DNA from: a virus
DNA: 56,092 bases
Strand: one strand, 5' to 3'
IMG/VR virus record: IMGVR_UViG_3300036851_000592
Location: 1-56,092 of that record
Shown: piece after piece, positions 1-56,092 of the stretch
Numbering within the stretch: the first letter of the stretch is position 1
How the letters are laid out: each line of letters begins with the position of its first letter
Translations under genes and position numbers: made by a program
The notes under the pieces: model-generated
Seen by the model: only the letters and a program-made list of their open reading frames with translations
Told to the model about the DNA's origin: nothing
Databases searched by the model: none

Positions 1-105
1 GTTTTGGAGCAAACACCAGTACCGCGTGGTTGATAGCCCTTGGGGAACAAGTCCCAACGGAGACCTTCGCTTAGCCGCCTCCGAACTCACCCGCCTGCGC
101 CAGCG
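1..105. repeat. Terminal direct repeat, left copy (identical to 55988-56092)
   Basis: Bases 1-105 are identical to the last 105 bases, as expected for a circular or terminally redundant genome written linearly. The same sequence, extended to 127 identical bases (1-127), also occurs at 53856-53982, so the overlap could instead be an assembly break in a duplicated gene. Confidence 0.9.
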
Positions 106-298
106 CGTCGAGGAGCTGGAGGGGGCGTTGAAGCCGATGGCTGACAGCGCAGAACGATATGATGAAGTCCCCGGCGTAATCGCTTATGCCGACAATGTTG
201 AGTTGTGGCAGATCGGCAATTACAGGGTAGATTTAATCACAGTTGGCGACCTTCGCCGCGCCCGCGCCGCTCTCGCCAAAGCGCCCGGAGGGGAGTGA
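1..298 (+). CDS. 3' part of a small coiled-coil phage protein split by the contig ends
   Basis: The reading frame is open from base 2 and has no start codon of its own. It continues the gene that begins at 55953, because bases 1-105 equal 55988-56092. The joined protein would be about 134 residues and starts MTDTDKLIERLEFWSKHQYR. The middle is rich in Leu, Arg and Glu (LTRLRQRVEELEGAL) and should form a short coiled coil. Its first 54 residues are nearly the same as those of the 53821-54024 gene, so the two are recent duplicates; this copy has the longer C-terminus. Function unknown. The stop lies just before a 44-bp repeat boundary and the HEPN gene. Confidence 0.7.
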   Translation, partial: FWSKHQYRVVDSPWGTSPNGDLRLAASELTRLRQRVEELEGALKPMADSAERYDEVPGVIAYADNVELWQIGNYRVDLITVGDLRRARAALAKAPGGE

Positions 299-306
299 GA
301 TGAAGA
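263..306. repeat. 44-bp direct repeat, left flank of the HEPN gene
   Basis: Identical over 44 bases to 1214-1257. Each copy contains the ribosome site GGAGGGGAG and an ATG. Here the ATG at 300 opens only a 14-codon frame. In the right copy the ATG at 1251 starts a real gene. The HEPN gene therefore looks like cargo inserted between an upstream gene and its original neighbour, with duplication of the junction. Confidence 0.85.
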
Positions 307-388
307 CCCAATATTGTCTTTCCCGTACCCATGGTGCTCCGTGACTAGCGCCGTGGGCCGTGCATTGGGCGCGCTGCCTTATGGGCTG

Positions 389-1186
389 ATGAGCCTGTCG
401 GAAATGATTAATTGTCACGTATCTTCGCTCTGCGCCCTTTGTGCGCAGCTTATGCTTGAGGAAGTAGCCCGATCGGATGACGTAACAGCCTCCAATGGAA
501 TAGACGATGCTATAGCCGATTCCTGCAAAGAGAGGATAAGAGGGTGGCTCAAGATAGCCACGCTCGCAGCCAATGATTTTGAATGGCAGGCGGTCCATGA
601 CCGCGTAGCCAGGATTAAGCGCAAGTTGGAAAAACCGATGTCTCATCGCGACCTCGGCACCGAAATGCGCATCTTGAGAGAAACAATCGACAGTGGTTTC
701 AAATGGCAGCTAATTTATCGCTATCCACAGGAGAAAAACGCTTTACTCTCTAACTGGATGAAGGATTGGGCAGAGGTCTTGGATAAATTCCCTTCCTCCA
801 AGAGCGATGTTTTCGCCGGTGTCGATCTATGGGCGCTTGGACATTCAACTGCGAGTGTATTTCACTTCATGCGCGTTCTTGAACACGGGCTGCGGGCCTT
901 AGCGAAGGATGTTGGTAAGAGCTTCGAGATCCAGAACTGGCAAAATATTATAGATCAAATCGAATCCGAGATACGCACTCTTGGAAAAGCATTGCCGGCC
1001 GGAACGGCAAAGAGTGATCGGTTGAAGTTCCTATCGGAGGCCGCGAAGGAGTTCGTCTATTTCAAGGATGGATGGCGCAACTACGTATCTCACAATCGCG
1101 CGACGTATGATGAACATTTGGCGCGAAGTGCCATGGAGCACGTTCGATCATTTATGACCGGCCTTTCGTCGCGACTGAACGAGTAG
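389..1186 (+). CDS. Predicted HEPN-fold protein, possible abortive-infection RNase
   Basis: A 265-residue, mostly helical protein. Near the C-terminus is R230-N-Y-V-S-H235, which fits the R-X4-H signature of HEPN RNases, followed by a helix. A second helical stretch upstream (FHFMRVLEHGLRALAKDVG) suits a HEPN helical bundle. HEPN proteins are common toxins and phage-defence RNases; that role is inferred here. The frame could open at a TTG at 314, but the ATG at 389 is the first methionine and no start has a good ribosome site. The gene is flanked by a 44-bp direct repeat and is less GC-rich than its neighbours, suggesting recent gain. It could also be a non-catalytic HEPN protein. Confidence 0.6.
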   Translation: MSLSEMINCHVSSLCALCAQLMLEEVARSDDVTASNGIDDAIADSCKERIRGWLKIATLAANDFEWQAVHDRVARIKRKLEKPMSHRDLGTEMRILRETIDSGFKWQLIYRYPQEKNALLSNWMKDWAEVLDKFPSSKSDVFAGVDLWALGHSTASVFHFMRVLEHGLRALAKDVGKSFEIQNWQNIIDQIESEIRTLGKALPAGTAKSDRLKFLSEAAKEFVYFKDGWRNYVSHNRATYDEHLARSAMEHVRSFMTGLSSRLNE

Positions 1187-1213
1187 TCACAACCTTTCCA
1201 AATAATTGCTCCT

Positions 1214-1257
1214 CGCGCCGCTCTCGCCAAAGCGCCCGGAGGGGAGTGAGATGAAGA
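1214..1257. repeat. 44-bp direct repeat, right flank of the HEPN gene
   Basis: Exact partner of 263-306. It carries the ribosome site and ATG used by the 1251-1493 gene. A shorter related sequence (CCAAAGCGCCCGGAGAGGAG) lies at 54001-54020, just before the Cas12m-like gene, so the same junction sequence borders both accessory genes. Confidence 0.85.
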
Positions 1258-1493
1258 TGGAGCGCCCGTTTGTTGACGATGACTACGATTCCCCGAGCGG
1301 CAAGCTCCATACCTGTTCTTGCTGCGGGAAACAGGGCATCTGGGAACCGCCGTGGCAATGGTATGGCTCTTATCGTGATCTAGATGAGCATGACAGTAGG
1401 GAAGCGCCAATCTACAAGGCCTGTTCACAATCCTGCATGGACCGGCGCGAAGAGGTAGAAGCTAAGAAACGAACGAATCGCTGCCGATATTGA
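1251..1493 (+). CDS. Small zinc-finger-like phage protein
   Basis: An 80-residue protein with two cysteine groups, CSCCGKQG near residue 22 and CSQSC near residue 62, that could bind one zinc ion as in phage zinc-ribbon proteins. The start at 1251 is supported by GGAGGGGAG just upstream; a longer frame from TTG 1206 is less likely. The C-terminus ends abruptly (KKRTNRCRY), and a protein-like frame continues in the +1 phase up to 1656. A frameshift may have split one longer gene. Function unknown. Confidence 0.6.
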   Translation: MKMERPFVDDDYDSPSGKLHTCSCCGKQGIWEPPWQWYGSYRDLDEHDSREAPIYKACSQSCMDRREEVEAKKRTNRCRY

Positions 1494-1500
1494 AGCTGCT

Positions 1501-1656
1501 ATGTCGGAAGAAGGGCGCCTTGAGCGGCAACTTATGCAGAAACGGGCTTGGCGGGAGCAATTGGAACAACAACTTAAAACACAAAACCCCGCCCCGGCCG
1601 AAGCCGAGACGGGGATCAACCAAAAAATGGCTATTCACCAGGCCCGCAAAGTGTAG
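1501..1656 (+). CDS. Short charged ORF, possible frameshifted tail of the 1251 gene
   Basis: Encodes 51 residues starting MSEEGRLERQLMQKRAWREQ, which reads like a helical segment. The same frame is open upstream to 1459, so the segment could be the original C-terminus of the zinc-finger gene, joined by a +1 shift near 1470. It overlaps the late-operon terminator and the 3' end of the convergent 1631-1942 gene. A chance ORF is possible. Confidence 0.35.
   Translation: MSEEGRLERQLMQKRAWREQLEQQLKTQNPAPAEAETGINQKMAIHQARKV
1576..1614 (-). terminator. Rho-independent terminator of the late operon
   Basis: On the minus strand a 12-bp GC-rich stem (two G-T wobbles) is closed by a TTCG tetraloop and followed by TTTTGTGTTTT. 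It lies just past the last minus-strand gene (1631-1942), where the late transcript should end. On the plus strand the hairpin has no T tract. Confidence 0.85.
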
Positions 1657-1942
1657 GCACGATCGTCGTGTCGATCGCGTTCACCAGCGCCTTGGCATAG
1701 CCGGCTTCAGTCGGCCGCAGGAGCCCGAGGAATCGGACGGCTAGGAGAATGAAACCACGCGCCTTCGGCCATGCCGCGCAGAATTTGTCATCAAGCGTCC
1801 CGAGATCGAGCCCGCCTGCGAGACTGGCGATCCCGAATTTTACTTCTGCATCAGCCGCCTTTGTCGCCATGCTCTCGACCTGAGCAGGCACGGCCTTCTG
1901 GAACGCCTCGGCGAATTTGACTGCGTCGATCGTCTTAGCCAT
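1631..1942 (-). CDS. Hypothetical protein, last gene of the late operon
   Basis: 103 residues starting MAKTIDAVKFAEAF, with a ribosome site (GGAG) seven to eight bases before the ATG. The N-terminal half is Ala-rich and helical. A hydrophobic run (FILLAVRFLGLL) near residue 65 may be membrane-associated. It follows the lysis genes, but nothing in it identifies a function. Confidence 0.6.
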   Translation of the reverse strand: MAKTIDAVKFAEAFQKAVPAQVESMATKAADAEVKFGIASLAGGLDLGTLDDKFCAAWPKARGFILLAVRFLGLLRPTEAGYAKALVNAIDTTIVPTLCGPGE

Positions 1943-1980
1943 TTGGAAAAACTCCTTTGATGATCAGCCGCACAGGCGGC

Positions 1981-2220
1981 TCATGCATCACGGGTCTTAC
2001 CACGTTCGATGTAGACGTGCCATCCGCAGTCGAGCTTTACTGGGCAAGATGGATCGAATGCACGCCAACCACGTTCCGGCCAACCATCAGCGAGCGCAGG
2101 CTTGATGAACTGATCGAGTTGCCCGTTGAGAACCGCAGCCGCATCAGCACATTCGATGCCGGTTCGAAGGTCGTGGACCCGCTCGAATGGATGGAGCGTA
2201 TATGATCGAATCTGATCCAT
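1981..2220 (-). CDS. Hypothetical small protein
   Basis: 79 residues starting MDQIRSYTLHPFERVHDLRT. CAGGAT lies about eight bases before the ATG at 2220. It sits in the late operon between a membrane protein and the terminal gene. Two cysteines and several tryptophans suggest a compact folded protein. I do not recognise the family. Confidence 0.5.
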   Translation of the reverse strand: MDQIRSYTLHPFERVHDLRTGIECADAAAVLNGQLDQFIKPALADGWPERGWRAFDPSCPVKLDCGWHVYIERGKTRDA

Positions 2221-2307
2221 CGGAACTATCCTGAAGAAAAGAGGAGCGCCTTTCGACGCTCCCAAGGAGTATGGCTACTAGACCCGATCGGTCATAGCGG
2301 ATCGCGA

Positions 2308-2526
2308 TCACTTACTCAACTTGCCCATGCCGTAAGCGACTACGATCAGCATCGTGTCGCTTAAGATTTTGTCGAGGCCCAGATTCTGGCATTCGCCGAG
2401 AGGAATGCCGAGCCAAACTATCCGATAGATGCAAACGTTGACGATCTCGACGACAATGAGCACTTCCACGATTACGATGAACGCCAGCAGAAAGAAGCAG
2501 AGTTCGACGATGTCGAACTTAGGCAC
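2308..2526 (-). CDS. Small membrane protein, holin candidate
   Basis: 72 residues, GTG start overlapping the amidase stop codon. The N-terminal half is a long hydrophobic stretch (CFFLLAFIVIVEVLIVVEIV), and a second weaker one lies near the C-terminus (TMLIVVAYGMG). Size, one or two membrane spans and translational coupling to the endolysin suit a holin or antiholin; this is inferred from context. The 3293-3829 membrane protein competes for the same role. Confidence 0.5.
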   Translation of the reverse strand: MPKFDIVELCFFLLAFIVIVEVLIVVEIVNVCIYRIVWLGIPLGECQNLGLDKILSDTMLIVVAYGMGKLSK

Positions 2527-3058
2527 CGGTCGGAAACGCCTTGCGATCCGAGATAACGGTCAGCTTGAGGCCCGGCTCGCCAGGCGCCGCCGGCAAACCG
2601 GTCTCGCGCGCCCACGCCCTCGCCGAGAAGCACGGGCAAGCCTTGATCCACTCGTGCGGCTCGACGACGCCGTCGTGATCAAGATCAGGCGACAGATCCC
2701 TGTGACCGAGCACGAGCGCCTTGGGATATTTCGTCACCATCCTCCGGACGATCTTCGCGAGCGCCGCCCGCTGCTCGGGCGTTCGCGTGTCTTTGGGCGT
2801 CTTGCCGTCCCGTTCGACACCGCCGACATAGGCGATCCCGAGTGTTGAATTGTTATAGCCGACAACGTGAGCGCCGATCGTATTGTCGGGTCCGCGGCCG
2901 GTCCAGATTTCGCCCTTGAGCCCGATCAGATAGTGGTAGCCGATGGTGCGGAATCCGCCTGCGAGGTGCATGGCGGTGATCGAGGCAACATCATGGTATC
3001 GACCCTCGGGCGTCGCCGTGCAGTGGACTACAATGAATTCCGTCTTGAGCCGCGCCAT
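2519..3058 (-). CDS. N-acetylmuramoyl-L-alanine amidase (endolysin)
   Basis: 179-residue amidase of the T7 lysozyme/Amidase_2 type, which cuts the bond between N-acetylmuramic acid and the stem peptide. Seen: the N-terminal VVHCTAT histidine motif, a central GAHVVGYN histidine, GHRDLSPD, and KACPCF supplying the last zinc ligand. One domain fills the protein and there is no signal peptide, so export would need a holin. Its start overlaps the stop of the upstream gene, and its stop overlaps the GTG of the small membrane protein, forming a tight lysis cassette. Confidence 0.93.
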   Translation of the reverse strand: MARLKTEFIVVHCTATPEGRYHDVASITAMHLAGGFRTIGYHYLIGLKGEIWTGRGPDNTIGAHVVGYNNSTLGIAYVGGVERDGKTPKDTRTPEQRAALAKIVRRMVTKYPKALVLGHRDLSPDLDHDGVVEPHEWIKACPCFSARAWARETGLPAAPGEPGLKLTVISDRKAFPTGA

Positions 3059-3264
3059 CAGACGTCTTTCGTCATGGGCACGAGCGCGTCAATGATGTCG
3101 TCCCTGTTCGCCTCGAAGTCAGCGAGAAATGCCGCGAGCTTGGCTGGGTCCGAGACCATTGCGCGATTCTTCGAGACGAGCGCGTCTATTACCAGCGATA
3201 TTCGCGAGCGCGATGAACTCGCGCGCTTTACGTTGGTAAGAAGCTCCTTGAAAAACTTGTCCAT
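3058..3264 (-). CDS. Small helical protein in the lysis region
   Basis: 68 residues starting MDKFFKELLTNVKRASSSRS. I chose the ATG at 3264 because GGAGGAATCG lies directly before it; the frame has earlier ATGs. It is charged and helical with no membrane span. The last base of its stop is the first base of the amidase start. Function unknown. Confidence 0.55.
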   Translation of the reverse strand: MDKFFKELLTNVKRASSSRSRISLVIDALVSKNRAMVSDPAKLAAFLADFEANRDDIIDALVPMTKDV

Positions 3265-3292
3265 CGATTCCTCCATGGTTGATCCGCGCACG

Positions 3293-3829
3293 CTACGACG
3301 GCGCGGCCGCCGGGACAAGCCAATACCCGATCACGGGATTGAGTCTGGCGGCCGTCAGATAGATGGCGACGAAAACACCGAGCACGATGGCGAGGGCTCC
3401 CACATTGTGGTAGACGGCGCCGGGCTCGGTCGGCTTCTGGCCAGTCATCCGCATGATCAGTGCGCGAACTTGACGAAAGACGCGGTGATAGAGCGGCCAG
3501 AATATGATCACGAAACCTGTGCACGTCACGAACGCGCGGCCGAAGTCGACCCAGGACGCGAAGACGTTATAGGCTTTCGCCTCCTCGAAGGCCTCGACCG
3601 ACAATAGCGGCCAGATCGGAAGGAACACGCCGATATTGATCGTCTGCGCGAACACCTCGATAAAACCGCCGGTAAGGAGTCTGAGATCGCGCTCCCATGG
3701 AACGCGCGCCCAGCCGATATCGCGGCTGCGCTTTTCTCTGAGGATGAGAATGGCCATGGCAACCACGCCGGCGGCCGTAGTCAGAAACGCCAGCAACTGA
3801 GCGCCAGCGTTGTGATCATGAACATTCAT
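3293..3829 (-). CDS. Four-span membrane protein, lysis-region candidate
   Basis: 178 residues starting MNVHDHNAGAQLLAFL; the start overlaps the previous stop. Hydrophobic segments lie near residues 8-30, 60-85, 100-125 and 145-165, giving about four membrane spans. It lies just upstream of the endolysin and may be a holin or holin helper. Four spans is more than most holins, so the function stays open. Confidence 0.6.
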   Translation of the reverse strand: MNVHDHNAGAQLLAFLTTAAGVVAMAILILREKRSRDIGWARVPWERDLRLLTGGFIEVFAQTINIGVFLPIWPLLSVEAFEEAKAYNVFASWVDFGRAFVTCTGFVIIFWPLYHRVFRQVRALIMRMTGQKPTEPGAVYHNVGALAIVLGVFVAIYLTAARLNPVIGYWLVPAAAPS

Positions 3830-4029
3830 TCGCCGTCCCGCATCATTCCGTTGATTTCGTAGAGCGCTCGTTGAAGGCTCGACCTGGTCCGGATGGTCGC
3901 ATCGGTCTTTGCCTTGCGCTGGCTTTCGATCGCTTGGTCCAGAGCCGACAGCGCCTCGTTCGCGGCCGCGTCTCCCGCCGGCGGCCGCTCTGGATGCGAT
4001 ATCGCTCGAAACCGGTGGAGGAGCTTCAT
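3826..4029 (-). CDS. Small charged protein of the lysis region
   Basis: 67 residues (MKLLHRFRAISHPERPPAGD), with a helical C-terminal half rich in Ala, Gln and Arg. Start and stop overlap the neighbouring genes by a few bases, so translation is coupled. It may belong to a spanin-like pair with the membrane-anchored 4029-4412 protein, but there is no visible lipobox. Function not established. Confidence 0.55.
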   Translation of the reverse strand: MKLLHRFRAISHPERPPAGDAAANEALSALDQAIESQRKAKTDATIRTRSSLQRALYEINGMMRDGE

Positions 4030-4412
4030 CAGCCCTCACGCTTTTTCAGATGCTTCTCTACTCGATGGCCTTGGCTCAACAAGGCACGGAGCGCATCATA
4101 CTCGCGCCGCGCCTCGCGGTTGCCGGTATTTACAGCAGTCGACATCGCCATGCCAGCCTTGTTCGACTCGTGCGCGAGGATGAACACCTTCTCGGTTTGA
4201 GCATCGAGCTTGTCTCTCAGGCGCAATATGTCAGCCCTCAGATACTCGATCTCGGCGGCCGCCTTCGCATCTTGCACAACGCCCTTGCGCCAGAGCGCGA
4301 AGCTCGTGACCGCAAGGAGTGACGCGAGCACGATTGCGAGCGCGCTCGCGCCTTCGGCGAATTTGAGGAGAAGAGGCTCGAGAAATTTGAGGAGCGCGTC
4401 AAGGTCAGGCAT
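4029..4412 (-). CDS. Membrane-anchored coiled-coil protein (i-spanin-like)
   Basis: 127 residues. One membrane span lies near residues 22-42 (ASALAIVLASLLAVTSFAL), followed by a long coiled coil (IEYLRADILRLRDKLDAQTE). This is the layout of inner-membrane spanins, which help disrupt the outer membrane at lysis. The assignment rests on topology and position beside the lysis genes; a structural or signalling protein with the same shape is possible. Confidence 0.5.
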   Translation of the reverse strand: MPDLDALLKFLEPLLLKFAEGASALAIVLASLLAVTSFALWRKGVVQDAKAAAEIEYLRADILRLRDKLDAQTEKVFILAHESNKAGMAMSTAVNTGNREARREYDALRALLSQGHRVEKHLKKREG

Positions 4413-5065
4413 TACCGGAACGCGATCGCTACCAATCTGAGCTGCGTGCCGGCCGAGAAATTCGCATCTATCGGATGATCAACAATGCCGAGACCACTAT
4501 GGATGTAATGAGCGCCGCTGGCGCGCGACGTCTGGACGATTGTATTGTGATCCTGCATCGCGCCGGTCCAATTCGGCTCTCCCGCGCTTGAGCTATCAAA
4601 AGCCTGTGCGACGGCAATCCCCGCCGGGAAAAGATCAATCAATCCGGAATCGGTCAGGACAGCGATAGTATCGCCGCCAACGCCGGGAGTGATCAAATTA
4701 TAGAGTGACCAGCTCGTGACGGTGCACCGTGTGACGACTCCTCCACCAATCGTCACGACAATATCGGCTGTTTCTCCAGCGGCCACGGCGCGGCCAAAAA
4801 TAGCCGAAGGCGTAGTCGTTGAGCCATTGCTGACTAGCAATGTAGCTGCGACTCCGCCAATCGATACGCCGCTGATAGACCTTGAAGCGGCGCTGTTCGT
4901 CGACACGCCGATCACGACATAGCGCGTCGCATCGGCCGGGCCGATCGGCATGGCGGGAAACGTATAAGACGCGAGATCGCTGATATCCACCGCGACGCCG
5001 TTATAATTCAGCGTCGGAACGTCGGTGCGACGCGAACCATCGGCGCCGCTGAGGGCGAGTGACAT
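4412..5065 (-). CDS. Predicted virion-associated beta-rich protein
   Basis: 217 residues, rich in Gly, Ser, Thr and Val, with short repeats (ISGVSIGGVAATLLV, ADIVVTIGGGVV) typical of beta-sandwich fibre or adhesion domains. No catalytic motif or signal peptide seen. Its place among fibre genes suggests a tail-tip decoration or receptor-binding accessory. Confidence 0.55.
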   Translation of the reverse strand: MSLALSGADGSRRTDVPTLNYNGVAVDISDLASYTFPAMPIGPADATRYVVIGVSTNSAASRSISGVSIGGVAATLLVSNGSTTTPSAIFGRAVAAGETADIVVTIGGGVVTRCTVTSWSLYNLITPGVGGDTIAVLTDSGLIDLFPAGIAVAQAFDSSSAGEPNWTGAMQDHNTIVQTSRASGAHYIHSGLGIVDHPIDANFSAGTQLRLVAIAFR

Positions 5066-5069
5066 TGGC

Positions 5070-5417
5070 CTAATCGATCAATTGATAGGTGATCTCGCCT
5101 CCGATCGGAACCGCGCCCGATAGATTGAGGTCGAGCTTCTCGCCCGCGACCGTCTCGCACCATCCGGCTGGATTGTGCGGCGCGACGATGCCGCCGCCGG
5201 CCGCGACGAAATATTTCAGGCCGGTAATGTCCGTGGCATTTGATTGCCACTTGGCGTTGACGGCGGCTGACGCCATCAAAACATATGAGAGCAAGCGGAT
5301 TTTCTTACCCGCGACAGCGGCGACAATCTCATTGTCTCCGGAACCTGTCACTTGGACTGAGGCATGAAGCGCGCCAGCGCCCAGGAACTGCTCCATCGAG
5401 TCGACTAGAATGCTCAT
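5070..5417 (-). CDS. Predicted tail or virion accessory protein
   Basis: 115 residues, beta-rich, with the pattern IRLLSYVLMASAAVNAKWQS followed by a Gly-rich middle, as in many small phage structural proteins of unknown role. ATG overlaps the previous stop. Its segment TVAGEKLDLN corresponds in frame to AAAGEKVSVK encoded by the reverse complement of CRISPR spacer 8. The spacer thus seems to come from a related phage's copy of this gene. Confidence 0.6.
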   Translation of the reverse strand: MSILVDSMEQFLGAGALHASVQVTGSGDNEIVAAVAGKKIRLLSYVLMASAAVNAKWQSNATDITGLKYFVAAGGGIVAPHNPAGWCETVAGEKLDLNLSGAVPIGGEITYQLID

Positions 5418-5692
5418 TTTGGATCGCTCTCCCTCTTGAGGCCATATTTGGCCGTGCGGCGGTCGTTTTCGTATTGGTCGATAGTCTCGTCGGTCAGTGC
5501 CGGTGGCTCGAACGCCGAGCCGTCAGCGGTGATTGTGACGGCGGGATTGCCGGCATGCTTGCGAAGCTCGTGGATGGAAAACTCCGAGAGGGGCGCTTCG
5601 AACGGCAGCGTCCTGCCGGCCGATTTCTTGACGGTCCCGGCCACACGGATGCGCCAGGAGAAGAATTTCGGGTCTTTCCAGGCTTCAGTCAT
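5414..5692 (-). CDS. Hypothetical late protein
   Basis: 92 residues starting MTEAWKDPKFFSWRIRVAGT. The ATG at 5692 overlaps the previous stop (TGATG). The middle is polar, with KHAGNPAVTITADGSAFEPP, and the end highly charged. Probably a small virion or fibre accessory protein. Family not recognised. Confidence 0.55.
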   Translation of the reverse strand: MTEAWKDPKFFSWRIRVAGTVKKSAGRTLPFEAPLSEFSIHELRKHAGNPAVTITADGSAFEPPALTDETIDQYENDRRTAKYGLKRESDPK

Positions 5693-6480
5693 CAGGTGAT
5701 CCCCAACGTCGGATATTTGGTTTCGACCATGTCGAGCAGCTTGTTCTGATAGCTCGTATCGCTCGGCACATGCGCTTTCGAAACGATGAACTCGCCACAT
5801 CGGCCGCTTCGCATGCCTGCCGATGTAACATTGAGACCGGTTACGAGATCAAATATCGTGAATAGACAAATTCGCCTCGAATCCAGAACCAGATCGGGAA
5901 TCGTGCTCGAAACGACTTGAACGCCATTTTTCAGCAATGAGACGGACCCGTCAGAACGCCGATAAGACCATTGCGCGAGATACCAAGCGCCGGTGTTGAA
6001 CGTCGAGTTGGAGAGGATTTCGGCCGTGCTATAATTCAGCGCGGCGATATTCGAATTACGCCAAAGCCCGCGCAACTGATGGACATTGCTTGTGCCTGGA
6101 ACGCACCAGGCGGTTCCCCCGGAATTTGACCCGCCCGAGCCGACCATGCTGATCGTCCAATCGGTTTCGTCAGGCATTACATCTTCGATTGTCACTTCGC
6201 TGATCAGCGATTGGACCGGATCAGAGAGATCGAGACCGAGATATGCGTTGTCATCTTGGCCGCCCGATGAAAAATAGAACGGCACCTCGACCTGCGTCGG
6301 ATCAAAGTGAACATCCATCGTCCGGTCAAGCCAGCGCTGCGGCGTCTCGATCAGCATTTGACCGTGCTTGGCGCTGAGCCACATCACGGTCTTGGCGTCT
6401 TGATGAAGCGCGATCTCGGTCTCATGAACCGCGGGCGTTCCGCCGAGCGGGACTTCGGTAACGATTGCTGCGCTGGGCAT
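5692..6480 (-). CDS. Tail fibre-associated protein with lectin-like domain
   Basis: 262 residues. The second half has the pattern of concanavalin/LamG-type lectin folds: TGAWYLAQWSYRRSDG followed by VSLLKNGVQVVSS. Such domains bind sugars on host surfaces. It lies immediately after the main fibre gene and probably forms part of the receptor-binding apparatus. No enzyme motif seen. Confidence 0.65.
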   Translation of the reverse strand: MPSAAIVTEVPLGGTPAVHETEIALHQDAKTVMWLSAKHGQMLIETPQRWLDRTMDVHFDPTQVEVPFYFSSGGQDDNAYLGLDLSDPVQSLISEVTIEDVMPDETDWTISMVGSGGSNSGGTAWCVPGTSNVHQLRGLWRNSNIAALNYSTAEILSNSTFNTGAWYLAQWSYRRSDGSVSLLKNGVQVVSSTIPDLVLDSRRICLFTIFDLVTGLNVTSAGMRSGRCGEFIVSKAHVPSDTSYQNKLLDMVETKYPTLGIT

Positions 6481-6494
6481 TCAGTATCTCCTCG

Positions 6495-8789
6495 TCAGGT
6501 TTGGACTTCGAATTCGAACGGCTCCATCCATCTATACTTGATTTCCTCGGCATCCGGCATCGGATCATCGGCCGCGTCCATTCGAACGAGACCGCGCGCG
6601 CTGTTCGAGCGATCACCGCCGTTGTTTGATCCGGTCGGCTGAGATGCATAGGAAATGACGGAACCGGCGCCAGCCGCGCGAGAAAGGTCGACGTCGATGA
6701 TCTTCATGCCTTCATCGGTAGTCGATCCGATCGAGGCGGCCACGCATCCAAATGTTCCGGCGACGTCGCGAACGCGGAAGCCCGCATATTTGCCGGCGGC
6801 TTCGCTGCCAGTGGCCGGTGTCAGGAGCCAATCAGGATCGGCATTGTTCGCGCCGACTCCGATGAAAGTCCCGCTCGTATCGATCACCAGCGATGCCGCC
6901 AGCGGAACTCTTATCTCGCAGCGGATCGTATTGGCGTCGAGCATGAAAGCCCGCACGCACCTGAACGGTTGTGGGCCCGTGCCAAATCCGGCATCCCAGC
7001 CGGTGAAGCCGAAATTGTCGCCGAGCTGACGATAGCCATTAACGTTGGGATGCGAGTCCGTCCCGTGCTTGACCGGGAATACCGGATGCGACATGACGAA
7101 ACGCGTCGGGTCTCTCTCGCAAAGCTCGATCATCGCACGCGTCGAGCCGGCGAGCCGCGGCGATCCCGTATCCTGCCCGCGCATGGGGGCCTGAAACATG
7201 AAAATCACGCGGTCGGACTGTCCTGTCGCCTTCGCGATCTCGTCCTCGAAATTATCGCAAAGCTGCTGGTAGCCGATTTTCATCTGGAACCACGAGCTTG
7301 AATAATCGGATTCGCCATGGGCGATGAGCATGAATTTGTGACTGTATTGGCCGCCGGCCAATCGCGCGGCCGCGTTGGCCGCGGCGACTTTTTTGACAAT
7401 CGAATCGTAAGGGCCCTGGCCGCGTTTGAGCAAGAAGAGATTGCGGCCGCCGAGCGCATTGCCGAAACAGACGAGCTTGCGCTTCTCGCCGAACTGGTCC
7501 TGCATGCGCTCAAGCAGGCGCCGCGCGAACTCATAAATCGGCGATTCGCCCTGCGCGCGGGTATCGGTGGTAATAAGATCGTCGATCGCATGCAGATCGG
7601 TGAAGGTATTGAAGACCGCGCTGGCGTTAATACATCCGGTTGAAGGCATGAGAGCCCAGCCCGGATCGACCGCGGCGAGATTATATGGAGGCCTCAAACC
7701 GCCCGTGATGACGTCACCCTCGGCCGCGCCGAGTCCCAGAGATTGTCCCCAAATCGAAGCGCCAAGGTAGACATTCGTTGGCGGCAGCGAGCGCGATTGA
7801 TCGGTATTGTAATTCGAGCCTTCGTAAGTCGTAATGGTCCAATCAAGCACCGCCTGGCCGCTGTTGGCCTGCGTGAGATCGACGCGGCCTTGGACCAAGT
7901 CAAACCCCGAGAGCGTGCATAGATCGCTCGAAAGCTCGATCTCCTTGTAGAGTTCTATCAGAGGAAAATTGTCGCGCGACAGCGCTTCAAGCGCCGTGAT
8001 CCTAGGCCCCAGATCTTCCTGTATCGCGGTATCGGATGGACCATTAATAGCATCCACGCCCTGGATGATGTTGTAATCCGACGAGAGAACGATTTCCTTG
8101 TAGAGCAGGATCAGCGGGAAATTCTGCCGCGTAATCTTCTCGACATCCTCGATGCGTGCGTCGAACGCGGCCACGGTATCGGACACCGCGGTCAGTTGCG
8201 CGTTGATCGTGAGCCCGTCCGGCAATGTCGACTCAATGAAGCCAGACGTGGCGAGGCCTTCGCCGAGCCACGAGCCCGAGACGTTCGTCATGTAGTCGGC
8301 GAGGATGTTGCCAAGCTGATTAAGCTGGACGAGGCCCGTGCCGTCTTCGGCCGCGTTGAAATTAGTCGTCGTGATATTCTGGCCGTCCCAATGCCCGGAA
8401 ATCTTGAACAGCGCGTTGGAGAGCGCCGTCTGGATTTCGGCGATGTCGGCATCGAGGACTTGCGTATTGATCGGGACGGCTTCCCAACTGCCGCCGCCAG
8501 TCGCCGCGATCCACACGAATGTCCCGTTGAAGGCGTCGATCGGATCGCCCCAGACGATGGCAACCTGGCCATGCTCGGACGTCGTGTTCGCCTGCATCGT
8601 CGCGTTGAGTTCGTAGGGAATGGCGCCGGCGAAGACCGGCGAGTTGGCAATCGCCGAGACGAAGTAATCGATCAGCCGGAATAGCGCCTTGATCTCGTCT
8701 TTGACCGGCTCGTGCGGTCCAGTGCTCGGGACATTGACCGTTCGAAAGTTCCGAAACGTGTCTTGAGCAAGTTCTATGATTTGGCTCAT
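6495..8789 (-). CDS. Tail fibre with SGNH-hydrolase domain
   Basis: 764 residues. The N-terminus (about 1-280) contains fibre-like repeats of the form NFPLILLYKEIVLSSD and NFPLIELYKEIELSSD. A central domain has SGNH esterase blocks: GASIWGQSLGLG (nucleophile Ser), the conserved Gly/Asn region, HGESDY, and DSHPNVNGYR carrying the Asp-His pair. Such domains deacetylate or deacylate host surface polysaccharides. The C-terminus is beta-rich. The start overlaps the stop of the tip protein (ATGA). Role: adsorption and receptor processing. Confidence 0.82.
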   Translation of the reverse strand: MSQIIELAQDTFRNFRTVNVPSTGPHEPVKDEIKALFRLIDYFVSAIANSPVFAGAIPYELNATMQANTTSEHGQVAIVWGDPIDAFNGTFVWIAATGGGSWEAVPINTQVLDADIAEIQTALSNALFKISGHWDGQNITTTNFNAAEDGTGLVQLNQLGNILADYMTNVSGSWLGEGLATSGFIESTLPDGLTINAQLTAVSDTVAAFDARIEDVEKITRQNFPLILLYKEIVLSSDYNIIQGVDAINGPSDTAIQEDLGPRITALEALSRDNFPLIELYKEIELSSDLCTLSGFDLVQGRVDLTQANSGQAVLDWTITTYEGSNYNTDQSRSLPPTNVYLGASIWGQSLGLGAAEGDVITGGLRPPYNLAAVDPGWALMPSTGCINASAVFNTFTDLHAIDDLITTDTRAQGESPIYEFARRLLERMQDQFGEKRKLVCFGNALGGRNLFLLKRGQGPYDSIVKKVAAANAAARLAGGQYSHKFMLIAHGESDYSSSWFQMKIGYQQLCDNFEDEIAKATGQSDRVIFMFQAPMRGQDTGSPRLAGSTRAMIELCERDPTRFVMSHPVFPVKHGTDSHPNVNGYRQLGDNFGFTGWDAGFGTGPQPFRCVRAFMLDANTIRCEIRVPLAASLVIDTSGTFIGVGANNADPDWLLTPATGSEAAGKYAGFRVRDVAGTFGCVAASIGSTTDEGMKIIDVDLSRAAGAGSVISYASQPTGSNNGGDRSNSARGLVRMDAADDPMPDAEEIKYRWMEPFEFEVQT

Positions 8790-10909
8790 GTCACCACCAT
8801 TGCACCCGTCGCCTGCTCAACCGATTCAACTGCGGAACCATTAGCAGCGGTCACCCAATAATAATAGGTGCCGGCTGAGAGTGGCTCGTCGATATGGCCT
8901 TGCGGGTCGTTGGGCGCTCCAAAGACAATCTCGATCAGCGACGAAGTCGGGAAGTCGTTGACCGTGTTGCGATACACATAACCGGCATCGAAGTTCGCTG
9001 AGTTGGGCGCGGTCCAGGTGATCGAGACGCCGCTCGTGATTGGTACGCCGGCCAGCGATTCGACTGGCGCCGGCGGAACCGGATCGACCGTGGTGTCGAC
9101 TTCCTCGGTCGGGCTGAACGGCGAGAGGCCATTGGCCTTCGCGGCGAGTTCCACTTCAAGAATGGTGTCACCGGTCACGATATCGCTGAAAAACCTGAGC
9201 CGGTCAGACTGTTCGATAAGGTCTTCCGAATGATTCTCGGACTTCCAGTCACTCGGCTGATCGCCTGGCGTCCCGGTATCGGCATCCTTCACGCGCCAGC
9301 GCAATACATAGGTGAGGTCTGTCCGCGTCGGAACGTCGAACGAGACGAGCAATCGAACACCCAGCGCGCCACCACCGAGCGCTACGGCTTGCGCATCATA
9401 ATTGACATTGGCTGGAGCCGAGGGCCCGAGGGACTCTGGCCGCTCCGGAACTATCGGCGCCTCGCCCTCGTCGGTCGCCGGATACCAGTCCTCGATCGCT
9501 GGATCGGCGCCGAGGAACTCGATGTAGACGCCGCCCTCGACCGCCCTGATGCGGCCGCCGCGGTTTTCAATCCAGCGCCCGTTCAGTCTCTTCGAGTAGG
9601 CCGATTCCACATAAATCCAGCGCTCATAGAGCGCGTTAAGCGCCGACATGCGCAGATCGAGCGTGCCGCGCAACTTCTCGCTTTGGCGGAACTGCTCGCG
9701 CTTCCCCAGCCGGCGCGCATGCGTGAACGAATGAGCCCATGTGGCTTCAAGTGTCCCATCCCGCTTTTTCCCGCGCTGCAGTTGATCAGCCTCGTCCGAC
9801 CAGGGATCTGCTTCGACTTCCGTCCATTGGTGATCGGGCGAGGTGTATTTTACCTGCAGGAAATTCACCGCGTCGCGATCGGGATTGCCGGTGTCGATGT
9901 GAAAACCCTCGATGTCGGCATCGGTGATCACCACGCCCTTGTCGCGGAATTTGCCGACTCGCAGGATATATGCGCCATCGCCGCGCTTGAAGAGAATGCC
10001 GTCGCAGGCGGTCAGCATTTCCCTCAAGCCCACCTTCGGGTCTCGGCCGGTGACGTCCCAGCCGCCGCCATGATAGCGCGGCTCGGTTCCGCCGGCGTCG
10101 AGGCTGAATGGCTCGTCGCAGATGTCCGCCTCCTCGATCCACTCCTCGAGCACCGGCGCGATAGCGACCGCGTAGTCTTCCTGAAAGCCGAATTCATTAT
10201 GGCAAAGGTGCCAGAGGATCGCGAGCGCGAGATTCTTCGTCGTTTCCCAGGTCGACGGGTCGTCAGGGTCATGACCCGTCATGCGCGGGTCGAACATATA
10301 GGCTCCCTCGATCACGACGGACGGCGACGGCTTCTGATAGGGATAGCGCTTCGAGAAGTTCTCAAGCTTCGTACCCTGGCAGATCATGGCGAGCGACGCC
10401 GTTCCATCGCCCCGATGATCATTGGTCCAGGTTCCCGGCAACGCCGAGACGATCTGGGAATAGGCGGTCTCGAGCGAGAGCCCGAGGCGAGTGAGGAGGC
10501 GAACGCTCTGTGCTTCGTAGCGGCCGTCCGCGCCTTCGGGCACGAAGCCCGAGCCATCGGGCGTCACTTCGTCGTCGTTCAGGAAAAACCGATTGATACC
10601 TCCTACCAGGTGAGAGGCAAGCGCCTGAACGACATAGAGGTTGCCATCCTTCTCCTCGAGCAACATCGTGGAGCCGGCTATGCGCGCCTCGCCGGCGACC
10701 CATATGCGATCGGGAACGGTCTGTAGAAACGCGAACTTGCCGTCATCGGGCTTGGGCGGCTTGGGCGTAAGCAGGGTTACCGCCACGGCGGTGCCGCCGG
10801 TCACGACGATGGCGGTCAGGATGGGCCCGGCGATCGCGGCCACTTCGGCGGTGACGCCGGCGGCGGTCAAACCAGAGATGAAGATCGGCGTCAGGATAGG
10901 GTCTTGCAT
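8786..10909 (-). CDS. Tail tip / host-specificity protein (J-like)
   Basis: 707 residues. It begins with a hydrophobic Ala/Gly/Thr-rich segment (about 10-45), usual for J-type tip proteins. A middle region follows (GGGWDVTGRDPKVGLREMLT, then GAYILRVGKF), as in phage tail hub proteins. The C-terminus has fibronectin III-like units (VPPAPVESLAGVPITSGVSI, then ITWTAPNSANFDAGYVYRN). It forms the distal end of the tail and contacts the receptor. Gene order from tape measure to fibres supports this. Confidence 0.82.
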   Translation of the reverse strand: MQDPILTPIFISGLTAAGVTAEVAAIAGPILTAIVVTGGTAVAVTLLTPKPPKPDDGKFAFLQTVPDRIWVAGEARIAGSTMLLEEKDGNLYVVQALASHLVGGINRFFLNDDEVTPDGSGFVPEGADGRYEAQSVRLLTRLGLSLETAYSQIVSALPGTWTNDHRGDGTASLAMICQGTKLENFSKRYPYQKPSPSVVIEGAYMFDPRMTGHDPDDPSTWETTKNLALAILWHLCHNEFGFQEDYAVAIAPVLEEWIEEADICDEPFSLDAGGTEPRYHGGGWDVTGRDPKVGLREMLTACDGILFKRGDGAYILRVGKFRDKGVVITDADIEGFHIDTGNPDRDAVNFLQVKYTSPDHQWTEVEADPWSDEADQLQRGKKRDGTLEATWAHSFTHARRLGKREQFRQSEKLRGTLDLRMSALNALYERWIYVESAYSKRLNGRWIENRGGRIRAVEGGVYIEFLGADPAIEDWYPATDEGEAPIVPERPESLGPSAPANVNYDAQAVALGGGALGVRLLVSFDVPTRTDLTYVLRWRVKDADTGTPGDQPSDWKSENHSEDLIEQSDRLRFFSDIVTGDTILEVELAAKANGLSPFSPTEEVDTTVDPVPPAPVESLAGVPITSGVSITWTAPNSANFDAGYVYRNTVNDFPTSSLIEIVFGAPNDPQGHIDEPLSAGTYYYWVTAANGSAVESVEQATGAMVVT

Positions 10910-10910
10910 T

Positions 10911-11330
10911 TCAGACCCTCCACGCCTGGGCGAACGGGAACGCCCGGTAGCGCAATCCGTGGAGCGCGCGGGTGACCCATAGGTCGCCTATCCGGATACC
11001 CATGACGCCGCCCACAACCGGCATTGATTGACGTTCGCCCAAGTCCACGTCAATTACGCCAATATCGCCCGAAATCGGGGCGCCAGTGCGTTCTAGGCCC
11101 GCCTCGTCCAGGATATGCCCAATGAGGGGAACAAAGCCGCCTTGCTCGATTACCAGGGCACGCGCGGCCTCCGGCGAGCTATACCGGGCCCGGTAGGGCG
11201 CGGCCGGGTCGATTCCGCGCCTGAGCCTGATCCAGTCGGAAACCAGACCCACGGTGCAGTCGCACTCGCCCCAGGCCCAAGCGCGCGCGGCCTGAACGTC
11301 AAGATAGTCCAGAAGCTCCTGAGGGATCAT
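10911..11330 (-). CDS. Tail-tip NlpC/P60-like (DUF6950-type) protein
   Basis: 139 residues. The motif WGECDCTVGLVSDWI near residue 20 resembles the catalytic Cys region of phage NlpC/P60-like tail peptidases, and VGGVMGIRIGDLWVTRALHG resembles the His region. Members lie next to the J gene and may cut peptidoglycan during DNA injection. ATG at 11330 overlaps the previous stop (ATGA); the longer open frame upstream is not needed. Confidence 0.65.
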   Translation of the reverse strand: MIPQELLDYLDVQAARAWAWGECDCTVGLVSDWIRLRRGIDPAAPYRARYSSPEAARALVIEQGGFVPLIGHILDEAGLERTGAPISGDIGVIDVDLGERQSMPVVGGVMGIRIGDLWVTRALHGLRYRAFPFAQAWRV

Positions 11331-11944
11331 GAGCGCGGCCATGATACCTGGTGTCCTCTCTGGTAGCGAAACACCTGATCGCAAAACCGGTCGGGCGCTA
11401 CGCCCGAAGGAACGGGGAACGCCTGTTGCTGGGCTGGCGTCCACGAAGCCCGCCGCGGCCGCGAGCGGCCCGAGGCCCCGAAGGTCACCACCAGCGACAA
11501 AGTTCGCGTGGCATTCCGATCGCCCTTGACGGGGCGCTGATCCATCGACCAGTAATCGGCAATGCCTCGCGTCAACCAGATGATCGGCGTCACCGGTTGC
11601 CAGCGCTCGTCGAGCGCCGCGATTCCGATCCGCAGGACCGAGCCCAGCACATCGGGCGCCTCCTCGTCGACCCGCTCGGCATATTCCGGCAGGACTCCGT
11701 CAATCGTAAATTCGAGCGATGTCGCCGTGCCGTTGATAACCGCTTCGAGTTCCGGCAGCGCCTTGAACACGCCGGCGCCGATATAGCGGTCGCCGGAGGG
11801 AAGATCGGTCGAGGGGATGCCGGCATCGACGTCGCTGAATCCCGACCACAGATGGAGCGCCGGATCGGATTCCAGCTTGAAAAACAGGCCGCGGTTGCCT
11901 GAAGTTCGAAAAAGCGCGGAGGTGGCTTCGTCGATATAAACCAT
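11327..11944 (-). CDS. Tail assembly / baseplate protein
   Basis: 205 residues starting MVYIDEATSALFRTSGNRGL. Beta-rich, with LFFKLESDPALHLWSGFSDV and a C-terminal Arg-rich tail. The position, after the tape measure and before the NlpC-like and J-like genes, matches minor tail proteins that build the initiator complex. ATG at 11944 overlaps the previous stop (TGATG). Exact family not assigned. Confidence 0.6.
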   Translation of the reverse strand: MVYIDEATSALFRTSGNRGLFFKLESDPALHLWSGFSDVDAGIPSTDLPSGDRYIGAGVFKALPELEAVINGTATSLEFTIDGVLPEYAERVDEEAPDVLGSVLRIGIAALDERWQPVTPIIWLTRGIADYWSMDQRPVKGDRNATRTLSLVVTFGASGRSRPRRASWTPAQQQAFPVPSGVAPDRFCDQVFRYQRGHQVSWPRS

Positions 11945-12675
11945 CAGCCTGCCTCCACGAATGAAATGCTGGGAGCGCCCTGATACCAGCCGAACGGCTC
12001 CCATGGGAGCGACGTGCCGGCCTCAAGCCGCATGAGGCAGCGCGGCCGGTAGAAATCGAGCGGCGTGCCATCCGCCACGGCCTCGCGCAATGTCGGCCGG
12101 ATTGCCACGACATAGGTAACGTTCTGGCCATCGGTCGTGTCCTCAGGCGTGATCGAGTCAATGTCGGCGATTCCGTAGGCGCGGAAGTTTTTCGTCTCGT
12201 GTAGGAAGCTGAATGTCTCGCCGCCCTCAAGCCGGGAGCCATTGATCACCTGGAACGTGAGCGTGCCGGCGTTGAGCGCATGGGCGCCGACGAGTACCGC
12301 GTCGATGTTGCCCTGGCTGAAGCCGACGAGATCGGAAAAGAGCGCGCCATCCGAATAGGTAATACCGCCTATAGGCAGCATTGGCTCACCATCCGTCCCG
12401 AGTGGATAGGGCGCGACATAATCGGTCAGCATCGGAACAATCATCGTGCGGACGGAGCCATTCAGGATATTGCGCAACCGCTGCCAATAGCGATGCTGGG
12501 CCGGCACGAACACGGGGATGCGCTGATACTTGACCGACCAGCGGCCGCCGCCGGTAAAGTCGATCGCATTTGTGTCGCCATTGAGCGAGCGGCCGCCCTC
12601 GATCGCGGAGCCCAGGATATCAATCGACATTTCGGCCGGCGGAAGCATGGAGATGCTATAAGTCTCGATCGCCAT
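11944..12675 (-). CDS. Minor tail protein
   Basis: 243 residues, beta-rich, with no enzyme motifs. It contains RWSVKYQRIPVFVPAQHRYW and a C-terminal FVEAG. It directly follows the tape measure, the slot of the lambda gpM/gpL group that starts tail assembly. The start overlaps the tape measure stop. Function inferred from position. Confidence 0.6.
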   Translation of the reverse strand: MAIETYSISMLPPAEMSIDILGSAIEGGRSLNGDTNAIDFTGGGRWSVKYQRIPVFVPAQHRYWQRLRNILNGSVRTMIVPMLTDYVAPYPLGTDGEPMLPIGGITYSDGALFSDLVGFSQGNIDAVLVGAHALNAGTLTFQVINGSRLEGGETFSFLHETKNFRAYGIADIDSITPEDTTDGQNVTYVVAIRPTLREAVADGTPLDFYRPRCLMRLEAGTSLPWEPFGWYQGAPSISFVEAG

Positions 12676-15137
12676 CAGCCGGTGTCCTTCTGATAGCGGC
12701 TGCTTACCGCGCCCAAGGTGCGCTGCAGCTCCTTGCGCTGCTCGGCCGCCGCGATCATCGATTGCCGCGCGATAAGCTCGAGCGTGCGCTCGGTCGCGTC
12801 GCCCTGCACATTGATCTGAGGCCCGCCGATCGTAATGGGCGGGAGCCCGCCGGCACCGAACCGGACGGCGCGAGCGAGCGCGACGCCCGCGCGGCTCACG
12901 ACTCGCTCGCCGTCTTCCAGCACCGCCACGCGCTCATTCGGCCGGAGATTACCTCCATGCAGCCGCGGCGCTCCCGCAACCTGAGCCGCGCTGACGAGGC
13001 GCAGCGGCGTCCTCGTCGAGCCGACGATTCCGCCCTCGTGAAAGATGTTCGCAAGAAACGAGCCCGCCAGGGCGCCGACACCGCCAGTGTCCGTCCCTCC
13101 GAGCTTGAGAAATTCGGTGACAAGGTTGATTACATCGGGAATGGCGCCTCTGATGAGGTCACGCCATGTACCAGTCTTGGTCACGAGATCGGCAAGGCCC
13201 TGCCCGAGCGATTGCCCGAGCGCCTCCGATTCCTGCTGGAGGTCGGCCTGACCCTCTTTGACTTCGGCCGACTTGGCAGCCAGTTCGCCATAAATCTCCG
13301 ATTTGCGCTTGAGCGCGGCAAGTTCCTCGTCGGTCAGGGTGATGCCGGCGCGCTGCGCTTCGAGGAGCTTTTCCTGTTCGAAGCGATACGCCTCGGCCGC
13401 TGCGATCGCGTCGTGGGTCTCGCCTCCGAGCCGGCGCATGGCATCAGCGGTCGCATTGATTTGCGCGCGCGCGAGTTCCTGGTCAGCGCCCTCCATGAAG
13501 GCGAAGCCCTTGCCGGGAAGTTGCGGCCCGAAGGCTTGGCCTCGGGGCATTCCCGGCGTGCCGGCCGCACCCATGACGCGATCGATGTAGGCCCAAACGT
13601 CGCCGATCGAACGGCCGCCGCCGATGACGGTCGGATTGGCGGTCGCGGCCCGGCCGCCCAGGACCGATTCGGCGAGCGCGTTCGGGTCGGCCCTGAGCGC
13701 CGAGAGCGCGCCGCCGGCGCCGAGAAAATGTGCTGCGTAAAGATTCCGCTCGCTCGCGGCGAAGCCCGCGGACCTGAGCGCGGCCGCATTCTCCTTGGCG
13801 AGGAGTTCGATCATCTGGCGCGAGATCGCCGGATCTGTTCTGAGATCGAGCGCGCGCCTGCCCATCGCCGCCGCGACTTCCTCGCCGATTACCTTCGGGA
13901 TCAATCGCATCCAGGTCGACTCGATGAACTGCCCGTGCCCGGTCGCCGATGAAAGCGGATTGCGGATATCAGCAACACCGCGGCTCTCGACCTGGATCAG
14001 GCGATCGATGAAACCGGGCGGGAGGCCAGGTGCTGTGAACGGATCGGATGTAACCGGCACGCGCGTCCCGCGCGCGGTCTCGAACGGGTTGCGCGCGACG
14101 CCTGGCAGCGTGCGCGCTAGGACACCGCCGCGCCCGGTGCGCTCCCAGGCCGGTCCCATCTTGGAAAGTTCCGCATTGATGTCGATCAGATTCTGTTTCC
14201 ACTCCTCGAGGAGCGGAAGCCCGACGCCGGTCGCCATCGCATTGTCGATTGCGCGGATGAGCCGGAGCCGCTCTTCGTCGAGCTTGATTATTTCCCGATG
14301 GGGCCCTGCGCGGCGCTTCTGGTCTTCCTCGACCTGGCGCTGCACGGCGTCGATATGAGCGCCGATCTTTTCGGCCTCGACGATCGCGGTCAGGAGTCCG
14401 GCGCCAATATTGGTCTTGAGGCGATCAAAGCCCGCGGTCAGGCGGTCGTCGAGTTCGTCGGCCTTTTTGACGAGTTCCGTATCCATGACGACGCCGAGCC
14501 GGATGGCCGCCGCCTCCTGGTCGCGCAATGCCTGCGCGCCGTCCTGGAGGTAAGGCAGTGCCTCGGCGGCGCTGCGGCCAAAGGCGGACATGGCTATTAC
14601 GGATTTGTCGCCTTCGGTGCGAGCATTGTGGATCAGGTCCACGACATCGAAAAATAGCGCCTTGTTCGAGCGCATCTGGCCATTCATATCGCGGAGCGGC
14701 ACGCCGTTGGCGTCGAGGATTTCCTTGAGCTTGTTGCCCTCGGTCGCGGCGATGCCAAGCTCCTTGTTGAACTTGGTCATGATGCCGACGAGATCGTCCT
14801 GCGTTCCGCCGCCCTGGCGCGCGGCGAAAGTCAATGTCTGGAGATCCCGGATTGACAATTGCGCGCGCTCGGCCTGGTCTTTGACTTGAGCAATGTCGGA
14901 AATCACGCTCTTGATGAACACGCCTGCGCCAACACCGAGCAAGGCCGGTCCGGCCGCGCCGCGGAAGGAATCGAGCACCGAGACCGATCCGGCAAGTGCG
15001 CCGCGCTGAGCCCGGGCGATATCGTCGGCCACATCCTTGGCGAATACCGACGTCATCGCGCGGGTGCGCGCGAAGCCGGCGCGGAGCCCGGCGTCGTCGA
15101 GCGTGACAGGAATGCGGAGCGGGGCGACAGGCAGCAT
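12675..15137 (-). CDS. Tape measure protein with lytic transglycosylase-like domain
   Basis: 820 residues. The N-terminal part has Ala-rich helices and a hydrophobic glycine segment (GPALLGVGAGVFIKSVI). The middle (about 370-490) looks like an SLT/lysozyme domain: FIDRLIQVESRGVADIRN with a Glu in the right place, then GHGQFIESTWMRLIPKV and YAAHFLGAGGALSAL. The C-terminal part contains coiled coil and a Gly-rich region. It sets tail length and probably degrades peptidoglycan during entry. CRISPR spacer 6 matches 13413-13442 in this gene (29/30). Confidence 0.88.
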   Translation of the reverse strand: MLPVAPLRIPVTLDDAGLRAGFARTRAMTSVFAKDVADDIARAQRGALAGSVSVLDSFRGAAGPALLGVGAGVFIKSVISDIAQVKDQAERAQLSIRDLQTLTFAARQGGGTQDDLVGIMTKFNKELGIAATEGNKLKEILDANGVPLRDMNGQMRSNKALFFDVVDLIHNARTEGDKSVIAMSAFGRSAAEALPYLQDGAQALRDQEAAAIRLGVVMDTELVKKADELDDRLTAGFDRLKTNIGAGLLTAIVEAEKIGAHIDAVQRQVEEDQKRRAGPHREIIKLDEERLRLIRAIDNAMATGVGLPLLEEWKQNLIDINAELSKMGPAWERTGRGGVLARTLPGVARNPFETARGTRVPVTSDPFTAPGLPPGFIDRLIQVESRGVADIRNPLSSATGHGQFIESTWMRLIPKVIGEEVAAAMGRRALDLRTDPAISRQMIELLAKENAAALRSAGFAASERNLYAAHFLGAGGALSALRADPNALAESVLGGRAATANPTVIGGGRSIGDVWAYIDRVMGAAGTPGMPRGQAFGPQLPGKGFAFMEGADQELARAQINATADAMRRLGGETHDAIAAAEAYRFEQEKLLEAQRAGITLTDEELAALKRKSEIYGELAAKSAEVKEGQADLQQESEALGQSLGQGLADLVTKTGTWRDLIRGAIPDVINLVTEFLKLGGTDTGGVGALAGSFLANIFHEGGIVGSTRTPLRLVSAAQVAGAPRLHGGNLRPNERVAVLEDGERVVSRAGVALARAVRFGAGGLPPITIGGPQINVQGDATERTLELIARQSMIAAAEQRKELQRTLGAVSSRYQKDTG
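13413..13442 (+). other. Self-match of CRISPR spacer 6 (29/30)
   Basis: The first 30 bases of spacer 6 (55722-55751) match here on the plus strand; only the first base differs. The spacer is antisense to the tape measure gene. The two bases after the match differ from the array, which sets the spacer-repeat junction. The 5' flank is CGTC and the 3' flank ATCAG. Confidence 0.93.
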
Positions 15138-15741
15138 TATTTCTTGCGTCCTCCTCGCATCAGTGAGCGCATGGCCTTCTTGATATTCTGAGGAGTGGCC
15201 GGCACCAGCGATTTCTTATCGCTCTTTCCGGTGCCGAAGATGGAATCGAGCATGTCGAGCCGCCCTTCATATGCGAGGAGAATGCCGCTCAGGCTGGTGT
15301 TCAGCGTCTCCTCCTCTGTCCAGCCTAGCCATCCGGTTCCCACTTGGAACAACCACCTGAAGTGTTCCTCGTGGGTGATCAGTTTCCCGGGTCGGTCCCT
15401 CCGCCTTCAGCGCCCGGTGGTTTGGGCTGTTCAGAGCGGCCGCCAGTCTGGAGGCCCTGAATATATCGCGTCAGCGGCCGCACCAGATTATCGAGCCCCG
15501 TCCTGAAAACCTGTTCCTCGGCTTGCTCGAATTTGATGCCAGAGCCGGCCGAGACAATCTTGGCATAGGCGCTCAAATCGAACGCGGCGAGGCGATCATA
15601 TGCGAGCGCATACCCATTGAAATATTCGTTGATCGCCTTTGCCGCGGCGAGAGTTGGCCGCAACTTGACGGTCCCGCCGGCGAGATCGAGATCAATCTCG
15701 CCATAGCCGAGGACGGTCTCGGACTTCTTGTCCTCAGCCAT
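15137..15741 (-). CDS. Frameshifted tail chaperone GT (G plus T by -1 shift)
   Basis: Read from the G start (15741) to the slippery site at 15388-15382, then in the -1 frame to 15137. After the shift the frame gives LITHEEHFRWLFQVGTGWLG, joining smoothly to the T domain WTEEETLNTSLSGILLAYEG. No stop interrupts the shifted frame. The T part alone (15137-15352) has no convincing start, only an internal TTG. In lambda, G and GT chaperone tape measure and tail tube assembly; the same is expected here. Confidence 0.85.
15379..15741 (-). CDS. Tail assembly chaperone (G-like)
   Basis: 120 residues starting MAEDKKSETVLGYGEIDLDL. The N-terminal part (GTVKLRPTLAAAKAINEYFN) fits tail chaperones found between the tail tube and tape measure genes. 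The C-terminus is a flexible Gly/Pro-rich linker ending at a stop directly after a GGGAAAC slippery sequence. Most ribosomes should stop here to give G. A minority would shift into the T frame to give GT. Confidence 0.82.
   Translation of the reverse strand: MAEDKKSETVLGYGEIDLDLAGGTVKLRPTLAAAKAINEYFNGYALAYDRLAAFDLSAYAKIVSAGSGIKFEQAEEQVFRTGLDNLVRPLTRYIQGLQTGGRSEQPKPPGAEGGGTDPGN
15382..15388 (-). promoter_or_regulatory. Programmed -1 frameshift site GGGAAAC
   Basis: On the minus strand the heptamer is G GGA AAC in the G frame, the X XXY YYZ form and one base different from lambda's GGGAAAG. The G stop codon follows at once (15381-15379). Slipping back one base opens the T frame. A downstream stimulatory structure was not examined. 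Confidence 0.85.
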
Positions 15742-16202
15742 CAGTCAGATGCCTCCGTCTCCGTGATCGTCCCCGAGTCGATCTCGATATTGCAGTTGGA
15801 CGCGACGATCTGATTCGGGCCGCCGACATTCACGGTCTTGGAAAAGACCTTGCCCTTGAAAGTGAATGTCGTCGGCGTGGCGCCAGTCTGGTCGAGCGCG
15901 TCGTTCAGTTCGATCTTGAAGTTGTAGGCATAGTCCGAATCGCGCGCTTCGAGGAGGCGGATCTGGCCGACATCATCGGAGTCCTGACCGAGCTGCATGG
16001 CGAGCGCGCCGTCATCGAACGTGCCCTTGAATTTGCGCGTGCCACGCTGATCGAGACTGTTGTGGCGGATGACTTCGTATACCCGACCGAACTCGCCGAG
16101 GTTTACGATTTCGCCGACCAGCAGATAGTCTTCATCGGTTGCGGGAACCAAGGCGCGGGTGCCGATGTAAAGTTTCGACCCGGCCGAAGTGTGAACTGTC
16201 AT
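15741..16202 (-). CDS. Major tail (tube) protein
   Basis: 153 residues, beta-rich. It begins MTVHTSAGSKLYIGTRALVP, with the pattern LVGEIVNLGEFGRVYEVI and then RGTRKFKGTFDDGALAMQL, as in phage tail tube subunits. A C-terminal FTFKGKVFSKTVNVGG follows. It is the slot between the tail terminator and the G chaperone. It should polymerise into the tail tube. CRISPR spacer 5 matches 15797-15826 (29/30), on the sense strand. Confidence 0.85.
   Translation of the reverse strand: MTVHTSAGSKLYIGTRALVPATDEDYLLVGEIVNLGEFGRVYEVIRHNSLDQRGTRKFKGTFDDGALAMQLGQDSDDVGQIRLLEARDSDYAYNFKIELNDALDQTGATPTTFTFKGKVFSKTVNVGGPNQIVASNCNIEIDSGTITETEASD
15797..15826 (-). other. Self-match of CRISPR spacer 5 (29/30)
   Basis: The first 30 bases of spacer 5 (55656-55685) equal the reverse complement here except at spacer position 6 (A in spacer, G here). 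The change would be Gly to Ser in the tail tube protein, so the spacer probably derives from a close relative. The 5' flank on the protospacer strand is AATG. Confidence 0.93.
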
Positions 16203-16253
16203 AACCTTCGCTCCTTCCAGTTTCGCGCGGGCGCCATGGGCGCGCGGCGATGT

Positions 16254-16664
16254 TTAGGTTCGGTACATCACTTCGAACGTCAAGATGGCAACACCGTGCT
16301 TCTCGTCGCCCTCGCCATCGTAACCCATGCGCGTGCGGGCGAGAACGGTATTGAGCGCGAGCCCGCCCAGCCGTGGATTCGCAGCGATCACAGCCTCGAC
16401 CGGTTCGCATAGTCCGTCGAGCGTTTCGTCGATTCCCTCGACCTTCGCGATGTGCAGTTCCAGGAACACTGAGAGATCCCGCAATAGCCGCGGGTCATTG
16501 ACGTCCTGCTGGGAGTTTTCCTCATTCGTATAGATGAGCGCGACCGGCATTTCGGATTGCGCGGTGCGCCTTGTGCGCGTCATGAAAACGCGACCGGTCA
16601 GCGAAAGGACCGTGTCGACTTCGGCCGCGATCGCCTCGCGGATCAACTGGCGCTTGTGCGTCAT
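16254..16664 (-). CDS. Tail terminator (gpU-like)
   Basis: 136 residues. MTHKRQLIREAIAAEVDTVL, then the VFMTRTRRT basic strand and EMPVALIYTNEE, the layout of gpU-type tail terminators that cap the tube. A C-terminal AILTFEVMYRT strand completes the fold. The gene lies between the head-tail joiner and the tube gene. Its ATG overlaps the previous stop. Confidence 0.75.
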   Translation of the reverse strand: MTHKRQLIREAIAAEVDTVLSLTGRVFMTRTRRTAQSEMPVALIYTNEENSQQDVNDPRLLRDLSVFLELHIAKVEGIDETLDGLCEPVEAVIAANPRLGGLALNTVLARTRMGYDGEGDEKHGVAILTFEVMYRT

Positions 16665-16972
16665 GGCGCAAGCTCCAGGTCGATGACCATCATGCCTTCC
16701 GAGTCCTCACGGAAATCCTTCACGGAATAGTCGATCCCTTTGGCGGTGATCAGCGTCACACCGCGAACGAGTTCGTCTTCAAGATCGGCGATCCTGACCG
16801 CGAGCGTCGTCACCTTGGTCGACGTACCCTCCTCGCCCTGGAGCGTCGCGTAGTAATTCGAATCGTAGATGCCGGTCACGGTCTGGGGCAGGCCCGAGAC
16901 GCCGTAAGTGATCACCGCCTCGGTCGGGAAGGTGTTGCGGACGACCTGGTTGAGGTGATCGAAATCGACCAT
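16661..16972 (-). CDS. Head-tail joining protein (gpFII-like)
   Basis: 103 residues. Small beta-rich protein with TVTGIYDSNYYATLQGEEG and a conserved acidic C-terminal strand (GMMVIDLELAP). In lambda-like phages this slot, before the tail terminator, holds the FII connector that attaches tail to head. Called from size, composition and position. Confidence 0.65.
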   Translation of the reverse strand: MVDFDHLNQVVRNTFPTEAVITYGVSGLPQTVTGIYDSNYYATLQGEEGTSTKVTTLAVRIADLEDELVRGVTLITAKGIDYSVKDFREDSEGMMVIDLELAP

Positions 16973-16974
16973 GG

Positions 16975-17664
16975 CTATTCGCGCTCCATGATCATGTTCC
17001 GGGTATCGAGCAGCGCGCCGTCGCCGGCACCGGCGTAGCCGAGTCCGCGCAGAAACGCCGTGATGTCTTGCCGGGCACGTTCGTTCAGCACTTCAATGAT
17101 GAGACGCGGGTGCCAGCGCTTGAGCGTTTCGGCCGCGCCTTCCAATACGCGAAGCTCGAAGGTTTCAACATCAATCTTGATTGCCGAGACCCGACCGATA
17201 TCGAGCGAGTCGACGCGAACGGTCCTGACCCTGATGCGAGGCTCGCTCTTGCGGAGCAAGCTCGCCCCGCTGGTCAGGTGAACCTTGTCATTGAAACCGA
17301 TAGACGCGTTGCCATCCTGATTCGAAGCGGCCGCCTCGATGATCTCGACGTCTACGTGGTTCAGATGAGCGTTGTTTCGGATGCGCTCGCACATGACAGG
17401 CAATGGCTCGATCGCGATCGCGGTCGCGCCCATCTTCGCAGCGACGATCGAGAACACTCCGCTATAGGCGCCGATGTCGAGGACCGTTCCGCCCGAATGA
17501 CACATGGCCTGCCAAGCCTTCAGCGTGTCAGGCTCGAATGCGCCTTTGGCGCGCACATGGCCGCAGATGCGATCGTCATCGAGCATCGCCACGCACAGGC
17601 TTCCGGCTGGAACCGTCATGGCTTGCGGCGAAGCCGCTAGCGGCTTCGCCGCTACGCCGCCCAT
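16975..17664 (-). CDS. FkbM-family SAM-dependent methyltransferase
   Basis: About 229 residues from the ATG at 17664; the ATG at 17619 is an alternative start. Rossmann SAM-binding motif GGTVLDIGAYSGVFSIVAAK, then AIAIEPLPVMCERIRNNA and IKIDVETFELRVLEGA, all typical of FkbM methyltransferases that often methylate sugars. It closes a four-gene cassette with two glycosyltransferases and a Rossmann protein, between the capsid and neck genes. The target could be a virion or host-surface glycan (inference). Confidence 0.82.
   Translation of the reverse strand: MGGVAAKPLAASPQAMTVPAGSLCVAMLDDDRICGHVRAKGAFEPDTLKAWQAMCHSGGTVLDIGAYSGVFSIVAAKMGATAIAIEPLPVMCERIRNNAHLNHVDVEIIEAAASNQDGNASIGFNDKVHLTSGASLLRKSEPRIRVRTVRVDSLDIGRVSAIKIDVETFELRVLEGAAETLKRWHPRLIIEVLNERARQDITAFLRGLGYAGAGDGALLDTRNMIMERE
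17625..17652. repeat. Perfect 28-bp palindrome
   Basis: The 28 bases are their own reverse complement: GCGGCGAAGCCGCTAG followed by CGGCTTCGCCGC. It lies at the junction of the FkbM and glycosyltransferase genes and includes the latter's stop codon. As RNA it folds into a hairpin. There is no T tract, so a processing site or a scar from cassette insertion is as likely as a terminator. Confidence 0.9.
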
Positions 17665-18332
17665 GCCTGCTTCACCCAGCTTACGTCGCAGTTGTCGGGT
17701 TTGCGCATTCCCCCGAACGCAATGACCGAGCACCCACGCGGGGCGCGATCGGGATGAAGATCGAGATCCCGATAGGACATGAAGAAACCCGGAGGCGTCA
17801 CGTCTTGCAGAAGCGTCGCGCGCGGATGCAGAAGCTCGATGACGCGCTGATCTCCATACTGCGCGCAACGGCGCATCCATTCTTGAGCGTCGGGCTCGAA
17901 GCCGCGCCAGACATCGTCGCCGAAATTCCGGCCCATCGTCATGACGCAAGACCCGTAGCGGCATGGGTAGCTCGCGTGTCCGGCCGCGCGGGTGAAGTTT
18001 CCGCAGATGGCGAAGCCATCCTTATCCGCCGTCCGCTCGAGCGGAGTTATGTCGCCGATGACCACGGTGTCGAGGTCGAAATAAATGACGCGAGCGCCCG
18101 CGCGCCAGCTGGTATCGAAGAGCTTCATCTTGCCCCACCAGCCGATCAGCCGGTGATCGCCGATCGCGACCGTTTCGTAGCCGGCAAGCTCGTTCGGCTT
18201 GTCGGTCAAAACGACGAAGCGATGCGCGTGGACGAAATACCGCCTCACCATCGCGCGCAATCGATGCACATAGGCGACCGGGTATTTCGAACCGGTGCGA
18301 ACGCACGCGATTATGGTCTTAGGGTTTTCCAA
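17652..18332 (-). CDS. Glycosyltransferase with DxD motif
   Basis: About 226 residues from a TTG start at 18332. The long open frame upstream is out of phase with the neighbouring gene and unlikely to be coding. VIYFDLDTVVIGDITPL holds a DxD motif for metal and nucleotide-sugar binding, as in GT-A folds. FVVLTDKPNELAGYETVAIG precedes it. It overlaps the DUF115-like gene by a few codons, so translation is coupled. Donor and acceptor unknown. Confidence 0.7.
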   Translation of the reverse strand: MENPKTIIACVRTGSKYPVAYVHRLRAMVRRYFVHAHRFVVLTDKPNELAGYETVAIGDHRLIGWWGKMKLFDTSWRAGARVIYFDLDTVVIGDITPLERTADKDGFAICGNFTRAAGHASYPCRYGSCVMTMGRNFGDDVWRGFEPDAQEWMRRCAQYGDQRVIELLHPRATLLQDVTPPGFFMSYRDLDLHPDRAPRGCSVIAFGGMRKPDNCDVSWVKQAWAA

Positions 18333-18960
18333 GGAGCGCCAGGCCCTCCTCGATCGTAACCCGCGGGAACACCTTGATGCCGGAATAGGGACAGGCATTG
18401 AACACTTCGATCTTCGCTTCGGCCAGAGCCTTCGCCGGATGCGCGTAACATTCAGCCCAGGCCTTCCACGCCTTTTCGCTTTGCGTGCGTTTCTTGCCGT
18501 AGTGCTGCTCGTTGTGATGCCATTTGCCATCGGCGCTCTTGCCATAGTCATAGCCGAACAGCACGATCCGGCGCGGCCGCTTGAGGTAAGCAAGATTGAG
18601 CGCGCCATAGCCTGAGGTTCCGCCGGCCGCGATCGCTGTCGGAACTTTCGAAATCATCTGATGGTTGATGCGCAAAACGAAATTCACGTTCGGCAGGACG
18701 GGAAGCGTGTTCCGCTCGGCGACCGCCCACACGATCGGCATAGTCACCTGAGCCAGGCGCGGCGCCCATTCGATGTAGCGCGGCCCGTCGAGCCCGAATC
18801 CAAGGTCCGCCCATGGCATGTCGAAAATCGAGCCTTTGACCGCTAATACCCGCCAACGCGGGTCGCGGAACCGGTTAAGATCGAAACCAGCGAGCGACGT
18901 TCCGCCGGCGACGACGGCTAATGGCTTATCGCCCCAATCGGCCGGACCTACGTCGCCCAT
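18319..18960 (-). CDS. Rossmann-like protein (DUF115-like or sialyltransferase-like)
   Basis: 213 residues starting MGDVGPADWGDKPLAVVAGG, with GGAG upstream. It has a nucleotide-binding-like N-terminus (AVVAGGTSLAGFDLNRFRD) and a central INHQMISKVPTAIAAGGTSG, then RRIVLFGYDYG. This recalls DUF115 and CST-I-like sialyltransferase families that act in surface glycan synthesis. The position between two glycosyltransferases supports a sugar role. Precise activity unknown. Confidence 0.55.
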   Translation of the reverse strand: MGDVGPADWGDKPLAVVAGGTSLAGFDLNRFRDPRWRVLAVKGSIFDMPWADLGFGLDGPRYIEWAPRLAQVTMPIVWAVAERNTLPVLPNVNFVLRINHQMISKVPTAIAAGGTSGYGALNLAYLKRPRRIVLFGYDYGKSADGKWHHNEQHYGKKRTQSEKAWKAWAECYAHPAKALAEAKIEVFNACPYSGIKVFPRVTIEEGLALLGKP

Positions 18961-19688
18961 TGGTTTAGCTCCTTCATGAACTCTTGAGCGAACGGCACTT
19001 TTGAGAAACCCGGGACGCATGGCGATCCATCCGTGTGATGTACGATCTTCGGCTCTATAGCAGAGTCGGAGTAACCTGCGAGCCAATTCCAGGCAACCGG
19101 CAGATCGCCGATAAGGCGGTCCTCAAGCCAGCAGAAGCGATGAAGATCGCGGCCGGGCACCGCGTTCACGAGTTCTTTCGTGAGCGCGGCATTGGCCGCG
19201 TGAGCGCAGTTGAACAGCATCAGGCTCGACCAATTCTTACGCGGATATGCCGCCTGCGGCTGACCCGCCATCTTGACCGATGACGACGGAACGTGATCGT
19301 GCTTCACGCACATCACCGCGAAGCTCGAGTCGGCCGAGGCAAAAAGTTCCTCGAGATTCGCGCGCACGAGCATGTCGCAATCCATAAACAGCGCCCAGCC
19401 CTTGCGACCGGCCGCCTCGCGCACGGCGAGATGAGGGACAAGGAACCGCGAGATTGCGAATTCAGTTGCCATTCCGGCATCGCTGATCTCGTCCCACATC
19501 TGCCGGCGGCCGCGCTCGTCGACCGAATATCGCGTCGGCCGCCAGTACAAACCCTGCGCCCGAAGATCATCGAGCACGAGGCCATGAACCGGGATCGGCT
19601 CGACGAGATGCCGCTCGCAAGAGCGCCTCGCGACTGCGAACGCCGCGGCGTCGCGAGGGTCAAAGCCGATCCAGATACTGCGGTCCAC
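18948..19688 (-). CDS. GT-A fold glycosyltransferase
   Basis: 246 residues with a GTG start behind a GGGAGG ribosome site. WIGFDPRDAAAFAVARRSCE at the start and WALFMDCDMLVRANLEELF in the middle (DxD, residues DCD) match nucleotide-sugar glycosyltransferases. First gene of the glycan cassette after the capsid gene. It may glycosylate capsid or tail protein; no donor can be deduced. Confidence 0.75.
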   Translation of the reverse strand: MDRSIWIGFDPRDAAAFAVARRSCERHLVEPIPVHGLVLDDLRAQGLYWRPTRYSVDERGRRQMWDEISDAGMATEFAISRFLVPHLAVREAAGRKGWALFMDCDMLVRANLEELFASADSSFAVMCVKHDHVPSSSVKMAGQPQAAYPRKNWSSLMLFNCAHAANAALTKELVNAVPGRDLHRFCWLEDRLIGDLPVAWNWLAGYSDSAIEPKIVHHTDGSPCVPGFSKVPFAQEFMKELNQWAT

Positions 19689-19719
19689 GCGCGCGGGGCC
19701 TCCCTCTTCAAAAAAGAGG

Positions 19720-20778
19720 CTATGCGCGCCGGGCGCGCTGCAGCATTGCCGGGCGCGTGCAGAGGAAGAGCGGATAGCTGTAAACCTCGACCTTCACCCA
19801 TGCGCCGCGGTCGCGGTCAGGGATCTGCATGCCATAGACGGGCTGGCCCAGCGTGTTGATCCACGGCATGAACTCGGCCGGGCCCATGACGTGCTGAAAG
19901 ACGCCAGGCGCGTTGACCGGAAAGAACTTCGCCTTGTCAGTCGGAATGCCGACCGTCGAGGCATCCGCTGTCCCATCGGTCGCACCCTCGTCGTAATTGT
20001 CGGTGCCGCGATAGTTGTGCCAGTAGATCTTGCCGAAATAGAACGTGTCGAACTCGTTGGCCTCGCGAAGCTCGGCCGCCGCCGACCAGCTCAGATAGGT
20101 ATCGCGCACCTTGGGATGATCGACGAAGGCGTCCCAGAACGCATCGCCGACAAGCGCATGCACCTGCGTCGTAGGCATCCATGAGCCGGCCGCCGCGCGC
20201 TGCATCTGCCGGCGCACTTGGTTGCAAAGCCCGCGGATGTTCGTCGTCGCCGTGGTCAGCGCGAAGTTGATTTCAGTCGCCTGCGTCGCGCTCCACTCGG
20301 TAAACCAGTTTTCGAGTGTCGAGCCATCGGCGTCGAGCACGATGCCCTGGACGGCGCCGAGACGCATGTGCTCGAACGTGAGGCTGATGTCCGCCTGAAT
20401 GCCGTTCGCGCCCGTGTAGCGGCGCTGCACTTCCGCCATGACTTGCGACAGCTCGGTTTCTGACCCGAATTCGCGGATGCCGGTCAATTCGTCGGCCATA
20501 ATCGTGTCGCCCTTGGCGAGACGATGGATGCCGAAATTTCGGATATCGCGTTTCTCGGTCGTGCGCTGATCGATCGGGGCACCACGCTCGGTCGCCAAAA
20601 TAAGCTTGAGCACGCCGTTGCGCTGCTCGATCGCGACGTATTTGTTGCGGATGGGAACCGGATCGAACAGGCCGGGCATCGAACCCAGCATGGTCGGCCG
20701 GAACGGCTGACGGTTAAACGCGCCGGTCAGGGAGACCGTGTCAAACGCGTCCTGGTTGAAGATGTCCAACATGACCAT
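19720..20778 (-). CDS. Major capsid protein (gpE family)
   Basis: 352 residues. Starts MVMLDIFNQDAFDTVSLTGA; the segment RQPFRPTMLGSMPGLFDPVP and the C-terminal YSYPLFLCTRPAMLQRARRA are typical of the lambda gpE family (PF03864). It forms the shell after protease maturation. Flanked by the decoration gene upstream and, unusually, by sugar-transfer genes downstream. No N-terminal delta-domain extension is seen, in keeping with a separate scaffold. Confidence 0.92.
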   Translation of the reverse strand: MVMLDIFNQDAFDTVSLTGAFNRQPFRPTMLGSMPGLFDPVPIRNKYVAIEQRNGVLKLILATERGAPIDQRTTEKRDIRNFGIHRLAKGDTIMADELTGIREFGSETELSQVMAEVQRRYTGANGIQADISLTFEHMRLGAVQGIVLDADGSTLENWFTEWSATQATEINFALTTATTNIRGLCNQVRRQMQRAAAGSWMPTTQVHALVGDAFWDAFVDHPKVRDTYLSWSAAAELREANEFDTFYFGKIYWHNYRGTDNYDEGATDGTADASTVGIPTDKAKFFPVNAPGVFQHVMGPAEFMPWINTLGQPVYGMQIPDRDRGAWVKVEVYSYPLFLCTRPAMLQRARRA

Positions 20779-20808
20779 GATCGGAGTTCCTTTTCTCGAT
20801 GCTGGGCG

Positions 20809-21186
20809 TTAACGAGCGACGATGTCGATCGCCTTGAGCGCGGTCACGTAGGCCGCCTCTCGCGGGTTGTCGGTATCATCGGCAGGGATGGTGAGTTCGG
20901 AGAGATTGACGACGCTGTCGCGTGCCGTATAGACGGCGCCAGTGACGTCGCCATCGGTCGCGTCGACATTGTCGTACATCACTCCAACGGGCGCCGTGAT
21001 CACAGCGTCAGCGGAATTCAAGAGGCCATCCGCGGCGATGATCTTTCCGGCGCCATCAAGCTGCACGACCTGACCGGCGACGAGAACCTGACCGCTAAGC
21101 ACGGTCGCGGTTTCGCGCGAGAACTGAGGATCAGCCTCCCACACGATGTACTCGCCGGTGTGTTTGCCTTCAGTGAGGACAGACAT
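20809..21186 (-). CDS. Head decoration protein (gpD-like)
   Basis: 125 residues. HTGEYIVWEADPQFSRETAT followed by LSGQVLVAGQVVQLDGAGKI is the usual pattern of gpD-type head-stabilising proteins. It binds the expanded capsid at three-fold sites. Lies between protease/scaffold and capsid genes, as in lambda. CRISPR spacer 1 matches 20938-20967 (28/30), on the sense strand. Confidence 0.87.
   Translation of the reverse strand: MSVLTEGKHTGEYIVWEADPQFSRETATVLSGQVLVAGQVVQLDGAGKIIAADGLLNSADAVITAPVGVMYDNVDATDGDVTGAVYTARDSVVNLSELTIPADDTDNPREAAYVTALKAIDIVAR
20938..20967 (-). other. Self-match of CRISPR spacer 1 (28/30)
   Basis: The first 30 bases of spacer 1 (55390-55419) match the reverse complement here except at spacer positions 1 and 26. 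The position-26 change converts Thr to Ile in the decoration protein. The 5' flank on the protospacer strand is CAAT and the 3' flank GCCGT. Confidence 0.92.
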
Positions 21187-21242
21187 ATGTTGATCTCCTC
21201 GGTTTCAGAATTTCGATCTACCGCGCCGACCGGCGCTACGCG

Positions 21243-21692
21243 CTACTTACCGGCGAAGATGTTGGCCGTGGCGTTCACCTTCTTCGCGGCTTCGTCCCAC
21301 ATCGAATTGATAGATGCGCGATCGCTGCCGCCGCTTGCCTGATGCTGGCCTCTGATCGGCGTCGTCTCGCCGACCGCGGTCATCTTCGTGAAAAGCTGAG
21401 CGCGGACGTGCTCCATGCTGGCGCCCGAGGCGATGAATTGATCGGCAAGCTTCGCGTCGATCGCCGGGCACTGCTTGTGCGCGAGCGCCACCGCCGCGCG
21501 GATTTCCTTGCCGCTCTCGATGCGGGCTTTCGCCTGCTCGATGGTCACGCCTTCCTTGATCAGCGTCGCGGCCATCGCCGGAACGCCGGCGGTGGCGCAT
21601 AGCGTCGCGATTTCAGCGGCCGCGTTGGCGATCGCCTGAGCATCGACGGGTGCCGGCGGCGCGGCCGGCGCAGGAGTCGGAGTCGTCGTCAT
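21243..21692 (-). CDS. Nested scaffold protein (Nu3-like), internal in-frame start
   Basis: An ATG at 21692 in the protease frame is preceded by GAAGGAGAAATCCAAA, an ideal ribosome site at ideal spacing. It would yield 149 residues beginning MTTTPTPAPAAPPAPVDAQA: a Pro/Ala linker and a helical C-terminal domain shared with the protease. Lambda makes its Nu3 scaffold this way. Inferred from position and the ribosome site. Confidence 0.72.
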   Translation of the reverse strand: MTTTPTPAPAAPPAPVDAQAIANAAAEIATLCATAGVPAMAATLIKEGVTIEQAKARIESGKEIRAAVALAHKQCPAIDAKLADQFIASGASMEHVRAQLFTKMTAVGETTPIRGQHQASGGSDRASINSMWDEAAKKVNATANIFAGK

Positions 21693-22403
21693 TTTGGATT
21701 TCTCCTTCGGTTGACCGGCGGCGCGGGCGTCCGCCAGTTGAGCAATCATCAAGGCCGGATCGAAGTGCCCGGCTTTGGCCCAGACTTCGGCCTTCGCCTT
21801 GAGCGGCTCGGGCGCGCGCAGATAGGCGCGGAAATCGAACGCCGTTACATCCTCGGCCGGGTCTTCGATCTTGCCCGTGGCAAAGCCCGCCTCGATCGCC
21901 TCGTCGTCATCGAGCCAGGTTTCCTCACCCATGAGCTTCTTGCATTCAGCCTCGGTCTTGCCTGAGCGGCGCGCGTAGATTTTCGCCATCTGCAGATCCA
22001 TCTTGTCGAGCACCTTGGCGGTCATCCGGTGATCGTCGGCCGTGCCCCAGGTCATGCCCGAGCCGTTGTGGATCATGATCAGCGAACCGGCAGCCATGAT
22101 GATCTGGTCGCCGGCCATCCCGATCACCGAAGCGGCGCTCGCCATCAGCGAATCGTTGACGATCGTCACCTTCACGGCGCCGTCAGCCTTGTGCGCGACG
22201 AGCAGATTGTGAATAGCAACGCCCTCGGTTGCAAAGCCGCCGCCCGAATTGATGTGGACCTCGATATCGCCCGTGGTCTCGGCGAGCGCGTTCAACACAT
22301 CGGCGACAGTGAAGCCATTTTGGTCCCAATAATCGAAATATCCGACCGGGCCATAGAGATAGATCTTGCCATTTCTAATCAGACGGCTTGTCATCGACGA
22401 CAT
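21243..22403 (-). CDS. ClpP-type prohead protease with C-terminal scaffold
   Basis: 386 residues. The N-terminal 190 residues are an S14/ClpP-like serine protease: IEVHINSGGGFATEG, the nucleophile region SLMASAASVIGMAG, and LIMIHNGSG with the His. After about residue 215 an Ala/Pro-rich linker leads into a helical scaffold-like region. The layout equals lambda gpC/Nu3. The start overlaps the portal stop. It processes the portal or scaffold during head maturation. Confidence 0.9.
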   Translation of the reverse strand: MSSMTSRLIRNGKIYLYGPVGYFDYWDQNGFTVADVLNALAETTGDIEVHINSGGGFATEGVAIHNLLVAHKADGAVKVTIVNDSLMASAASVIGMAGDQIIMAAGSLIMIHNGSGMTWGTADDHRMTAKVLDKMDLQMAKIYARRSGKTEAECKKLMGEETWLDDDEAIEAGFATGKIEDPAEDVTAFDFRAYLRAPEPLKAKAEVWAKAGHFDPALMIAQLADARAAGQPKEKSKMTTTPTPAPAAPPAPVDAQAIANAAAEIATLCATAGVPAMAATLIKEGVTIEQAKARIESGKEIRAAVALAHKQCPAIDAKLADQFIASGASMEHVRAQLFTKMTAVGETTPIRGQHQASGGSDRASINSMWDEAAKKVNATANIFAGK

Positions 22404-23922
22404 CCTTCTTTGGCTGTTGCGCGACGCCGGCGACCGTCACCTTGCGCGGATCGCTATCGAGCACGAGGCCAAGTTCATCGGCGCGGCGATTGTCCTCGGC
22501 TATCTCTTCGTCGACGGTCTGAACCGCGTAGCCGCGCTCGGACACATGCGTCGCGCGCGACAGGAAGCCTGCGCGAACTTCGTCCCGGCGCGCGGCAACG
22601 TCCTGCGTCGGATTGATGTAAGGCCAAGCCTGAGGCGCCCATTTCACCCGCACGACGTCGCGAAGCGTTACGCCATTGCGCAACCTGATTTTGCCAGCGA
22701 GCCAGGCTGTCTCGGCCCAGCGCCTGAGGACAGGCGCGGCCCACTGAAAGACGACGAGGCCATGCTGATACATTTCGACGGCGCGGCGGAATTCGTTGAC
22801 GGCAGCGCGCCATGTCCGGTCGTTGACGTGCTTGTAGTTGCCGGAAAGCTGTTCAAACAGAATGCCGGCCGCGACCGCGACGCGGCGTTCCTGACCTTCC
22901 ATGAAAGATTCGTAAGAATCTTCAAGTTTCGGCGGGTCGGAGAAGGTGATCTCCTGATCAGCGCGCAATAAATTCATGAGGCCAGGCTCGAGGCTCGCGA
23001 TTGCGACGCCGTCCTCATTGGCGTCGCCTTGACCTGAGAGAATCTCGTTCTCGTTGCCAGTCTGCGGGCCGCCTCTGACGAAACCGGTGAACAGCGCTCC
23101 GATCTGCTGTTTGACAAGTTGCGCGTCGTCATACTTGTCGAGATCGTGGAGCTTCATGAGCGCGCGTGTTAGCCACGGCTCGCCGCGGATTTCGCCCGGC
23201 CGCCGCACCTGGGACAATTGCAACACCTCGCTCGCAGGCACCCTCACGGTATCGGCCGAGAAGGCGAAGCCAAGCATCCCGAAATCGAACGGATGCTGGC
23301 GATACATGTGGTAAGCCACGCGCCGGTCGAGCCGATCGAATTCTATTCCCTGGCGGATGATGCTGTTGGGTCCGACCCACTCGTTCTTTTCGTTCGGGAC
23401 GAATTCCGACTCGACCACCTGAAGCTGAAGCGGAACGACGAAGCCATCATCGAGCGCGCGCACGCGGAATCGGGTGAAACAATCGCCGCCCTCAAACATC
23501 GAGCCGACCGCCGTCGCCTGCAGACCATAGAAATCCTGCCGGCCGTATGAGTCGCATTCCGCGCTCCAGTCCTCGAACAGATCGACCAGTTCCCGGTTCA
23601 GGTCTTTGTCCTTCGTGCGGAATTGCGGCGTGATGCCGGTGCCGACGAAATTGACGACTGTCGTGCGCTTGGCATTATCGGCCAGGCCGTCTCGCCTGAT
23701 CTTGTCGCGCGAGCGCGCGCGCAAGGTGGGAAGCGCCGCGCCGAGCAGGCTATTGGGCCCGCTCGATGGCGCGACCCAATTGGAGGTGCGAGGACTCACG
23801 TAGCCGCCGGCGTCATAGCCGGTGTTGAGCCCGGCCGATCGGACGATTTCCGAGCGAATCGCCGGAACATAGACTTTCGAGCCTTTGATTCGGTAGCGCA
23901 TCGCTGCCACCTGATCGGGCAT
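22375..23922 (-). CDS. Portal protein (gpB family)
   Basis: 515 residues of the lambda portal family (PF05136). Seen: SRDKIRRDGLADNAKRTTVV (family hallmark), NFVGTGITPQFRTKD, and later VRRPGEIRGEPWLTRALMKL. It forms the dodecameric ring through which DNA is packaged and to which the neck binds. Located between gpW-like and protease genes; the stop overlaps the protease start. Confidence 0.93.
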   Translation of the reverse strand: MPDQVAAMRYRIKGSKVYVPAIRSEIVRSAGLNTGYDAGGYVSPRTSNWVAPSSGPNSLLGAALPTLRARSRDKIRRDGLADNAKRTTVVNFVGTGITPQFRTKDKDLNRELVDLFEDWSAECDSYGRQDFYGLQATAVGSMFEGGDCFTRFRVRALDDGFVVPLQLQVVESEFVPNEKNEWVGPNSIIRQGIEFDRLDRRVAYHMYRQHPFDFGMLGFAFSADTVRVPASEVLQLSQVRRPGEIRGEPWLTRALMKLHDLDKYDDAQLVKQQIGALFTGFVRGGPQTGNENEILSGQGDANEDGVAIASLEPGLMNLLRADQEITFSDPPKLEDSYESFMEGQERRVAVAAGILFEQLSGNYKHVNDRTWRAAVNEFRRAVEMYQHGLVVFQWAAPVLRRWAETAWLAGKIRLRNGVTLRDVVRVKWAPQAWPYINPTQDVAARRDEVRAGFLSRATHVSERGYAVQTVDEEIAEDNRRADELGLVLDSDPRKVTVAGVAQQPKKDVVDDKPSD

Positions 23923-24134
23923 CAGCTCAGCCCCTTCGAAGTGGCGAAGCGCACGGCCTTCGTTCGCCGTATGCCCGCGGCACCGGCGATGTCCGCCTGC
24001 ATGATTGCTTGGAGTTCGAGCATATCCTCGAGGTCCGGGTAATCGACTTCGCGGTCGGTGTATTTGACGCGCTTAACGCCCTGGGCGATAGCCTGGGTAA
24101 GGGCATCGAGCTGGGCCTGGGTATAAATCGCCAT
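23922..24134 (-). CDS. gpW-like head-tail joining protein
   Basis: 70 residues starting MAIYTQAQLDALTQAIAQGV, then KRVKYTDREVDYPDLEDMLE, the classic gpW pattern (AQLDALxxAIAxGxxxVxYxDR). gpW seals the portal after DNA packaging. The ATG at 24134 is preferred over the longer frame because the family starts there. First gene of this late segment; its promoter should lie in 24135-24443. Confidence 0.87.
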   Translation of the reverse strand: MAIYTQAQLDALTQAIAQGVKRVKYTDREVDYPDLEDMLELQAIMQADIAGAAGIRRTKAVRFATSKGLS

Positions 24135-24443
24135 CGTTGCGTAATATCGCGAAGATGGTCCTAGCACAAGGGGTGGGGCCTCCACCGGCTGGCCTGCCAA
24201 GACTTAGTGGGTGCTATCACGGGAAGCGCCCTGAGCCGATGGAGGTAGCGGGCATCCTGACCAATCATGATGCGAAAAGCAATGGCATTGCTCGGATGTG
24301 GACTTGCGCCGGTGCGGCATCAGAGCGAAGGTCCACCTTGCGTCCAACTAGTGGGCGTGAACCTGGCGAACACAAAATCGCTTCCCGCGCTTTTCGCCAA
24401 AGCGATCCTTAATGGACGGGAGTGGTTTGAAAGGAAACTAGCC
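24135..24443. promoter_or_regulatory. Divergent intergenic region with a palindromic control element
   Basis: About 309 bases between the late gpW gene and the plus-strand island. It holds a 15-bp palindrome AGCAATGGCATTGCT at 24278-24292, followed by CGGATGTGGACTTGCGC and, 17 bases on, AGCGAAG. This is a diverged copy of the 109-bp elements at 25045 and 50087. The palindrome is probably an operator and TTGCGC a -35-like box (inference). Start 24444 has AAAGGAAAC upstream. An open frame from 24267 is not convincing. Confidence 0.65.
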
Positions 24444-24791
24444 ATGAAATGGACTCTGTTCAAAGACGCGATGCCGGCCATCGGTCAGCCGCTCGTCATT
24501 TTGTATTTGGACTTCGCCGAGGTCGGATTGACATTTTGTCATACCCGCACCGGATGGCTCGAAGAGCGTGGATTCGGCAACGTCATCATGGATGCCGGCA
24601 ATCAATTGAGCGATTACGAACATGCCACACTCGAGAAGTGGGGGGCTTGGGCGTATCTTCATGAGGCCACGTCCGAAGCAATCGCTGGATGTGCGTTCGC
24701 CAAGGGGCACACCGAAGTGATCACCTTCGAAGGCACCGGGATGACGGTCTCGGTCGAGACTAACGAGATGCTCGAATACGCTACGGTGTAG
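24444..24791 (+). CDS. Hypothetical small protein of the plus-strand island
   Basis: 115 residues starting MKWTLFKDAMPAIGQPLVIL, with AAAGGA upstream. It is acidic and mixed alpha/beta, with GTGMTVSVETNEMLEYATV at the end. The N-terminal pattern (W-x-x-x-x-D-A-x-P-x-x-G-x-P) resembles short phage DUF551-like proteins. First gene behind the palindromic element. Function unknown. Confidence 0.6.
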   Translation: MKWTLFKDAMPAIGQPLVILYLDFAEVGLTFCHTRTGWLEERGFGNVIMDAGNQLSDYEHATLEKWGAWAYLHEATSEAIAGCAFAKGHTEVITFEGTGMTVSVETNEMLEYATV

Positions 24792-24793
24792 TC

Positions 24794-25012
24794 GTGATCA
24801 GGATCGACAGGAATATTCCGCTTCCGCCATACAAAGCCAAGGGAAGGAGACCGGGCAACATTTACCCGTTTCGCATGATGGCGATCGGAGATAGCTTTTT
24901 TACCGAGAACGTCCGGGCCTTCAATTCTGTGCCGAATGGATTCGGCCGATGGGAGTCTCGAACGATCGAAGAGAAGGGCAAGCGAGGCATCAGGATTTGG
25001 CGGATCGGCTGA
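24794..25012 (+). CDS. Small phage protein (MIRIDRNIPLPP type)
   Basis: 72 residues with a GTG start two bases after the previous stop. The N-terminus (IDRNIPLPP) and central YPFRMMAIGDSFFTENV fit a small family common in proteobacterial phages, role unknown. CRISPR spacer 4 is identical over 30 bases to 24841-24870 in this gene. A strong terminator follows directly. Confidence 0.65.
   Translation: MIRIDRNIPLPPYKAKGRRPGNIYPFRMMAIGDSFFTENVRAFNSVPNGFGRWESRTIEEKGKRGIRIWRIG
24841..24870 (-). other. Exact self-match of CRISPR spacer 4 (30/30)
   Basis: The first 30 bases of spacer 4 (55590-55619) equal the reverse complement of this stretch. The next two array bases (GG) do not match (TT here), so the repeat probably begins with GG in the later units. 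The 5' flank on the protospacer strand is GCGA and the 3' flank TTGGC. The spacer is antisense to the 24794 gene. Confidence 0.96.
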
Positions 25013-25018
25013 GAAAAA

Positions 25019-25040
25019 GGGGCGCTTTGGCGCCCCTTTC
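25019..25040 (+). terminator. Rho-independent terminator
   Basis: GGGGCGC-TTTG-GCGCCCC followed by TTTC: a perfect 7-bp GC stem with a 4-base loop and short T run. Ends the 24444-25012 pair before the next control element. Confidence 0.8.
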
Positions 25041-25044
25041 CATC

Positions 25045-25153
25045 AAAAAAGCAATGCCATTGCTCCGAATCGACTTGCGCAAAACGGCGATTAGAGCGAT
25101 GTTGTTTTCATTGAACGGGGCAGCGCCCCACCTGAGGAGGACCAGCCGATGAC
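25045..25153 (+). promoter_or_regulatory. 109-bp control element, copy 1 (operator, promoter-like box, leader)
   Basis: Identical over 109 bases to 50087-50195. It starts with A6 and a 15-bp palindrome AGCAATGCCATTGCT (25050-25064). Then comes CTTGCGC, a possible -35, and it ends in a strong ribosome site GAGGAGG before the ATG of the next gene. Both copies end inside the start of a gene beginning MTI, and both sit where a new transcript would begin. Promoter activity is inferred. Confidence 0.75.
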
Positions 25154-25262
25154 AATTTCCCTGATTACCGAGCACCGCGATTGCGCGATGATAGCGGGTG
25201 ACGAAGAAAAGACCGTTGTCGGTCATATCAAGCGGCATGGACGGTCGAGGCCTTCGGCATGA
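25149..25262 (+). CDS. Small ORF behind control element copy 1
   Basis: 37 residues starting MTISLITEHRDCAMIAGDEE, directly behind the strong ribosome site in the 109-bp element. It overlaps the next small ORF by ATGA. Very short and unrecognised. It may be a peptide or the remnant of a longer gene, since the equivalent gene after copy 2 encodes 107 residues. Confidence 0.5.
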   Translation: MTISLITEHRDCAMIAGDEEKTVVGHIKRHGRSRPSA

Positions 25263-25354
25263 GTTCCGAACATTCCTTTGTGAGCCTCGCCGCCGCCGAG
25301 TATTGGCTTCTCGCGATGGTCATCGAGTTCGCGGAACTGAACAAGGAGGCATGA
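25259..25354 (+). CDS. Very small ORF, translationally coupled
   Basis: 31 residues (MSSEHSFVSLAAAEYWLLAM start), helical and partly hydrophobic. Its ATG overlaps the previous stop as ATGA. A ribosome-site-like AAGGAGG lies at its end. No family recognised. Confidence 0.4.
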   Translation: MSSEHSFVSLAAAEYWLLAMVIEFAELNKEA

Positions 25355-25380
25355 AAGGAGGTTCACCTTCGAAGGCGCCC

Positions 25381-25406
25381 AGCCCGGCATTTCCCCTCGC
25401 CGGGCT
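25381..25406. other. Hairpin before the DUF3489 gene
   Basis: AGCCCGGC and GCCGGGCT, 8 bp, enclose a 10-base loop in the leader of the DUF3489 gene. No T tract follows, so an RNA-structure control element is more likely than a terminator. Confidence 0.4.
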
Positions 25407-25462
25407 CAGGGCAGTGCAAGGCCTTCGATGTGAGGGCCGGAACCGAAGAGGGACTAACGACG

Positions 25463-26065
25463 ATGAAACTCTCCGACACTCAACTGGTGATCCTCACCAA
25501 GGCGGCTGGCCGCGATGACGGCTCAGTCTACCCGCTTCCGCGCGGGCTCAAGGATGGCGCGGCGACCCGGGTGCTTAACACCCTGATCAAGACGAAACTC
25601 ATTGAAGAGGTAGAGGCCAAGCGCGGCGAGACCATGTTCCGCGAGACCGGTGATGGTCACGGAGTAACGCTGGTGATCACCAAGCGCGGTCTCGAAGCGA
25701 TCGACGGCGACGGAGGCGACGCGAAGGTGACCGAGCCGAAGACGAAGGCCAAGCCCGCGCCCACGCCAAAGAAGCAGAAGGACGCCGCGAAGACCAAGGC
25801 TGCGGCCCGCGCCGAACGCAAGGCGACGGCCAAGCCGAAGGCGGCCGCCGCCGCCGAGCGCGCCCCGCGCGACTCGAAGCAGGCCAAGATGATCGAAATG
25901 CTAAAACGCCCGAATGGCGCCTCGGTTGACGAGATCGCGGCTGAGTTCGGCTGGCTCAAGCACACGACTCGCGCGGCGGTTTCAGTCGCGGTTCGCAAGC
26001 TCGGGCTCACGTCGACGGCGACGAAGGAAGAGAACCGCGGAACGGTCTACCGGATCGCGGCCTAA
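25463..26065 (+). CDS. DUF3489 protein with C-terminal winged-helix-like domain
   Basis: 200 residues. The first 70 residues (MKLSDTQLVILTKAAGRDDG) look like a winged-helix. A long Lys/Ala/Pro linker follows (about 90-140), resembling histone tails. The C-terminal DUF3489 domain reads SKQAKMIEMLKRPNGASVDE, FGWLKHTTRAAVSVAVRKLG and RGTVYRIAA. The family occurs widely in alphaproteobacteria and their phages and probably binds DNA. The start at 25463 is chosen over an upstream in-frame codon. A transcription or nucleoid role is likely. Confidence 0.85.
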   Translation: MKLSDTQLVILTKAAGRDDGSVYPLPRGLKDGAATRVLNTLIKTKLIEEVEAKRGETMFRETGDGHGVTLVITKRGLEAIDGDGGDAKVTEPKTKAKPAPTPKKQKDAAKTKAAARAERKATAKPKAAAAAERAPRDSKQAKMIEMLKRPNGASVDEIAAEFGWLKHTTRAAVSVAVRKLGLTSTATKEENRGTVYRIAA

Positions 26066-26071
26066 TCAATC

Positions 26072-26097
26072 GGGGCGGCCAAGCGCCGCCCCATTTT
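26072..26097 (+). terminator. Hairpin terminator after the DUF3489 gene
   Basis: GGGGCGGC-CAAGC-GCCGCCCC followed by ATTTTC. An 8-bp perfect stem and short T run right after the DUF3489 stop. The next gene has its own ribosome site 17 bases on, so termination may be partial. Confidence 0.65.
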
Positions 26098-26122
26098 CTC
26101 TCTCACACACAGGAGTTTCCAA

Positions 26123-26335
26123 ATGAACGATGTTAAGATCCGCTGGGATCAGACTTCATATGACACGAGCGGTCGCTTGGCTGATGTGATCGGCGGTCGA
26201 CTGCTCGTCAAGCGCTCGCGCCCGCGCGCCCGCACATTCGATGGGAAGTTCAACGGTCGATTCCTTGGCTGCTGGCCTTCACGCGATGAAGCCATGGCGG
26301 CCGTTGAACGCATATATCGGGAGGGTTTGCTATGA
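26123..26335 (+). CDS. Hypothetical small protein
   Basis: 70 residues starting MNDVKIRWDQTSYDTSGRLA, with CAGGAG eight bases upstream. It is basic and mixed alpha/beta, ending in a helix (DEAMAAVERIYREGLL). ATGA overlap with the next gene shows coupling. Function unknown. Confidence 0.6.
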   Translation: MNDVKIRWDQTSYDTSGRLADVIGGRLLVKRSRPRARTFDGKFNGRFLGCWPSRDEAMAAVERIYREGLL

Positions 26336-26529
26336 CTTCCTACCGCCGCGTGATCAATCTTCACCTGATGACCTCGCCTTCGCCTGACGGCTTGCCGCGC
26401 TACAAGTGCGTCGCCACCACGAACACTCACGAGCCCGCCGTTGGCGCGATCCTGACCGAGGACGAAGTCAAGGAATGGCTCGAGAAGGTCGCGCGACCAA
26501 GCGAAAATCTCACCATCAATTTCAGGTGA
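26332..26529 (+). CDS. Hypothetical small protein, end of the island
   Basis: 65 residues starting MTSYRRVINLHLMTSPSPDG. Beta-rich N-terminus and a short helix EDEVKEWLEKVARP. Its stop lies three bases from the convergent terminase stop, so the two transcripts would meet here. Confidence 0.6.
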   Translation: MTSYRRVINLHLMTSPSPDGLPRYKCVATTNTHEPAVGAILTEDEVKEWLEKVARPSENLTINFR

Positions 26530-26532
26530 CGA

Positions 26533-28467
26533 TCAGCGCATCATGAATCTTGAGCGGCTCTGCACGGGCCGCTTTTTCTGTTGCGAAGGCCTGAGCGGCG
26601 CCGCCGCGTTGGCAACGACGAACATGCCTTCGTCATCGGACGGCCGCTCAGCCTCCTCGGAATGGCGCTTGGCGTCCTCTTTCATCGCAGCCTCTTGCAT
26701 GAGGCGCTGAACCTTGCCCCAATGAATGACCATCGATCTGAGCGCGGCGAAGGCGTAGACGCGGCAATCGAGCGCTTCGTTCCGCTGACCGGGTTTCGGT
26801 TCCCAAGATCGCACCTTGATGCCGCGAACCAAAGTCCACACGGCTTGCTCAGCGGTCATCTGCTCATACCATGCCGGGTCACGGCCCATCGGGAAATGGC
26901 AATAGCCGGGCCCGGGATTTTTAATGCGCAAGCGCCCGAAGATAATGTCCTTCGCCCCGTCGACGCCAATGCCGAAAAGGTTGTCGATCTTGCCTTTGTT
27001 ATTCTTGATGTTGAATTTCGGCCAGATCGGCCGGCCGGGCCCGGGCATGCCCTTGATCGCGTTGATGCGGCGGCCTTCCTTGTAGCGCACGAAGTTATAG
27101 ACGGCGTCGGTGAAGTGACCGGAGTCTATGCACGTTGCCTGAACCGGAAGCATGCGGCCGCCGGCGACGCGGGTCGGCCGCCTCAGATATTCGTCAAGAT
27201 CATCCCAGGGCGCTGGCGTCGAGAGATCGCCATAGATCACCTCGTGATCGAGCGACCAGGATTCCTCCTCAAGGCCCCAGCCAACGCGCTCGATCTCAAG
27301 GCGATCGCCCTGAACGTCGACTCCGCATGTGACCACCAGCACCGAGCCCGGCACGCCCTTCTCCCATTTCTCAGCCTGGGCGCGCTTGTGGAGCGCGTGA
27401 TGGTCAACTGTCTCGCCGCGGTCCTCCCACGTTTCGGCCATGACGGTATTCACGAACACCTGCATGAGGTAGGGATCGCCCTGAGCCGCGTGCCATTGCT
27501 TGACGACATCGGCCAGCTTGATCCACGGTGAGTACCATTGCGGGATATCGAAGCCCGCGATGCCTTCGCGCGGGCGCTGGCTTCGCCATTCGCCTTTCTG
27601 ATCGGCGTCCCAGCGCTGCTGATCGGTCCATGACGCCTTGCATTCCTCTTCGCAGCATTGATACCGCGCCGAGGCGTAGACCGGCTTGCCGTTCGCGTCC
27701 TTATCGTATTTCACCTGAGCCCAATTGAGCACCTGGAAAGAGCCGCACTTCCAACAGGGCACCCAGCGCTGAGCCTTGTCGCTCGCTTCATATTCTCGTT
27801 CCACAACACTCGCTCCTTTGATACCGGGTGACGAGCCGATGAACGTCTTGGCGTTCCAGAAATTGGTTTGCCGTTGGCGCGCGAGCGTGAGCGGGTCGCC
27901 CTCGGCCATCTTGCCGGCGCCGGCGGAACGCTGCCAGCGGTCCACTTCGTCCGCGAGCAGGATGCGAATCGGCCGGCTGGCGAGGCCCGAGGGAACGTTG
28001 GCCCCGACGAGCGCCATGTAGCCGCCGGGGAATGACTTCGAACGAATCGTGCCCTTGCTCGAGCGCGACTTCGTCTCGCCGACGCGATCGAGCACTTCCG
28101 GGTTGTCGCGAATCATCGGCTCGAGGCGCTGCTTTGACCATTCGCGCGCCGCCTCAAGCTCAGGCATGACGAGCAGGATCGGACCCGGGTCTTGATGCAC
28201 ATGGTAGCCGAAGGCGTTCAGCAATAGCTGCGTGAAGCCGACTTGCGTGCCCTTCTTGACCACGACGGTGTGCACCGAGGGATCGGTCCACGCATCCATG
28301 ATGTCTTGAAGGTAGGGCGCGCGGGACGTTTCCCACTGGCCAGGCTCGGCCGAGTCCTCAGGCGAAAGCTGCCGATACTGATCGGACCATTCGGAGAGCG
28401 TCAGTCTTGACGAAGGCTTGAAGCCAGCGAAAAAGAACTGCTCAAGCTGCCTTGTTGATTCTTGCAC
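26533..28467 (-). CDS. Terminase large subunit (gpA family)
   Basis: 644 residues of the gpA family (PF05876). The ATPase has the deviant Walker A VVVKKGTQVGFTQLLLNAF and Walker B ILLADEVDRW. A zinc-binding CWKCGSF/CCEEECKASW segment lies near residue 240. The C-terminal nuclease begins near VVTCGVDVQGDRLEIERVGW, and SGHFTDAVYNFV follows. It packages DNA into the prohead with the small subunit. The gene is separated from the portal by the plus-strand island, an uncommon arrangement. Confidence 0.93.
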   Translation of the reverse strand: MQESTRQLEQFFFAGFKPSSRLTLSEWSDQYRQLSPEDSAEPGQWETSRAPYLQDIMDAWTDPSVHTVVVKKGTQVGFTQLLLNAFGYHVHQDPGPILLVMPELEAAREWSKQRLEPMIRDNPEVLDRVGETKSRSSKGTIRSKSFPGGYMALVGANVPSGLASRPIRILLADEVDRWQRSAGAGKMAEGDPLTLARQRQTNFWNAKTFIGSSPGIKGASVVEREYEASDKAQRWVPCWKCGSFQVLNWAQVKYDKDANGKPVYASARYQCCEEECKASWTDQQRWDADQKGEWRSQRPREGIAGFDIPQWYSPWIKLADVVKQWHAAQGDPYLMQVFVNTVMAETWEDRGETVDHHALHKRAQAEKWEKGVPGSVLVVTCGVDVQGDRLEIERVGWGLEEESWSLDHEVIYGDLSTPAPWDDLDEYLRRPTRVAGGRMLPVQATCIDSGHFTDAVYNFVRYKEGRRINAIKGMPGPGRPIWPKFNIKNNKGKIDNLFGIGVDGAKDIIFGRLRIKNPGPGYCHFPMGRDPAWYEQMTAEQAVWTLVRGIKVRSWEPKPGQRNEALDCRVYAFAALRSMVIHWGKVQRLMQEAAMKEDAKRHSEEAERPSDDEGMFVVANAAAPLRPSQQKKRPVQSRSRFMMR

Positions 28468-28936
28468 GATCCGCCTTTGCCAATGCTGAGAGGCTTTCCA
28501 TCGCCTTGTCGATCTCGGCGCGGATCATAGCTTCTTTTTGCGCGATGGTAAGTCCGTCATGCAATCGGGGCGCGAGTTTCGTCGGGATCGCATAGAGCTT
28601 CGAGCGAGCGATGCTCGTTGCCAGCGCGATCATTTCCTTGAGTTCCCCAAGCGGCGCATATTCGCCCTTAAGAATGGCGAGTTCCATTTCCGCCGTCTCG
28701 GTAGCCGCGCGCCGCTTGCGGTCACTCCAGGAATCCTGACTGGCATCGGCCTTCAGCGCGCGCTGGCGCAGGAACTTGATATAGCCTTGAACTGATCGAA
28801 CGAGATCAAAGCGGCCGCGTTCGGTCTTCACCAGCACGCCTTCGGCAACAAGCTGGTGGACGCGCTGCACGGACAAGTCAAGCAATTGGACGATGACCGC
28901 GATCGGATACGATGCGGATGGTGCTTTGTCAGCCAT
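28442..28936 (-). CDS. Terminase small subunit (Nu1-like)
   Basis: 164 residues. An N-terminal helix-turn-helix (IAVIVQLLDLSVQRVHQLVA) is followed by EGVLVKTERGRFDLVRSVQG, the Nu1-type DNA-binding layout. A long helical C-terminal part should contact the large subunit. It recognises the packaging site. The stop overlaps the large subunit start. Confidence 0.85.
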   Translation of the reverse strand: MADKAPSASYPIAVIVQLLDLSVQRVHQLVAEGVLVKTERGRFDLVRSVQGYIKFLRQRALKADASQDSWSDRKRRAATETAEMELAILKGEYAPLGELKEMIALATSIARSKLYAIPTKLAPRLHDGLTIAQKEAMIRAEIDKAMESLSALAKADRARINKAA

Positions 28937-28945
28937 GACGCGATC

Positions 28946-29149
28946 CTAGAAGCACGCATCGCATGAGCAATGAGGCTGCTTGCCGCTATTGCAATACTCC
29001 GAGGCGTCATGCGGCGGATGGAAGCTCACCCCGGCGGCGCGCTCGCGATCACAATAGGCGCATTCGCCGGGCGGTGCCTTGTCACGGCGGCCGCCGATTG
29101 GTGTCTGGATCGTCAGTCGTCGTTTTTGAGAACGAGACATCTTCTCCAT
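28946..29149 (-). CDS. Small zinc-binding protein
   Basis: 67 residues starting MEKMSRSQKRRLTIQTPIGG, with GAGGAG seven bases upstream of the ATG at 29149. Cysteine pairs CAYC and C..C in HCSCDACF suggest zinc binding. Basic N-terminus. Possibly a nucleic-acid-binding accessory of packaging; not assigned to a family. Confidence 0.55.
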   Translation of the reverse strand: MEKMSRSQKRRLTIQTPIGGRRDKAPPGECAYCDRERAAGVSFHPPHDASEYCNSGKQPHCSCDACF

Positions 29150-29160
29150 GCGTTCACTCC

Positions 29161-29703
29161 TCATGAAGCGGCAAGCCGTGCCGCGCGGTTTTCGAATTGC
29201 GCAGCCTCGAGCACGACGCGCGCGCGAGGCCATGCGATTTTCAGTTGCCCGACGACTGTACGCCCTTGAAGCTTGACGTTGAACTGGTCTTTGGGATCAT
29301 CGAAGTCGCCGATAATCGCTGACAGCACCGAGTGCTCGTTCGGAAATCTCCACGGACCATCAGCATGAAGAGAGCGCAATCGCGGGCAAAGCACCTTGGC
29401 ATGATCAGCGCACGCCCGGTGAAGCGGCGCCTCCGTCGTCATAAACCATCCCTCGTGGAACTGTCCGAGCTTGAACCACCAGCGATTCGAAGGCGGTGTC
29501 GGCTGACCGCAGACCGTGCAGATGAGCGCGGCGACTGAACGGCGCTGCCTGACCGGGTGAGGCTTCGCGAAGATGGGCTTGCCCTGGCCGGGCTTGTGAG
29601 GACACCAGACCGCCAAGCGCCCGTCTACCCAGCGGCACGGCCGGATTTCGTAGTCCAGCTCGCCGGTCCACATCGCATTCCAAGGGACGAGCGGGAGCGC
29701 CAT
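29161..29703 (-). CDS. Hypothetical protein with a Cys pair
   Basis: 180 residues (MALPLVPWNAMWTGELDYEI). CTVCGQPTP near residue 63 and a later HRACADHAKVLC group could bind zinc. Trp-rich middle (RWWFKLGQFHEGWF). Located upstream of the terminase in the minus operon. No family recognised. Confidence 0.6.
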   Translation of the reverse strand: MALPLVPWNAMWTGELDYEIRPCRWVDGRLAVWCPHKPGQGKPIFAKPHPVRQRRSVAALICTVCGQPTPPSNRWWFKLGQFHEGWFMTTEAPLHRACADHAKVLCPRLRSLHADGPWRFPNEHSVLSAIIGDFDDPKDQFNVKLQGRTVVGQLKIAWPRARVVLEAAQFENRAARLAAS

Positions 29704-30002
29704 TACATCTCGTCCACGATAATGGCCTTGACCGGGAACGTGCTGCCAGTGCGCGTTTTCTTTCGTAAGTTGTGGTGGCCGGCTTCCTTCCAGTCCGTGT
29801 ACGTCATGCGCTTGCGCCTCACGAGGCCCTCGACGGTGGTGGTTCCGAAATACGGGCGCGGGATTCCATCGCTGCCAAGATCAGCGTTGCTCGGCGACCA
29901 GAAGCCGCCGGGGTGACGGATGAGTGTGCCATCGCCGCCGGCGATCGCCGCATCAAGCGCGCGCTGCATTTCCCTGCTGATCTCTTTCGGCCAGGGTGCC
30001 AT
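29703..30002 (-). CDS. Hypothetical protein
   Basis: 99 residues (MAPWPKEISREMQRALDAAI). The middle, GGFWSPSNADLGSDGIPRPY, and TTTVEGLVRRKRMTY suggest a small mixed fold with a winged-helix-like C-terminal half. Start and stop overlap neighbours by one base. Function unknown. Confidence 0.6.
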   Translation of the reverse strand: MAPWPKEISREMQRALDAAIAGGDGTLIRHPGGFWSPSNADLGSDGIPRPYFGTTTVEGLVRRKRMTYTDWKEAGHHNLRKKTRTGSTFPVKAIIVDEM

Positions 30003-30190
30003 TATATTTCGTCCTTCGGGATCAGGCGATACTCACACAGGCCATATCCATCAAATACCCGTTCGATCCATTCGAGCCAGACTCCATCATTCGTGCCCGT
30101 GATTCTGACCGGATGCCACGCGAACCATGGATGCCACTCCAGCCTTGCCAGACAGCGCTCCCTTTCATCCAAGCCAAGCTTCAGTCTCAC
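30002..30190 (-). CDS. Hypothetical small protein
   Basis: 62 residues (MRLKLGLDERERCLARLEWH), Trp-rich in the middle. Overlaps both neighbours, forming part of a tightly packed minus-strand operon. No family seen. Confidence 0.55.
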   Translation of the reverse strand: MRLKLGLDERERCLARLEWHPWFAWHPVRITGTNDGVWLEWIERVFDGYGLCEYRLIPKDEI

Positions 30191-30441
30191 TTTTCGTTCT
30201 CCACCTTTTTGAGGGCTGCATACATCAGCCCGACAAGATTGAAGTTACCGTAGAGCAATGTTTGGGGAATGAATGCTCCATCAAGGTGATGCATCGTGCC
30301 ATCGGCATTGTCGGGAATGGCTACCGGGAGCGAACGCTGGAAATCTCCCTTGTGAGAAGGAAGCGCCTCTTGCCATTCGTCGATGCTGTCATAGAAGGCC
30401 TTCGCTAGAGCCTCAGCGCGCTTTTGCCGTTCGGTGGTCAT
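30187..30441 (-). CDS. Hypothetical small protein
   Basis: 84 residues (MTTERQKRAEALAKAFYDSI), helical N-terminus, then a mixed region GDFQRSLPVAIPDNADGTMH. ATGA overlap with both neighbours. Function unknown. Confidence 0.55.
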   Translation of the reverse strand: MTTERQKRAEALAKAFYDSIDEWQEALPSHKGDFQRSLPVAIPDNADGTMHHLDGAFIPQTLLYGNFNLVGLMYAALKKVENEK

Positions 30442-30644
30442 CGCTCTTCTCGCAGGATCGCGCGGCCGTGGTCTGTTATGCGCACAAATTGCACCGGGCG
30501 GCTGCTCGGGCTCGGGATATAACAGAAGTCGGCAAGCCCGTCGTCTCGCAGCCGCTGAACGACGCCCGGGTTTAGCTCCTGAGCGGGCACGGTAGCCTCG
30601 GCAAGTTCCCTCAAGGCGTCACGCGATGCCGGTTTCAGTTTCAT
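30438..30644 (-). CDS. Small winged-helix-like protein
   Basis: 68 residues (MKLKPASRDALRELAEATVP). Helices followed by a VQRLRDDGLADFCYI recognition-like segment and a C-terminal strand/helix, VQFVRITDHGRAILREER, as in small winged-helix regulators. It may bind DNA. Directly precedes the terminase-side genes in the operon and overlaps the methyltransferase stop. Confidence 0.5.
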   Translation of the reverse strand: MKLKPASRDALRELAEATVPAQELNPGVVQRLRDDGLADFCYIPSPSSRPVQFVRITDHGRAILREER

Positions 30645-31924
30645 CGTTTTACTCCTTTACGCTTGAGCCTCTGTGTTCGAGCATCGAGGCCTTGGCCCGA
30701 GTCCTCGTGCTTAGCCTTGCGGCCGGTAAAAACTTCCCACCTTCTGACCGCCATGTCGACATAGACGGGATCAAGCTCGATCGCGTGGACGATGCGCCCG
30801 GTCATTTCGCCGGCGATGATCGTCGTGCCGCTTCCGCAAAACGGATCATAGATGTGGTCGCCGCCCTTCGAGTTGTTCTCGATCGGACGGCGCATGCACT
30901 CGACCGGCTTTTGCGTCGAGTGATTGGTGCGGCCATCATCGGTCTCGCCCTGCGTCGCATGCATCATCGGTATTTCCCAAACCGTCGCCTGCTTGCGATC
31001 GCCTGACCAGTGACCGGTCCGGCCTTCGCGGACCGCATACCAGCATGGCTCGTGTTGCCAATGATAATCGCCGCGGCCGATGGCAAAGTTATTCTTCGTC
31101 CAGATGATTTGAGAACGGATGATGAAGCCCGATGCCAACAGCCCGTTGGCGACGTCAGGCGCGTACACGCCGGCGTGCCAGACATAGGCGACATCGCCCG
31201 GGAACAGGGCCCACGCCTCGCGCCAGTCTTTGCGATCATCGTTCTCGACTTTGCCCAGCGCGTGGTTGCCGGTGCTGAATCGCTTTCCACTCTTTTTGTG
31301 AAACCGCTCAGCCTTCGGCCGCCAGCTTGCGTCATAGGCTACGCCGTAAGGCGGGTCGGTCACCATCAAGTGCGGCCGCGCCTTGCCCATCGCGAGTTCG
31401 ACGACGGCCGCCTTGGTCGCATCGCCGCAGACGAGCCGATGCGAGCCGAGCAGCCAAACATCGCCGGGCTCGACACCGATCGCCGCGCGCGGCTCAGGAA
31501 CCTCGTCCGCTTCACTTTCAGAGCCGATTGATCTCGCCAGCGAGGCCGCGAGTTCGCCCGGATCAAACCCGGTCAGATCGAGATTGAAGCCATCGACCTG
31601 GAGCCCCGCAAGCTCAGCCGCGAGCTTGTCCAAATCCCACTCCGCTTCCTCGCCGGTGCGGTTATCGGCGATGCGATAGGCGCGTGCCTGAGCGGGTGTC
31701 AGGTCTTTTGCGACGTGAACGGGAATCTCTTTCATTCCCAGGCTTTTCGCCGCTTCCCATCGCGTATGCCCGACGATGATCACGCGCTTGCGATCGACAA
31801 CGATCGGCTGACGCCATCCGAATTCCTTGAGCGCGCCGGCGACCTTGGCCACAGCGCTCTCGTTTCGGCGTGGATTGTTCGGGTACGGAGCGATGGAACC
31901 GATGGGAACTAAGGCGACATCCAT
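30641..31924 (-). CDS. ParB-domain DNA methyltransferase
   Basis: 427 residues. N-terminal ParB/Srx-like domain (MDVALVPIGSIAPYPNNPRR; VIIVGHTRWEAAKSLGMKEI). The C-terminal N6-adenine or N4-cytosine methyltransferase has motif IV LMVTDPPYGVAYD near residue 190 and motif I DPFCGSGTTIIAGEMTGR near 367, the order of the beta group. Such fusions are frequent in phages. It may protect phage DNA from host restriction or mark it. The specificity is not readable from sequence. Confidence 0.9.
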   Translation of the reverse strand: MDVALVPIGSIAPYPNNPRRNESAVAKVAGALKEFGWRQPIVVDRKRVIIVGHTRWEAAKSLGMKEIPVHVAKDLTPAQARAYRIADNRTGEEAEWDLDKLAAELAGLQVDGFNLDLTGFDPGELAASLARSIGSESEADEVPEPRAAIGVEPGDVWLLGSHRLVCGDATKAAVVELAMGKARPHLMVTDPPYGVAYDASWRPKAERFHKKSGKRFSTGNHALGKVENDDRKDWREAWALFPGDVAYVWHAGVYAPDVANGLLASGFIIRSQIIWTKNNFAIGRGDYHWQHEPCWYAVREGRTGHWSGDRKQATVWEIPMMHATQGETDDGRTNHSTQKPVECMRRPIENNSKGGDHIYDPFCGSGTTIIAGEMTGRIVHAIELDPVYVDMAVRRWEVFTGRKAKHEDSGQGLDARTQRLKRKGVKR

Positions 31925-32101
31925 GTACAGTAAAATCCAAAATTCAAAATTCGAAATCTAGCGGCGAATCGAGCTGGCGAATTACCCTCGATGGTGCGGT
32001 GCGGGGGGCCCCACCTCGTTTGTTTTGCAGCGCGACATCCTTCGTTCGCAAGAGCGAAATGGGTAGGGCCATATGCGCAACGGCACTGCGACATGGCGAC
32101 G
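31925..32101. other. Short intergenic region
   Basis: 177 bases between two minus-strand genes. It contains an AT-rich stretch with AAAATTC repeated in tandem at 31936-31950, and a G6C4 stretch with partial dyad symmetry near 32007. It may hold the promoter of the methyltransferase gene. I see no coding potential. Confidence 0.4.
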
Positions 32102-32803
32102 TCAAGGTCTCGCCGTTGCGATAGCGTCACGCACTGAGGCGCGCAAGGTCGGGCCTATAACCGCGCGCACGGTCTTCGTCACGTTCGCCCTGAACCCTAG
32201 CTGCGGCCTGTAGCTCGCCGTGCGCTCGAGCGCCACGAGGAAGCTCAACGTCGTTGCGCCGCGCGCCGCTGAGCCGCCTAGCTTCTTGCCGGCGCCCTTG
32301 AGCTTGAGCGCACCCTTCGTGCCGCTAGAACCGTCACGGCGCTTGCCGCGCTTGGGCCTCGCGTAGATGCCAGGCGGAAGATGAGCGGTGCGCCCCTTGC
32401 CCGTTGAGACGAACACGTCGCTTCGCTGTACGAGCGATTTGATTTTGCCTTTCGGGATGTTGCCGAATGCATTGACGGGCTGATCGACGGGCACGGTGAT
32501 CGGCCGCCCGGGCTTGGGCGCGCGCTGGCCACCGGTCTCGGCGATCTCCAAGTAGCGCGACTGGATGTCCTTCACGATCACCCAAGCCGTGAGGTTCTCG
32601 CGAGTCGCAGGAATGATCGCGATGCCGCTTTGCGTGAACGGTGTTGGACGATCGAGCGTGAAGCGCATCTGCGGCTCGAACTCCTTGGCCGCGATTCTCG
32701 CCGTTTGCGTGAGACCTCGGGCGAGGCCAAACCGGATATTGCGCTCGACTCGATGGAGATCCCGATTCGTTGGGCCAGCGTCGACTCGGCCGGGAATCAG
32801 CAT
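32102..32803 (-). CDS. Hypothetical basic protein, possibly gpZ/gp10-like
   Basis: 233 residues, strongly basic. It begins MLIPGRVDAGPTNRDLHRVE, with FGLARGLTQTARIAAKEFEP, which recalls head-tail or minor tail Z-type proteins (basic helix, then beta strands). The middle has VPVDQPVNAFGNIPKGKI. The location in the replication/modification block is unusual for a virion protein. Its ATG overlaps the stop of a Tat-signal gene. Low certainty on function. Confidence 0.5.
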   Translation of the reverse strand: MLIPGRVDAGPTNRDLHRVERNIRFGLARGLTQTARIAAKEFEPQMRFTLDRPTPFTQSGIAIIPATRENLTAWVIVKDIQSRYLEIAETGGQRAPKPGRPITVPVDQPVNAFGNIPKGKIKSLVQRSDVFVSTGKGRTAHLPPGIYARPKRGKRRDGSSGTKGALKLKGAGKKLGGSAARGATTLSFLVALERTASYRPQLGFRANVTKTVRAVIGPTLRASVRDAIATARP

Positions 32804-33015
32804 AAGAACTCAGCGGACATGCCAAAACTGCATGCAACTCTGCGTGCGAATTCTTCCATGAAATCGACGGACAATTCACAGTCACTCGGGAATGTGTTCG
32901 TCGAGACCAATAGGCCCGGCTCGATCTCGACCCACGTGGTTGCACCCGCAATGGCTGGGCAAGCCGCCGCAGCGAGCGCTGCCAGCGAATCGCTGATGAA
33001 CGCGCGCCGGTTCAT
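32797..33015 (-). CDS. Tat-signal small exported protein C
   Basis: 72 residues. MNRRAFISDSLAALAAAACP carries a twin-arginine-like motif (NRRAFI) followed by a hydrophobic helix and AIAGA, a plausible signal-peptidase site. The mature part is about 45 residues with three cysteines. Third of three consecutive genes with such signals. Likely exported to the periplasm; role unknown. Confidence 0.6.
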   Translation of the reverse strand: MNRRAFISDSLAALAAAACPAIAGATTWVEIEPGLLVSTNTFPSDCELSVDFMEEFARRVACSFGMSAEFLC

Positions 33016-33299
33016 GCCGCCGCTCCATCGCGAATCATGAAAGCGATGTACAGATGTTCCTTGAGCGGATGACCGGGCCTGACCGTCGCGTGAAAATCCA
33101 TCTCCAAAATATCGATGCAACCACCGTCGATCTCGTCGGCCATCTTCCGCAGGGCAGTTGCGATGCGCGTCGAACTCGTCTCCGAGCCATTGAGGACTAT
33201 CACATCGCCCGGCTCGAACGCATCCTGGGCGGCCATCCCGGGTGAGCCAACGGCTGCGAGGCCGAGGAGGGCGAGCGCTGAGCGTCGAGTACTCGGCAT
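33012..33299 (-). CDS. Tat-signal small exported protein B
   Basis: 95 residues. MPSTRRSALALLGLAAVGSP shows an RR pair, a hydrophobic core and an AAQDAF cleavage-like region. The mature domain is beta-rich with EPGDVIVLNGSETSSTRIAT. The ATG overlaps the stop of the 20-codon ORF upstream. Function unknown, probably periplasmic. Confidence 0.6.
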   Translation of the reverse strand: MPSTRRSALALLGLAAVGSPGMAAQDAFEPGDVIVLNGSETSSTRIATALRKMADEIDGGCIDILEMDFHATVRPGHPLKEHLYIAFMIRDGAAA

Positions 33300-33361
33300 C
33301 AGGGCTGATCCATCGTGAAAATCGCAACAAGCGCGGCGTTCAGCCAAAAGTCGAGCGTCAT
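33299..33361 (-). CDS. 20-residue hydrophobic mini-ORF between two Tat genes
   Basis: A 21-codon frame (MTLDFWLNAALVAIFTMDQP) whose ATG overlaps the stop of protein A (ATGA) and whose stop overlaps the start of protein B (TGATG). Such two-sided coupling is unusual by chance. Could be a tiny membrane peptide or only a coupling device. Confidence 0.35.
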   Translation of the reverse strand: MTLDFWLNAALVAIFTMDQP

Positions 33362-33615
33362 GCGTGAAAATCCTCGAACGTTGCGCGCCACGGAACACCG
33401 ACGTTCGGCCAGCAGGGATCGGATCCGAAATCTGGGCATGGCTCGATTTGCCCAGGCCAATACGCCAAATCCGCATCACATCCCGCAGGATCAGGGCCGA
33501 AAAATCCGACCGATTCGCCCGGCGAAGCCTTCGCAACGGCGCGGCAAACCTGATCGAGCACAAGCCCGCCGGCTGCTGTTGCCGCGGCGCCTGTGAGAAA
33601 TTTTCTGCGATCCAT
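33358..33615 (-). CDS. Tat-signal small exported protein A
   Basis: 85 residues. MDRRKFLTGAAATAAGGLVL is a classical twin-arginine signal (DRRKFL) with a hydrophobic core. The mature part has GFFGPDPAGCDADLAYWPGQ and four cysteines. ATG at 33615 is used, since the upstream frame lacks support. First of the three Tat-signal genes. Inferred to be exported folded. Confidence 0.65.
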   Translation of the reverse strand: MDRRKFLTGAAATAAGGLVLDQVCRAVAKASPGESVGFFGPDPAGCDADLAYWPGQIEPCPDFGSDPCWPNVGVPWRATFEDFHA

Positions 33616-33633
33616 CTGAACACCCAAGGGCTT

Positions 33634-33672
33634 GACCGCCAGGTCGGCCTTGGGCGGAACAACCTGGCGGTC
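33634..33672. other. 11-bp inverted repeat upstream of the Tat-signal genes
   Basis: GACCGCCAGGT and ACCTGGCGGTC, perfect over 11 bp, enclose a 17-base loop just upstream of the first Tat-signal gene on the minus strand. Could be a regulator binding site or leader hairpin. No T tract follows. Confidence 0.5.
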
Positions 33673-33750
33673 GGGGCGAACGATTCCAGCGGAGGGGAAC
33701 TCCAATGGCGTCGAACGAGTCGGGAAGCTACGCCTATTTTTGCGAATCGG

Positions 33751-34362
33751 TCAAGTCCCCATCGATTTGAGGCTGTTCGCGAGGCCCTTCAAGCGCTCGG
33801 CCATCGCGGCGCGCTCCTCAGGCGTCCGCGGATATTTTTTCGCCTCTTCCGCTTCGCGTTGTCGGCGATTGTACTCGGCGATGTGCTGCTGAGCGCGCAG
33901 CCTCACGACGTCGAATCGCGCCTTGATCGTCTCGCAAGCTTCGCGAACATCCGAGGCCTTCGGGTTGTGACCGAGTCGACCAGGCAAGCCGGTGTACACG
34001 TCGACGACTTCGATGCAAACGCGCTCGCTGTAGTTCGAGAGAACTTCGATCAACGCGATGAAGTAGCCTTTGGGATCATGCGGAGCGAGTTCGGGAAATC
34101 CGCGCATGAGCAATTCGGCGAAACGCTGTGCACGGAGGATATTGGGATCGTCCCTGAGCGGCCGCGCGCTGTAATCGAACTCGGCGATGAACCGCTGACA
34201 GACTTCGGGCGGAAGGAGTTTCGAGTTCGACGCCGGCGGCGCGCTAGTGTTCAGAACGGCCAGTGCGTTCGCGAATCCTTTCGCCGACATCGCGGACTGC
34301 CTCTGCAAGTCCCTGCCGCGTGCCAGGTCGAGCGACGGTTGTCTTGCGATGGTTGTCGTCAT
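33751..34362 (-). CDS. Replication-associated protein, possible helicase loader
   Basis: 203 residues (MTTTIARQPSLDLARGRDLQ). A strong GGAGGG lies six bases before this ATG, although it overlaps the upstream gene by about 119 bases; the ATG at 34290 is an alternative. Helical, with LLPPEVCQRFIAEFDYSARP and a charged C-terminal coiled coil. Position after the replication initiator suggests a loader or organiser; no ATPase motif is visible. Confidence 0.55.
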   Translation of the reverse strand: MTTTIARQPSLDLARGRDLQRQSAMSAKGFANALAVLNTSAPPASNSKLLPPEVCQRFIAEFDYSARPLRDDPNILRAQRFAELLMRGFPELAPHDPKGYFIALIEVLSNYSERVCIEVVDVYTGLPGRLGHNPKASDVREACETIKARFDVVRLRAQQHIAEYNRRQREAEEAKKYPRTPEERAAMAERLKGLANSLKSMGT

Positions 34363-35533
34363 AGGCGCCCTCCATCAGGCTGGTGAACGATTCGGCTTGA
34401 AGCAGGAATTTGAACGAGCAGCGAAAGTCGGTCCTCTCACCACGGAGGAATTTGCTTGCGCGAACTTTTGCCATTGCGATTTTCCATCCGTCAAGTCCGC
34501 CGCAATCGGCGAGTCTCGCCCTGAGCTTGCCCTTTCGTGTGTCGGAAAGGTTCTGGCACTGAGCGAGGCTGAGGTCTCGGGCAACATCATTCCACAGCGC
34601 GACCGCCTGCTTGAGTTCGGAAGCAGAGACCAAAGGCGGCTTTGTCGCGCTCGCCGAGGACGAGAGAGATACAGGGGATTCTGTTTCAATGGGATCTCCG
34701 AAGGAAAAGTCAGTCTCCGAACTATCCAGAATCTCCTCCCTCTTATCTCCTCCTATTATCTCCTCCCTCTGAAACATCTTTTCCACTTTCGCAGGTTGCG
34801 ACAAGGCTGTCGCATTTCCAATTTCCCCATTCGCATTTGCGACAGATTTTGTCGCAAGTGCGACTGAGCCAGTCGCAAGTTGTTTTTTGCCGTATACTTT
34901 CCTCATGCAAAGCTCAGCAAGCTTTTCCCTAGAATAGATCGACAGAAATTCCTCTACCGACATGTCCTTTTTGAGTATATTGCAGGATTTGCAAGCGGCA
35001 ACGAGGTTGTTGAGATCGTTAGTTCCATTCTTTTTACGTGAGACTTTATGGTCTATCTCCAGCGTGTTCGCGCGCTTGCGGTAGTAAGTGATTTCCGAAT
35101 GGCAGTAATAGCACTGGCCTTTCTGACGCTCGCATAGGAGTTTGGGAATTGTACTGAATAGATCGGCCGGTTTCTTTGGCTCCTGGCTTTCCCAACTGAC
35201 GAACTTAGCAACGTCGTCGTCGATCGGGAATAGATATGACGGCGATTTCGGGCGTTGCCATTGGCAGAAGTTCCGAATTGCCCCTAAATGTTGCCCATCA
35301 CTATGAAAGTCACGAATCATGTTCTCGGCCGCAAGTATATGTAGGGTCTTGATGATATCGACCGGGTCGACCGGAAAGAGGCGAACTTTCAGGGTTGTCG
35401 CACGCCATTTGAAGATGCCGCGGTCATCGGATTCGGTCAATAATCCTATGAAAAGGAGCCGGGCTTCATAGGGAACATTTAGGAATGCATCGTCGGTAAA
35501 AAGACCCGGATGAACACTTCTGATTCTGGCCAT
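34244..35533 (-). CDS. Replication initiation protein with inserted HNH nuclease domain
   Basis: 429 residues. The N-terminus (MARIRSVHPGLFTDDAFLNV, then DDRGIFKWRATTLKVRLFPV) is a phage replication initiator type with a winged-helix fold. Residues 125-215 hold an HNH domain: CYYCHSEI, LEIDHKVSRKKNGTNDLNNL and CKSCN. The C-terminal part resumes initiator-like sequence (LWNDVARDLSLAQCQNLSDT). The HNH segment is AT-richer than its surroundings, suggesting insertion. An iteron-like cluster lies inside the gene. Likely binds the origin and may nick DNA. Confidence 0.72.
   Translation of the reverse strand: MARIRSVHPGLFTDDAFLNVPYEARLLFIGLLTESDDRGIFKWRATTLKVRLFPVDPVDIIKTLHILAAENMIRDFHSDGQHLGAIRNFCQWQRPKSPSYLFPIDDDVAKFVSWESQEPKKPADLFSTIPKLLCERQKGQCYYCHSEITYYRKRANTLEIDHKVSRKKNGTNDLNNLVAACKSCNILKKDMSVEEFLSIYSREKLAELCMRKVYGKKQLATGSVALATKSVANANGEIGNATALSQPAKVEKMFQREEIIGGDKREEILDSSETDFSFGDPIETESPVSLSSSASATKPPLVSASELKQAVALWNDVARDLSLAQCQNLSDTRKGKLRARLADCGGLDGWKIAMAKVRASKFLRGERTDFRCSFKFLLQAESFTSLMEGAYDDNHRKTTVARPGTRQGLAEAVRDVGERIRERTGRSEH
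34798..34876. repeat. Three GCGAC...GTCGC inverted repeats, candidate replication origin
   Basis: Three dyads occur within 79 bases: GCGACA-AGGC-TGTCGC (34798-34813), GCGACA-GATTT-TGTCGC (34839-34855) and GCGACTG-AGC-CAGTCGC (34860-34876). They lie inside the initiator gene, next to a pyrimidine-rich, AT-richer stretch at 34725-34795. Lambda has its iterons inside gene O, so this is a good origin candidate. It could also just be repeated coding sequence (LATxSVA). Confidence 0.65.
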
Positions 35534-35575
35534 CTAGAGACTCCTTCACCGCTCGGCGGACGCCGGCAAAACGGT

Positions 35576-36154
35576 TCATGATGATACTCCCGCGAACTTG
35601 GCAGTCTCGTCGCCCCAGACCGAATTCCCGGGCCACGACTCGCGTGCGAATAGTTCGGCGCGATAACCCGATGGTGTCAATTGCTCGCAAAGTGAGCGCA
35701 TTTTATCGGGCTTTCTTGAGTGCTCACGCGCGAGGCCATCTATGAAATTCCGACACGATCGCGAGTCGCGCGGCGGATTGCCGAGCGTGCCAACGAGGAA
35801 CGGCTCACAGCACGAGCGGAACCGATAGCCGGGCCCGAGCCTGATTTTTCCGGTCTTGGTTCGCTTCGCCCAAGCACCGCCGGTGCAATATTTGAAGCCC
35901 CATGCATCGATGACTTCGAGCGCGAACGGAAGCCTCGGCCAGACCGCCCACAGGATCAAGAAGCAATGATCGCGCGCGAGGCGGTGAACCGGCAACGCTT
36001 TCAAGTCATCATCATTCATTGTGCGGTACTGATGCTCGGGCGCCTTGCGGTAGCCGCGCGGACTTCGCATCTCATAGCGCCAGGGCGGGTCCGCGAGGAT
36101 CAGATTGTAGCTGAGCGGCCGAAGGTCACCGAATGGCCACGCGTCGGTTTTCAT
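35576..36154 (-). CDS. MT-A70-like adenine methyltransferase
   Basis: 192 residues. Motif IV NLILADPPWRYEMRS near residue 18, and further MT-A70 features (CFLILWAVWPRLPFALEVID and CCEPFLVGTLG). Such enzymes methylate N6 of adenine in DNA or RNA; phage members probably modify DNA against restriction. A short ORF at its end is not convincing as a gene. Its ATG overlaps the previous stop. Confidence 0.88.
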   Translation of the reverse strand: MKTDAWPFGDLRPLSYNLILADPPWRYEMRSPRGYRKAPEHQYRTMNDDDLKALPVHRLARDHCFLILWAVWPRLPFALEVIDAWGFKYCTGGAWAKRTKTGKIRLGPGYRFRSCCEPFLVGTLGNPPRDSRSCRNFIDGLAREHSRKPDKMRSLCEQLTPSGYRAELFARESWPGNSVWGDETAKFAGVSS

Positions 36155-36471
36155 GGATCAAGCTTGCGGACTTCGATCAGCTTGCAGGAGTCGATCGCGC
36201 GCTGACGCGCCACGCGCATTCCGCCTGACCAGCCGAGGTCGACATAGAACACGCATGCGTCGGCAACGTCGATCCACGCCCAGCCGGCCCGCATGCCGAG
36301 ATAGCGCTCCTTGGGATCAAGGTCATTGAGAATGCCGGGCTGAGTGAAGAGCAGATGACTGGCGATCGGCGCCTCGCCGCGATGCACGCTGTCGGCGACC
36401 GCCCTGCGGGCGTAATCGGTATTGAGCGCGACATCACCCGAGTAGGGACTTTCGATGATGACCCGTCTCAT
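36151..36471 (-). CDS. Nucleoside 2-deoxyribosyltransferase-like protein
   Basis: 106 residues. MRRVIIESPYSGDVALNTDY, then HLLFTQPGILNDLDPKERYL and VDLGWSGGMRVARQRAID, the pattern of DUF7768/nucleoside deoxyribosyltransferase-like phage proteins. Members may act on nucleotides or NAD-like molecules. Catalytic Glu not certain. ATGA overlap with neighbours. Confidence 0.65.
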   Translation of the reverse strand: MRRVIIESPYSGDVALNTDYARRAVADSVHRGEAPIASHLLFTQPGILNDLDPKERYLGMRAGWAWIDVADACVFYVDLGWSGGMRVARQRAIDSCKLIEVRKLDP

Positions 36472-36722
36472 GCTTTGAGCCTCCCGCGCGCGGCGACTGT
36501 TAGAAATCCCCTCGTGCGTCTTATCCAGCCGCCGCCAAACGGGCTTGAATATTTGTCGCGGACGCGCCTGATTTCGATAAGCCCCTCCTCAACCAAGCGC
36601 TCCAGATCGGCATCGTCATGCTTGATGCCGCCTTCACAATTGATACGAATGCCGCCCGGTTCCATTGCTTTGGCGAGCAATTTGATTTGGCGCTCTCGCG
36701 ATCTATGCTTGTCCGCACTCAT
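36468..36722 (-). CDS. Small winged-helix-like protein
   Basis: 84 residues (MSADKHRSRERQIKLLAKAM). The segment DDADLERLVEEGLIEIRR and the following strand and helix look like a small winged helix. Possibly DNA-binding. Function unknown. Confidence 0.5.
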   Translation of the reverse strand: MSADKHRSRERQIKLLAKAMEPGGIRINCEGGIKHDDADLERLVEEGLIEIRRVRDKYSSPFGGGWIRRTRGFLTVAARGRLKA

Positions 36723-36931
36723 GGATCGACCGAAGTTCGGCCGCTGGCACCGATCGCGCCTGGGAAGCGCGGCTCGGCATTCAGATCGTCCAGCAAACGG
36801 TTTGCTTGGTCGACAGAGAATGAGCCAGCGACGAAGGCATCATAGATAACCGCGAACTCGCGCTCGTAGGACGACAGTTTGCACCACCGAAGGCTGCTGA
36901 AGAGATTCGCGGCCGCCCGAAAGATGTTCAT
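36719..36931 (-). CDS. Hypothetical small protein
   Basis: 70 residues (MNIFRAAANLFSSLRWCKLS), helical, with SFSVDQANRLLDDLNAEPRF. No motif seen. Part of a tightly overlapping minus operon. Confidence 0.5.
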   Translation of the reverse strand: MNIFRAAANLFSSLRWCKLSSYEREFAVIYDAFVAGSFSVDQANRLLDDLNAEPRFPGAIGASGRTSVDP

Positions 36932-37530
36932 GCTGCCCTCCGCTCTTCATCGCGCCGCGATTTCGCGCGCCTGATCACCGGTCCCATCCGATGCTCGAAC
37001 ACCGGGTCGAGTTGCGCCATGCCATATTCCCAGATTCCCATCGCCTCGGCCGCGTGATGCTGCTTGGGCTCGATCAGCACGCCACGCTCGAGCGCCGCCG
37101 CGCACGCCTCGGTCTTGAACCAATCGGCGCGCTCGCGAATATTCTTCGGCGCTTGGTGCGTTCCGAGAAACGCGTCGCGCCATTCCGTTATGTTGACGCA
37201 GAATGCCGGGAGGCTGAGGTCGCCGGCGACGCATAGGATCGAGCAGGTGACCGCGCACTGCTTGAGCAGGACCGGCACGTTGACGGTTGCGCCCTGGCGG
37301 TGCGATCCCTTGGGCGTGCGGTTCACCACGAGGATCTGCTCATAGAAGATGTACTCGACGCCGCGCGACTTCACGAGATTCGTCAGCCATTCGCGATAGT
37401 GAGCGATCAGCGGAATCTCATTGTCCGCATAATCGGGATGTTCCTTGACGCCCCACGCCGGCGGCTCTTTGCCGTCGCCGGCAAAGAAACCAGTCAGCGT
37501 GGGACTTTGGTCGAGGCCGAGAACGAACAT
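36928..37530 (-). CDS. RuvC-like Holliday junction resolvase
   Basis: 200 residues. MFVLGLDQSPTLTGFF supplies the first catalytic Asp. VEYIFYEQILVV gives the Glu, and HHAAEAMGIWEYG is the C-terminal acidic motif of RuvC-fold resolvases. Such phage enzymes resolve recombination intermediates and clear branches before packaging. The position near the replication genes fits. Confidence 0.82.
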   Translation of the reverse strand: MFVLGLDQSPTLTGFFAGDGKEPPAWGVKEHPDYADNEIPLIAHYREWLTNLVKSRGVEYIFYEQILVVNRTPKGSHRQGATVNVPVLLKQCAVTCSILCVAGDLSLPAFCVNITEWRDAFLGTHQAPKNIRERADWFKTEACAAALERGVLIEPKQHHAAEAMGIWEYGMAQLDPVFEHRMGPVIRRAKSRRDEERRAA

Positions 37531-37532
37531 CG

Positions 37533-37985
37533 CTAGTTCAGCGCGGCGCCTTCGCCTTCGTCATCACCGTCGTCGGCGCCAGCGCGACGCGACGCAGCGC
37601 GACCGAGCGGCGTATCGGCGAGCACGCCGAGCGCGGCCTGGATGTTGTCGAAGACGTCTTTCTGATCGTCGTCGAGCTTGGTCCGGATGCGCTGCTTGCG
37701 CTGCTCAAGCCGGTCATACGAGATCGCCGCCGAAAATTCCTTCTTCGGGATGCCGGCATTGGCGGCCGCCTTCTTGAACTCGGCGATCTCCTCGCGATGC
37801 GGGGCGCACGCCTCTTTGGCCGCCTCCATGATCTCGTCGATTTGCTCATATTTCTTGAGGATCGCCTTGTGATATTTCTTGACCTTCGAAGCCTCGAAGG
37901 TGCTGCTCAGGCTCTCCTCGCCGGACGTTTCATCCTTGTGGACGCGGCCGCGACCGCGCCTGCTTCTCTTGGCATCCATTACCAT
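37533..37985 (-). CDS. Hypothetical coiled-coil protein
   Basis: About 150 residues starting MVMDAKRSRRGRGRVHKDET, a basic start with AGAGGAG upstream. Helical and charged, with KKYEQIDEIMEAAKEACAPH and an acidic C-terminus (DDGDDEGEGAALN). It recalls GapR/DUF2312-like coiled-coil DNA binders in general form only. Function unknown. Confidence 0.5.
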   Translation of the reverse strand: MVMDAKRSRRGRGRVHKDETSGEESLSSTFEASKVKKYHKAILKKYEQIDEIMEAAKEACAPHREEIAEFKKAAANAGIPKKEFSAAISYDRLEQRKQRIRTKLDDDQKDVFDNIQAALGVLADTPLGRAASRRAGADDGDDEGEGAALN

Positions 37986-38026
37986 GGTCAGATACTCCTC
38001 TGGGTTGTGCGGCACTGCGGCCGCGG

Positions 38027-38419
38027 CTACGCACGTGACGATTCGGGTCCGATGCGATCAAATGAATAGCGGCATCCTGGGAGAGTGTCGCCGAGCGTGC
38101 GGATTTCGCGGCGCGTCAGGCCTTGGCACTTGCGAACGAATTCAGCCTGCTCGGACGGCTTCATGCCGCTGAGTTTCGTATTGGCGTGATTACTCAGAGC
38201 ATCGATAGGATTCGCCGGCGCAAGATTATCCCACTTGCGCGCTTCGCCGGCCATCGCCTTGAGCGCGCGGCGCTGCGAAATCGTCTGGCCATGTGCGGTG
38301 CGGGTCTTGCGGGCTGGCGCGCGCCTCGGCTCGGGCGCCGGCGCCAGGGTCTGCCTGAACGCCGTCGAAAACGCATAAGCGATCTGGCCGACCGATCCGA
38401 AATGCATCGGCTTAAACAT
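38027..38419 (-). CDS. Hypothetical protein
   Basis: 130 residues (MFKPMHFGSVGQIAYAFSTA). The middle is basic and Arg/Pro-rich (PEPRRAPARKTRTAHG), the C-terminus helical. Its start overlaps the stop of the Cro-like gene. No family recognised. Confidence 0.55.
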   Translation of the reverse strand: MFKPMHFGSVGQIAYAFSTAFRQTLAPAPEPRRAPARKTRTAHGQTISQRRALKAMAGEARKWDNLAPANPIDALSNHANTKLSGMKPSEQAEFVRKCQGLTRREIRTLGDTLPGCRYSFDRIGPESSRA

Positions 38420-38655
38420 CAGGCCCTCCTCTTCCGGTTGACGGGCTGAGCGAAATCATTGGCTGTCACGAGGCCGCCGGTCTGTTCGGCGATTCGCTGT
38501 GCGAGATCGCGACTAGGCCACTGCTCACCCTTGCATAGCGACGTGATCGTCGAGGCAGAAACGTTCACGAGCAGCGCGAAGTGCGATCGTCTAATGCGCC
38601 GCTCGGCGAGGTATTTTGCGAGGATCATAGAGTCCATCGGTACAGCGCGTCGCAT
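38419..38655 (-). CDS. Cro/XRE-type helix-turn-helix regulator
   Basis: About 78 residues. The HTH is RSHFALLVNVSASTITSLCK. Start choice is uncertain: ATG 38655 and 38637 are in frame, and the longest form opens with a weak TTG. It heads the minus-strand operon and lies across from the plus-strand early operon, so it should control both. A 12-bp palindrome lies in the intervening region. No partner repressor was found. Confidence 0.72.
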   Translation of the reverse strand: MRRAVPMDSMILAKYLAERRIRRSHFALLVNVSASTITSLCKGEQWPSRDLAQRIAEQTGGLVTANDFAQPVNRKRRA

Positions 38656-38666
38656 ATCGCCGTCAA

Positions 38667-38678
38667 CCGAAATTTCGG
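38667..38678. promoter_or_regulatory. 12-bp palindrome CCGAAATTTCGG, candidate operator
   Basis: A perfect dyad in the divergent region (38656-38750) between the Cro-like gene and the early operon. A second repeated motif, GCGTCGCATAT, occurs at 38647 and 38729. Probably control sites for the Cro-like protein. Confidence 0.6.
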
Positions 38679-38750
38679 CCAAACCGCAAAAATAGCTTGC
38701 GCGGCTCGGCGACGCGGCTTAGCTTCTGCGTCGCATATGGAGCCAAGCCG

Positions 38751-39071
38751 ATGCAAACCAGCGACGACGCGATTGCCGAACTCGACCGGATTTGGAACGA
38801 GCGGCCAAGCACCGCCCATCATACCGCCTTGATGAAATGGCTGCGAGAGATAGCGCTGGTCGCCGGTAGATTGGCGGCCGACGACGAGCCGTTCAGCGCA
38901 GAGCAAGTTCGAGCGGGAAATTATGAATTGACTTGCGCCTTCGCCTATTTGACGGATGCCGATAAAAGAGATCGGCGTGGCCGCGAAGCGCGCGCGCTGC
39001 TTTTGGAGCATCTTGAGAAATTCTGCGACGGCATCGGATACGATCTCGTCAAGCGCGCGCCGCCCAAATGA
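38751..39071 (+). CDS. Hypothetical first early-operon protein
   Basis: 106 residues (MQTSDDAIAELDRIWNERPS), helical and acidic, ending VKRAPPK. The chosen ATG at 38751 follows the divergent control region. Overlaps the next gene by ATGA. Function unknown. Confidence 0.6.
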   Translation: MQTSDDAIAELDRIWNERPSTAHHTALMKWLREIALVAGRLAADDEPFSAEQVRAGNYELTCAFAYLTDADKRDRRGREARALLLEHLEKFCDGIGYDLVKRAPPK

Positions 39072-39421
39072 GCCTCCGGTGTTTTTTCGGCTGGCATGAC
39101 TGGCGGCAATCCTCGCCGTGGGAACATAACGTTACGGGGCTTGCGCCGCTCGACTCATTGTTGCCTATTGCATTGCATTCGAGCGCGGTGCGCGAAGGCG
39201 TGAGACACATCCGTGAAACCGGCGAGCTGGGCAGCGTCTGCGCCGTCAAGTGCGCGCGCTGCCAGATCGAAGCCGACTGGTTTCAGGCTTACGGCACCGG
39301 CATAGGACCGCTTGATCCCGATTGGCATTTCCGCGATCGGCTCGGCGAGCCGCCGCCTATTTTCGATTGCGGCGGCTCGCGCTCATTCTCGGTTGTCCCG
39401 AGGCCGCGGCTCAAATGCTAG
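39068..39421 (+). CDS. Hypothetical protein with Cys pair
   Basis: 117 residues (MSLRCFFGWHDWRQSSPWEH). Two cysteines at CAVKCARCQIE suggest a metal site. Several tryptophans. Its stop overlaps the start of the next gene. Confidence 0.55.
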   Translation: MSLRCFFGWHDWRQSSPWEHNVTGLAPLDSLLPIALHSSAVREGVRHIRETGELGSVCAVKCARCQIEADWFQAYGTGIGPLDPDWHFRDRLGEPPPIFDCGGSRSFSVVPRPRLKC

Positions 39422-39819
39422 GCGGCCCGATTCCTCCGCCCGAGGGCTCACGTCTGGTGCGCTTGGCCGATCTGGAAGCGATCTTAAAGCTGCTTCCTCC
39501 GCCACCGTTCATAAAAGATGGCTTCCCTTACCGTTACGAAGTGCCAAACGCGCACGAGAATATCTATGCAATTCGTGCGGCTTTCATGGAAATGCTTAAC
39601 GCCGCGCCAGCGACTGAGCTTGAGCGTTATGTGCCTGACATCGTGAAAAATGCGATGCTAGTCGCGTGGCGAGAGATTTGCGAAGACACTGGCTGCCATC
39701 CGCTCGATATTGAGCATGGCAAAAACAAGCATCTGACCTTCCAACCACGCCATTGGGCTCAGTTGGCTGGGGAAATCGTCAGGACGCAAATCGGGCGATT
39801 TTGGATTGACCTTAAATGA
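39415..39819 (+). CDS. Hypothetical protein
   Basis: 134 residues (MLGGPIPPPEGSRLVRLADL), ATG at 39415 overlapping the previous gene's stop. The central part is helical with VPDIVKNAMLVAWREICEDT. ATGA overlap with the next gene. Function unknown. Confidence 0.6.
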   Translation: MLGGPIPPPEGSRLVRLADLEAILKLLPPPPFIKDGFPYRYEVPNAHENIYAIRAAFMEMLNAAPATELERYVPDIVKNAMLVAWREICEDTGCHPLDIEHGKNKHLTFQPRHWAQLAGEIVRTQIGRFWIDLK

Positions 39820-40226
39820 TCCGCCGCCCCATCCCTCAAGCGGAACTCTACGCTTGGCACACGCAGGCCCTGATCGATGTCGGATTCGGCCTGCTGTCGA
39901 TTCCAAACGTTCCCGAGGCCGGCTGGTATAAGCGGCGCCTCGTGCGCGGCGGGATGTTCGTACCGGCGAAGATTTGGCTTGAGCAGCACATTGATCCCGA
40001 GACCGGCGAGCTAATCGCCGATAGCCGATGGCTGTGTGAGGTTGCCAACATCCGAAAAGACCCTGACGAACAATGGGAATGGTTGTCAGGGCATCCGATT
40101 AGCGAAGCCGATTTCAGATTCATGATGGCCGAGCGCTGTTGGGCGGCCGAGCACGCGCCCTATGATCCCGTGGCAAACCCACGCAAGCCCGTCGACTGGC
40201 GCACCGCGCCCCTTCCGGAGTTTTGA
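39816..40226 (+). CDS. Hypothetical protein
   Basis: 136 residues (MIRRPIPQAELYAWHTQALI). Contains KIWLEQHIDPETGELIADSR, a surface-exposed acidic region. No catalytic motif seen. Early operon. Confidence 0.55.
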   Translation: MIRRPIPQAELYAWHTQALIDVGFGLLSIPNVPEAGWYKRRLVRGGMFVPAKIWLEQHIDPETGELIADSRWLCEVANIRKDPDEQWEWLSGHPISEADFRFMMAERCWAAEHAPYDPVANPRKPVDWRTAPLPEF

Positions 40227-40228
40227 CG

Positions 40229-40483
40229 ATGGCGCTCGAATTCACAAAAGATGTCGACGGCGACTATGTTGCCCTCAGCGGAAAAATTGAAGTCGGCAGC
40301 ATAATAGACGCCGTTTATCTGACGAGTTCAAATCCATGGCTATGGTATTTTGCTCTGGGTTATCCAGATAGTGGATTTTCACCATCGCTCGACGAGGCAA
40401 AAGCCATAATCCAAGCCGCATGGGATAAATGGCTTGCCGAGGCGGGCTTGATAGAGAACACGGAGACAACATGGAATCGCTGA
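40229..40483 (+). CDS. Hypothetical small protein
   Basis: 84 residues (MALEFTKDVDGDYVALSGKI). The start is chosen from CGGAG seven to eight bases before ATG 40229. A beta strand and helix pattern (SLDEAKAIIQAAWDKWLAEA) suggests a compact small fold. Overlaps the next gene start. Confidence 0.6.
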   Translation: MALEFTKDVDGDYVALSGKIEVGSIIDAVYLTSSNPWLWYFALGYPDSGFSPSLDEAKAIIQAAWDKWLAEAGLIENTETTWNR

Positions 40484-41655
40484 CTGTGACTGAGCACGAC
40501 GAAGCCGCCAGGCACGGGATAGGCGGCAACCTTCCGCCCGCTTCGAAGCCGCCATCGGTCGAGGAGTTCACGAAGGAACTCGAACTCCGCTATGCGGAAT
40601 TCATGGAGCAATACCAGGCTTACCGCGAAGTTTGTGACACGGTGCCCTCGGATATCCCGGATGACGAGGTTCAGGGCAAGGTCGGTGACTTGCTGCGCAA
40701 GTGCTCGGTCTGGATCGCCGACGCGAAGACGCGGCGCAAGATGGAAAAAACGCCATGGGCTGATGTCGGCGACGCGGCCTATGCGTTTTTCACGACGAAG
40801 ATCGAGACACTCGACAAGGTCGCCAAGGGCATAAAGGCGCGCGCCGAGCAATACGCCCAAAAAAAACGCGATGAAGAAAAGGCCCGGCGCGAGGCCGAGG
40901 CCGAGCGCTTGCGCCTGAAGCGCGAGGCGGAACTGAGGGCGGCCCAAGAGGCGGAAGCGCGCCGGGTCGCTGCCGAGGAGGCAAAACGCAAGGCCCTCGA
41001 AGAGGAACGGCTGGCTCTTGAAGCTCGAGACCGCGCCGAGCAGGAAGAGCGTGACGCCATCGAGCGCGCCCGCAAGGCCAAGATCGAGGCGGCGCGGATA
41101 CAAGAAGATAGCATCCGCCGCCAAGCCGACGAAGCGCGACGGCGCAAGGAACAGGAGGAGGCGGACGAGGCGGCCGCGGCTGAACGTCAGCGCCAGTCTG
41201 ACCGTCAGTTGGCGGCCGCGCGTTCCGAGAAGGAGAAGGCCGACCGCGAAGCGGAAGATTCCCGCAGAGCGCGCGATAAGGCCGACCAGGAACGCCGGGA
41301 AGCCGAAGAGCGCAGTGCGGCCGCGCAACGCGATATCGGCGCCGCCAAGAAGGATGAGCGCGCCGGGCTCGATTCCGCGCTCAGGTCCGAACGCCGAGCT
41401 GACCGCATGGACGTGGCTGCGGCCGCGCCTGACCGGGATTTGTCGCGGGTGCGCGGCGATCTCGGCTCGGTCTCGAGCCTCGGCAAGAAATGGACGGCGC
41501 GCATCGTTGACACGACGAAGCTTGACATGCGCAAGCTCTGGCCATTCCTGACCGATGATGAACGGCTTGAAGCGCTCATTCGGTTCATGCGCTCTGGCGG
41601 CCGGATTTGTGAAGGCGCCATCATCGAACAAGTGCCGGATTTGAGAGTCTCATGA
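40471..41655 (+). CDS. Long coiled-coil protein of the recombination block
   Basis: 394 residues starting MESLTVTEHDEAARHGIGGN. Residues 130-310 are a highly charged coiled coil of Glu, Arg, Lys and Ala (EARDRAEQEERDAIERARKA). A short globular C-terminus (KWTARIVDTTKLDMRKLWPF) may bind a partner. It directly precedes RecT, so a role in single-strand DNA handling or as a structural companion is possible. Charged coiled coils give no specific function. Confidence 0.65.
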   Translation: MESLTVTEHDEAARHGIGGNLPPASKPPSVEEFTKELELRYAEFMEQYQAYREVCDTVPSDIPDDEVQGKVGDLLRKCSVWIADAKTRRKMEKTPWADVGDAAYAFFTTKIETLDKVAKGIKARAEQYAQKKRDEEKARREAEAERLRLKREAELRAAQEAEARRVAAEEAKRKALEEERLALEARDRAEQEERDAIERARKAKIEAARIQEDSIRRQADEARRRKEQEEADEAAAAERQRQSDRQLAAARSEKEKADREAEDSRRARDKADQERREAEERSAAAQRDIGAAKKDERAGLDSALRSERRADRMDVAAAAPDRDLSRVRGDLGSVSSLGKKWTARIVDTTKLDMRKLWPFLTDDERLEALIRFMRSGGRICEGAIIEQVPDLRVS

Positions 41656-41677
41656 ATCGAAAAGGAGCCTGAAAGCA

Positions 41678-42769
41678 ATGAACACATCTGTAGTACCATC
41701 ATCGCCGGTTCAGGGCGAAACCTACAACCTGCCGACCCGAGGCATGGCGCCAGGCCTTGCCATCATGCTCGATGACAAGCTCTACAAGCGATTCCGCGAG
41801 CTAGCCTATGACATGAGCGAGGCCGCGGGCTTCACGCCCGAGCATCTGCTTGGCAAGCCTTATGCGTGCTTCGCCGTGGTCACGCGAGCGATCACCTGGA
41901 AGCTCGATCCGATGGCGGTCGCCGGCTCGACCTACATGACGCCGGGCGGAAAAATCGGCTACGAGGGCAAGCTGATCCACGCCATCATCGAGAATTCCGG
42001 CCGGATCGAGGGCACGATCACATACGAATATTTTGGCGATTGGGATAAGGTCCGCGGCAAGCACGTCATGGGCAAGAGCGCCAAGGGTCACCCGATCCCG
42101 GTGCAGGGATGGAAACCCGAGGACGAAGAGGGTCTCGGCATTTTCATCCGCGCCCAGGTCAAGAAGGAAGCCGAGCCGCGCGAACTCCGGTTTCTGCTCA
42201 AGTCATGCTATCCGCGGAACTCGACGCTCTGGGCAACCAGGCCTGATCAGCAGATCTGCTATACGGGCGCCCGGGCCTTCGGCAATCTTTGTGTCCCGAC
42301 GCTGATCATGGGCGTGCCGTTCGACACCGATGAAGGCGCGGTCGGCACCATGATTGACGTGAGCCCGCGGCCTAAGCGAGGCGATTTCGTCTCGAAAGGC
42401 TCCCAAAGCGATTTCGCCGGCGGGGCCAAGAAGGAACCAGCACCGAGCCGAGCAGAAGATGTCGAGGACATCGATGGCGAGACCGGCGAGATAACGCCGG
42501 CGCCGGCGGCAAAGGACGAAGACGCCATCACCGAACCGCCCGCTGCGGCCATGGCGTCGGCTGAAGCTGAGATCCAGCAGCCGATCGAGGAGGAATTCAG
42601 CCCGGCTGCCGCGTACACGCAAGGCGGTGAAGCGCGCTTCGCCAACCAGGCAAAATCGGTGCCGAAGATATATCGCAACGCCGCCGCTCAGTCTTGCTAC
42701 TACGCTTGGCTTGAAGGCTACAAGGCGGCCGACGAGGAAATCAGGAACGAGGCGACCCGCGCAAAATAA
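41678..42769 (+). CDS. recT: RecT-family recombinase
   Basis: 363 residues. The core (ITWKLDPMAVAGSTYMTPGG, then KIGYEGKLIHAIIE) is the RecT signature; YEYFGDWDKVRGK and WATRPDQQICYTGARAFGNL follow. RecT anneals single-stranded DNA and promotes strand exchange. The C-terminal 120 residues are acidic and less conserved. No exonuclease was recognised next to it. It should serve replication and exchange of genes between phages. Confidence 0.88.
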   Translation: MNTSVVPSSPVQGETYNLPTRGMAPGLAIMLDDKLYKRFRELAYDMSEAAGFTPEHLLGKPYACFAVVTRAITWKLDPMAVAGSTYMTPGGKIGYEGKLIHAIIENSGRIEGTITYEYFGDWDKVRGKHVMGKSAKGHPIPVQGWKPEDEEGLGIFIRAQVKKEAEPRELRFLLKSCYPRNSTLWATRPDQQICYTGARAFGNLCVPTLIMGVPFDTDEGAVGTMIDVSPRPKRGDFVSKGSQSDFAGGAKKEPAPSRAEDVEDIDGETGEITPAPAAKDEDAITEPPAAAMASAEAEIQQPIEEEFSPAAAYTQGGEARFANQAKSVPKIYRNAAAQSCYYAWLEGYKAADEEIRNEATRAK

Positions 42770-42789
42770 TCAGCAGAAGGAGAAAGTGC

Positions 42790-43143
42790 ATGCTATTTGA
42801 TCTCAACAAAACCAATCTCGCGATCGCAGAAGCGGTCGAGGAGCTTTGCGAAGCGATGCAGTCTGAGCGCAGCGCCGCTCGTGAAGCGCTCGAGGCGCTC
42901 AAGGCCCACTATGAGGAGAGCCTGAGGACTAGCCCGCAAACCGAGGAAGCGATCGTAACGGTTCTTGCGAACTTCGCCGATTCCCAGGAGAAGACCATCC
43001 GCTCGTTTTTCAACAATCAACGCGCGACCGAGACCAAGCTGTTGCGCCAGATCAAGCAACGGCTTGCCGACACCGAGCCGGTTGACACGGACGAAGCCGA
43101 GCGGAAACCGCACCTGCAGATCGCGTCAGGAGCGGGCGGGTGA
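42790..43143 (+). CDS. Hypothetical helical protein
   Basis: 117 residues (MLFDLNKTNLAIAEAVEELC) with helices throughout; central SLRTSPQTEEAIVTVLANFA. Ribosome site GAAGGAGAAAG upstream. Follows RecT. Function unknown. Confidence 0.6.
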   Translation: MLFDLNKTNLAIAEAVEELCEAMQSERSAAREALEALKAHYEESLRTSPQTEEAIVTVLANFADSQEKTIRSFFNNQRATETKLLRQIKQRLADTEPVDTDEAERKPHLQIASGAGG

Positions 43144-43388
43144 AACTCGCCGACATCAAGGCCGGCGATCTTCTGATCGCCGGCGATGGTTTCGATTGCC
43201 TCGACAAGGGTGCGGTGCGTGAAGTGAAGGTAGGCACCGACCGAGGCCTGTTTATCGATTGCCGACGCGGCCGCCATTACCTCGACGGCGAGCTTGTCGG
43301 GTTTCTTAAAGCGGAGCCCGATGATCCTTGCCATGGGCCAGATGACCGCTGGTGCCCGTCATGCGGTTTGGGAGGTTCCAAGCTATGA
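43140..43388 (+). CDS. Hypothetical small protein, SH3-like beta pattern
   Basis: 82 residues, GTG start overlapping the previous stop. KLADIKAGDLLIAGDGFDCL and VGTDRGLFIDCRRGRHYLDG give a beta-barrel-like pattern. C-terminal CPSCGLGG could bind zinc with other cysteines. Role unknown. Confidence 0.6.
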   Translation: MKLADIKAGDLLIAGDGFDCLDKGAVREVKVGTDRGLFIDCRRGRHYLDGELVGFLKAEPDDPCHGPDDRWCPSCGLGGSKL

Positions 43389-43540
43389 GAGACAAGATGG
43401 GCAATTGCCCTCATTGCAAACATGAGGGAACCTTGGTGACCGGCAGCGTTGCAATTTGCATTGGAGGCGGCGCCGCCTGTCGAAATTGCAACGAGAACGG
43501 CATCGCTCGATCAGATGACGTTCATTCGCAACGCGCTTGA
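43385..43540 (+). CDS. Small zinc-ribbon protein
   Basis: 51 residues (MRDKMGNCPHCKHEGTLVTG). CPHC and CRNC pairs form a four-cysteine zinc ribbon. Overlaps the previous stop. Possibly nucleic-acid-binding. Confidence 0.6.
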   Translation: MRDKMGNCPHCKHEGTLVTGSVAICIGGGAACRNCNENGIARSDDVHSQRA

Positions 43541-43561
43541 ACCTTTCAGGAGACTGGACGC

Positions 43562-44500
43562 ATGACTTGGAAACCGAAGATCTGCATCTATCACGGCGGA
43601 TGCCCTGACGGGTTTACCGCGGCCTGGGCGATCTGGCGGCGCTGGGGCCGCGAGGTGCGGTTCATCCCGGCAACTTACGGCAAGCCGATCGCGATTGACG
43701 AGGGCGAGCTTAAGAACGCCGATGTGCTCTTCGTCGATTTCTCGTTGCCCTTCGAGGCGATCGAGGAGTGGCAAACGCATGCGCGTTCGATCGTGATCCT
43801 AGACCACCATAAGACCGCGCAAGAGGCGCTGGAGACTTATGCCACGTTCGATCTGACTGTGGCGGACCTTGAGCGCGTGCTCCAGGATGATGGGTCGGCT
43901 CCTGAACTTCCCCGCAACGTGGCCGTCCATTTCGACTCGGTCCGGTCGGGTGCGATGCTCGCATGGATATTCGCTTTCCCGAGACTGCCTCCACCTCTCT
44001 TCGTCAAATATATCCAGGACCGGGATCTGTGGCTGTTCAATTTGGGAGACGACTCGCGGGCTCACGCCGCCTCAGTCGCGAGCTACGTCATGAACTTCGA
44101 GACTTGGGAAATCATCGTTCATGAGTCCGCGCAATCGACGTTAATCCGTGAGGGCCGTCCCATTCTGCGCGCGCGAGAGGCGATGATGCGCAAGTTCCTC
44201 GACGAGGTCTTCTATGAAGAGCTTGGCGGCCATCGAGTGCCTTGTGTCAACGTGCCCTATGAGTTCGCGAGCGATACCGCGAATGCGCTTCTTTGGAAGT
44301 TCCCTGACGCGGCCTTTGCCGCGGCTTGGTTCATCCGCGGTGACGGACTCAAGCAATATTCATTGCGCTCGGAAGCCTCGCGCACCGATGTCGCGGCCGT
44401 TGCTGAGAAATATGGCGGTGGCGGTCACCGCAACGCAGCCGGGTTTCAGGTGCCGTTTCTTTCGGGACGCGATTCGATCAACTTGGCAAGCTTCGCGTAG
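43562..44500 (+). CDS. DHH-family phosphoesterase
   Basis: 312 residues. DHH motifs: YHGGCPDGFTAAW, VLFVDFSLPFEA, VILDHHKTA, and the C-terminal DHHA1 signature YGGGGHRNAAGFQV. Such enzymes hydrolyse phosphodiesters, including cyclic dinucleotides, short RNAs and single-stranded DNA ends. Possible roles are nucleotide recycling or breaking a host defence signal such as a cyclic nucleotide (inference). The frame continues past the TAG stop for 22 more protein-like codons, so readthrough is possible. Terminator at 44568. Confidence 0.85.
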   Translation: MTWKPKICIYHGGCPDGFTAAWAIWRRWGREVRFIPATYGKPIAIDEGELKNADVLFVDFSLPFEAIEEWQTHARSIVILDHHKTAQEALETYATFDLTVADLERVLQDDGSAPELPRNVAVHFDSVRSGAMLAWIFAFPRLPPPLFVKYIQDRDLWLFNLGDDSRAHAASVASYVMNFETWEIIVHESAQSTLIREGRPILRAREAMMRKFLDEVFYEELGGHRVPCVNVPYEFASDTANALLWKFPDAAFAAAWFIRGDGLKQYSLRSEASRTDVAAVAEKYGGGGHRNAAGFQVPFLSGRDSINLASFA

Positions 44501-44567
44501 ATCGTTGAAGCGGAGCGAGCTAGCGCACTCGACATCGAAATCGAAGTGCTTTCAGAATTGAACAAGT

Positions 44568-44600
44568 AGGAATGGGGACTTTCCCACTCCTTTTTCCATA
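44568..44600 (+). terminator. Rho-independent terminator after the DHH gene
   Basis: GGAATGGGG and TCCCACTCC pair over 9 bp with one mismatch around a short ACTT loop, followed by TTTTTCC. It separates the RecT-DHH operon from the DUF5131 gene, which has AAAGGGGA before its ATG. Confidence 0.75.
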
Positions 44601-44613
44601 AAGGGGATTTCCG

Positions 44614-45648
44614 ATGGCTGAGCAGACCGCGATCGAATGGACCGACGCGACGTGGACTCCGATCCGCGCGCGCCATCTCAAGACCGGCAAGATCGGCTGG
44701 CATTGCGTCCACAAGAGTGATGGCTGCAAATTCTGCTACGCCGATGGCATCAATCGCCGTCTCGGCACCGGCCTGCCGTTCAAGCCCGGCCACGAGAAGG
44801 ATATCGAGATTTTTCTGGACGAGAAGATGCTGCTCGCGCCGCTGCGCTGGAAGCGGCCGCGCATGGTGTTCGTGTGCTCGATGACCGACCTGTTCGCCGA
44901 TTTCGTGCGCGAGGAATGGATCGACCGCATGTTAGCCGTGATGGCGTTGTGCCCGCAGCACACGTATCAGCTCTTGAGCAAAAGACCAGAACGCATGAGG
45001 GATTATCTCAAGCGTCTCGAAGAGGAGTCCATTCGCGATACGGTCAAGCGCTTCGCCAAAGCCATGCCGCCGCATCCATGGCCGAAGTTCAATGATATGA
45101 CATTCCCGCTAGCGAACGCTTGGCTCGGCACGTCCTGCGAGGATCAATCGACTGCCGACGAGCGCATCCCCGATCTCCTCGACACCCCCGCAGCCATCCA
45201 CTTCGTGAGCTACGAGCCCGCACTGGGGCCGGTGGATTTCCGCAATCTCCGCGACGGCACTTATGACGCGCTCACCGGTTGCGGCGATCGCGAGCGCCTC
45301 CACGACTGGGAAGACACGCCGGCACTCGACTGGGTAATCGCCGGCGGTGAAAGCGGCCCGAATGCGCGGCCGGCGCATCCCGACTGGTTCCGCTCGGTGC
45401 GCGATCAGTGCAAGGCGGCGGGAGTCCCATTCTTCTTCAAGCAATGGGGCGAGTGGGCTCCCAGTTACGGCGATCAATCGCGCGAGCGATTGGCAGTCTG
45501 CCGGTATGGTTCGGCACCTTTTCCAATCAAGGCTGGCGAAAACGCACGGCAGATGGATTTGCTTGACCGATGCCAAATGGTTCGCGTCGGCAAGAAGGCC
45601 GCCGGCCGCCTGCTCGACGGCGTCGAGCACAATGAGTTCCCGCGATGA
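44614..45648 (+). CDS. DUF5131 (phage Gp37/Gp68) protein
   Basis: 344 residues. It starts MAEQTAIEWTDATWTPIRAR, a Gp37/Gp68 hallmark. A Cys-rich CVHKSDGCKFCYA and MVFVCSMTDLFADFVREEW follow; later PHTYQLLSKRPERM-type and VIAGGESGPNARPAHPDWFR blocks are also typical. The cysteine motif and fold recall radical-SAM-type proteins, but the activity is unknown. It overlaps the HerA-like gene by ATGA and may work with it. Confidence 0.82.
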   Translation: MAEQTAIEWTDATWTPIRARHLKTGKIGWHCVHKSDGCKFCYADGINRRLGTGLPFKPGHEKDIEIFLDEKMLLAPLRWKRPRMVFVCSMTDLFADFVREEWIDRMLAVMALCPQHTYQLLSKRPERMRDYLKRLEEESIRDTVKRFAKAMPPHPWPKFNDMTFPLANAWLGTSCEDQSTADERIPDLLDTPAAIHFVSYEPALGPVDFRNLRDGTYDALTGCGDRERLHDWEDTPALDWVIAGGESGPNARPAHPDWFRSVRDQCKAAGVPFFFKQWGEWAPSYGDQSRERLAVCRYGSAPFPIKAGENARQMDLLDRCQMVRVGKKAAGRLLDGVEHNEFPR

Positions 45649-47300
45649 CTCATCCTATTCCCGACGAGGCGCTGCTTCAGCATATCGCGATCCTCGCCAA
45701 AACCGGTGCCGGGAAGACCTATCTCGCCAAGACGATCGCCGAGCGCCTGCTCAAGGCTGGCCGCCGGCTTTGCGTCATCGATCCTACCGGCGGCTGGTGG
45801 GGCCTGAGGTCGAACGCAAGCGGTCGCGGACCCGGGTTTCCGATTGTCGTGTTCGGCGGCCAGCACGCTGACATCGAATTGCATGAGAGTCATGGCGCGG
45901 CGCTGGCCGAAATCATCGGCGGCTCGTCGACTCCGGCGATCATCGACACTTCGCAACTACTCGTCGGTCAGCGCGTCCGCTTCTTTACCGCCTTCGCCGA
46001 AAACCTTCTGAGAACAAATCGCGGGCCTCTGCATCTGATCATCGACGAGGCCCACATTTTCGCGCCGCAAGGCAAGACCGATATCCAGGGCGGCCAGATG
46101 CTCCATGCCGCGAATAACCTGGTGAGCCTCGGCCGCTCGCGCGGGCTCAGGATCATCCTCGTGACCCAGCGTGGCGCCAAGCTTCACAAGGATTCGCTGA
46201 CCCAGATCGAGACGCTGGTGGCGATGCGCGTTCTCTCGCCGCAAGACCGGGCCGCGATACAAGCCTGGATCAAAGACAATGCCAGCGTCGACCAGGGCAA
46301 GGAAGTGATCGAGTCGCTTGCCAAGCTCAAGGTGGGTGAAGGCTGGATCTGGGCGCCCGAACTCGATGTGCTCAAGCGGGTGAAGTTCCCGAGCATCGAG
46401 ACTTTCGACTCGAGCAGCGCGCCGGCGGACGGGATTGACTACGCGAAGGTTCAGCTTGCGCCGATCGACCGGGATGCAATCGCGGCGCGCCTGACGGCGG
46501 TCAAGGCCGACGCCTTTGAAAACGACCCTAAGCGGCTCAAGGAGGAGATCTCGAGGCTGAAACGCGAAGCGGCGAAGGCCGGGGCGATTGATCCCGAGGC
46601 ACTCTCTTCGGCTGATCGCCGTGGCTACGAGCGCGGCTTCGCCGCCGGCATCGCGCAGGAACAGGAGCGGGCCGCCTTAGCATTCGCAGCAATCAAGACC
46701 GCAGTGCAAGATCGGATTGATGCGTTCAGGTCTATTAAATTTCTGCCTGCTAGGCCGCCTGTGGCGCTTTCCGCGCCGAAGGCACCAATATACCGGGGAA
46801 ACGGCGAAAGCCCTCAGGCCGCCCCGATTCCGGCCGGGACAGACAAATTAACGGGACAACAGGCACGAGTAGCCGACGCCCTCCGGTTTTGGCTGTCAGT
46901 TGACCAGCCGACACCCTCTCGCGAGCAAGTCGCGGCCGTCGCCGGCTACTCAGCCCGGTCAGGAAACTTCCGCAATGTGCTCAGCAATATGAAGACCAGC
47001 GGCCTGATCGATTATCCGGCCGACAACCTTGTGAGGCTGGTGGCTGACGCCGGCGCGGATCTGACCACGGCCGAGGCCCGAGACCGCGTCATGGGTGTCT
47101 TGAGCGGGCCCGAGGCGAAAGTTGCAAAGGCGCTCTCAGGATGCATGAGCCGAGAGGATGTCGCCGAGGCCGCCGAGTACTCGGCGGCCTCGGGCAACTT
47201 CCGAAATATCCTGAGCCGCCTTCATACGATGACCATCATCGAATATCCGGCGACCGGCCAGGTGCAACTGAGCGAATGGGCGAAGGAACTGATCCAATGA
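45645..47300 (+). CDS. HerA/FtsK-type ATPase with two C-terminal winged-helix repeats
   Basis: 551 residues. Walker A LAKTGAGKTYLAKTIA near residue 20, Walker B PLHLIIDEAHIFAP near 135, and sensor IILVTQRGAKLHKDSLTQ. This resembles HerA/DUF853 helicase-translocases. A coiled coil lies near 300-330. The C-terminal part has two related segments, REQVAAVAGYSARSGNFRNV and REDVAEAAEYSAASGNFRNI, each with the look of a winged helix. It may move on DNA in replication, recombination or competition with rival phages (inference). Confidence 0.82.
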   Translation: MTHPIPDEALLQHIAILAKTGAGKTYLAKTIAERLLKAGRRLCVIDPTGGWWGLRSNASGRGPGFPIVVFGGQHADIELHESHGAALAEIIGGSSTPAIIDTSQLLVGQRVRFFTAFAENLLRTNRGPLHLIIDEAHIFAPQGKTDIQGGQMLHAANNLVSLGRSRGLRIILVTQRGAKLHKDSLTQIETLVAMRVLSPQDRAAIQAWIKDNASVDQGKEVIESLAKLKVGEGWIWAPELDVLKRVKFPSIETFDSSSAPADGIDYAKVQLAPIDRDAIAARLTAVKADAFENDPKRLKEEISRLKREAAKAGAIDPEALSSADRRGYERGFAAGIAQEQERAALAFAAIKTAVQDRIDAFRSIKFLPARPPVALSAPKAPIYRGNGESPQAAPIPAGTDKLTGQQARVADALRFWLSVDQPTPSREQVAAVAGYSARSGNFRNVLSNMKTSGLIDYPADNLVRLVADAGADLTTAEARDRVMGVLSGPEAKVAKALSGCMSREDVAEAAEYSAASGNFRNILSRLHTMTIIEYPATGQVQLSEWAKELIQ

Positions 47301-47464
47301 TCCTCGCGTCCCGCGAAACAAAAATCGTCGGCAATTATGTCGTCGCCGATGTGTCGTACAAAATGTGTAGCGCGACCAATTTCAAAGGTAGCACAGACAC
47401 GTGGTGCGAAATATCTGTCTACTTAAAACCGATTGAGGCTGCCGACGCGCCGCGGGAGGGCTGA
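47297..47464 (+). CDS. Hypothetical small protein
   Basis: 55 residues (MILASRETKIVGNYVVADVS), ATG overlapping the HerA-like stop. Beta-rich. Function unknown. Confidence 0.5.
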   Translation: MILASRETKIVGNYVVADVSYKMCSATNFKGSTDTWCEISVYLKPIEAADAPREG

Positions 47465-47465
47465 G

Positions 47466-47837
47466 ATGACAGAAGGCACGGAACTTCTGAACGAAGTCTT
47501 CGGAGAAATCGTCACCGCTCAGCGCGACGCTGCCGGAGTGATGAAATATTACTATTACGGCCTCGAACACTCGACTGACGAGGCGCTCGAGCTTGTCAGG
47601 TTTATGGGCGCCAAGCTCGAAGTCGAGCCGCCCACGGAGATCACCGAACAACCATCATCCAAGTACGAGGTTCCAATGCCACTCGAATTCTCGGCCGCAC
47701 TCGAAGCCCTGATCAAGGAGCACAAGAACGCGGGCGTCAGCGATCCGGCGATCGTCGAGGCGCTCTGCTTCGAGGCCTTGCAAGCCGCCACGCGGGCAAA
47801 GGATGGGCAGCCCTGGCACGGATTGAAAGCAGAATAG
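47466..47837 (+). CDS. Hypothetical protein
   Basis: 123 residues (MTEGTELLNEVFGEIVTAQR), helical. The C-terminal half EFSAALEALIKEHKNAGVSD resembles small helical phage proteins. Its stop lies directly before the next gene start. Confidence 0.55.
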   Translation: MTEGTELLNEVFGEIVTAQRDAAGVMKYYYYGLEHSTDEALELVRFMGAKLEVEPPTEITEQPSSKYEVPMPLEFSAALEALIKEHKNAGVSDPAIVEALCFEALQAATRAKDGQPWHGLKAE

Positions 47838-48194
47838 ATGGTCGCCTATTCCTTCAAGGCTAGATTCGCTCAGCCCATTCTCGACGGTGTCAAAAAACAG
47901 ACCATCCGCGCTGACCGCAGGCGCCACGCGCACCCAGGCGAAGAGCTACAGCTATATACCGGGCGCAAGCTGATCGCCTGCGCGATCTGCAAAGAAGTGG
48001 TTCGCGTCGAAATAGACTTTCGTTGCCCTCAGGTGCTTATCTGTCGAGAAGGAGGTTGGTCTATCCTGAAGGTTGAAGATTTCGCGCGCGCGGATGGATT
48101 CTCGTCATTCCATGCGATGGCGGAATTTTGGCTCTCCGTTCATGGGGCAACTTCGTTTCATGGCTTCATGATCAGATGGGACCGGCTGCTATGA
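47838..48194 (+). CDS. ASCH-domain protein
   Basis: 118 residues. The N-terminus MVAYSFKARFAQPILDGVKK, then QTIRADRRRHAHPGEELQLY, is the ASCH fold, which binds RNA or nucleotides and is common in phages. C-terminal DGFSSFHAMAEFW completes the domain. Suggested roles include RNA binding or modified-nucleoside handling. Confidence 0.8.
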   Translation: MVAYSFKARFAQPILDGVKKQTIRADRRRHAHPGEELQLYTGRKLIACAICKEVVRVEIDFRCPQVLICREGGWSILKVEDFARADGFSSFHAMAEFWLSVHGATSFHGFMIRWDRLL

Positions 48195-48784
48195 CGCCGC
48201 TCGAGTTCGTCAGAGCCGCGCGCGTCCCGCATTCGCTCGAGCCTCAGACGTTCGGGCTATGGACGATCGAGCGGCATATCACTCAGCCTTGCGAGGCGGT
48301 GACAGCCTGCTTCGATGACTATACGATCCTGAGGCGCTGGAGCACGCGCTCGCTTCATCTTCCAGCCGGCGAAGTGGTCATGCTCGATACGATGCAGGAA
48401 CTCGTCTCGCATATGCCGATCTGGCTTGCCGCGCGCGGCCGCGTCCTGATCACCGGGCTCGGCCTCGGCTGCGTTGTCCGCGGGCTCCTTGCGAATCCCG
48501 AGATCGAGCACGTCGACGTTGTCGAGATCGACGAAGCAATCATCCGCGTTATCGGACCCGAGTTCGCCGGCAACGAACGGCTGACGCTCCATCACGGTGA
48601 TGCGACAACGATCGAACTGCCGGGCCGCCATTGGGACTTCGCCTGGCATGATCTCTGGGTCGACGACGGTTGCCTGCAGCTTGTTCACGCGCATCTTTTG
48701 AAGCGGTTTCACGGCCGGACAGGAAGGCAAGGCGCTTGGAAAATGCCGCGTTGGTTCAGGCGCCGTCTGCCTGAATTGCTTTGA
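48191..48784 (+). CDS. Class I SAM methyltransferase-like protein
   Basis: 197 residues (MTPLEFVRAARVPHSLEPQT). Rossmann motif RVLITGLGLGCVVRGLLANP followed by VDVVEIDEAIIRVIG is typical of spermidine-synthase-like/SAM methyltransferase folds. The typical catalytic Asp is replaced in context (HDLWVDD). Substrate unknown. Its stop overlaps the start of the cytosine methyltransferase. Confidence 0.7.
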   Translation: MTPLEFVRAARVPHSLEPQTFGLWTIERHITQPCEAVTACFDDYTILRRWSTRSLHLPAGEVVMLDTMQELVSHMPIWLAARGRVLITGLGLGCVVRGLLANPEIEHVDVVEIDEAIIRVIGPEFAGNERLTLHHGDATTIELPGRHWDFAWHDLWVDDGCLQLVHAHLLKRFHGRTGRQGAWKMPRWFRRRLPELL

Positions 48785-50136
48785 TGATTTATGGCTCGGT
48801 CTGTTCCGGCATCGAGGCTGCGACGGTTGCGTGGCGGCCGCTCGGATGGCGCGCGGCGTTCTATTCGCAGTTCGATCCCGAGCATAAGGGGAAGGGCCCT
48901 GACTTTGCCTCGGCGGTGCTTGCCCATCATTATCCGGACACGCCGAATCGCGGCGACATGACCCGTTTCAAGGAGTGGCCAGGTGCAACTATCGATCTTC
49001 TCGTCGGCGGAACGCCCTGCCAAAGCTTCTCCATCGCCGGTCTCCGAAAAGGATTGGATGACCCGCGTGGCAACCTCATGCTTACCTATCTTGCAATTGC
49101 TCAACGCTATCGGCCCTCGTGGCTGGTTTGGGAAAACGTGCCCGGTGTCTTGTCGGTTGATGAAGGACGGGCTTTTGGCACCCTCCTCGGAGGGATGGCA
49201 GAACTCGGGTATCATGCGGCCTGGCGAGTGCTTGACGCTGAGTACGTGCGAGTGGACGGCTTTGCCCGAGCAGTTCCCCAGCGACGACGGCGTGTGTTCG
49301 TTGTCGGATATCTTGGAGACTGGCGACGTGCCGCGGCGGTTCTATTTGAGCGCGAAAGCCTGTCGGGGAATTCTCCGCCGCGCCGAGAAACGTGGAAGGG
49401 TCTTGCCTCGAGTCTTGCGGCGCGCACTAGAGGTGGTGGCGGGCTCGGGACAGACTTCGATCTCGATGGAGGATTGATCGCCGCGAGGACGATTCAGGCA
49501 GGCGGACATTCGAACAATCCGATTGACGAAAATCTTGTCGCTCAGATCGCGTTTGGCGGAGGTAATACTGTCGGCTCCATCGACGTGGCAACGGCCAGGA
49601 ACGGCCATGCGGTCCCGCATGGCCGTCTGGATTTCGAGAGCGAGACGTTTGTCGCTCACCCGATCTTGGGAAAAGAGAACTCCAGTCACGATCACACGAT
49701 GGACACCTACGTCTCCCACGCCTTGCGCGCCGATGGCTTCGACGCGAGCGAGGACGGCACAGGGCGCGGGACGCCGCTTGTGCCCACCGCCTTCGATTGC
49801 AAGGCCGGCGGGAAGACTGGATTTGCAATTGGCGACGTGCCCGGTTCAATTCGCGGTGATGGCCATGGTGGAGGTCACGCAGCCGTCGCTCTCTCCATGC
49901 GGGAAGAACCGCACAAATGGGCCGTCAGAAGATTGACCCCCGAAGAGTGTGAGGCACTCCAGGCAATCCCTCGCGGCTACACGCTGATTCCGTGGCGCGG
50001 GAAGCTCGCGCCTGACGGGCCGCGCTACAAGGCGCTTGGGAATAGCTTCGCGGTCAACGTCATTCGCTGGATCGGGCATCGGATCGAAAAAAGCAATGCC
50101 ATTGCTCCGAATCGACTTGCGCAAAACGGCGATTAG
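48784..50136 (+). CDS. dcm: C5-cytosine DNA methyltransferase
   Basis: About 450 residues. Motif I YGSVCSGIEAATVAWRPLGW, motif IV GGTPCQSFSIAG with the catalytic Cys, motif VI WENVPGVL, motif VIII QRRRRVFVVGY and C-terminal RYKALGNSFAVNVIRWIG. The middle part (about 200-370) is a Gly-rich, low-similarity insertion. It methylates cytosine in phage DNA, probably against host restriction. The last 15 codons lie in the second 109-bp control element. A +2-frame gene overlaps it (48983-49477). Confidence 0.9.
   Translation: MIYGSVCSGIEAATVAWRPLGWRAAFYSQFDPEHKGKGPDFASAVLAHHYPDTPNRGDMTRFKEWPGATIDLLVGGTPCQSFSIAGLRKGLDDPRGNLMLTYLAIAQRYRPSWLVWENVPGVLSVDEGRAFGTLLGGMAELGYHAAWRVLDAEYVRVDGFARAVPQRRRRVFVVGYLGDWRRAAAVLFERESLSGNSPPRRETWKGLASSLAARTRGGGGLGTDFDLDGGLIAARTIQAGGHSNNPIDENLVAQIAFGGGNTVGSIDVATARNGHAVPHGRLDFESETFVAHPILGKENSSHDHTMDTYVSHALRADGFDASEDGTGRGTPLVPTAFDCKAGGKTGFAIGDVPGSIRGDGHGGGHAAVALSMREEPHKWAVRRLTPEECEALQAIPRGYTLIPWRGKLAPDGPRYKALGNSFAVNVIRWIGHRIEKSNAIAPNRLAQNGD
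48983..49477 (+). CDS. Overprinted gene inside the cytosine methyltransferase (+2 frame)
   Basis: 164 residues from GTG, eight bases behind a perfect AAGGAG. The tail has CEWTALPEQFPSDDGVCSLS, then RRFYLSAKACRGILRRAEKR with LPRVLRRALEVVAG. This block is, as far as I recall, typical of a small phage protein found beside methyltransferase genes. It lies wholly within the methyltransferase gene in another frame. The strong ribosome site and recognisable ending argue that it is real. Confidence 0.65.
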   Translation: MQLSIFSSAERPAKASPSPVSEKDWMTRVATSCLPILQLLNAIGPRGWFGKTCPVSCRLMKDGLLAPSSEGWQNSGIMRPGECLTLSTCEWTALPEQFPSDDGVCSLSDILETGDVPRRFYLSAKACRGILRRAEKRGRVLPRVLRRALEVVAGSGQTSISMED

Positions 50137-50195
50137 AGCGATGTTGTTTTCATTGAACGGGGCAGCGCCCCACCTGAGGAGGACCAGCCGATGAC
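50087..50195 (+). promoter_or_regulatory. 109-bp control element, copy 2
   Basis: Identical to 25045-25153 over all 109 bases. It overlaps the last 15 codons of the cytosine methyltransferase and provides palindrome AGCAATGCCATTGCT (50092-50106), CTTGCGC and the GAGGAGG ribosome site for the 50191 gene. It should start or boost transcription of the right-end genes, including the Cas12m-like gene. Perfect conservation across 25 kb indicates a recent duplication or strong constraint. Confidence 0.75.
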
Positions 50196-50514
50196 CATCA
50201 CCCTACTGAAGATAGAAGAATTCAAGATCGGCCTCGCGCTGCTCAATCTCGTGAGCGCGGTCGCGCATAGCATGGACCGCGCCGCGTTGATCGACAGCGG
50301 CGACGACATTTGCGGATCGCTGGTCGAGACGCATGAGACTTTTGCCGATTTCTGCAAGAGCCTTGGCCAGCCAGCCCATAGCCGCACGACGCCAGCAGGC
50401 TATGAAATCCATGAATGGACCGACGTGCAATTCCGTCGCGGTCAGACGCGCGGATCGCTGTATCTCATGGAATTCGCGGTCGGCAACGTCTCCATGTACA
50501 ACGGAGGCCGCTAA
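50191..50514 (+). CDS. Hypothetical protein, first gene behind control element 2
   Basis: 107 residues (MTITLLKIEEFKIGLALLNL), helical with SMDRAALIDSGDDICGSLVE. Its ribosome site is part of the 109-bp element. The homologous place in the other copy holds only a 37-codon ORF. Function unknown. Confidence 0.6.
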   Translation: MTITLLKIEEFKIGLALLNLVSAVAHSMDRAALIDSGDDICGSLVETHETFADFCKSLGQPAHSRTTPAGYEIHEWTDVQFRRGQTRGSLYLMEFAVGNVSMYNGGR

Positions 50515-50515
50515 G

Positions 50516-50836
50516 ATGACCACGGTTTACACAATCCACGCGCCGGAAGCCTCGAAGCTCGAGGTCATCAAAACCGAGATGCGGCAGCTCGGCGCTCCCA
50601 CGATCCGAGTGGTGAACTGCGATGATTATTTGATGGCGCTTGAGGGCAGCCACCGTATCGCGGCCGCCTGCGCTCTTGGGATTAAGCCTGAGTTTGTGAT
50701 TTTTGAGCAGGACGACATCATTGATTTGACCGGCTTCGATTGGTTCGACAGTGCGAATTGGGACAAAACAAGGTATCCGGCTGGCGAGGTGGCGGGCGAG
50801 CTTTTCTCGACGCAAGCCTGCGCATATCGGTTCTGA
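50516..50836 (+). CDS. Small ParB/Srx-like protein
   Basis: 106 residues (MTTVYTIHAPEASKLEVIKT). VVNCDDYLMALEGSHRIAAA with CALGIKPEFVIFEQDD fits the ParB-nuclease-like fold G-(S/H)-x-R-x-x-A. Stand-alone ParB-like domains are frequent in phages. Role unknown; may bind or modify DNA or small molecules. Confidence 0.6.
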   Translation: MTTVYTIHAPEASKLEVIKTEMRQLGAPTIRVVNCDDYLMALEGSHRIAAACALGIKPEFVIFEQDDIIDLTGFDWFDSANWDKTRYPAGEVAGELFSTQACAYRF

Positions 50837-50840
50837 GCAA

Positions 50841-51116
50841 ATGCCTACTTATCCAACGACCTTGATTGCCCCTGGGCGCCTGATCGCTCAGTGCGGACGG
50901 CTGCGCAAACCGATTGATGATTTGCGGGAACTCTCACGCGCCTATCGCGCCACGATCGACGAGCTTGGGCTCGGAGGATCGGAAACGCCCAATTGCTACA
51001 TCCTCAATGAGGTCGGCAAGCGAGTGGGGCGGGTTTCCTACAACGGCCGCGTCTGGAAAGGCGAGGATTGGTCCCAAGGCGATGTGCCTGTTTATTGTCC
51101 GCGCATGGAGGGCTGA
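50841..51116 (+). CDS. Hypothetical protein
   Basis: 91 residues (MPTYPTTLIAPGRLIAQCGR), mixed alpha/beta, with LNEVGKRVGRVSYNGRVWKG. Early operon. No family seen. Confidence 0.55.
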   Translation: MPTYPTTLIAPGRLIAQCGRLRKPIDDLRELSRAYRATIDELGLGGSETPNCYILNEVGKRVGRVSYNGRVWKGEDWSQGDVPVYCPRMEG

Positions 51117-51121
51117 ACCAA

Positions 51122-51319
51122 ATGATGACCCGCTATGCCAAAGACCCGCGCTGGCTGACCGCGCGCTGGGATGGAACTGACGCCAACGGCCGCGCCTTCA
51201 AGAAAGGCGAGAGGATTTTCTATTACCCGAACGGCCGCAGCACCCTGAGCGGCGAGGCGGCCGAACAAGCCGCCCGGGACTTCGAGGCTGAGGCTCAGGA
51301 CGAGGAGCAACTGCGGTGA
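51122..51319 (+). CDS. Hypothetical small protein
   Basis: 65 residues (MMTRYAKDPRWLTARWDGTD). The first 45 residues, WDGTDANGRAFKKGERIFYY, look like a small beta barrel; acidic tail. Overlaps the next gene start (GTGA). Confidence 0.55.
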   Translation: MMTRYAKDPRWLTARWDGTDANGRAFKKGERIFYYPNGRSTLSGEAAEQAARDFEAEAQDEEQLR

Positions 51320-51684
51320 CGGAGTATCTCGAAGTGGCGGGCAAATTGCGCAACATCGTTTCTGAGCGCGGCGGTCTCGATCTTGACAGCATGGCGATCC
51401 TCCATGGCGCCGAATCAATCGAGATCCTAGTCAAGGCGCTCGCGCTCGCCGAGGAATGGCTACCGGTCAGCACAATTGGCGACGTTCGCGACGGTCGCAA
51501 GATCATGGTCTGTCTCGCGAAAGTGAATCGCAACAATCGACTCGGCCCGATCCGGCTTGTTCATTGGAACCTTAACCCGCGCTGGAGCCCGCATTGGCTG
51601 GGCGATGTTGCAGGTCATTACTTTCACGACCACGACTTCGCCGCTTGGCGCCATCTTCCCAAACCACCAAAACAAGGAGCCTAA
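51316..51684 (+). CDS. Hypothetical protein with DUF551-like C-terminus
   Basis: 122 residues, GTG start. The C-terminal EEWLPVSTIGDVRDGRKIMV and FAAWRHLPKPP resemble DUF551-type proteins, as do the genes at 53155 and 53376. N-terminal half helical. Function unknown. Confidence 0.6.
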   Translation: MTEYLEVAGKLRNIVSERGGLDLDSMAILHGAESIEILVKALALAEEWLPVSTIGDVRDGRKIMVCLAKVNRNNRLGPIRLVHWNLNPRWSPHWLGDVAGHYFHDHDFAAWRHLPKPPKQGA

Positions 51685-51689
51685 TCACT

Positions 51690-51962
51690 ATGGGACTCAC
51701 GAACGTCGAACCGACGATGCAGGATCACGCCTTCATCGCCGACATCGCCAGCGGGCTTCACTTAGTGACGAAAGCCGGGCATACGTTGTATAACCGGCGG
51801 AAAATCTCAAATCACATCGACTTGGACTATTCAAGTCTCTTCTGCGGCGCGGTCGCGACGTGGCTTCTTGAGATTGACCGCAATGTGCCAGGTACGATCG
51901 CAGGCGTCATGAAGACGATCGAGGAACATCTGAAGCGCACGGGAGGCGACGCCGTTGGCTGA
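51690..51962 (+). CDS. Hypothetical protein
   Basis: 90 residues (MGLTNVEPTMQDHAFIADIA), with AAGGAG before the start. Helical; overlaps the next frame by eight bases. Function unknown. Confidence 0.55.
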   Translation: MGLTNVEPTMQDHAFIADIASGLHLVTKAGHTLYNRRKISNHIDLDYSSLFCGAVATWLLEIDRNVPGTIAGVMKTIEEHLKRTGGDAVG

Positions 51963-52218
51963 TCATCGCGAAGTAGATAATCAATTCTGTCAAATGCTCT
52001 GCGACCGTCTCGTGGATTTGATTGCCGAAACGCTGCCTGAATTTCAGAGACTGGTGAATGCTGGTCTCGTTTCAGTTTGTTATTCTGACTTGCTTGCATC
52101 GGCCATTGCCTCAGTTGCGAAGGCATCGGAAGAAAAGGTGCCGCTTTTTCGCCCTGCGCTTCTCAAGGCTATGAGAGAGATTTCGCCGGGCGGCGCGCGC
52201 GGGCCTGGAGTCCAATGA
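51955..52218 (+). CDS. Hypothetical protein
   Basis: 87 residues, TTG start overlapping the previous gene. Helical, with LADHREVDNQFCQMLCDRLV at the start. The start codon is uncertain. ATGA overlap with the next gene. Confidence 0.5.
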   Translation: MADHREVDNQFCQMLCDRLVDLIAETLPEFQRLVNAGLVSVCYSDLLASAIASVAKASEEKVPLFRPALLKAMREISPGGARGPGVQ

Positions 52219-52457
52219 ACATCATCCGCTACGCGCGCGGCCGCTTAGGGACGATCTGGGGCCTCGATCGACCACTCCATTATTCCGAGCTTGCCGAGGT
52301 ACTCAGGCTCGCCGGCCGGAATCCAGGCGATACCGTGCGGAGCTATGAGCGCGGGCACCGTCAGGCCTCAGGCCCGGTGCTGCTGGCGATCGATATGATG
52401 ATTGCCGGCGCGCGGCCGCCGGGGCTCGAACTGCTTTTGAGGGAGTGGAATCCATGA
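52215..52457 (+). CDS. HTH-like small protein
   Basis: 80 residues (MNIIRYARGRLGTIWGLDRP). YSELAEVLRLAGRNPGDTVR followed by SYERGHRQASGPVLLAID resembles a Cro-type DNA-binding domain that reads VxxWExG in related proteins. Possible regulator of the right-end operon. Function inferred. Confidence 0.55.
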   Translation: MNIIRYARGRLGTIWGLDRPLHYSELAEVLRLAGRNPGDTVRSYERGHRQASGPVLLAIDMMIAGARPPGLELLLREWNP

Positions 52458-52684
52458 CGACGACGGCCTATGAAGACGAAGTGCTGGGCGATGCGGCGAA
52501 CGAAGTGCGGGAGATCATAGTCAGCGCTCTCGCGGAATTTTCACGGCGCCACGGGACCGACGATCCTGATCTCTATCCGGTGATCGCAACTGGTTTCGTC
52601 ATCGCGATCCTCGAGGACATGCAACCCGCCTGTCCTCACTTCGCAACCGGCATCCGCAGCGCGCTCGAACGGAGAGGATTTTGA
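52454..52684 (+). CDS. Hypothetical small protein
   Basis: 76 residues (MTTTAYEDEVLGDAANEVRE), helical and acidic. Overlaps the previous stop by ATGA. Function unknown. Confidence 0.55.
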   Translation: MTTTAYEDEVLGDAANEVREIIVSALAEFSRRHGTDDPDLYPVIATGFVIAILEDMQPACPHFATGIRSALERRGF

Positions 52685-52727
52685 CGGATGGGGAGCTATC
52701 TCGAAATCACCACGGAAAACCAATCCG

Positions 52728-52820
52728 ATGGAATTGCTGGCCGACATTGTCGAAACAGTTCTCAAAGACAATCTGATTGATGTTCCCATCACCGCAACAG
52801 GCAATAGGAGGGCGGGATAA
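52728..52820 (+). CDS. Very small ORF
   Basis: 30 residues (MELLADIVETVLKDNLIDVP start), helical. Its stop overlaps the next ATG (TAATG). Fills the gap between two better genes; a competing 30-codon frame begins at 52688. Not more than a candidate. Confidence 0.35.
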   Translation: MELLADIVETVLKDNLIDVPITATGNRRAG

Positions 52821-53149
52821 TGGGTGAAGCGAAGCACACACCGGGTCCATGGAAAGTAACAAAATCATCAGAGCGCAAAACACTTTGCGTAGTGAACGAT
52901 GATACGTGGATTTGCGGGGAACTCCAAGCGCTGAACGGGACGGCCATTGATGAACGCGAATGCCTCGCCAACGCCCGCTTGATCGCCGCCGCTCCTGAAA
53001 TGTACGAGGCGCTTGAACAAGCCGAAGCTTGCATGAGCATCGTGGAACCGCGAAGCGACAAGGCGGAATATCTGCGGATTCTTGGCGTGATCCGCGCCGT
53101 AATCGGCAAGGCAGAAGGCCGTCAGCCCTCCGCCCAGAGAGAGGAGTAG
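52820..53149 (+). CDS. Conserved small phage protein (HTPGPW type)
   Basis: 109 residues. AKHTPGPWKVTKSSERKTLC and ANARLIAAAPEMYEALEQAE are widespread phage signatures (HTPGPW at the start, N-A-R-L-I-A-A-A-P-E near the end). Its role is not known. Early right-end operon. Confidence 0.75.
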   Translation: MGEAKHTPGPWKVTKSSERKTLCVVNDDTWICGELQALNGTAIDERECLANARLIAAAPEMYEALEQAEACMSIVEPRSDKAEYLRILGVIRAVIGKAEGRQPSAQREE

Positions 53150-53183
53150 CTTGGATGGGAGAGGGCTGGCAACCGATTGAGAC
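53126..53183. repeat. 58-bp direct repeat, copy 1 of two (partner 53347-53404)
   Basis: The two 58-bp stretches differ at only a few positions. Each carries GAGAGGAGTAGCT, a start codon and the codons MGEGWQPIET. They show tandem duplication of a DUF551-like gene. Confidence 0.85.
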
Positions 53184-53370
53184 GGCTCCGAAGGATGGGA
53201 CCAACCTTCTGATGTGCAGCGGCGATCACTGGATGACGACCGGCAGTTGGAATAAGTGGCGCGGCGAGTGGTGCATCAATGCGCCGGGTTATCCTCGCTA
53301 TGGGTACGACGAACAGCCAACACATTGGCAATCGCTGCCCGCCTCGCCCTCCGCCCAAGGAGAGGAGTAG
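53155..53370 (+). CDS. DUF551-like protein, tandem copy 1
   Basis: 71 residues: MGEGWQPIETAPKDGTNLLM, then WMTTGSWNKWRGEWCINAPG and THWQSLPASP. The opening W-Q-P-I-E-T-A-P-x-D-G is the usual start of DUF551-like phage proteins. Tandem with the next gene. Function unknown. Confidence 0.75.
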   Translation: MGEGWQPIETAPKDGTNLLMCSGDHWMTTGSWNKWRGEWCINAPGYPRYGYDEQPTHWQSLPASPSAQGEE

Positions 53371-53375
53371 CTCGG

Positions 53376-53573
53376 ATGGGAGAGGGCTGGCAACCGATTG
53401 AGACAGCGCCAGAGGGCGAAGTGGTCGAAACCAAGATTGATGATGCGCTAGGAGTCAGGAATCAGACCAGGCTACGGCGCAAGGGCCGTCTTTGGTTTTC
53501 TCCGGACATGTCGATGTATGTCTACTACGAGCCGACGCATTGGCGCGCCCCGCCCACAACAGGAGAGAGATAG
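53376..53573 (+). CDS. DUF551-like protein, tandem copy 2
   Basis: 65 residues: MGEGWQPIETAPEGEVVETK, ending YYEPTHWRAPPTTGER. Same opening as copy 1 but divergent after it, so the copies differ in function or the second is relaxing. Starts in the second 58-bp repeat. Confidence 0.75.
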   Translation: MGEGWQPIETAPEGEVVETKIDDALGVRNQTRLRRKGRLWFSPDMSMYVYYEPTHWRAPPTTGER

Positions 53574-53798
53574 ATGCGAAACGCGGCCATGGTTGCCGAG
53601 GAAGCGCTCAAGGATGCGATCAACCTTATAAATTCACAGTCTGGTCGCATCGATCGATTGCGCTGCGCCCTTGAGGAAATTTCCACACTCGATGCTGATG
53701 AGGACGAAGCGCTTGCTCGTCAGTGCAAAGAAGGCGGCGCGGCAAGATGGGCGAAAGATATCGCGGTCGCCGCGCTGCTCAAAGACAAACCCACATGA
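53574..53798 (+). CDS. Hypothetical small helical protein
   Basis: 74 residues (MRNAAMVAEEALKDAINLIN). Helical and acidic with DRLRCALEEISTLDADEDEA. Stop codon near the next small gene. Function unknown. Confidence 0.55.
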   Translation: MRNAAMVAEEALKDAINLINSQSGRIDRLRCALEEISTLDADEDEALARQCKEGGAARWAKDIAVAALLKDKPT

Positions 53799-53820
53799 CA
53801 GCGCGCGGGAGCACCAAGCC

Positions 53821-54024
53821 ATGACCGACACCGAGAAGCTGGTAGAGCGGCTGGAGTTTTGGAGCAAACACCAGTACCGCGTGGTTGATAGCCCTTGGGG
53901 AACAAGTCCCAACGGAGACCTTCGCTTAGCCGCCTCCGAACTCACCCGCCTGCGCCAGCGCGTCGAGGAGCTGGAGGGGGCGCTGGGAAACGGCGGATTT
54001 TCCAAAGCGCCCGGAGAGGAGTGA
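53821..54024 (+). CDS. Duplicated small coiled-coil protein (copy A)
   Basis: 67 residues starting MTDTEKLVERLEFWSKHQYR. It shares 162 nearly identical bases (two mismatches) with the gene beginning at 55953, and 127 bases are identical to 1-127. Its stop lies one base before the Cas12m-like ATG, within a sequence like the 44-bp junction repeat (AAAGCGCCCGGAGAGGAG). The accessory gene and array thus seem inserted between two copies of this gene. Confidence 0.7.
   Translation: MTDTEKLVERLEFWSKHQYRVVDSPWGTSPNGDLRLAASELTRLRQRVEELEGALGNGGFSKAPGEE
53856..53982. repeat. 127-bp repeat of the window start inside copy A
   Basis: Identical to window bases 1-127. Together with the end of the window (55988-56092) it makes three copies of a 105-bp core, so the apparent circular closure rests on a duplicated sequence. 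Confidence 0.93.
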
Positions 54025-54025
54025 G

Positions 54026-55348
54026 ATGGGAAACTGGCAGGACAATAAACCGGAGGAAGTGAGGCGCGTCTATCTCTATGGCGCGTTCCCGCCCAAGGAT
54101 GGCCTCGCCGATTTCGACAAGGCTCAGGAGTTGAAGCGAGAGATGTGGGCCGAGCTGTGCGCTATCTATCGCCAGTATGTCGCCGATCTAGCGCTCGTGC
54201 CCGCCGCCGCCGCGCAAGCTGTCGCATCTGGCGATAAGGCTATAATTCGCGAAGCGGAAAAGGAGATGAAGTCCGATCTGTCGGCACGCCTATACGCGCG
54301 GATGGCGGATGCGCGCCGCAGCGTCGCCGCGAAGGGGCTGCACAGCGGCGACTACAACGCTGTGACATTCCAATTCATGGGAGCGGCGCGCGCCTCGAGG
54401 AAACGCGGAGCCCTTCCGGGCGACGGTGACAAGCCGATGGAATCATACTGCGGCGCGGCCGTCGTCAATCAGGTCAAACGGTTTTCGCCCGCGCGGCTTT
54501 TGCACCACACCGAAACTCGGATTGAATTCATCGCGCGACCGCGAAGCAAGTCCCGCCGCGGCCGGCGCCTATTGGCGAGGCTGCACATCACCGTGCGGGG
54601 GCCTAAAAATCCTCTCGGTCACAAGGTACTATCGGTCGATTTCATCATGCACCGGCCGCTGCCTCCCGACGCTGAAATCGTCGAGGTACGGTTGATGCGC
54701 AAGACAATCCCCGCCACCACTCGCGACCGCAAGTCCGCGCTGTGGACGAAATGGCAAGTCGCGATCGCCGTGGCCACTCCCCGGCGTGTTCACGACCGCG
54801 CGGATAGGATCGCAGGCCTTGCTCTCACTTGGGCCGACGACGGATCTGGCGAGCAGGAATTTTGCGTCGTGGCGGAGAATTCCGGCCGCACCGTAACGCA
54901 TGTGATGGAGGCTGGCCATGCCGAGACATGGAAGAGGCTGACAACGCAAAAAGAAACCGCAAGCACGCTCGATGGCGAAGCGCAGGCCAGCGCGCTCCAT
55001 GCCTGTGCGGTTCATGAACGACGTCTCGCGCTGAGGCGCCGTGAGTTTTTGCGCGTCACCGCCGCGCGGCTGACAACTGTCTACAGCGTGATCGCCATCG
55101 AGGACATGTGGCTAGCCGGTATGGGCGTGAAAAAGCATCTCGCGCCGGCCCTGTTTCGGCAGAATCTCAAAAACGCGGCGAAGGTGCGCGGAACGGAAAT
55201 CCTGGAAGTCAAATTGCCCAAGCGAGAAGGAAGAAGCGCGCGGGATTGCGCCAGAATGCTGCTGGAGGAGGCGGAAAAATTCGACGGCGACGACGGAATG
55301 TTGTCCGGCGACGAAGAGAAAAGTCAAGTACATGAGGCGGTTGCATGA
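54026..55348 (+). CDS. Compact Cas12m-like type V CRISPR effector candidate
   Basis: 440 residues, smaller than described Cas12m proteins (about 550-650). Residues 15-50 (VYLYGAFPPKDG, KREMWAELCAIYRQY) match the N-terminal wedge-like start of type V-U1/Cas12m proteins as I recall them; LSVDFIMHRPLPPDAEIVEV at 202-221 fits their VHRWLPADADI block. RuvC-I is at 261-272 (RIAGLALTWADD), with Ala266 where Asp is expected. RuvC-II is YSVIAIEDMW with Glu359; RuvC-III may be RSARDCARML with Asp407. There is no CxxC zinc ribbon. The gene follows copy A by one base (GGAGAGGAG site), and the array starts 8 bases after its stop. Expected to bind, not cut, DNA. Confidence 0.72.
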   Translation: MGNWQDNKPEEVRRVYLYGAFPPKDGLADFDKAQELKREMWAELCAIYRQYVADLALVPAAAAQAVASGDKAIIREAEKEMKSDLSARLYARMADARRSVAAKGLHSGDYNAVTFQFMGAARASRKRGALPGDGDKPMESYCGAAVVNQVKRFSPARLLHHTETRIEFIARPRSKSRRGRRLLARLHITVRGPKNPLGHKVLSVDFIMHRPLPPDAEIVEVRLMRKTIPATTRDRKSALWTKWQVAIAVATPRRVHDRADRIAGLALTWADDGSGEQEFCVVAENSGRTVTHVMEAGHAETWKRLTTQKETASTLDGEAQASALHACAVHERRLALRRREFLRVTAARLTTVYSVIAIEDMWLAGMGVKKHLAPALFRQNLKNAAKVRGTEILEVKLPKREGRSARDCARMLLEEAEKFDGDDGMLSGDEEKSQVHEAVA

Positions 55349-55355
55349 AAGCCAC

Positions 55356-55908
55356 CCCTCACACCCTGCATCGGGGGGATGCCGATGACTTCGACGCGAC
55401 CGATGGCGACGTCATTGGCGACCCCTCACACCCTGCATCGGGGGGATGCCGATGACCGCATCATCCGCTCAGCCGAAAGCTTCGGCACCCCTCACACCCT
55501 GCATCGGGGGGATGCCGATGACTGAGTTTCTTGCTTTGGAGGCTGAGATACCGGCCCCTCACACCCTGCATCGGGGGGATGCCGATGACAACGGGTAAAT
55601 GTTGCCCGGTCTCCTTCCCGGCCCTCACACCCTGCATCGGGGGGATGCCGATGACTCGGCAGCCCGAATCAGATCGTCGCGTCCAGGCCCTCACACCCTG
55701 CATCGGGGGGATGCCGATGACATGGGTCTCGCCTCCGAGCCGGCGCATGGCGGCCCTCACACCCTGCATCGGGGGGATGCCGATGACCGCATCTGGCGAA
55801 GCGCCCGGCCCATGCGGGGCCCTCACACCCTGCATCGGGGGGATGCCGATGACCTTGACGCTGACCTTCTCGCCAGCGGCCGCGGTCCCTCACACCCTGC
55901 ATCGGGGG
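55356..55908 (+). CRISPR. Type V-like CRISPR array: 8 full repeats, 1 truncated, 8 spacers
   Basis: Eight identical 34-base repeats begin CCCTCACACCCTGCATCGGG and end GATGCCGATGAC, at 55356, 55423, 55489, 55556, 55622, 55688, 55754 and 55820. A 22-base truncated repeat is at 55887-55908. Spacers are 32-33 bases as drawn; self-matches suggest 30 bases with the last 2-3 belonging to the repeat. Inside the repeat, CATCGG and CCGATG form a 6-bp stem with a 7-base loop near the 3' end, the handle position for Cas12 crRNA. The degraded last repeat places the leader at the cas-gene side. No cas1, cas2 or tracrRNA was seen. Confidence 0.97.
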
Positions 55909-55952
55909 CGCATCAAGCCGATACAAGTTGAAGTTCTGGAGGAATACGAGCC
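55909..55952. other. Remnant region after the array
   Basis: After the truncated repeat comes CGCATCAAGCCGATACAAGT, with GCCGAT still resembling the repeat end, and then the ribosome site TGGAGG of the next gene. No coding potential seen. Confidence 0.6.
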
Positions 55953-56092
55953 ATGACCGACACCGACAAGCTGATAGAGCGGCTGGAGTTTTGGAGCAAA
56001 CACCAGTACCGCGTGGTTGATAGCCCTTGGGGAACAAGTCCCAACGGAGACCTTCGCTTAGCCGCCTCCGAACTCACCCGCCTGCGCCAGCG
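55953..56092 (+). CDS. 5' part of the small coiled-coil protein split by the contig ends (copy B)
   Basis: Starts MTDTDKLIERLEFWSKHQYR behind CTGGAGGAATACGAGCC. It runs off the right end and continues at bases 1-298 if the contig is circular. Near-duplicate of 53821-54024. In the circle it would lie between the CRISPR array and the HEPN gene, so the accessory genes alternate with copies of this gene. Confidence 0.7.
   Translation, partial: MTDTDKLIERLEFWSKHQYRVVDSPWGTSPNGDLRLAASELTRLRQ
55988..56092. repeat. Terminal direct repeat, right copy
   Basis: Identical to bases 1-105. See the left copy for the caveat about the internal third copy. Confidence 0.9.

What the first reader, a model, noticed from the sequence alone, without database searches (positions are those of the whole stretch)
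13413..24870. Spacers match both coding and template strands of genes
Spacers 1 and 5 equal the sense strand of their genes, while spacers 4, 6 and 8 equal the antisense strand. A system that reads mRNA would need antisense only. Mixed strands argue for DNA targeting. Blocking transcription would fit a nuclease-dead effector, with hits in late structural genes.
Basis: partly seen in the sequence, partly recalled or inferred. Interest (0 to 1): 0.72.

Follow-up and report, generated by a model that had tools for sequence, protein, structure and literature searches.

The report
Phage-borne miniature dead Cas12m array
A phage carries a very small, probably non-cutting CRISPR (Cas12m-like) protein and a guide array in which half of the guides nearly match the phage's own genes, most likely so that it can silence close relatives that compete for the same cell.

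Summary
The interval 13413-24870 is not the array. It spans four places in a circular ~56 kb phage genome that match spacers of an array at 55354-55908. Spacers 1, 4, 5 and 6 match 29/31, 30/30, 29/30 and 29/30 (0 of 200 shuffles each). Two are sense, two antisense. The claimed spacer 8 match is not real (22/31; 14 of 200 shuffles reach it). Three of the four genes are structural.

The 440-aa gene just upstream is a degraded Cas12m (subtype V-M) relative. A second phage carries a 37%-identical homologue with its own array. Both lack the zinc finger and probably the RuvC-I Asp. The repeats keep the Cas12m crRNA pseudoknot, which fixes the crRNA strand. DNA binding without cutting is thus the best mechanism, and homology supports it better than four strand observations do.

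The matched sites lie in the phage's own genome, share no PAM-like base, and 3 of 4 mismatches fall at positions 1-6. I read them as non-permissive copies of sites in sibling phages: superinfection silencing, not self-repression. No sibling target was found, so this last step is inferred.

The parts
54026..55348 (+). Effector, 440 aa, trimmed Cas12m-type protein; keeps M208-HRPLP motif; RuvC-I reads AGLALTW (Ala266 probably in place of Asp); RuvC-II Glu359; no zinc finger
   Evidence: PADLOC Cas12f 2.4e-12, Cas12u1 1.6e-9; two-phage profile against PDB: Cas12m 8.3e-7; alignments
55354..55908 (+). CRISPR array, nine 36-nt repeats (the last truncated), eight spacers, starts 5 bases after the effector stop codon
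   Evidence: repeat structure
55390..55420 (+). spacer 1
55457..55486 (+). spacer 2, no match in own genome
55523..55553 (+). spacer 3, no match in own genome
55590..55619 (+). spacer 4
55656..55685 (+). spacer 5
55722..55751 (+). spacer 6
55788..55817 (+). spacer 7, no match beyond chance in own genome
20937..20967 (-). own-genome match of spacer 1, 29/31, mismatches at 1 and 26, 5' flank AAT; in head-decoration gene 20809-21186 (-), sense
24841..24870 (-). own-genome match of spacer 4, 30/30, 5' flank CGA; in 72-aa gene 24794-25012 (+), antisense
15797..15826 (-). own-genome match of spacer 5, 29/30, mismatch at 6, 5' flank ATG; in major-tail gene 15741-16202 (-), sense
13413..13442 (+). own-genome match of spacer 6, 29/30, mismatch at 1, 5' flank GTC; in tape measure gene 12675-15137 (-), antisense

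Best explanation
A phage-borne cassette: a trimmed Cas12m-type effector followed directly by its array, with no leader and no Cas1. The transcript is probably processed by the effector itself. The effector then binds double-stranded DNA by crRNA pairing and blocks transcription without cutting, so guides to either gene strand can work. The spacers are most likely aimed at sibling phages that enter the same cell, at structural and other genes. The carrier's own copies of four of these sites are exempt because they lack the PAM and/or carry seed mismatches. Shown here: array, matches, homology, repeat structure, loss of the zinc finger, absence of a shared flank. Inferred: crRNA processing, DNA binding, loss of catalysis, PAM dependence, sibling targets.
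For: Effector related to Cas12m: PADLOC, two-phage profile against PDB with Cas12m as best two hits. Repeats of the window, the second phage and a true Cas12m locus share a stem plus 6-bp pseudoknot, 26 of 26 cells paired, 5 of 6 pseudoknot pairs changed on both sides, the form published for Cas12m2. Cas12m proteins bind dsDNA without cutting and silence with guides to either strand. The four own sites share no base at -4 to -1 and none reads TTN; 3 of 4 mismatches fall at positions 1-6, p 0.027. Spacer versions keep the genes' frames open, as for alleles from a relative. Virus mini-arrays against siblings with altered own loci are known.
Against: No sibling phage with the targets was found. 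Spacer 4 is a perfect own match, exempt only if its flank is not a PAM. The PAM of this effector is unknown. The seed bias rests on four mismatches. One of six pairwise alignments puts a conserved Asp260 opposite the RuvC-I Asp, so residual nuclease activity is not excluded. The second phage's two spacers match nothing held.
Confidence: 0.6

Rival explanations
1. Self-regulation: the effector represses the phage's own structural genes early in infection or in a carrier state, and the own-genome sites are the real targets.
For: 4 of 8 spacers match the own genome at 29-30 of 30-31 bases, one perfectly; 3 of 4 in structural genes; a non-cutting effector would tolerate it.
Against: No shared PAM-like base at the four sites, three with mismatches, two of them at position 1; no tyrosine integrase, so no sign of lysogeny to maintain; the second phage's array has no own match.
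Confidence: 0.15
2. Relic or passive collection: the degraded effector no longer works and the array is decaying.
For: Zinc finger and probably RuvC-I Asp lost; last repeat truncated.
Against: Open frame of 440 aa; repeats otherwise identical in the core; a second, 37%-identical phage homologue keeps the same layout, HRP motif and pseudoknot with compensating changes, which decay would not keep.
Confidence: 0.12
3. Anti-CRISPR by mimicry: repeats and truncated effector sequester a host V-M system's parts.
For: Repeat mimics are a known phage strategy (PMC11656645 passages); Cas12m loci occur in Alphaproteobacteria.
Against: Eight full spacers, four with strong phage matches, are not needed for mimicry; repeat differs in sequence from the one host-side repeat seen.
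Confidence: 0.08
4. RNA targeting of mRNA.
For: Spacers 4 and 6 are antisense.
Against: Spacers 1 and 5 are sense; the relatives bind dsDNA (PMC11013384, PMC10442227).
Confidence: 0.05

Closest known systems
CRISPR-Cas12m, subtype V-M (V-U1)
   Same: Homologous effector, 36-nt repeat with stem and pseudoknot, array beside the effector gene on the same strand, no Cas1 found
   Different: 440 aa instead of about 590-600; no zinc finger; RuvC-I Asp probably lost; carried by a phage with spacers against its own kind
Virus-borne mini-CRISPR arrays (e.g. SPV1/SPV2, PMC6858448)
   Same: Spacers resembling sequences of relatives, own copies altered, presumed superinfection exclusion
   Different: Those use the host's Cas proteins and one to three spacers; this one brings its own effector and eight spacers
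TldR (phage-encoded dead TnpB regulators)
   Same: Phage-encoded, RNA-guided, RuvC-degraded TnpB/Cas12-line protein
   Different: TldR works with a single guide RNA and no CRISPR array (recalled; only the search listing of PMC13418256 was seen)

Membership tests
Cas12m / subtype V-M | Effector homologous to Cas12m | tested here: met
   (include a true Cas12m in the profile)
Cas12m / subtype V-M | 36-nt repeat forming stem plus pseudoknot with C at -1 | tested here: met
   published form
Cas12m / subtype V-M | TNB zinc finger | tested here: not met
   absent in both phage proteins; described for Cas12m2
Cas12m / subtype V-M | RuvC triad of a known Cas12m type | tested here: inconclusive
   RuvC-I probably Ala or Ser, alignment not unique; RuvC-II Glu or Gln
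Cas12m / subtype V-M | 5' T- or C-rich PAM | tested here: inconclusive
   own sites AAT, CGA, ATG, GTC; true targets unknown
Cas12m / subtype V-M | dsDNA binding without cleavage | not testable with these tools
   needs bench work
Virus mini-CRISPR array | No cas gene, one or two spacers, host-type repeat | tested here: not met
   own effector and eight spacers
TldR | Single guide RNA, no CRISPR array | tested here: not met
   CRISPR array present; definition recalled

The most novel reading that the evidence does not exclude
The phage uses its own dead Cas12m array as an RNA-guided timer that weakly binds its own tape measure, tail, head and 72-aa genes (mismatched, PAM-poor sites), so that late expression is delayed, while siblings with better sites are shut down fully.
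Probability: 0.12. Interest if true: 0.85.

Novelty: new variant of a known kind. Interest (0 to 1): 0.6.

Why it matters
If right, phages carry trimmed, naturally non-cutting Cas12 effectors of about 440 aa that work without the zinc finger and use them against siblings by silencing instead of cutting. That would show how little of Cas12 guided DNA binding needs, offer a very small natural silencing protein, and give a case where a virus's own genome records which PAM and seed changes confer exemption.

Tried and rejected
Effector single-sequence searches in viral contigs, phages and plasmids: nothing. Exact repeat core in viral contigs: one contig, an unrelated phage, chance hit. Portal search in genome contigs with one sequence: nothing; with the alignment: 80 of 272 loci kept, best 50% identity, none with a spacer match. 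Alignment A3 scan found nothing. DNA motif scan: 3 contigs; L114 and L115 are real homologues but one phage (identical where they overlap), L116 is chance. Protospacer scans: one search found only the identical fragment already held as L013; one search found two chance matches. Array against phages: nothing; against plasmids: three weak matches, E 0.01 and above, not followed. L114 array against phages: two weak records, E 0.4, not followed. L095 array against plasmids: nothing. Cas12u1 model in 385 alphaproteobacterial genomes: 13 at 1e-8, one intact full-length (L095), one with a broken frame (G318), the rest C-terminal TnpB-like matches, not used. Phage effector in 397 genomes of one order: one match at 5e-4, a 176-aa frame with a stop, not used. 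Two-phage alignment in 385 and 398 genomes: none. AlphaFold model too poor (pLDDT 48.5), so no fold search was run. hhalign gave only a 42-column match around HRPLP to L095 (85). The 12-base match of spacer 7's start inside the effector gene (92) is compatible with chance.

Full report
What is there. The window is an IMG/VR virus record whose first and last 105 bases are identical, so it closes to a 55,987-base circle. It encodes a tailed phage: large terminase, portal, head protease, head decoration, major tail and tape measure proteins. My first count gave each spacer two bases more; the final boundaries follow the homologous 36-nt repeats.

The observation. Every spacer was slid along both strands of the rest of the window. 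Spacers 1, 4, 5 and 6 match at 29/31, 30/30, 29/30 and 29/30; 0 of 200 shuffles reach these. The best matches of spacers 2, 3, 7 and 8 are reached by 138, 200, 13 and 14 of 200 shuffles. Strands: spacer 1 sense in head decoration, 5 sense in major tail, 4 antisense in a 72-aa gene with a DUF7303 match, 6 antisense in tape measure.

What the effector is. PADLOC models place it with Cas12f and Cas12u1. A scan for its HRP motif brought in a second phage (L114/L115, one phage in two records) with a 448-aa homologue, E 1e-54, 37% identical in the alignment, again with an array directly downstream. A profile of these two, searched against 177,635 solved-structure sequences, finds Cas12m first (8.3e-7) and UnCas12m4a second (2.9e-4). 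A profile that also holds a true Cas12m (L095) gives 2.8e-58 and 2.7e-23, partly by construction. Against it the phage proteins lack the four-cysteine zinc finger. They keep MHRPLP; by motif, not by a structural alignment of mine, this corresponds to His269-Arg270 of Cas12m2, which read C(-1) of the crRNA and may take part in maturation (PMC10442227, passages and section 7). RuvC-I reads AGLALTW here and AGLSLTW in the second phage. Of six pairwise alignments to L095's IGVDIGF, three put Ala or Ser opposite the Asp, the other three a gap, a Gly, or once Asp260. RuvC-II is Glu here and Gln in the second phage. Loss of cutting is therefore likely, not shown.

Which strand is the crRNA. The repeats of the window, L114 and L095 share a CCC/GGG stem and a six-base pseudoknot between loop and 3' end. 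Of 26 counted cells 26 pair, five of six pseudoknot pairs change on both sides, and sliding the partner by one to three columns drops pairing to 33-54%. Six-base matches at this place arise in 204, 113 and 135 of 20,000 shuffles of the three repeats. The published Cas12m2 crRNA has this form, with the guide 3' of the repeat (PMC10442227 section 7). This fixes the crRNA as the plus strand of the window, and with it the sense and antisense calls.

Strand and mechanism. Two sense and two antisense sites are what strand-blind DNA binding predicts and are awkward for mRNA targeting, but n is 4. Published work carries more weight: GoCas12m reduced sfGFP expression from promoter and coding targets without loss of transformants, and protected E. 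coli against several phages, for some with guides to one strand only (PMC11013384, passages and sections 36 and 38).

Are the own-genome sites the targets? Cas12m2 needs 5'-TTN (PMC10442227) and six tested Cas12m proteins T- and C-rich PAMs (PMC11013384). The four own sites read AAT, CGA, ATG and GTC; no position from -4 to -1 is shared by all four, and the base at -1 differs each time. Three of the four mismatches fall in positions 1-6 (p 0.027; small numbers). One difference from the own genome is synonymous, three change one residue each, none makes a stop, as expected if the spacers come from homologous genes of a relative. Virus mini-arrays with spacers against relatives and altered own loci are known (PMC6858448, passages), and subtype V-M is reported from plasmids and some prophages (PMC11656645, passages). 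I therefore favour sibling silencing with own-site exemption. Against this: spacer 4 is a perfect own match, the PAM is unknown, no sibling genome with the targets was found, and the second phage's two spacers match nothing held.

How spacers arrive. Neither phage has a Cas1 match and neither array has a leader-sized gap after the effector gene, so spacers probably come by recombination or from a host's machinery. This phage shows no tyrosine integrase; the second does.

Novelty. The kind (V-M, virus-borne arrays) is known. The trimmed, zinc-finger-less phage branch and the half-self-matching array are new as far as searches of an open-licence library show. Subscription papers such as Wu 2022 and Al-Shayeb 2022 were not read, so the branch may be mentioned there.

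Noticed in passing
53817-53985 and 55949-56092 continuing at 106-130: The effector-plus-array cassette lies between two direct copies of a 169-nt stretch (166 of 169 identical). Loss of the cassette by recombination would be easy, and the contig ends fall in this repeat.
   Followed up: partly
25045-25153 and 50087-50195: A 109-nt stretch is repeated exactly at two distant places, upstream of genes.
   Followed up: no
34244-35533 (-): A replication-initiation protein whose middle matches HNH endonucleases, perhaps an intein or insertion.
   Followed up: no
30641-31924, 35576-36154, 48781-50136: Three DNA methyltransferases in one phage: ParB-domain N6/N4, MT-A70 and C5 type.
   Followed up: no
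43562-47300 (+): Neighbouring DHH phosphoesterase, DUF5131 and HerA-like ATPase genes, function of the set unknown.
   Followed up: no
54223 (+): The first 12 bases of spacer 7 occur inside the effector's own gene, possibly chance.
   Followed up: partly
55354-55886: The first two bases of the repeat change along the array from AC (first copies) to GG (later copies).
   Followed up: no
17652-18608 (-): A glycosyltransferase gene (phrog_1962, 7e-26) sits inside the structural gene block.
   Followed up: no

Follow-up and report, generated by a model that had tools for sequence, protein, structure and literature searches.

Why would a phage carry a CRISPR array in which half of the spacers match genes of the phage itself? 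The question is raised by IMG/VR record IMGVR_UViG_3300036851_000592, whose full 56,092 nt were analysed here (the window). A 105-nt terminal direct repeat (1-105 is identical to 55988-56092) closes the record to 55,987 bp, and the phage genome is therefore probably complete. The phage is siphovirus-like, with recognisable genes for terminase, portal, head protease, decoration, major tail protein, tape measure and tail fibre; its capsid protein shares at most 48% identity with cyanophage proteins and at most 42% with proteins of Aurantimonas phage AmM-1. Elsewhere in the genome, 30641-31924 (-) encodes a ParB-like domain fused to a DNA methyltransferase, and the product of the ORF at 34244-35533 (-) resembles a replication initiation protein whose N- and C-terminal parts are separated by an HNH endonuclease domain (residues ~130-215), which may be a homing or intein-like insert. 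Misassembly and a host fragment were both ruled out as sources of the array: the contig closes on itself, one ORF crosses the join of the record ends intact, right beside the array, and half of the spacers match the phage. Over 9723-23262 (13.5 kb), a second contig (L006) is 100% identical and supports the assembly there.

A preliminary description of this DNA had claimed that four of the eight spacers match the genome that carries them. When the self matches were recounted by script and by BLAST, spacers 1, 4, 5 and 6 gave 2, 0, 1 and 1 mismatches rather than many more (Table 1). The target genes it had named (decoration, an island at 24.8 kb, tail tube and tape measure) were identified as described, and the near-identity of the matches supports its view that the spacers come from this phage or very close relatives. 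Its account of the array layout needed one minor correction, in that the spacers are 30-31 nt long and the 36-nt repeats vary in their first two bases.

Table 1. Coordinates of the effector gene, the array, its spacers and their self sites in the window
Feature	Position	Strand	Details
Cas12m-like effector P0001	54026-55348	+	440 aa; directly upstream of array
CRISPR array	55354-55920	+	nine 36-nt repeats, eight 30-31-nt spacers
Repeat starts	55354, 55421, 55487, 55554, 55620, 55686, 55752, 55818, 55885		last one (55885) degenerate
Spacer 1	55390-55420	+	20937-20967 (-), 2/31 mismatches, positions 1 and 26
Spacer 2	55457-55486	+	chance-level matches only in own genome; none in databases searched
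Spacer 3	55523-55553	+	chance-level matches only in own genome; none in databases searched
Spacer 4	55590-55619	+	24841-24870 (-), 30/30
Spacer 5	55656-55685	+	15797-15826 (-), 1 mismatch, position 6
Spacer 6	55722-55751	+	13413-13442 (+), 1 mismatch, position 1
Spacer 7	55788-55817	+	borderline similarity, ~18414-18443 (-), 8/30 mismatches
Spacer 8	55854-55884	+	chance-level matches only in own genome; no hit in viral_contigs
Self site of spacer 6	13413-13442	+	in tape measure gene 12675-15137 (-); 5' flank GTC
Self site of spacer 5	15797-15826	-	in major tail protein gene 15741-16202 (-), phrog_158; 5' flank ATG
Self site of spacer 1	20937-20967	-	in head decoration gene 20809-21186 (-), phrog_49; 5' flank AAT
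Self site of spacer 4	24841-24870	-	in 72-aa ORF 24794-25012 (+); 5' flank CGA

Chance does not account for these four matches, since none of 400 shuffled spacers found a site with fewer than 7 mismatches anywhere in the rest of the genome. The similarity of spacer 7 is at most suggestive, its mismatch level also being reached by 7 of the 400 shuffles; the look-alike stretch at 18412-18443 (-) sits in a glycosyltransferase-like gene. All four self sites fall within 11.5 kb that include the structural module. The 72-aa ORF that holds the sole perfect self match has a weak match to phrog_7597, a family of unknown function. Relative to the target mRNAs the guides are both sense and antisense, which argues that the target is DNA; RNA targeting was rejected as the main reading because guides occur in both orientations.

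What protein might use these guides? The first repeat begins 5 nt past the stop codon of the cas gene, whose product was assigned by PADLOC to Cas12f (44.4 bits, 2.4e-12, over 74-318) ahead of Cas12u1 (35.2 bits, 1.6e-9). Against a profile of five Cas12m-like proteins (from plasmid pMESIL02, phage Rctr197k and the IMG/VR loci L017, L018 and L019), it scored 36.5 bits (E 1.1e-10), compared with 8.6 bits for the best of 1000 shuffles; a two-sequence TnpB profile gave 24.1 bits, and UnCas12m4a aligned in weak collinear stretches. Ala266 is aligned at the catalytic Asp position of RuvC-I (the profile aligns DlGW with AlTW), Glu359 of RuvC is kept, and at the third position MAFFT aligns FDGDDG, with SARDCARMLL fitting too by eye. 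Among its five Cys residues there is no CxxC, and the TNB zinc finger is therefore missing; the insert bearing the RDRHLWQYE motif is also gone. His209-Arg210, within HRPLPPDA, aligned to all four full-length Cas12m proteins compared; in MmCas12m2, the His-Arg pair reads the last base of the crRNA handle, a terminal C (PMC10442227).

Known Cas12m proteins bind DNA beside a T- or C-rich PAM and leave it uncut; they read about 17-18 bp and give protection from phages and plasmids (PMC11013384, PMC10442227). The present effector is probably likewise a DNA binder that does not cut, although it has lost more than known Cas12m proteins (zinc finger and RuvC-I Asp), and its activity is uncertain. The locus resembles type V-M (MmCas12m2, GoCas12m, and MsCas12m on pMESIL02) in having a single effector, related in sequence to Cas12m, beside the array, no cas1 in the locus and no Cas1 in the record, a 36-37-nt repeat with an H-type pseudoknot and an AC end, a His-Arg pair in the WED region, and predicted binding without cutting. 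Unlike that type, the effector falls below the length of all Cas12m proteins compared (511-622 aa), lacks the CxxC zinc finger and carries Ala as its first RuvC residue, a position occupied by D, H or N in reported Cas12m proteins (triads D-E-D, H-D-D and N-D-D); moreover, its carrier is a closed 56-kb phage genome matched by half of the spacers. We label the protein Cas12m-like, as its sequence places it among Cas12m homologs, but stop short of classing it as V-M, since it departs from the family in the RuvC triad and the TNB zinc finger. As for type V-F, the PADLOC Cas12f model scores above Cas12u1, and the RuvC-I Asp is missing here.

At default limits, no relatives of the effector were found in viral_contigs, genome_contigs or phages. 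Raising E to 10 in phages and plasmids gave weak matches only, the best being a TnpB-like protein of Lactobacillus phages (E 0.09), and a two-row alignment with UnCas12m4a pieces retrieved no relatives. The predicted structure had a mean pLDDT of 41 for the sequence by itself and of 49 when three homologs were added; a fold search with it returned no match at E 0.001 or better; the predicted fold was therefore not used.

The repeat was compared as well. The V-M repeat architecture, an S1 stem with an H-type pseudoknot, is possible in each of the five V-M-type repeats compared, including that of this array, and in all five the two bases AC lie between the end of the second pseudoknot helix and the spacer. 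The pairing bases differ between this repeat and the four others, while the fold is kept. Shuffles of this repeat also allow such a pseudoknot in 7% of cases, so the support rests on the common placement and ending and not on the fold alone. The placement fixes the direction of the crRNA, and with it the side of the PAM, which is 5' on the matched strand. An Rfam scan gave no match, and the repeat itself had none in viral_contigs or genome_contigs.

Taken together, these features make it reasonably probable, in our judgment, that the locus works as a stand-alone CRISPR unit of the V-M kind, directed at close relatives of the phage through DNA binding without cleavage. Effector and array would probably be made as one transcript, and crRNAs with the V-M pseudoknot handle would guide the effector to matching DNA of a competing relative, where its binding would block transcription of the competitor's structural genes in the same cell. 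The spacers would have been taken from relatives with a common head-tail module and added singly at the cas-proximal end, and the phage's own sites would escape through lack of a PAM, seed differences, or both.

Is there a trace of such an escape? Three of the four self sites differ from their spacer, and within the 17 nt read by Cas12m the mismatches lie at guide positions 1 (spacer 1), 6 (spacer 5) and 1 (spacer 6); the second mismatch of spacer 1, at position 26, falls outside the read region. This clustering in the seed has P ~0.03-0.04, a post hoc value from only 3-4 events. None of the 5' flanks (AAT, CGA, ATG and GTC for spacers 1, 4, 5 and 6) is YYN, that is, the C/T-rich PAM of the Cas12m type, an outcome with a chance of ~0.32 by itself (measured YY frequency 0.25), and no two-base flanking motif is common to all four sites. 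With a source 97-100% identical and no selection, most flanks would be expected to keep the source PAM. Flanks and mismatches thus fit PAM or seed loss at the self sites, on small numbers and by a test conceived after the data had been seen. Spacer 4, with its 30/30 self match, counts against the use of the array as a weapon.

The same matches could instead serve RNA-guided self-regulation, in which the dead, zinc-finger-less effector would act in a TldR-like way, dampening or timing the phage's decoration, tail and tape measure genes, with the near-perfect self matches as functional tuning sites and not escaped targets. An effector predicted not to cut need not be lethal when it binds its own genome, late structural genes make up three of the four targets, and one spacer matches perfectly with the others off by one or two bases. 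Perfect, PAM-bearing targets would be expected for this role; instead, a single site of four is perfect, the others are mismatched in the read region, and there is neither a common flank motif nor a C/T-rich PAM. The guides match both strands, inside genes rather than at promoters, and the V-M phages used for comparison lack such self matches. We regard self-regulation, tuning sites included, as unlikely. The preliminary description had left the choice between a weapon and self-silencing undecided; the former fits better, and self-silencing fits less well with only one perfect site and no common flank motif. The read-region mismatches at positions 1 and 6, with no common motif and no C/T-rich PAM, favour self-avoidance over self-silencing, though they do not prove it.

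How the spacers entered the array bears on a further alternative. Read from the cas side, the repeats begin with AC three times, then GC, GG four times and GT, and eight of the nine are otherwise identical. Such stepwise base change would be expected from successive copying of new units from the cas-proximal repeat. As the phage is without cas1, acquisition is presumed to have relied on a host's proteins; no family match to a tyrosine integrase, a serine recombinase or Cas1 was found in the whole record. A host's Cas1-Cas2 might then simply have put replicating DNA of this very phage into the array by accident, with the self matches tolerated through weak binding or lack of a PAM. Half of the spacers matching one genome, and acquisition that must occur in trans, both fit this reading. 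Spacers 1, 5 and 6 are off by 1-2 bases, however, which calls for a source genome that differed slightly, or for changes afterwards; the four sites have no common acquisition motif, and spacers 2, 3 and 8 come from elsewhere. We therefore give accidental self-acquisition the least credence of the readings considered here.

The unit may also have decayed, with array and protein now inactive and the self matches recording old acquisitions from relatives. The losses in the effector (RuvC Asp, zinc-finger residues and inserts), the degenerate last repeat and the lack of a sigma-70-like promoter, none having been found upstream, would all be consistent with decay. So would the self-site differences, three of four of which alter the protein (V74F and T82I in the decoration protein, G128S in the tail protein; the remaining one is silent), as spacer drift would. 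Yet the 440-codon frame is still open with the codon usage of the genome, eight of nine repeats remain identical past their first two bases, and neither the pseudoknot nor the His-Arg pair has been lost, so that we consider a decayed unit rather improbable.

A source phage with perfect, PAM-bearing protospacers was not found in viral_contigs, phages, plasmids or L006. The last of these was the only close relative found; being 100% identical over 13.5 kb, it carries the same self sites and is no divergent relative with intact targets. Spacers 2, 3 and 8, searched as 21-mers, had no hit in viral_contigs, and the array gave no convincing spacer match in phages and plasmids. That neither a source phage nor an upstream sigma-70-like promoter was found also counts against the proposed use against relatives.

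Several known systems offer precedents. Type V-M is enriched in plasmids and occurs in some prophages, and CRISPR systems have been described as uncommon in phages with genomes under 200 kb (PMC11656645). SPV1 and SPV2, two archaeal viruses, carry spacers against one another, the corresponding locus of the carrier being mutated (PMC6858448); close viral relatives are the proposed targets here as well, and the carrier's own sites differ or lack a known PAM. Those mini-arrays have 1-2 spacers, no cas gene and a host effector, unlike the eight spacers and built-in effector of this phage. In huge phages, arrays occur without genes for acquisition; some of their spacers target structural genes of other phages, and a 'dCas14' has been proposed to act as a repressor (PMC7162821). 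The present locus resembles them in its compact array, in the lack of acquisition genes (Cas1 was searched) and in having structural genes among its targets; their genomes exceed 200 kb, and spacer matches to the carrier genome are not a feature reported there. TldR, a phage-borne nuclease-dead TnpB repressor, regulates host flagellin expression (PMC13418256). Like TldR, the effector here is predicted from its sequence to be a phage-encoded, RNA-guided, nuclease-dead member of the TnpB/Cas12 superfamily; TldR has no CRISPR array and acts on a host gene, whereas this array holds many guides against phage genes.

Inter-phage CRISPR is thus already known, and it is the combination that appears new: a closed 56-kb phage with its own zinc-finger-less dead effector and half-self spacers was not found in the literature searched, which included few subscription journals. 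If our reading is right, an ordinary-sized phage carries a minimal, non-cutting form of CRISPR interference and directs it at its closest relatives, and its own genome bears traces of self-avoidance. The locus would then be a bacterial counterpart to the archaeal SPV arrays with a built-in effector, would provide a very small DNA-binding Cas12 to study, and would allow a direct test of how a virus can maintain a weapon aimed at sequences nearly the same as those of its own genes.

Judging from a small sample of three records, phage V-M loci do not generally show self matching of this degree. The 20 spacer intervals of Rctr197k gave nothing below 6 mismatches over 26 nt against their own record. 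For L017, most hits in its own record were copies of the repeat located elsewhere, with one 20-base partial hit besides (E 0.009), and the ~20 spacers of L019 had no match with E <0.01; both records may be fragments. Cas12m-like genes with arrays lie at L017:10025-11881 (G001) and L019:10004-11539 (G002). The L019 protein seems to be without the RuvC-II Glu (VIKDS), and G001 has more repeat-like copies near 63 kb. In Virus Rctr197k (KX853510), the gene at L012:1169-3037, annotated as 'similar to transposase', encodes a Cas12m-like effector and adjoins an array at L012:3071-4585 with a V-M-type repeat.
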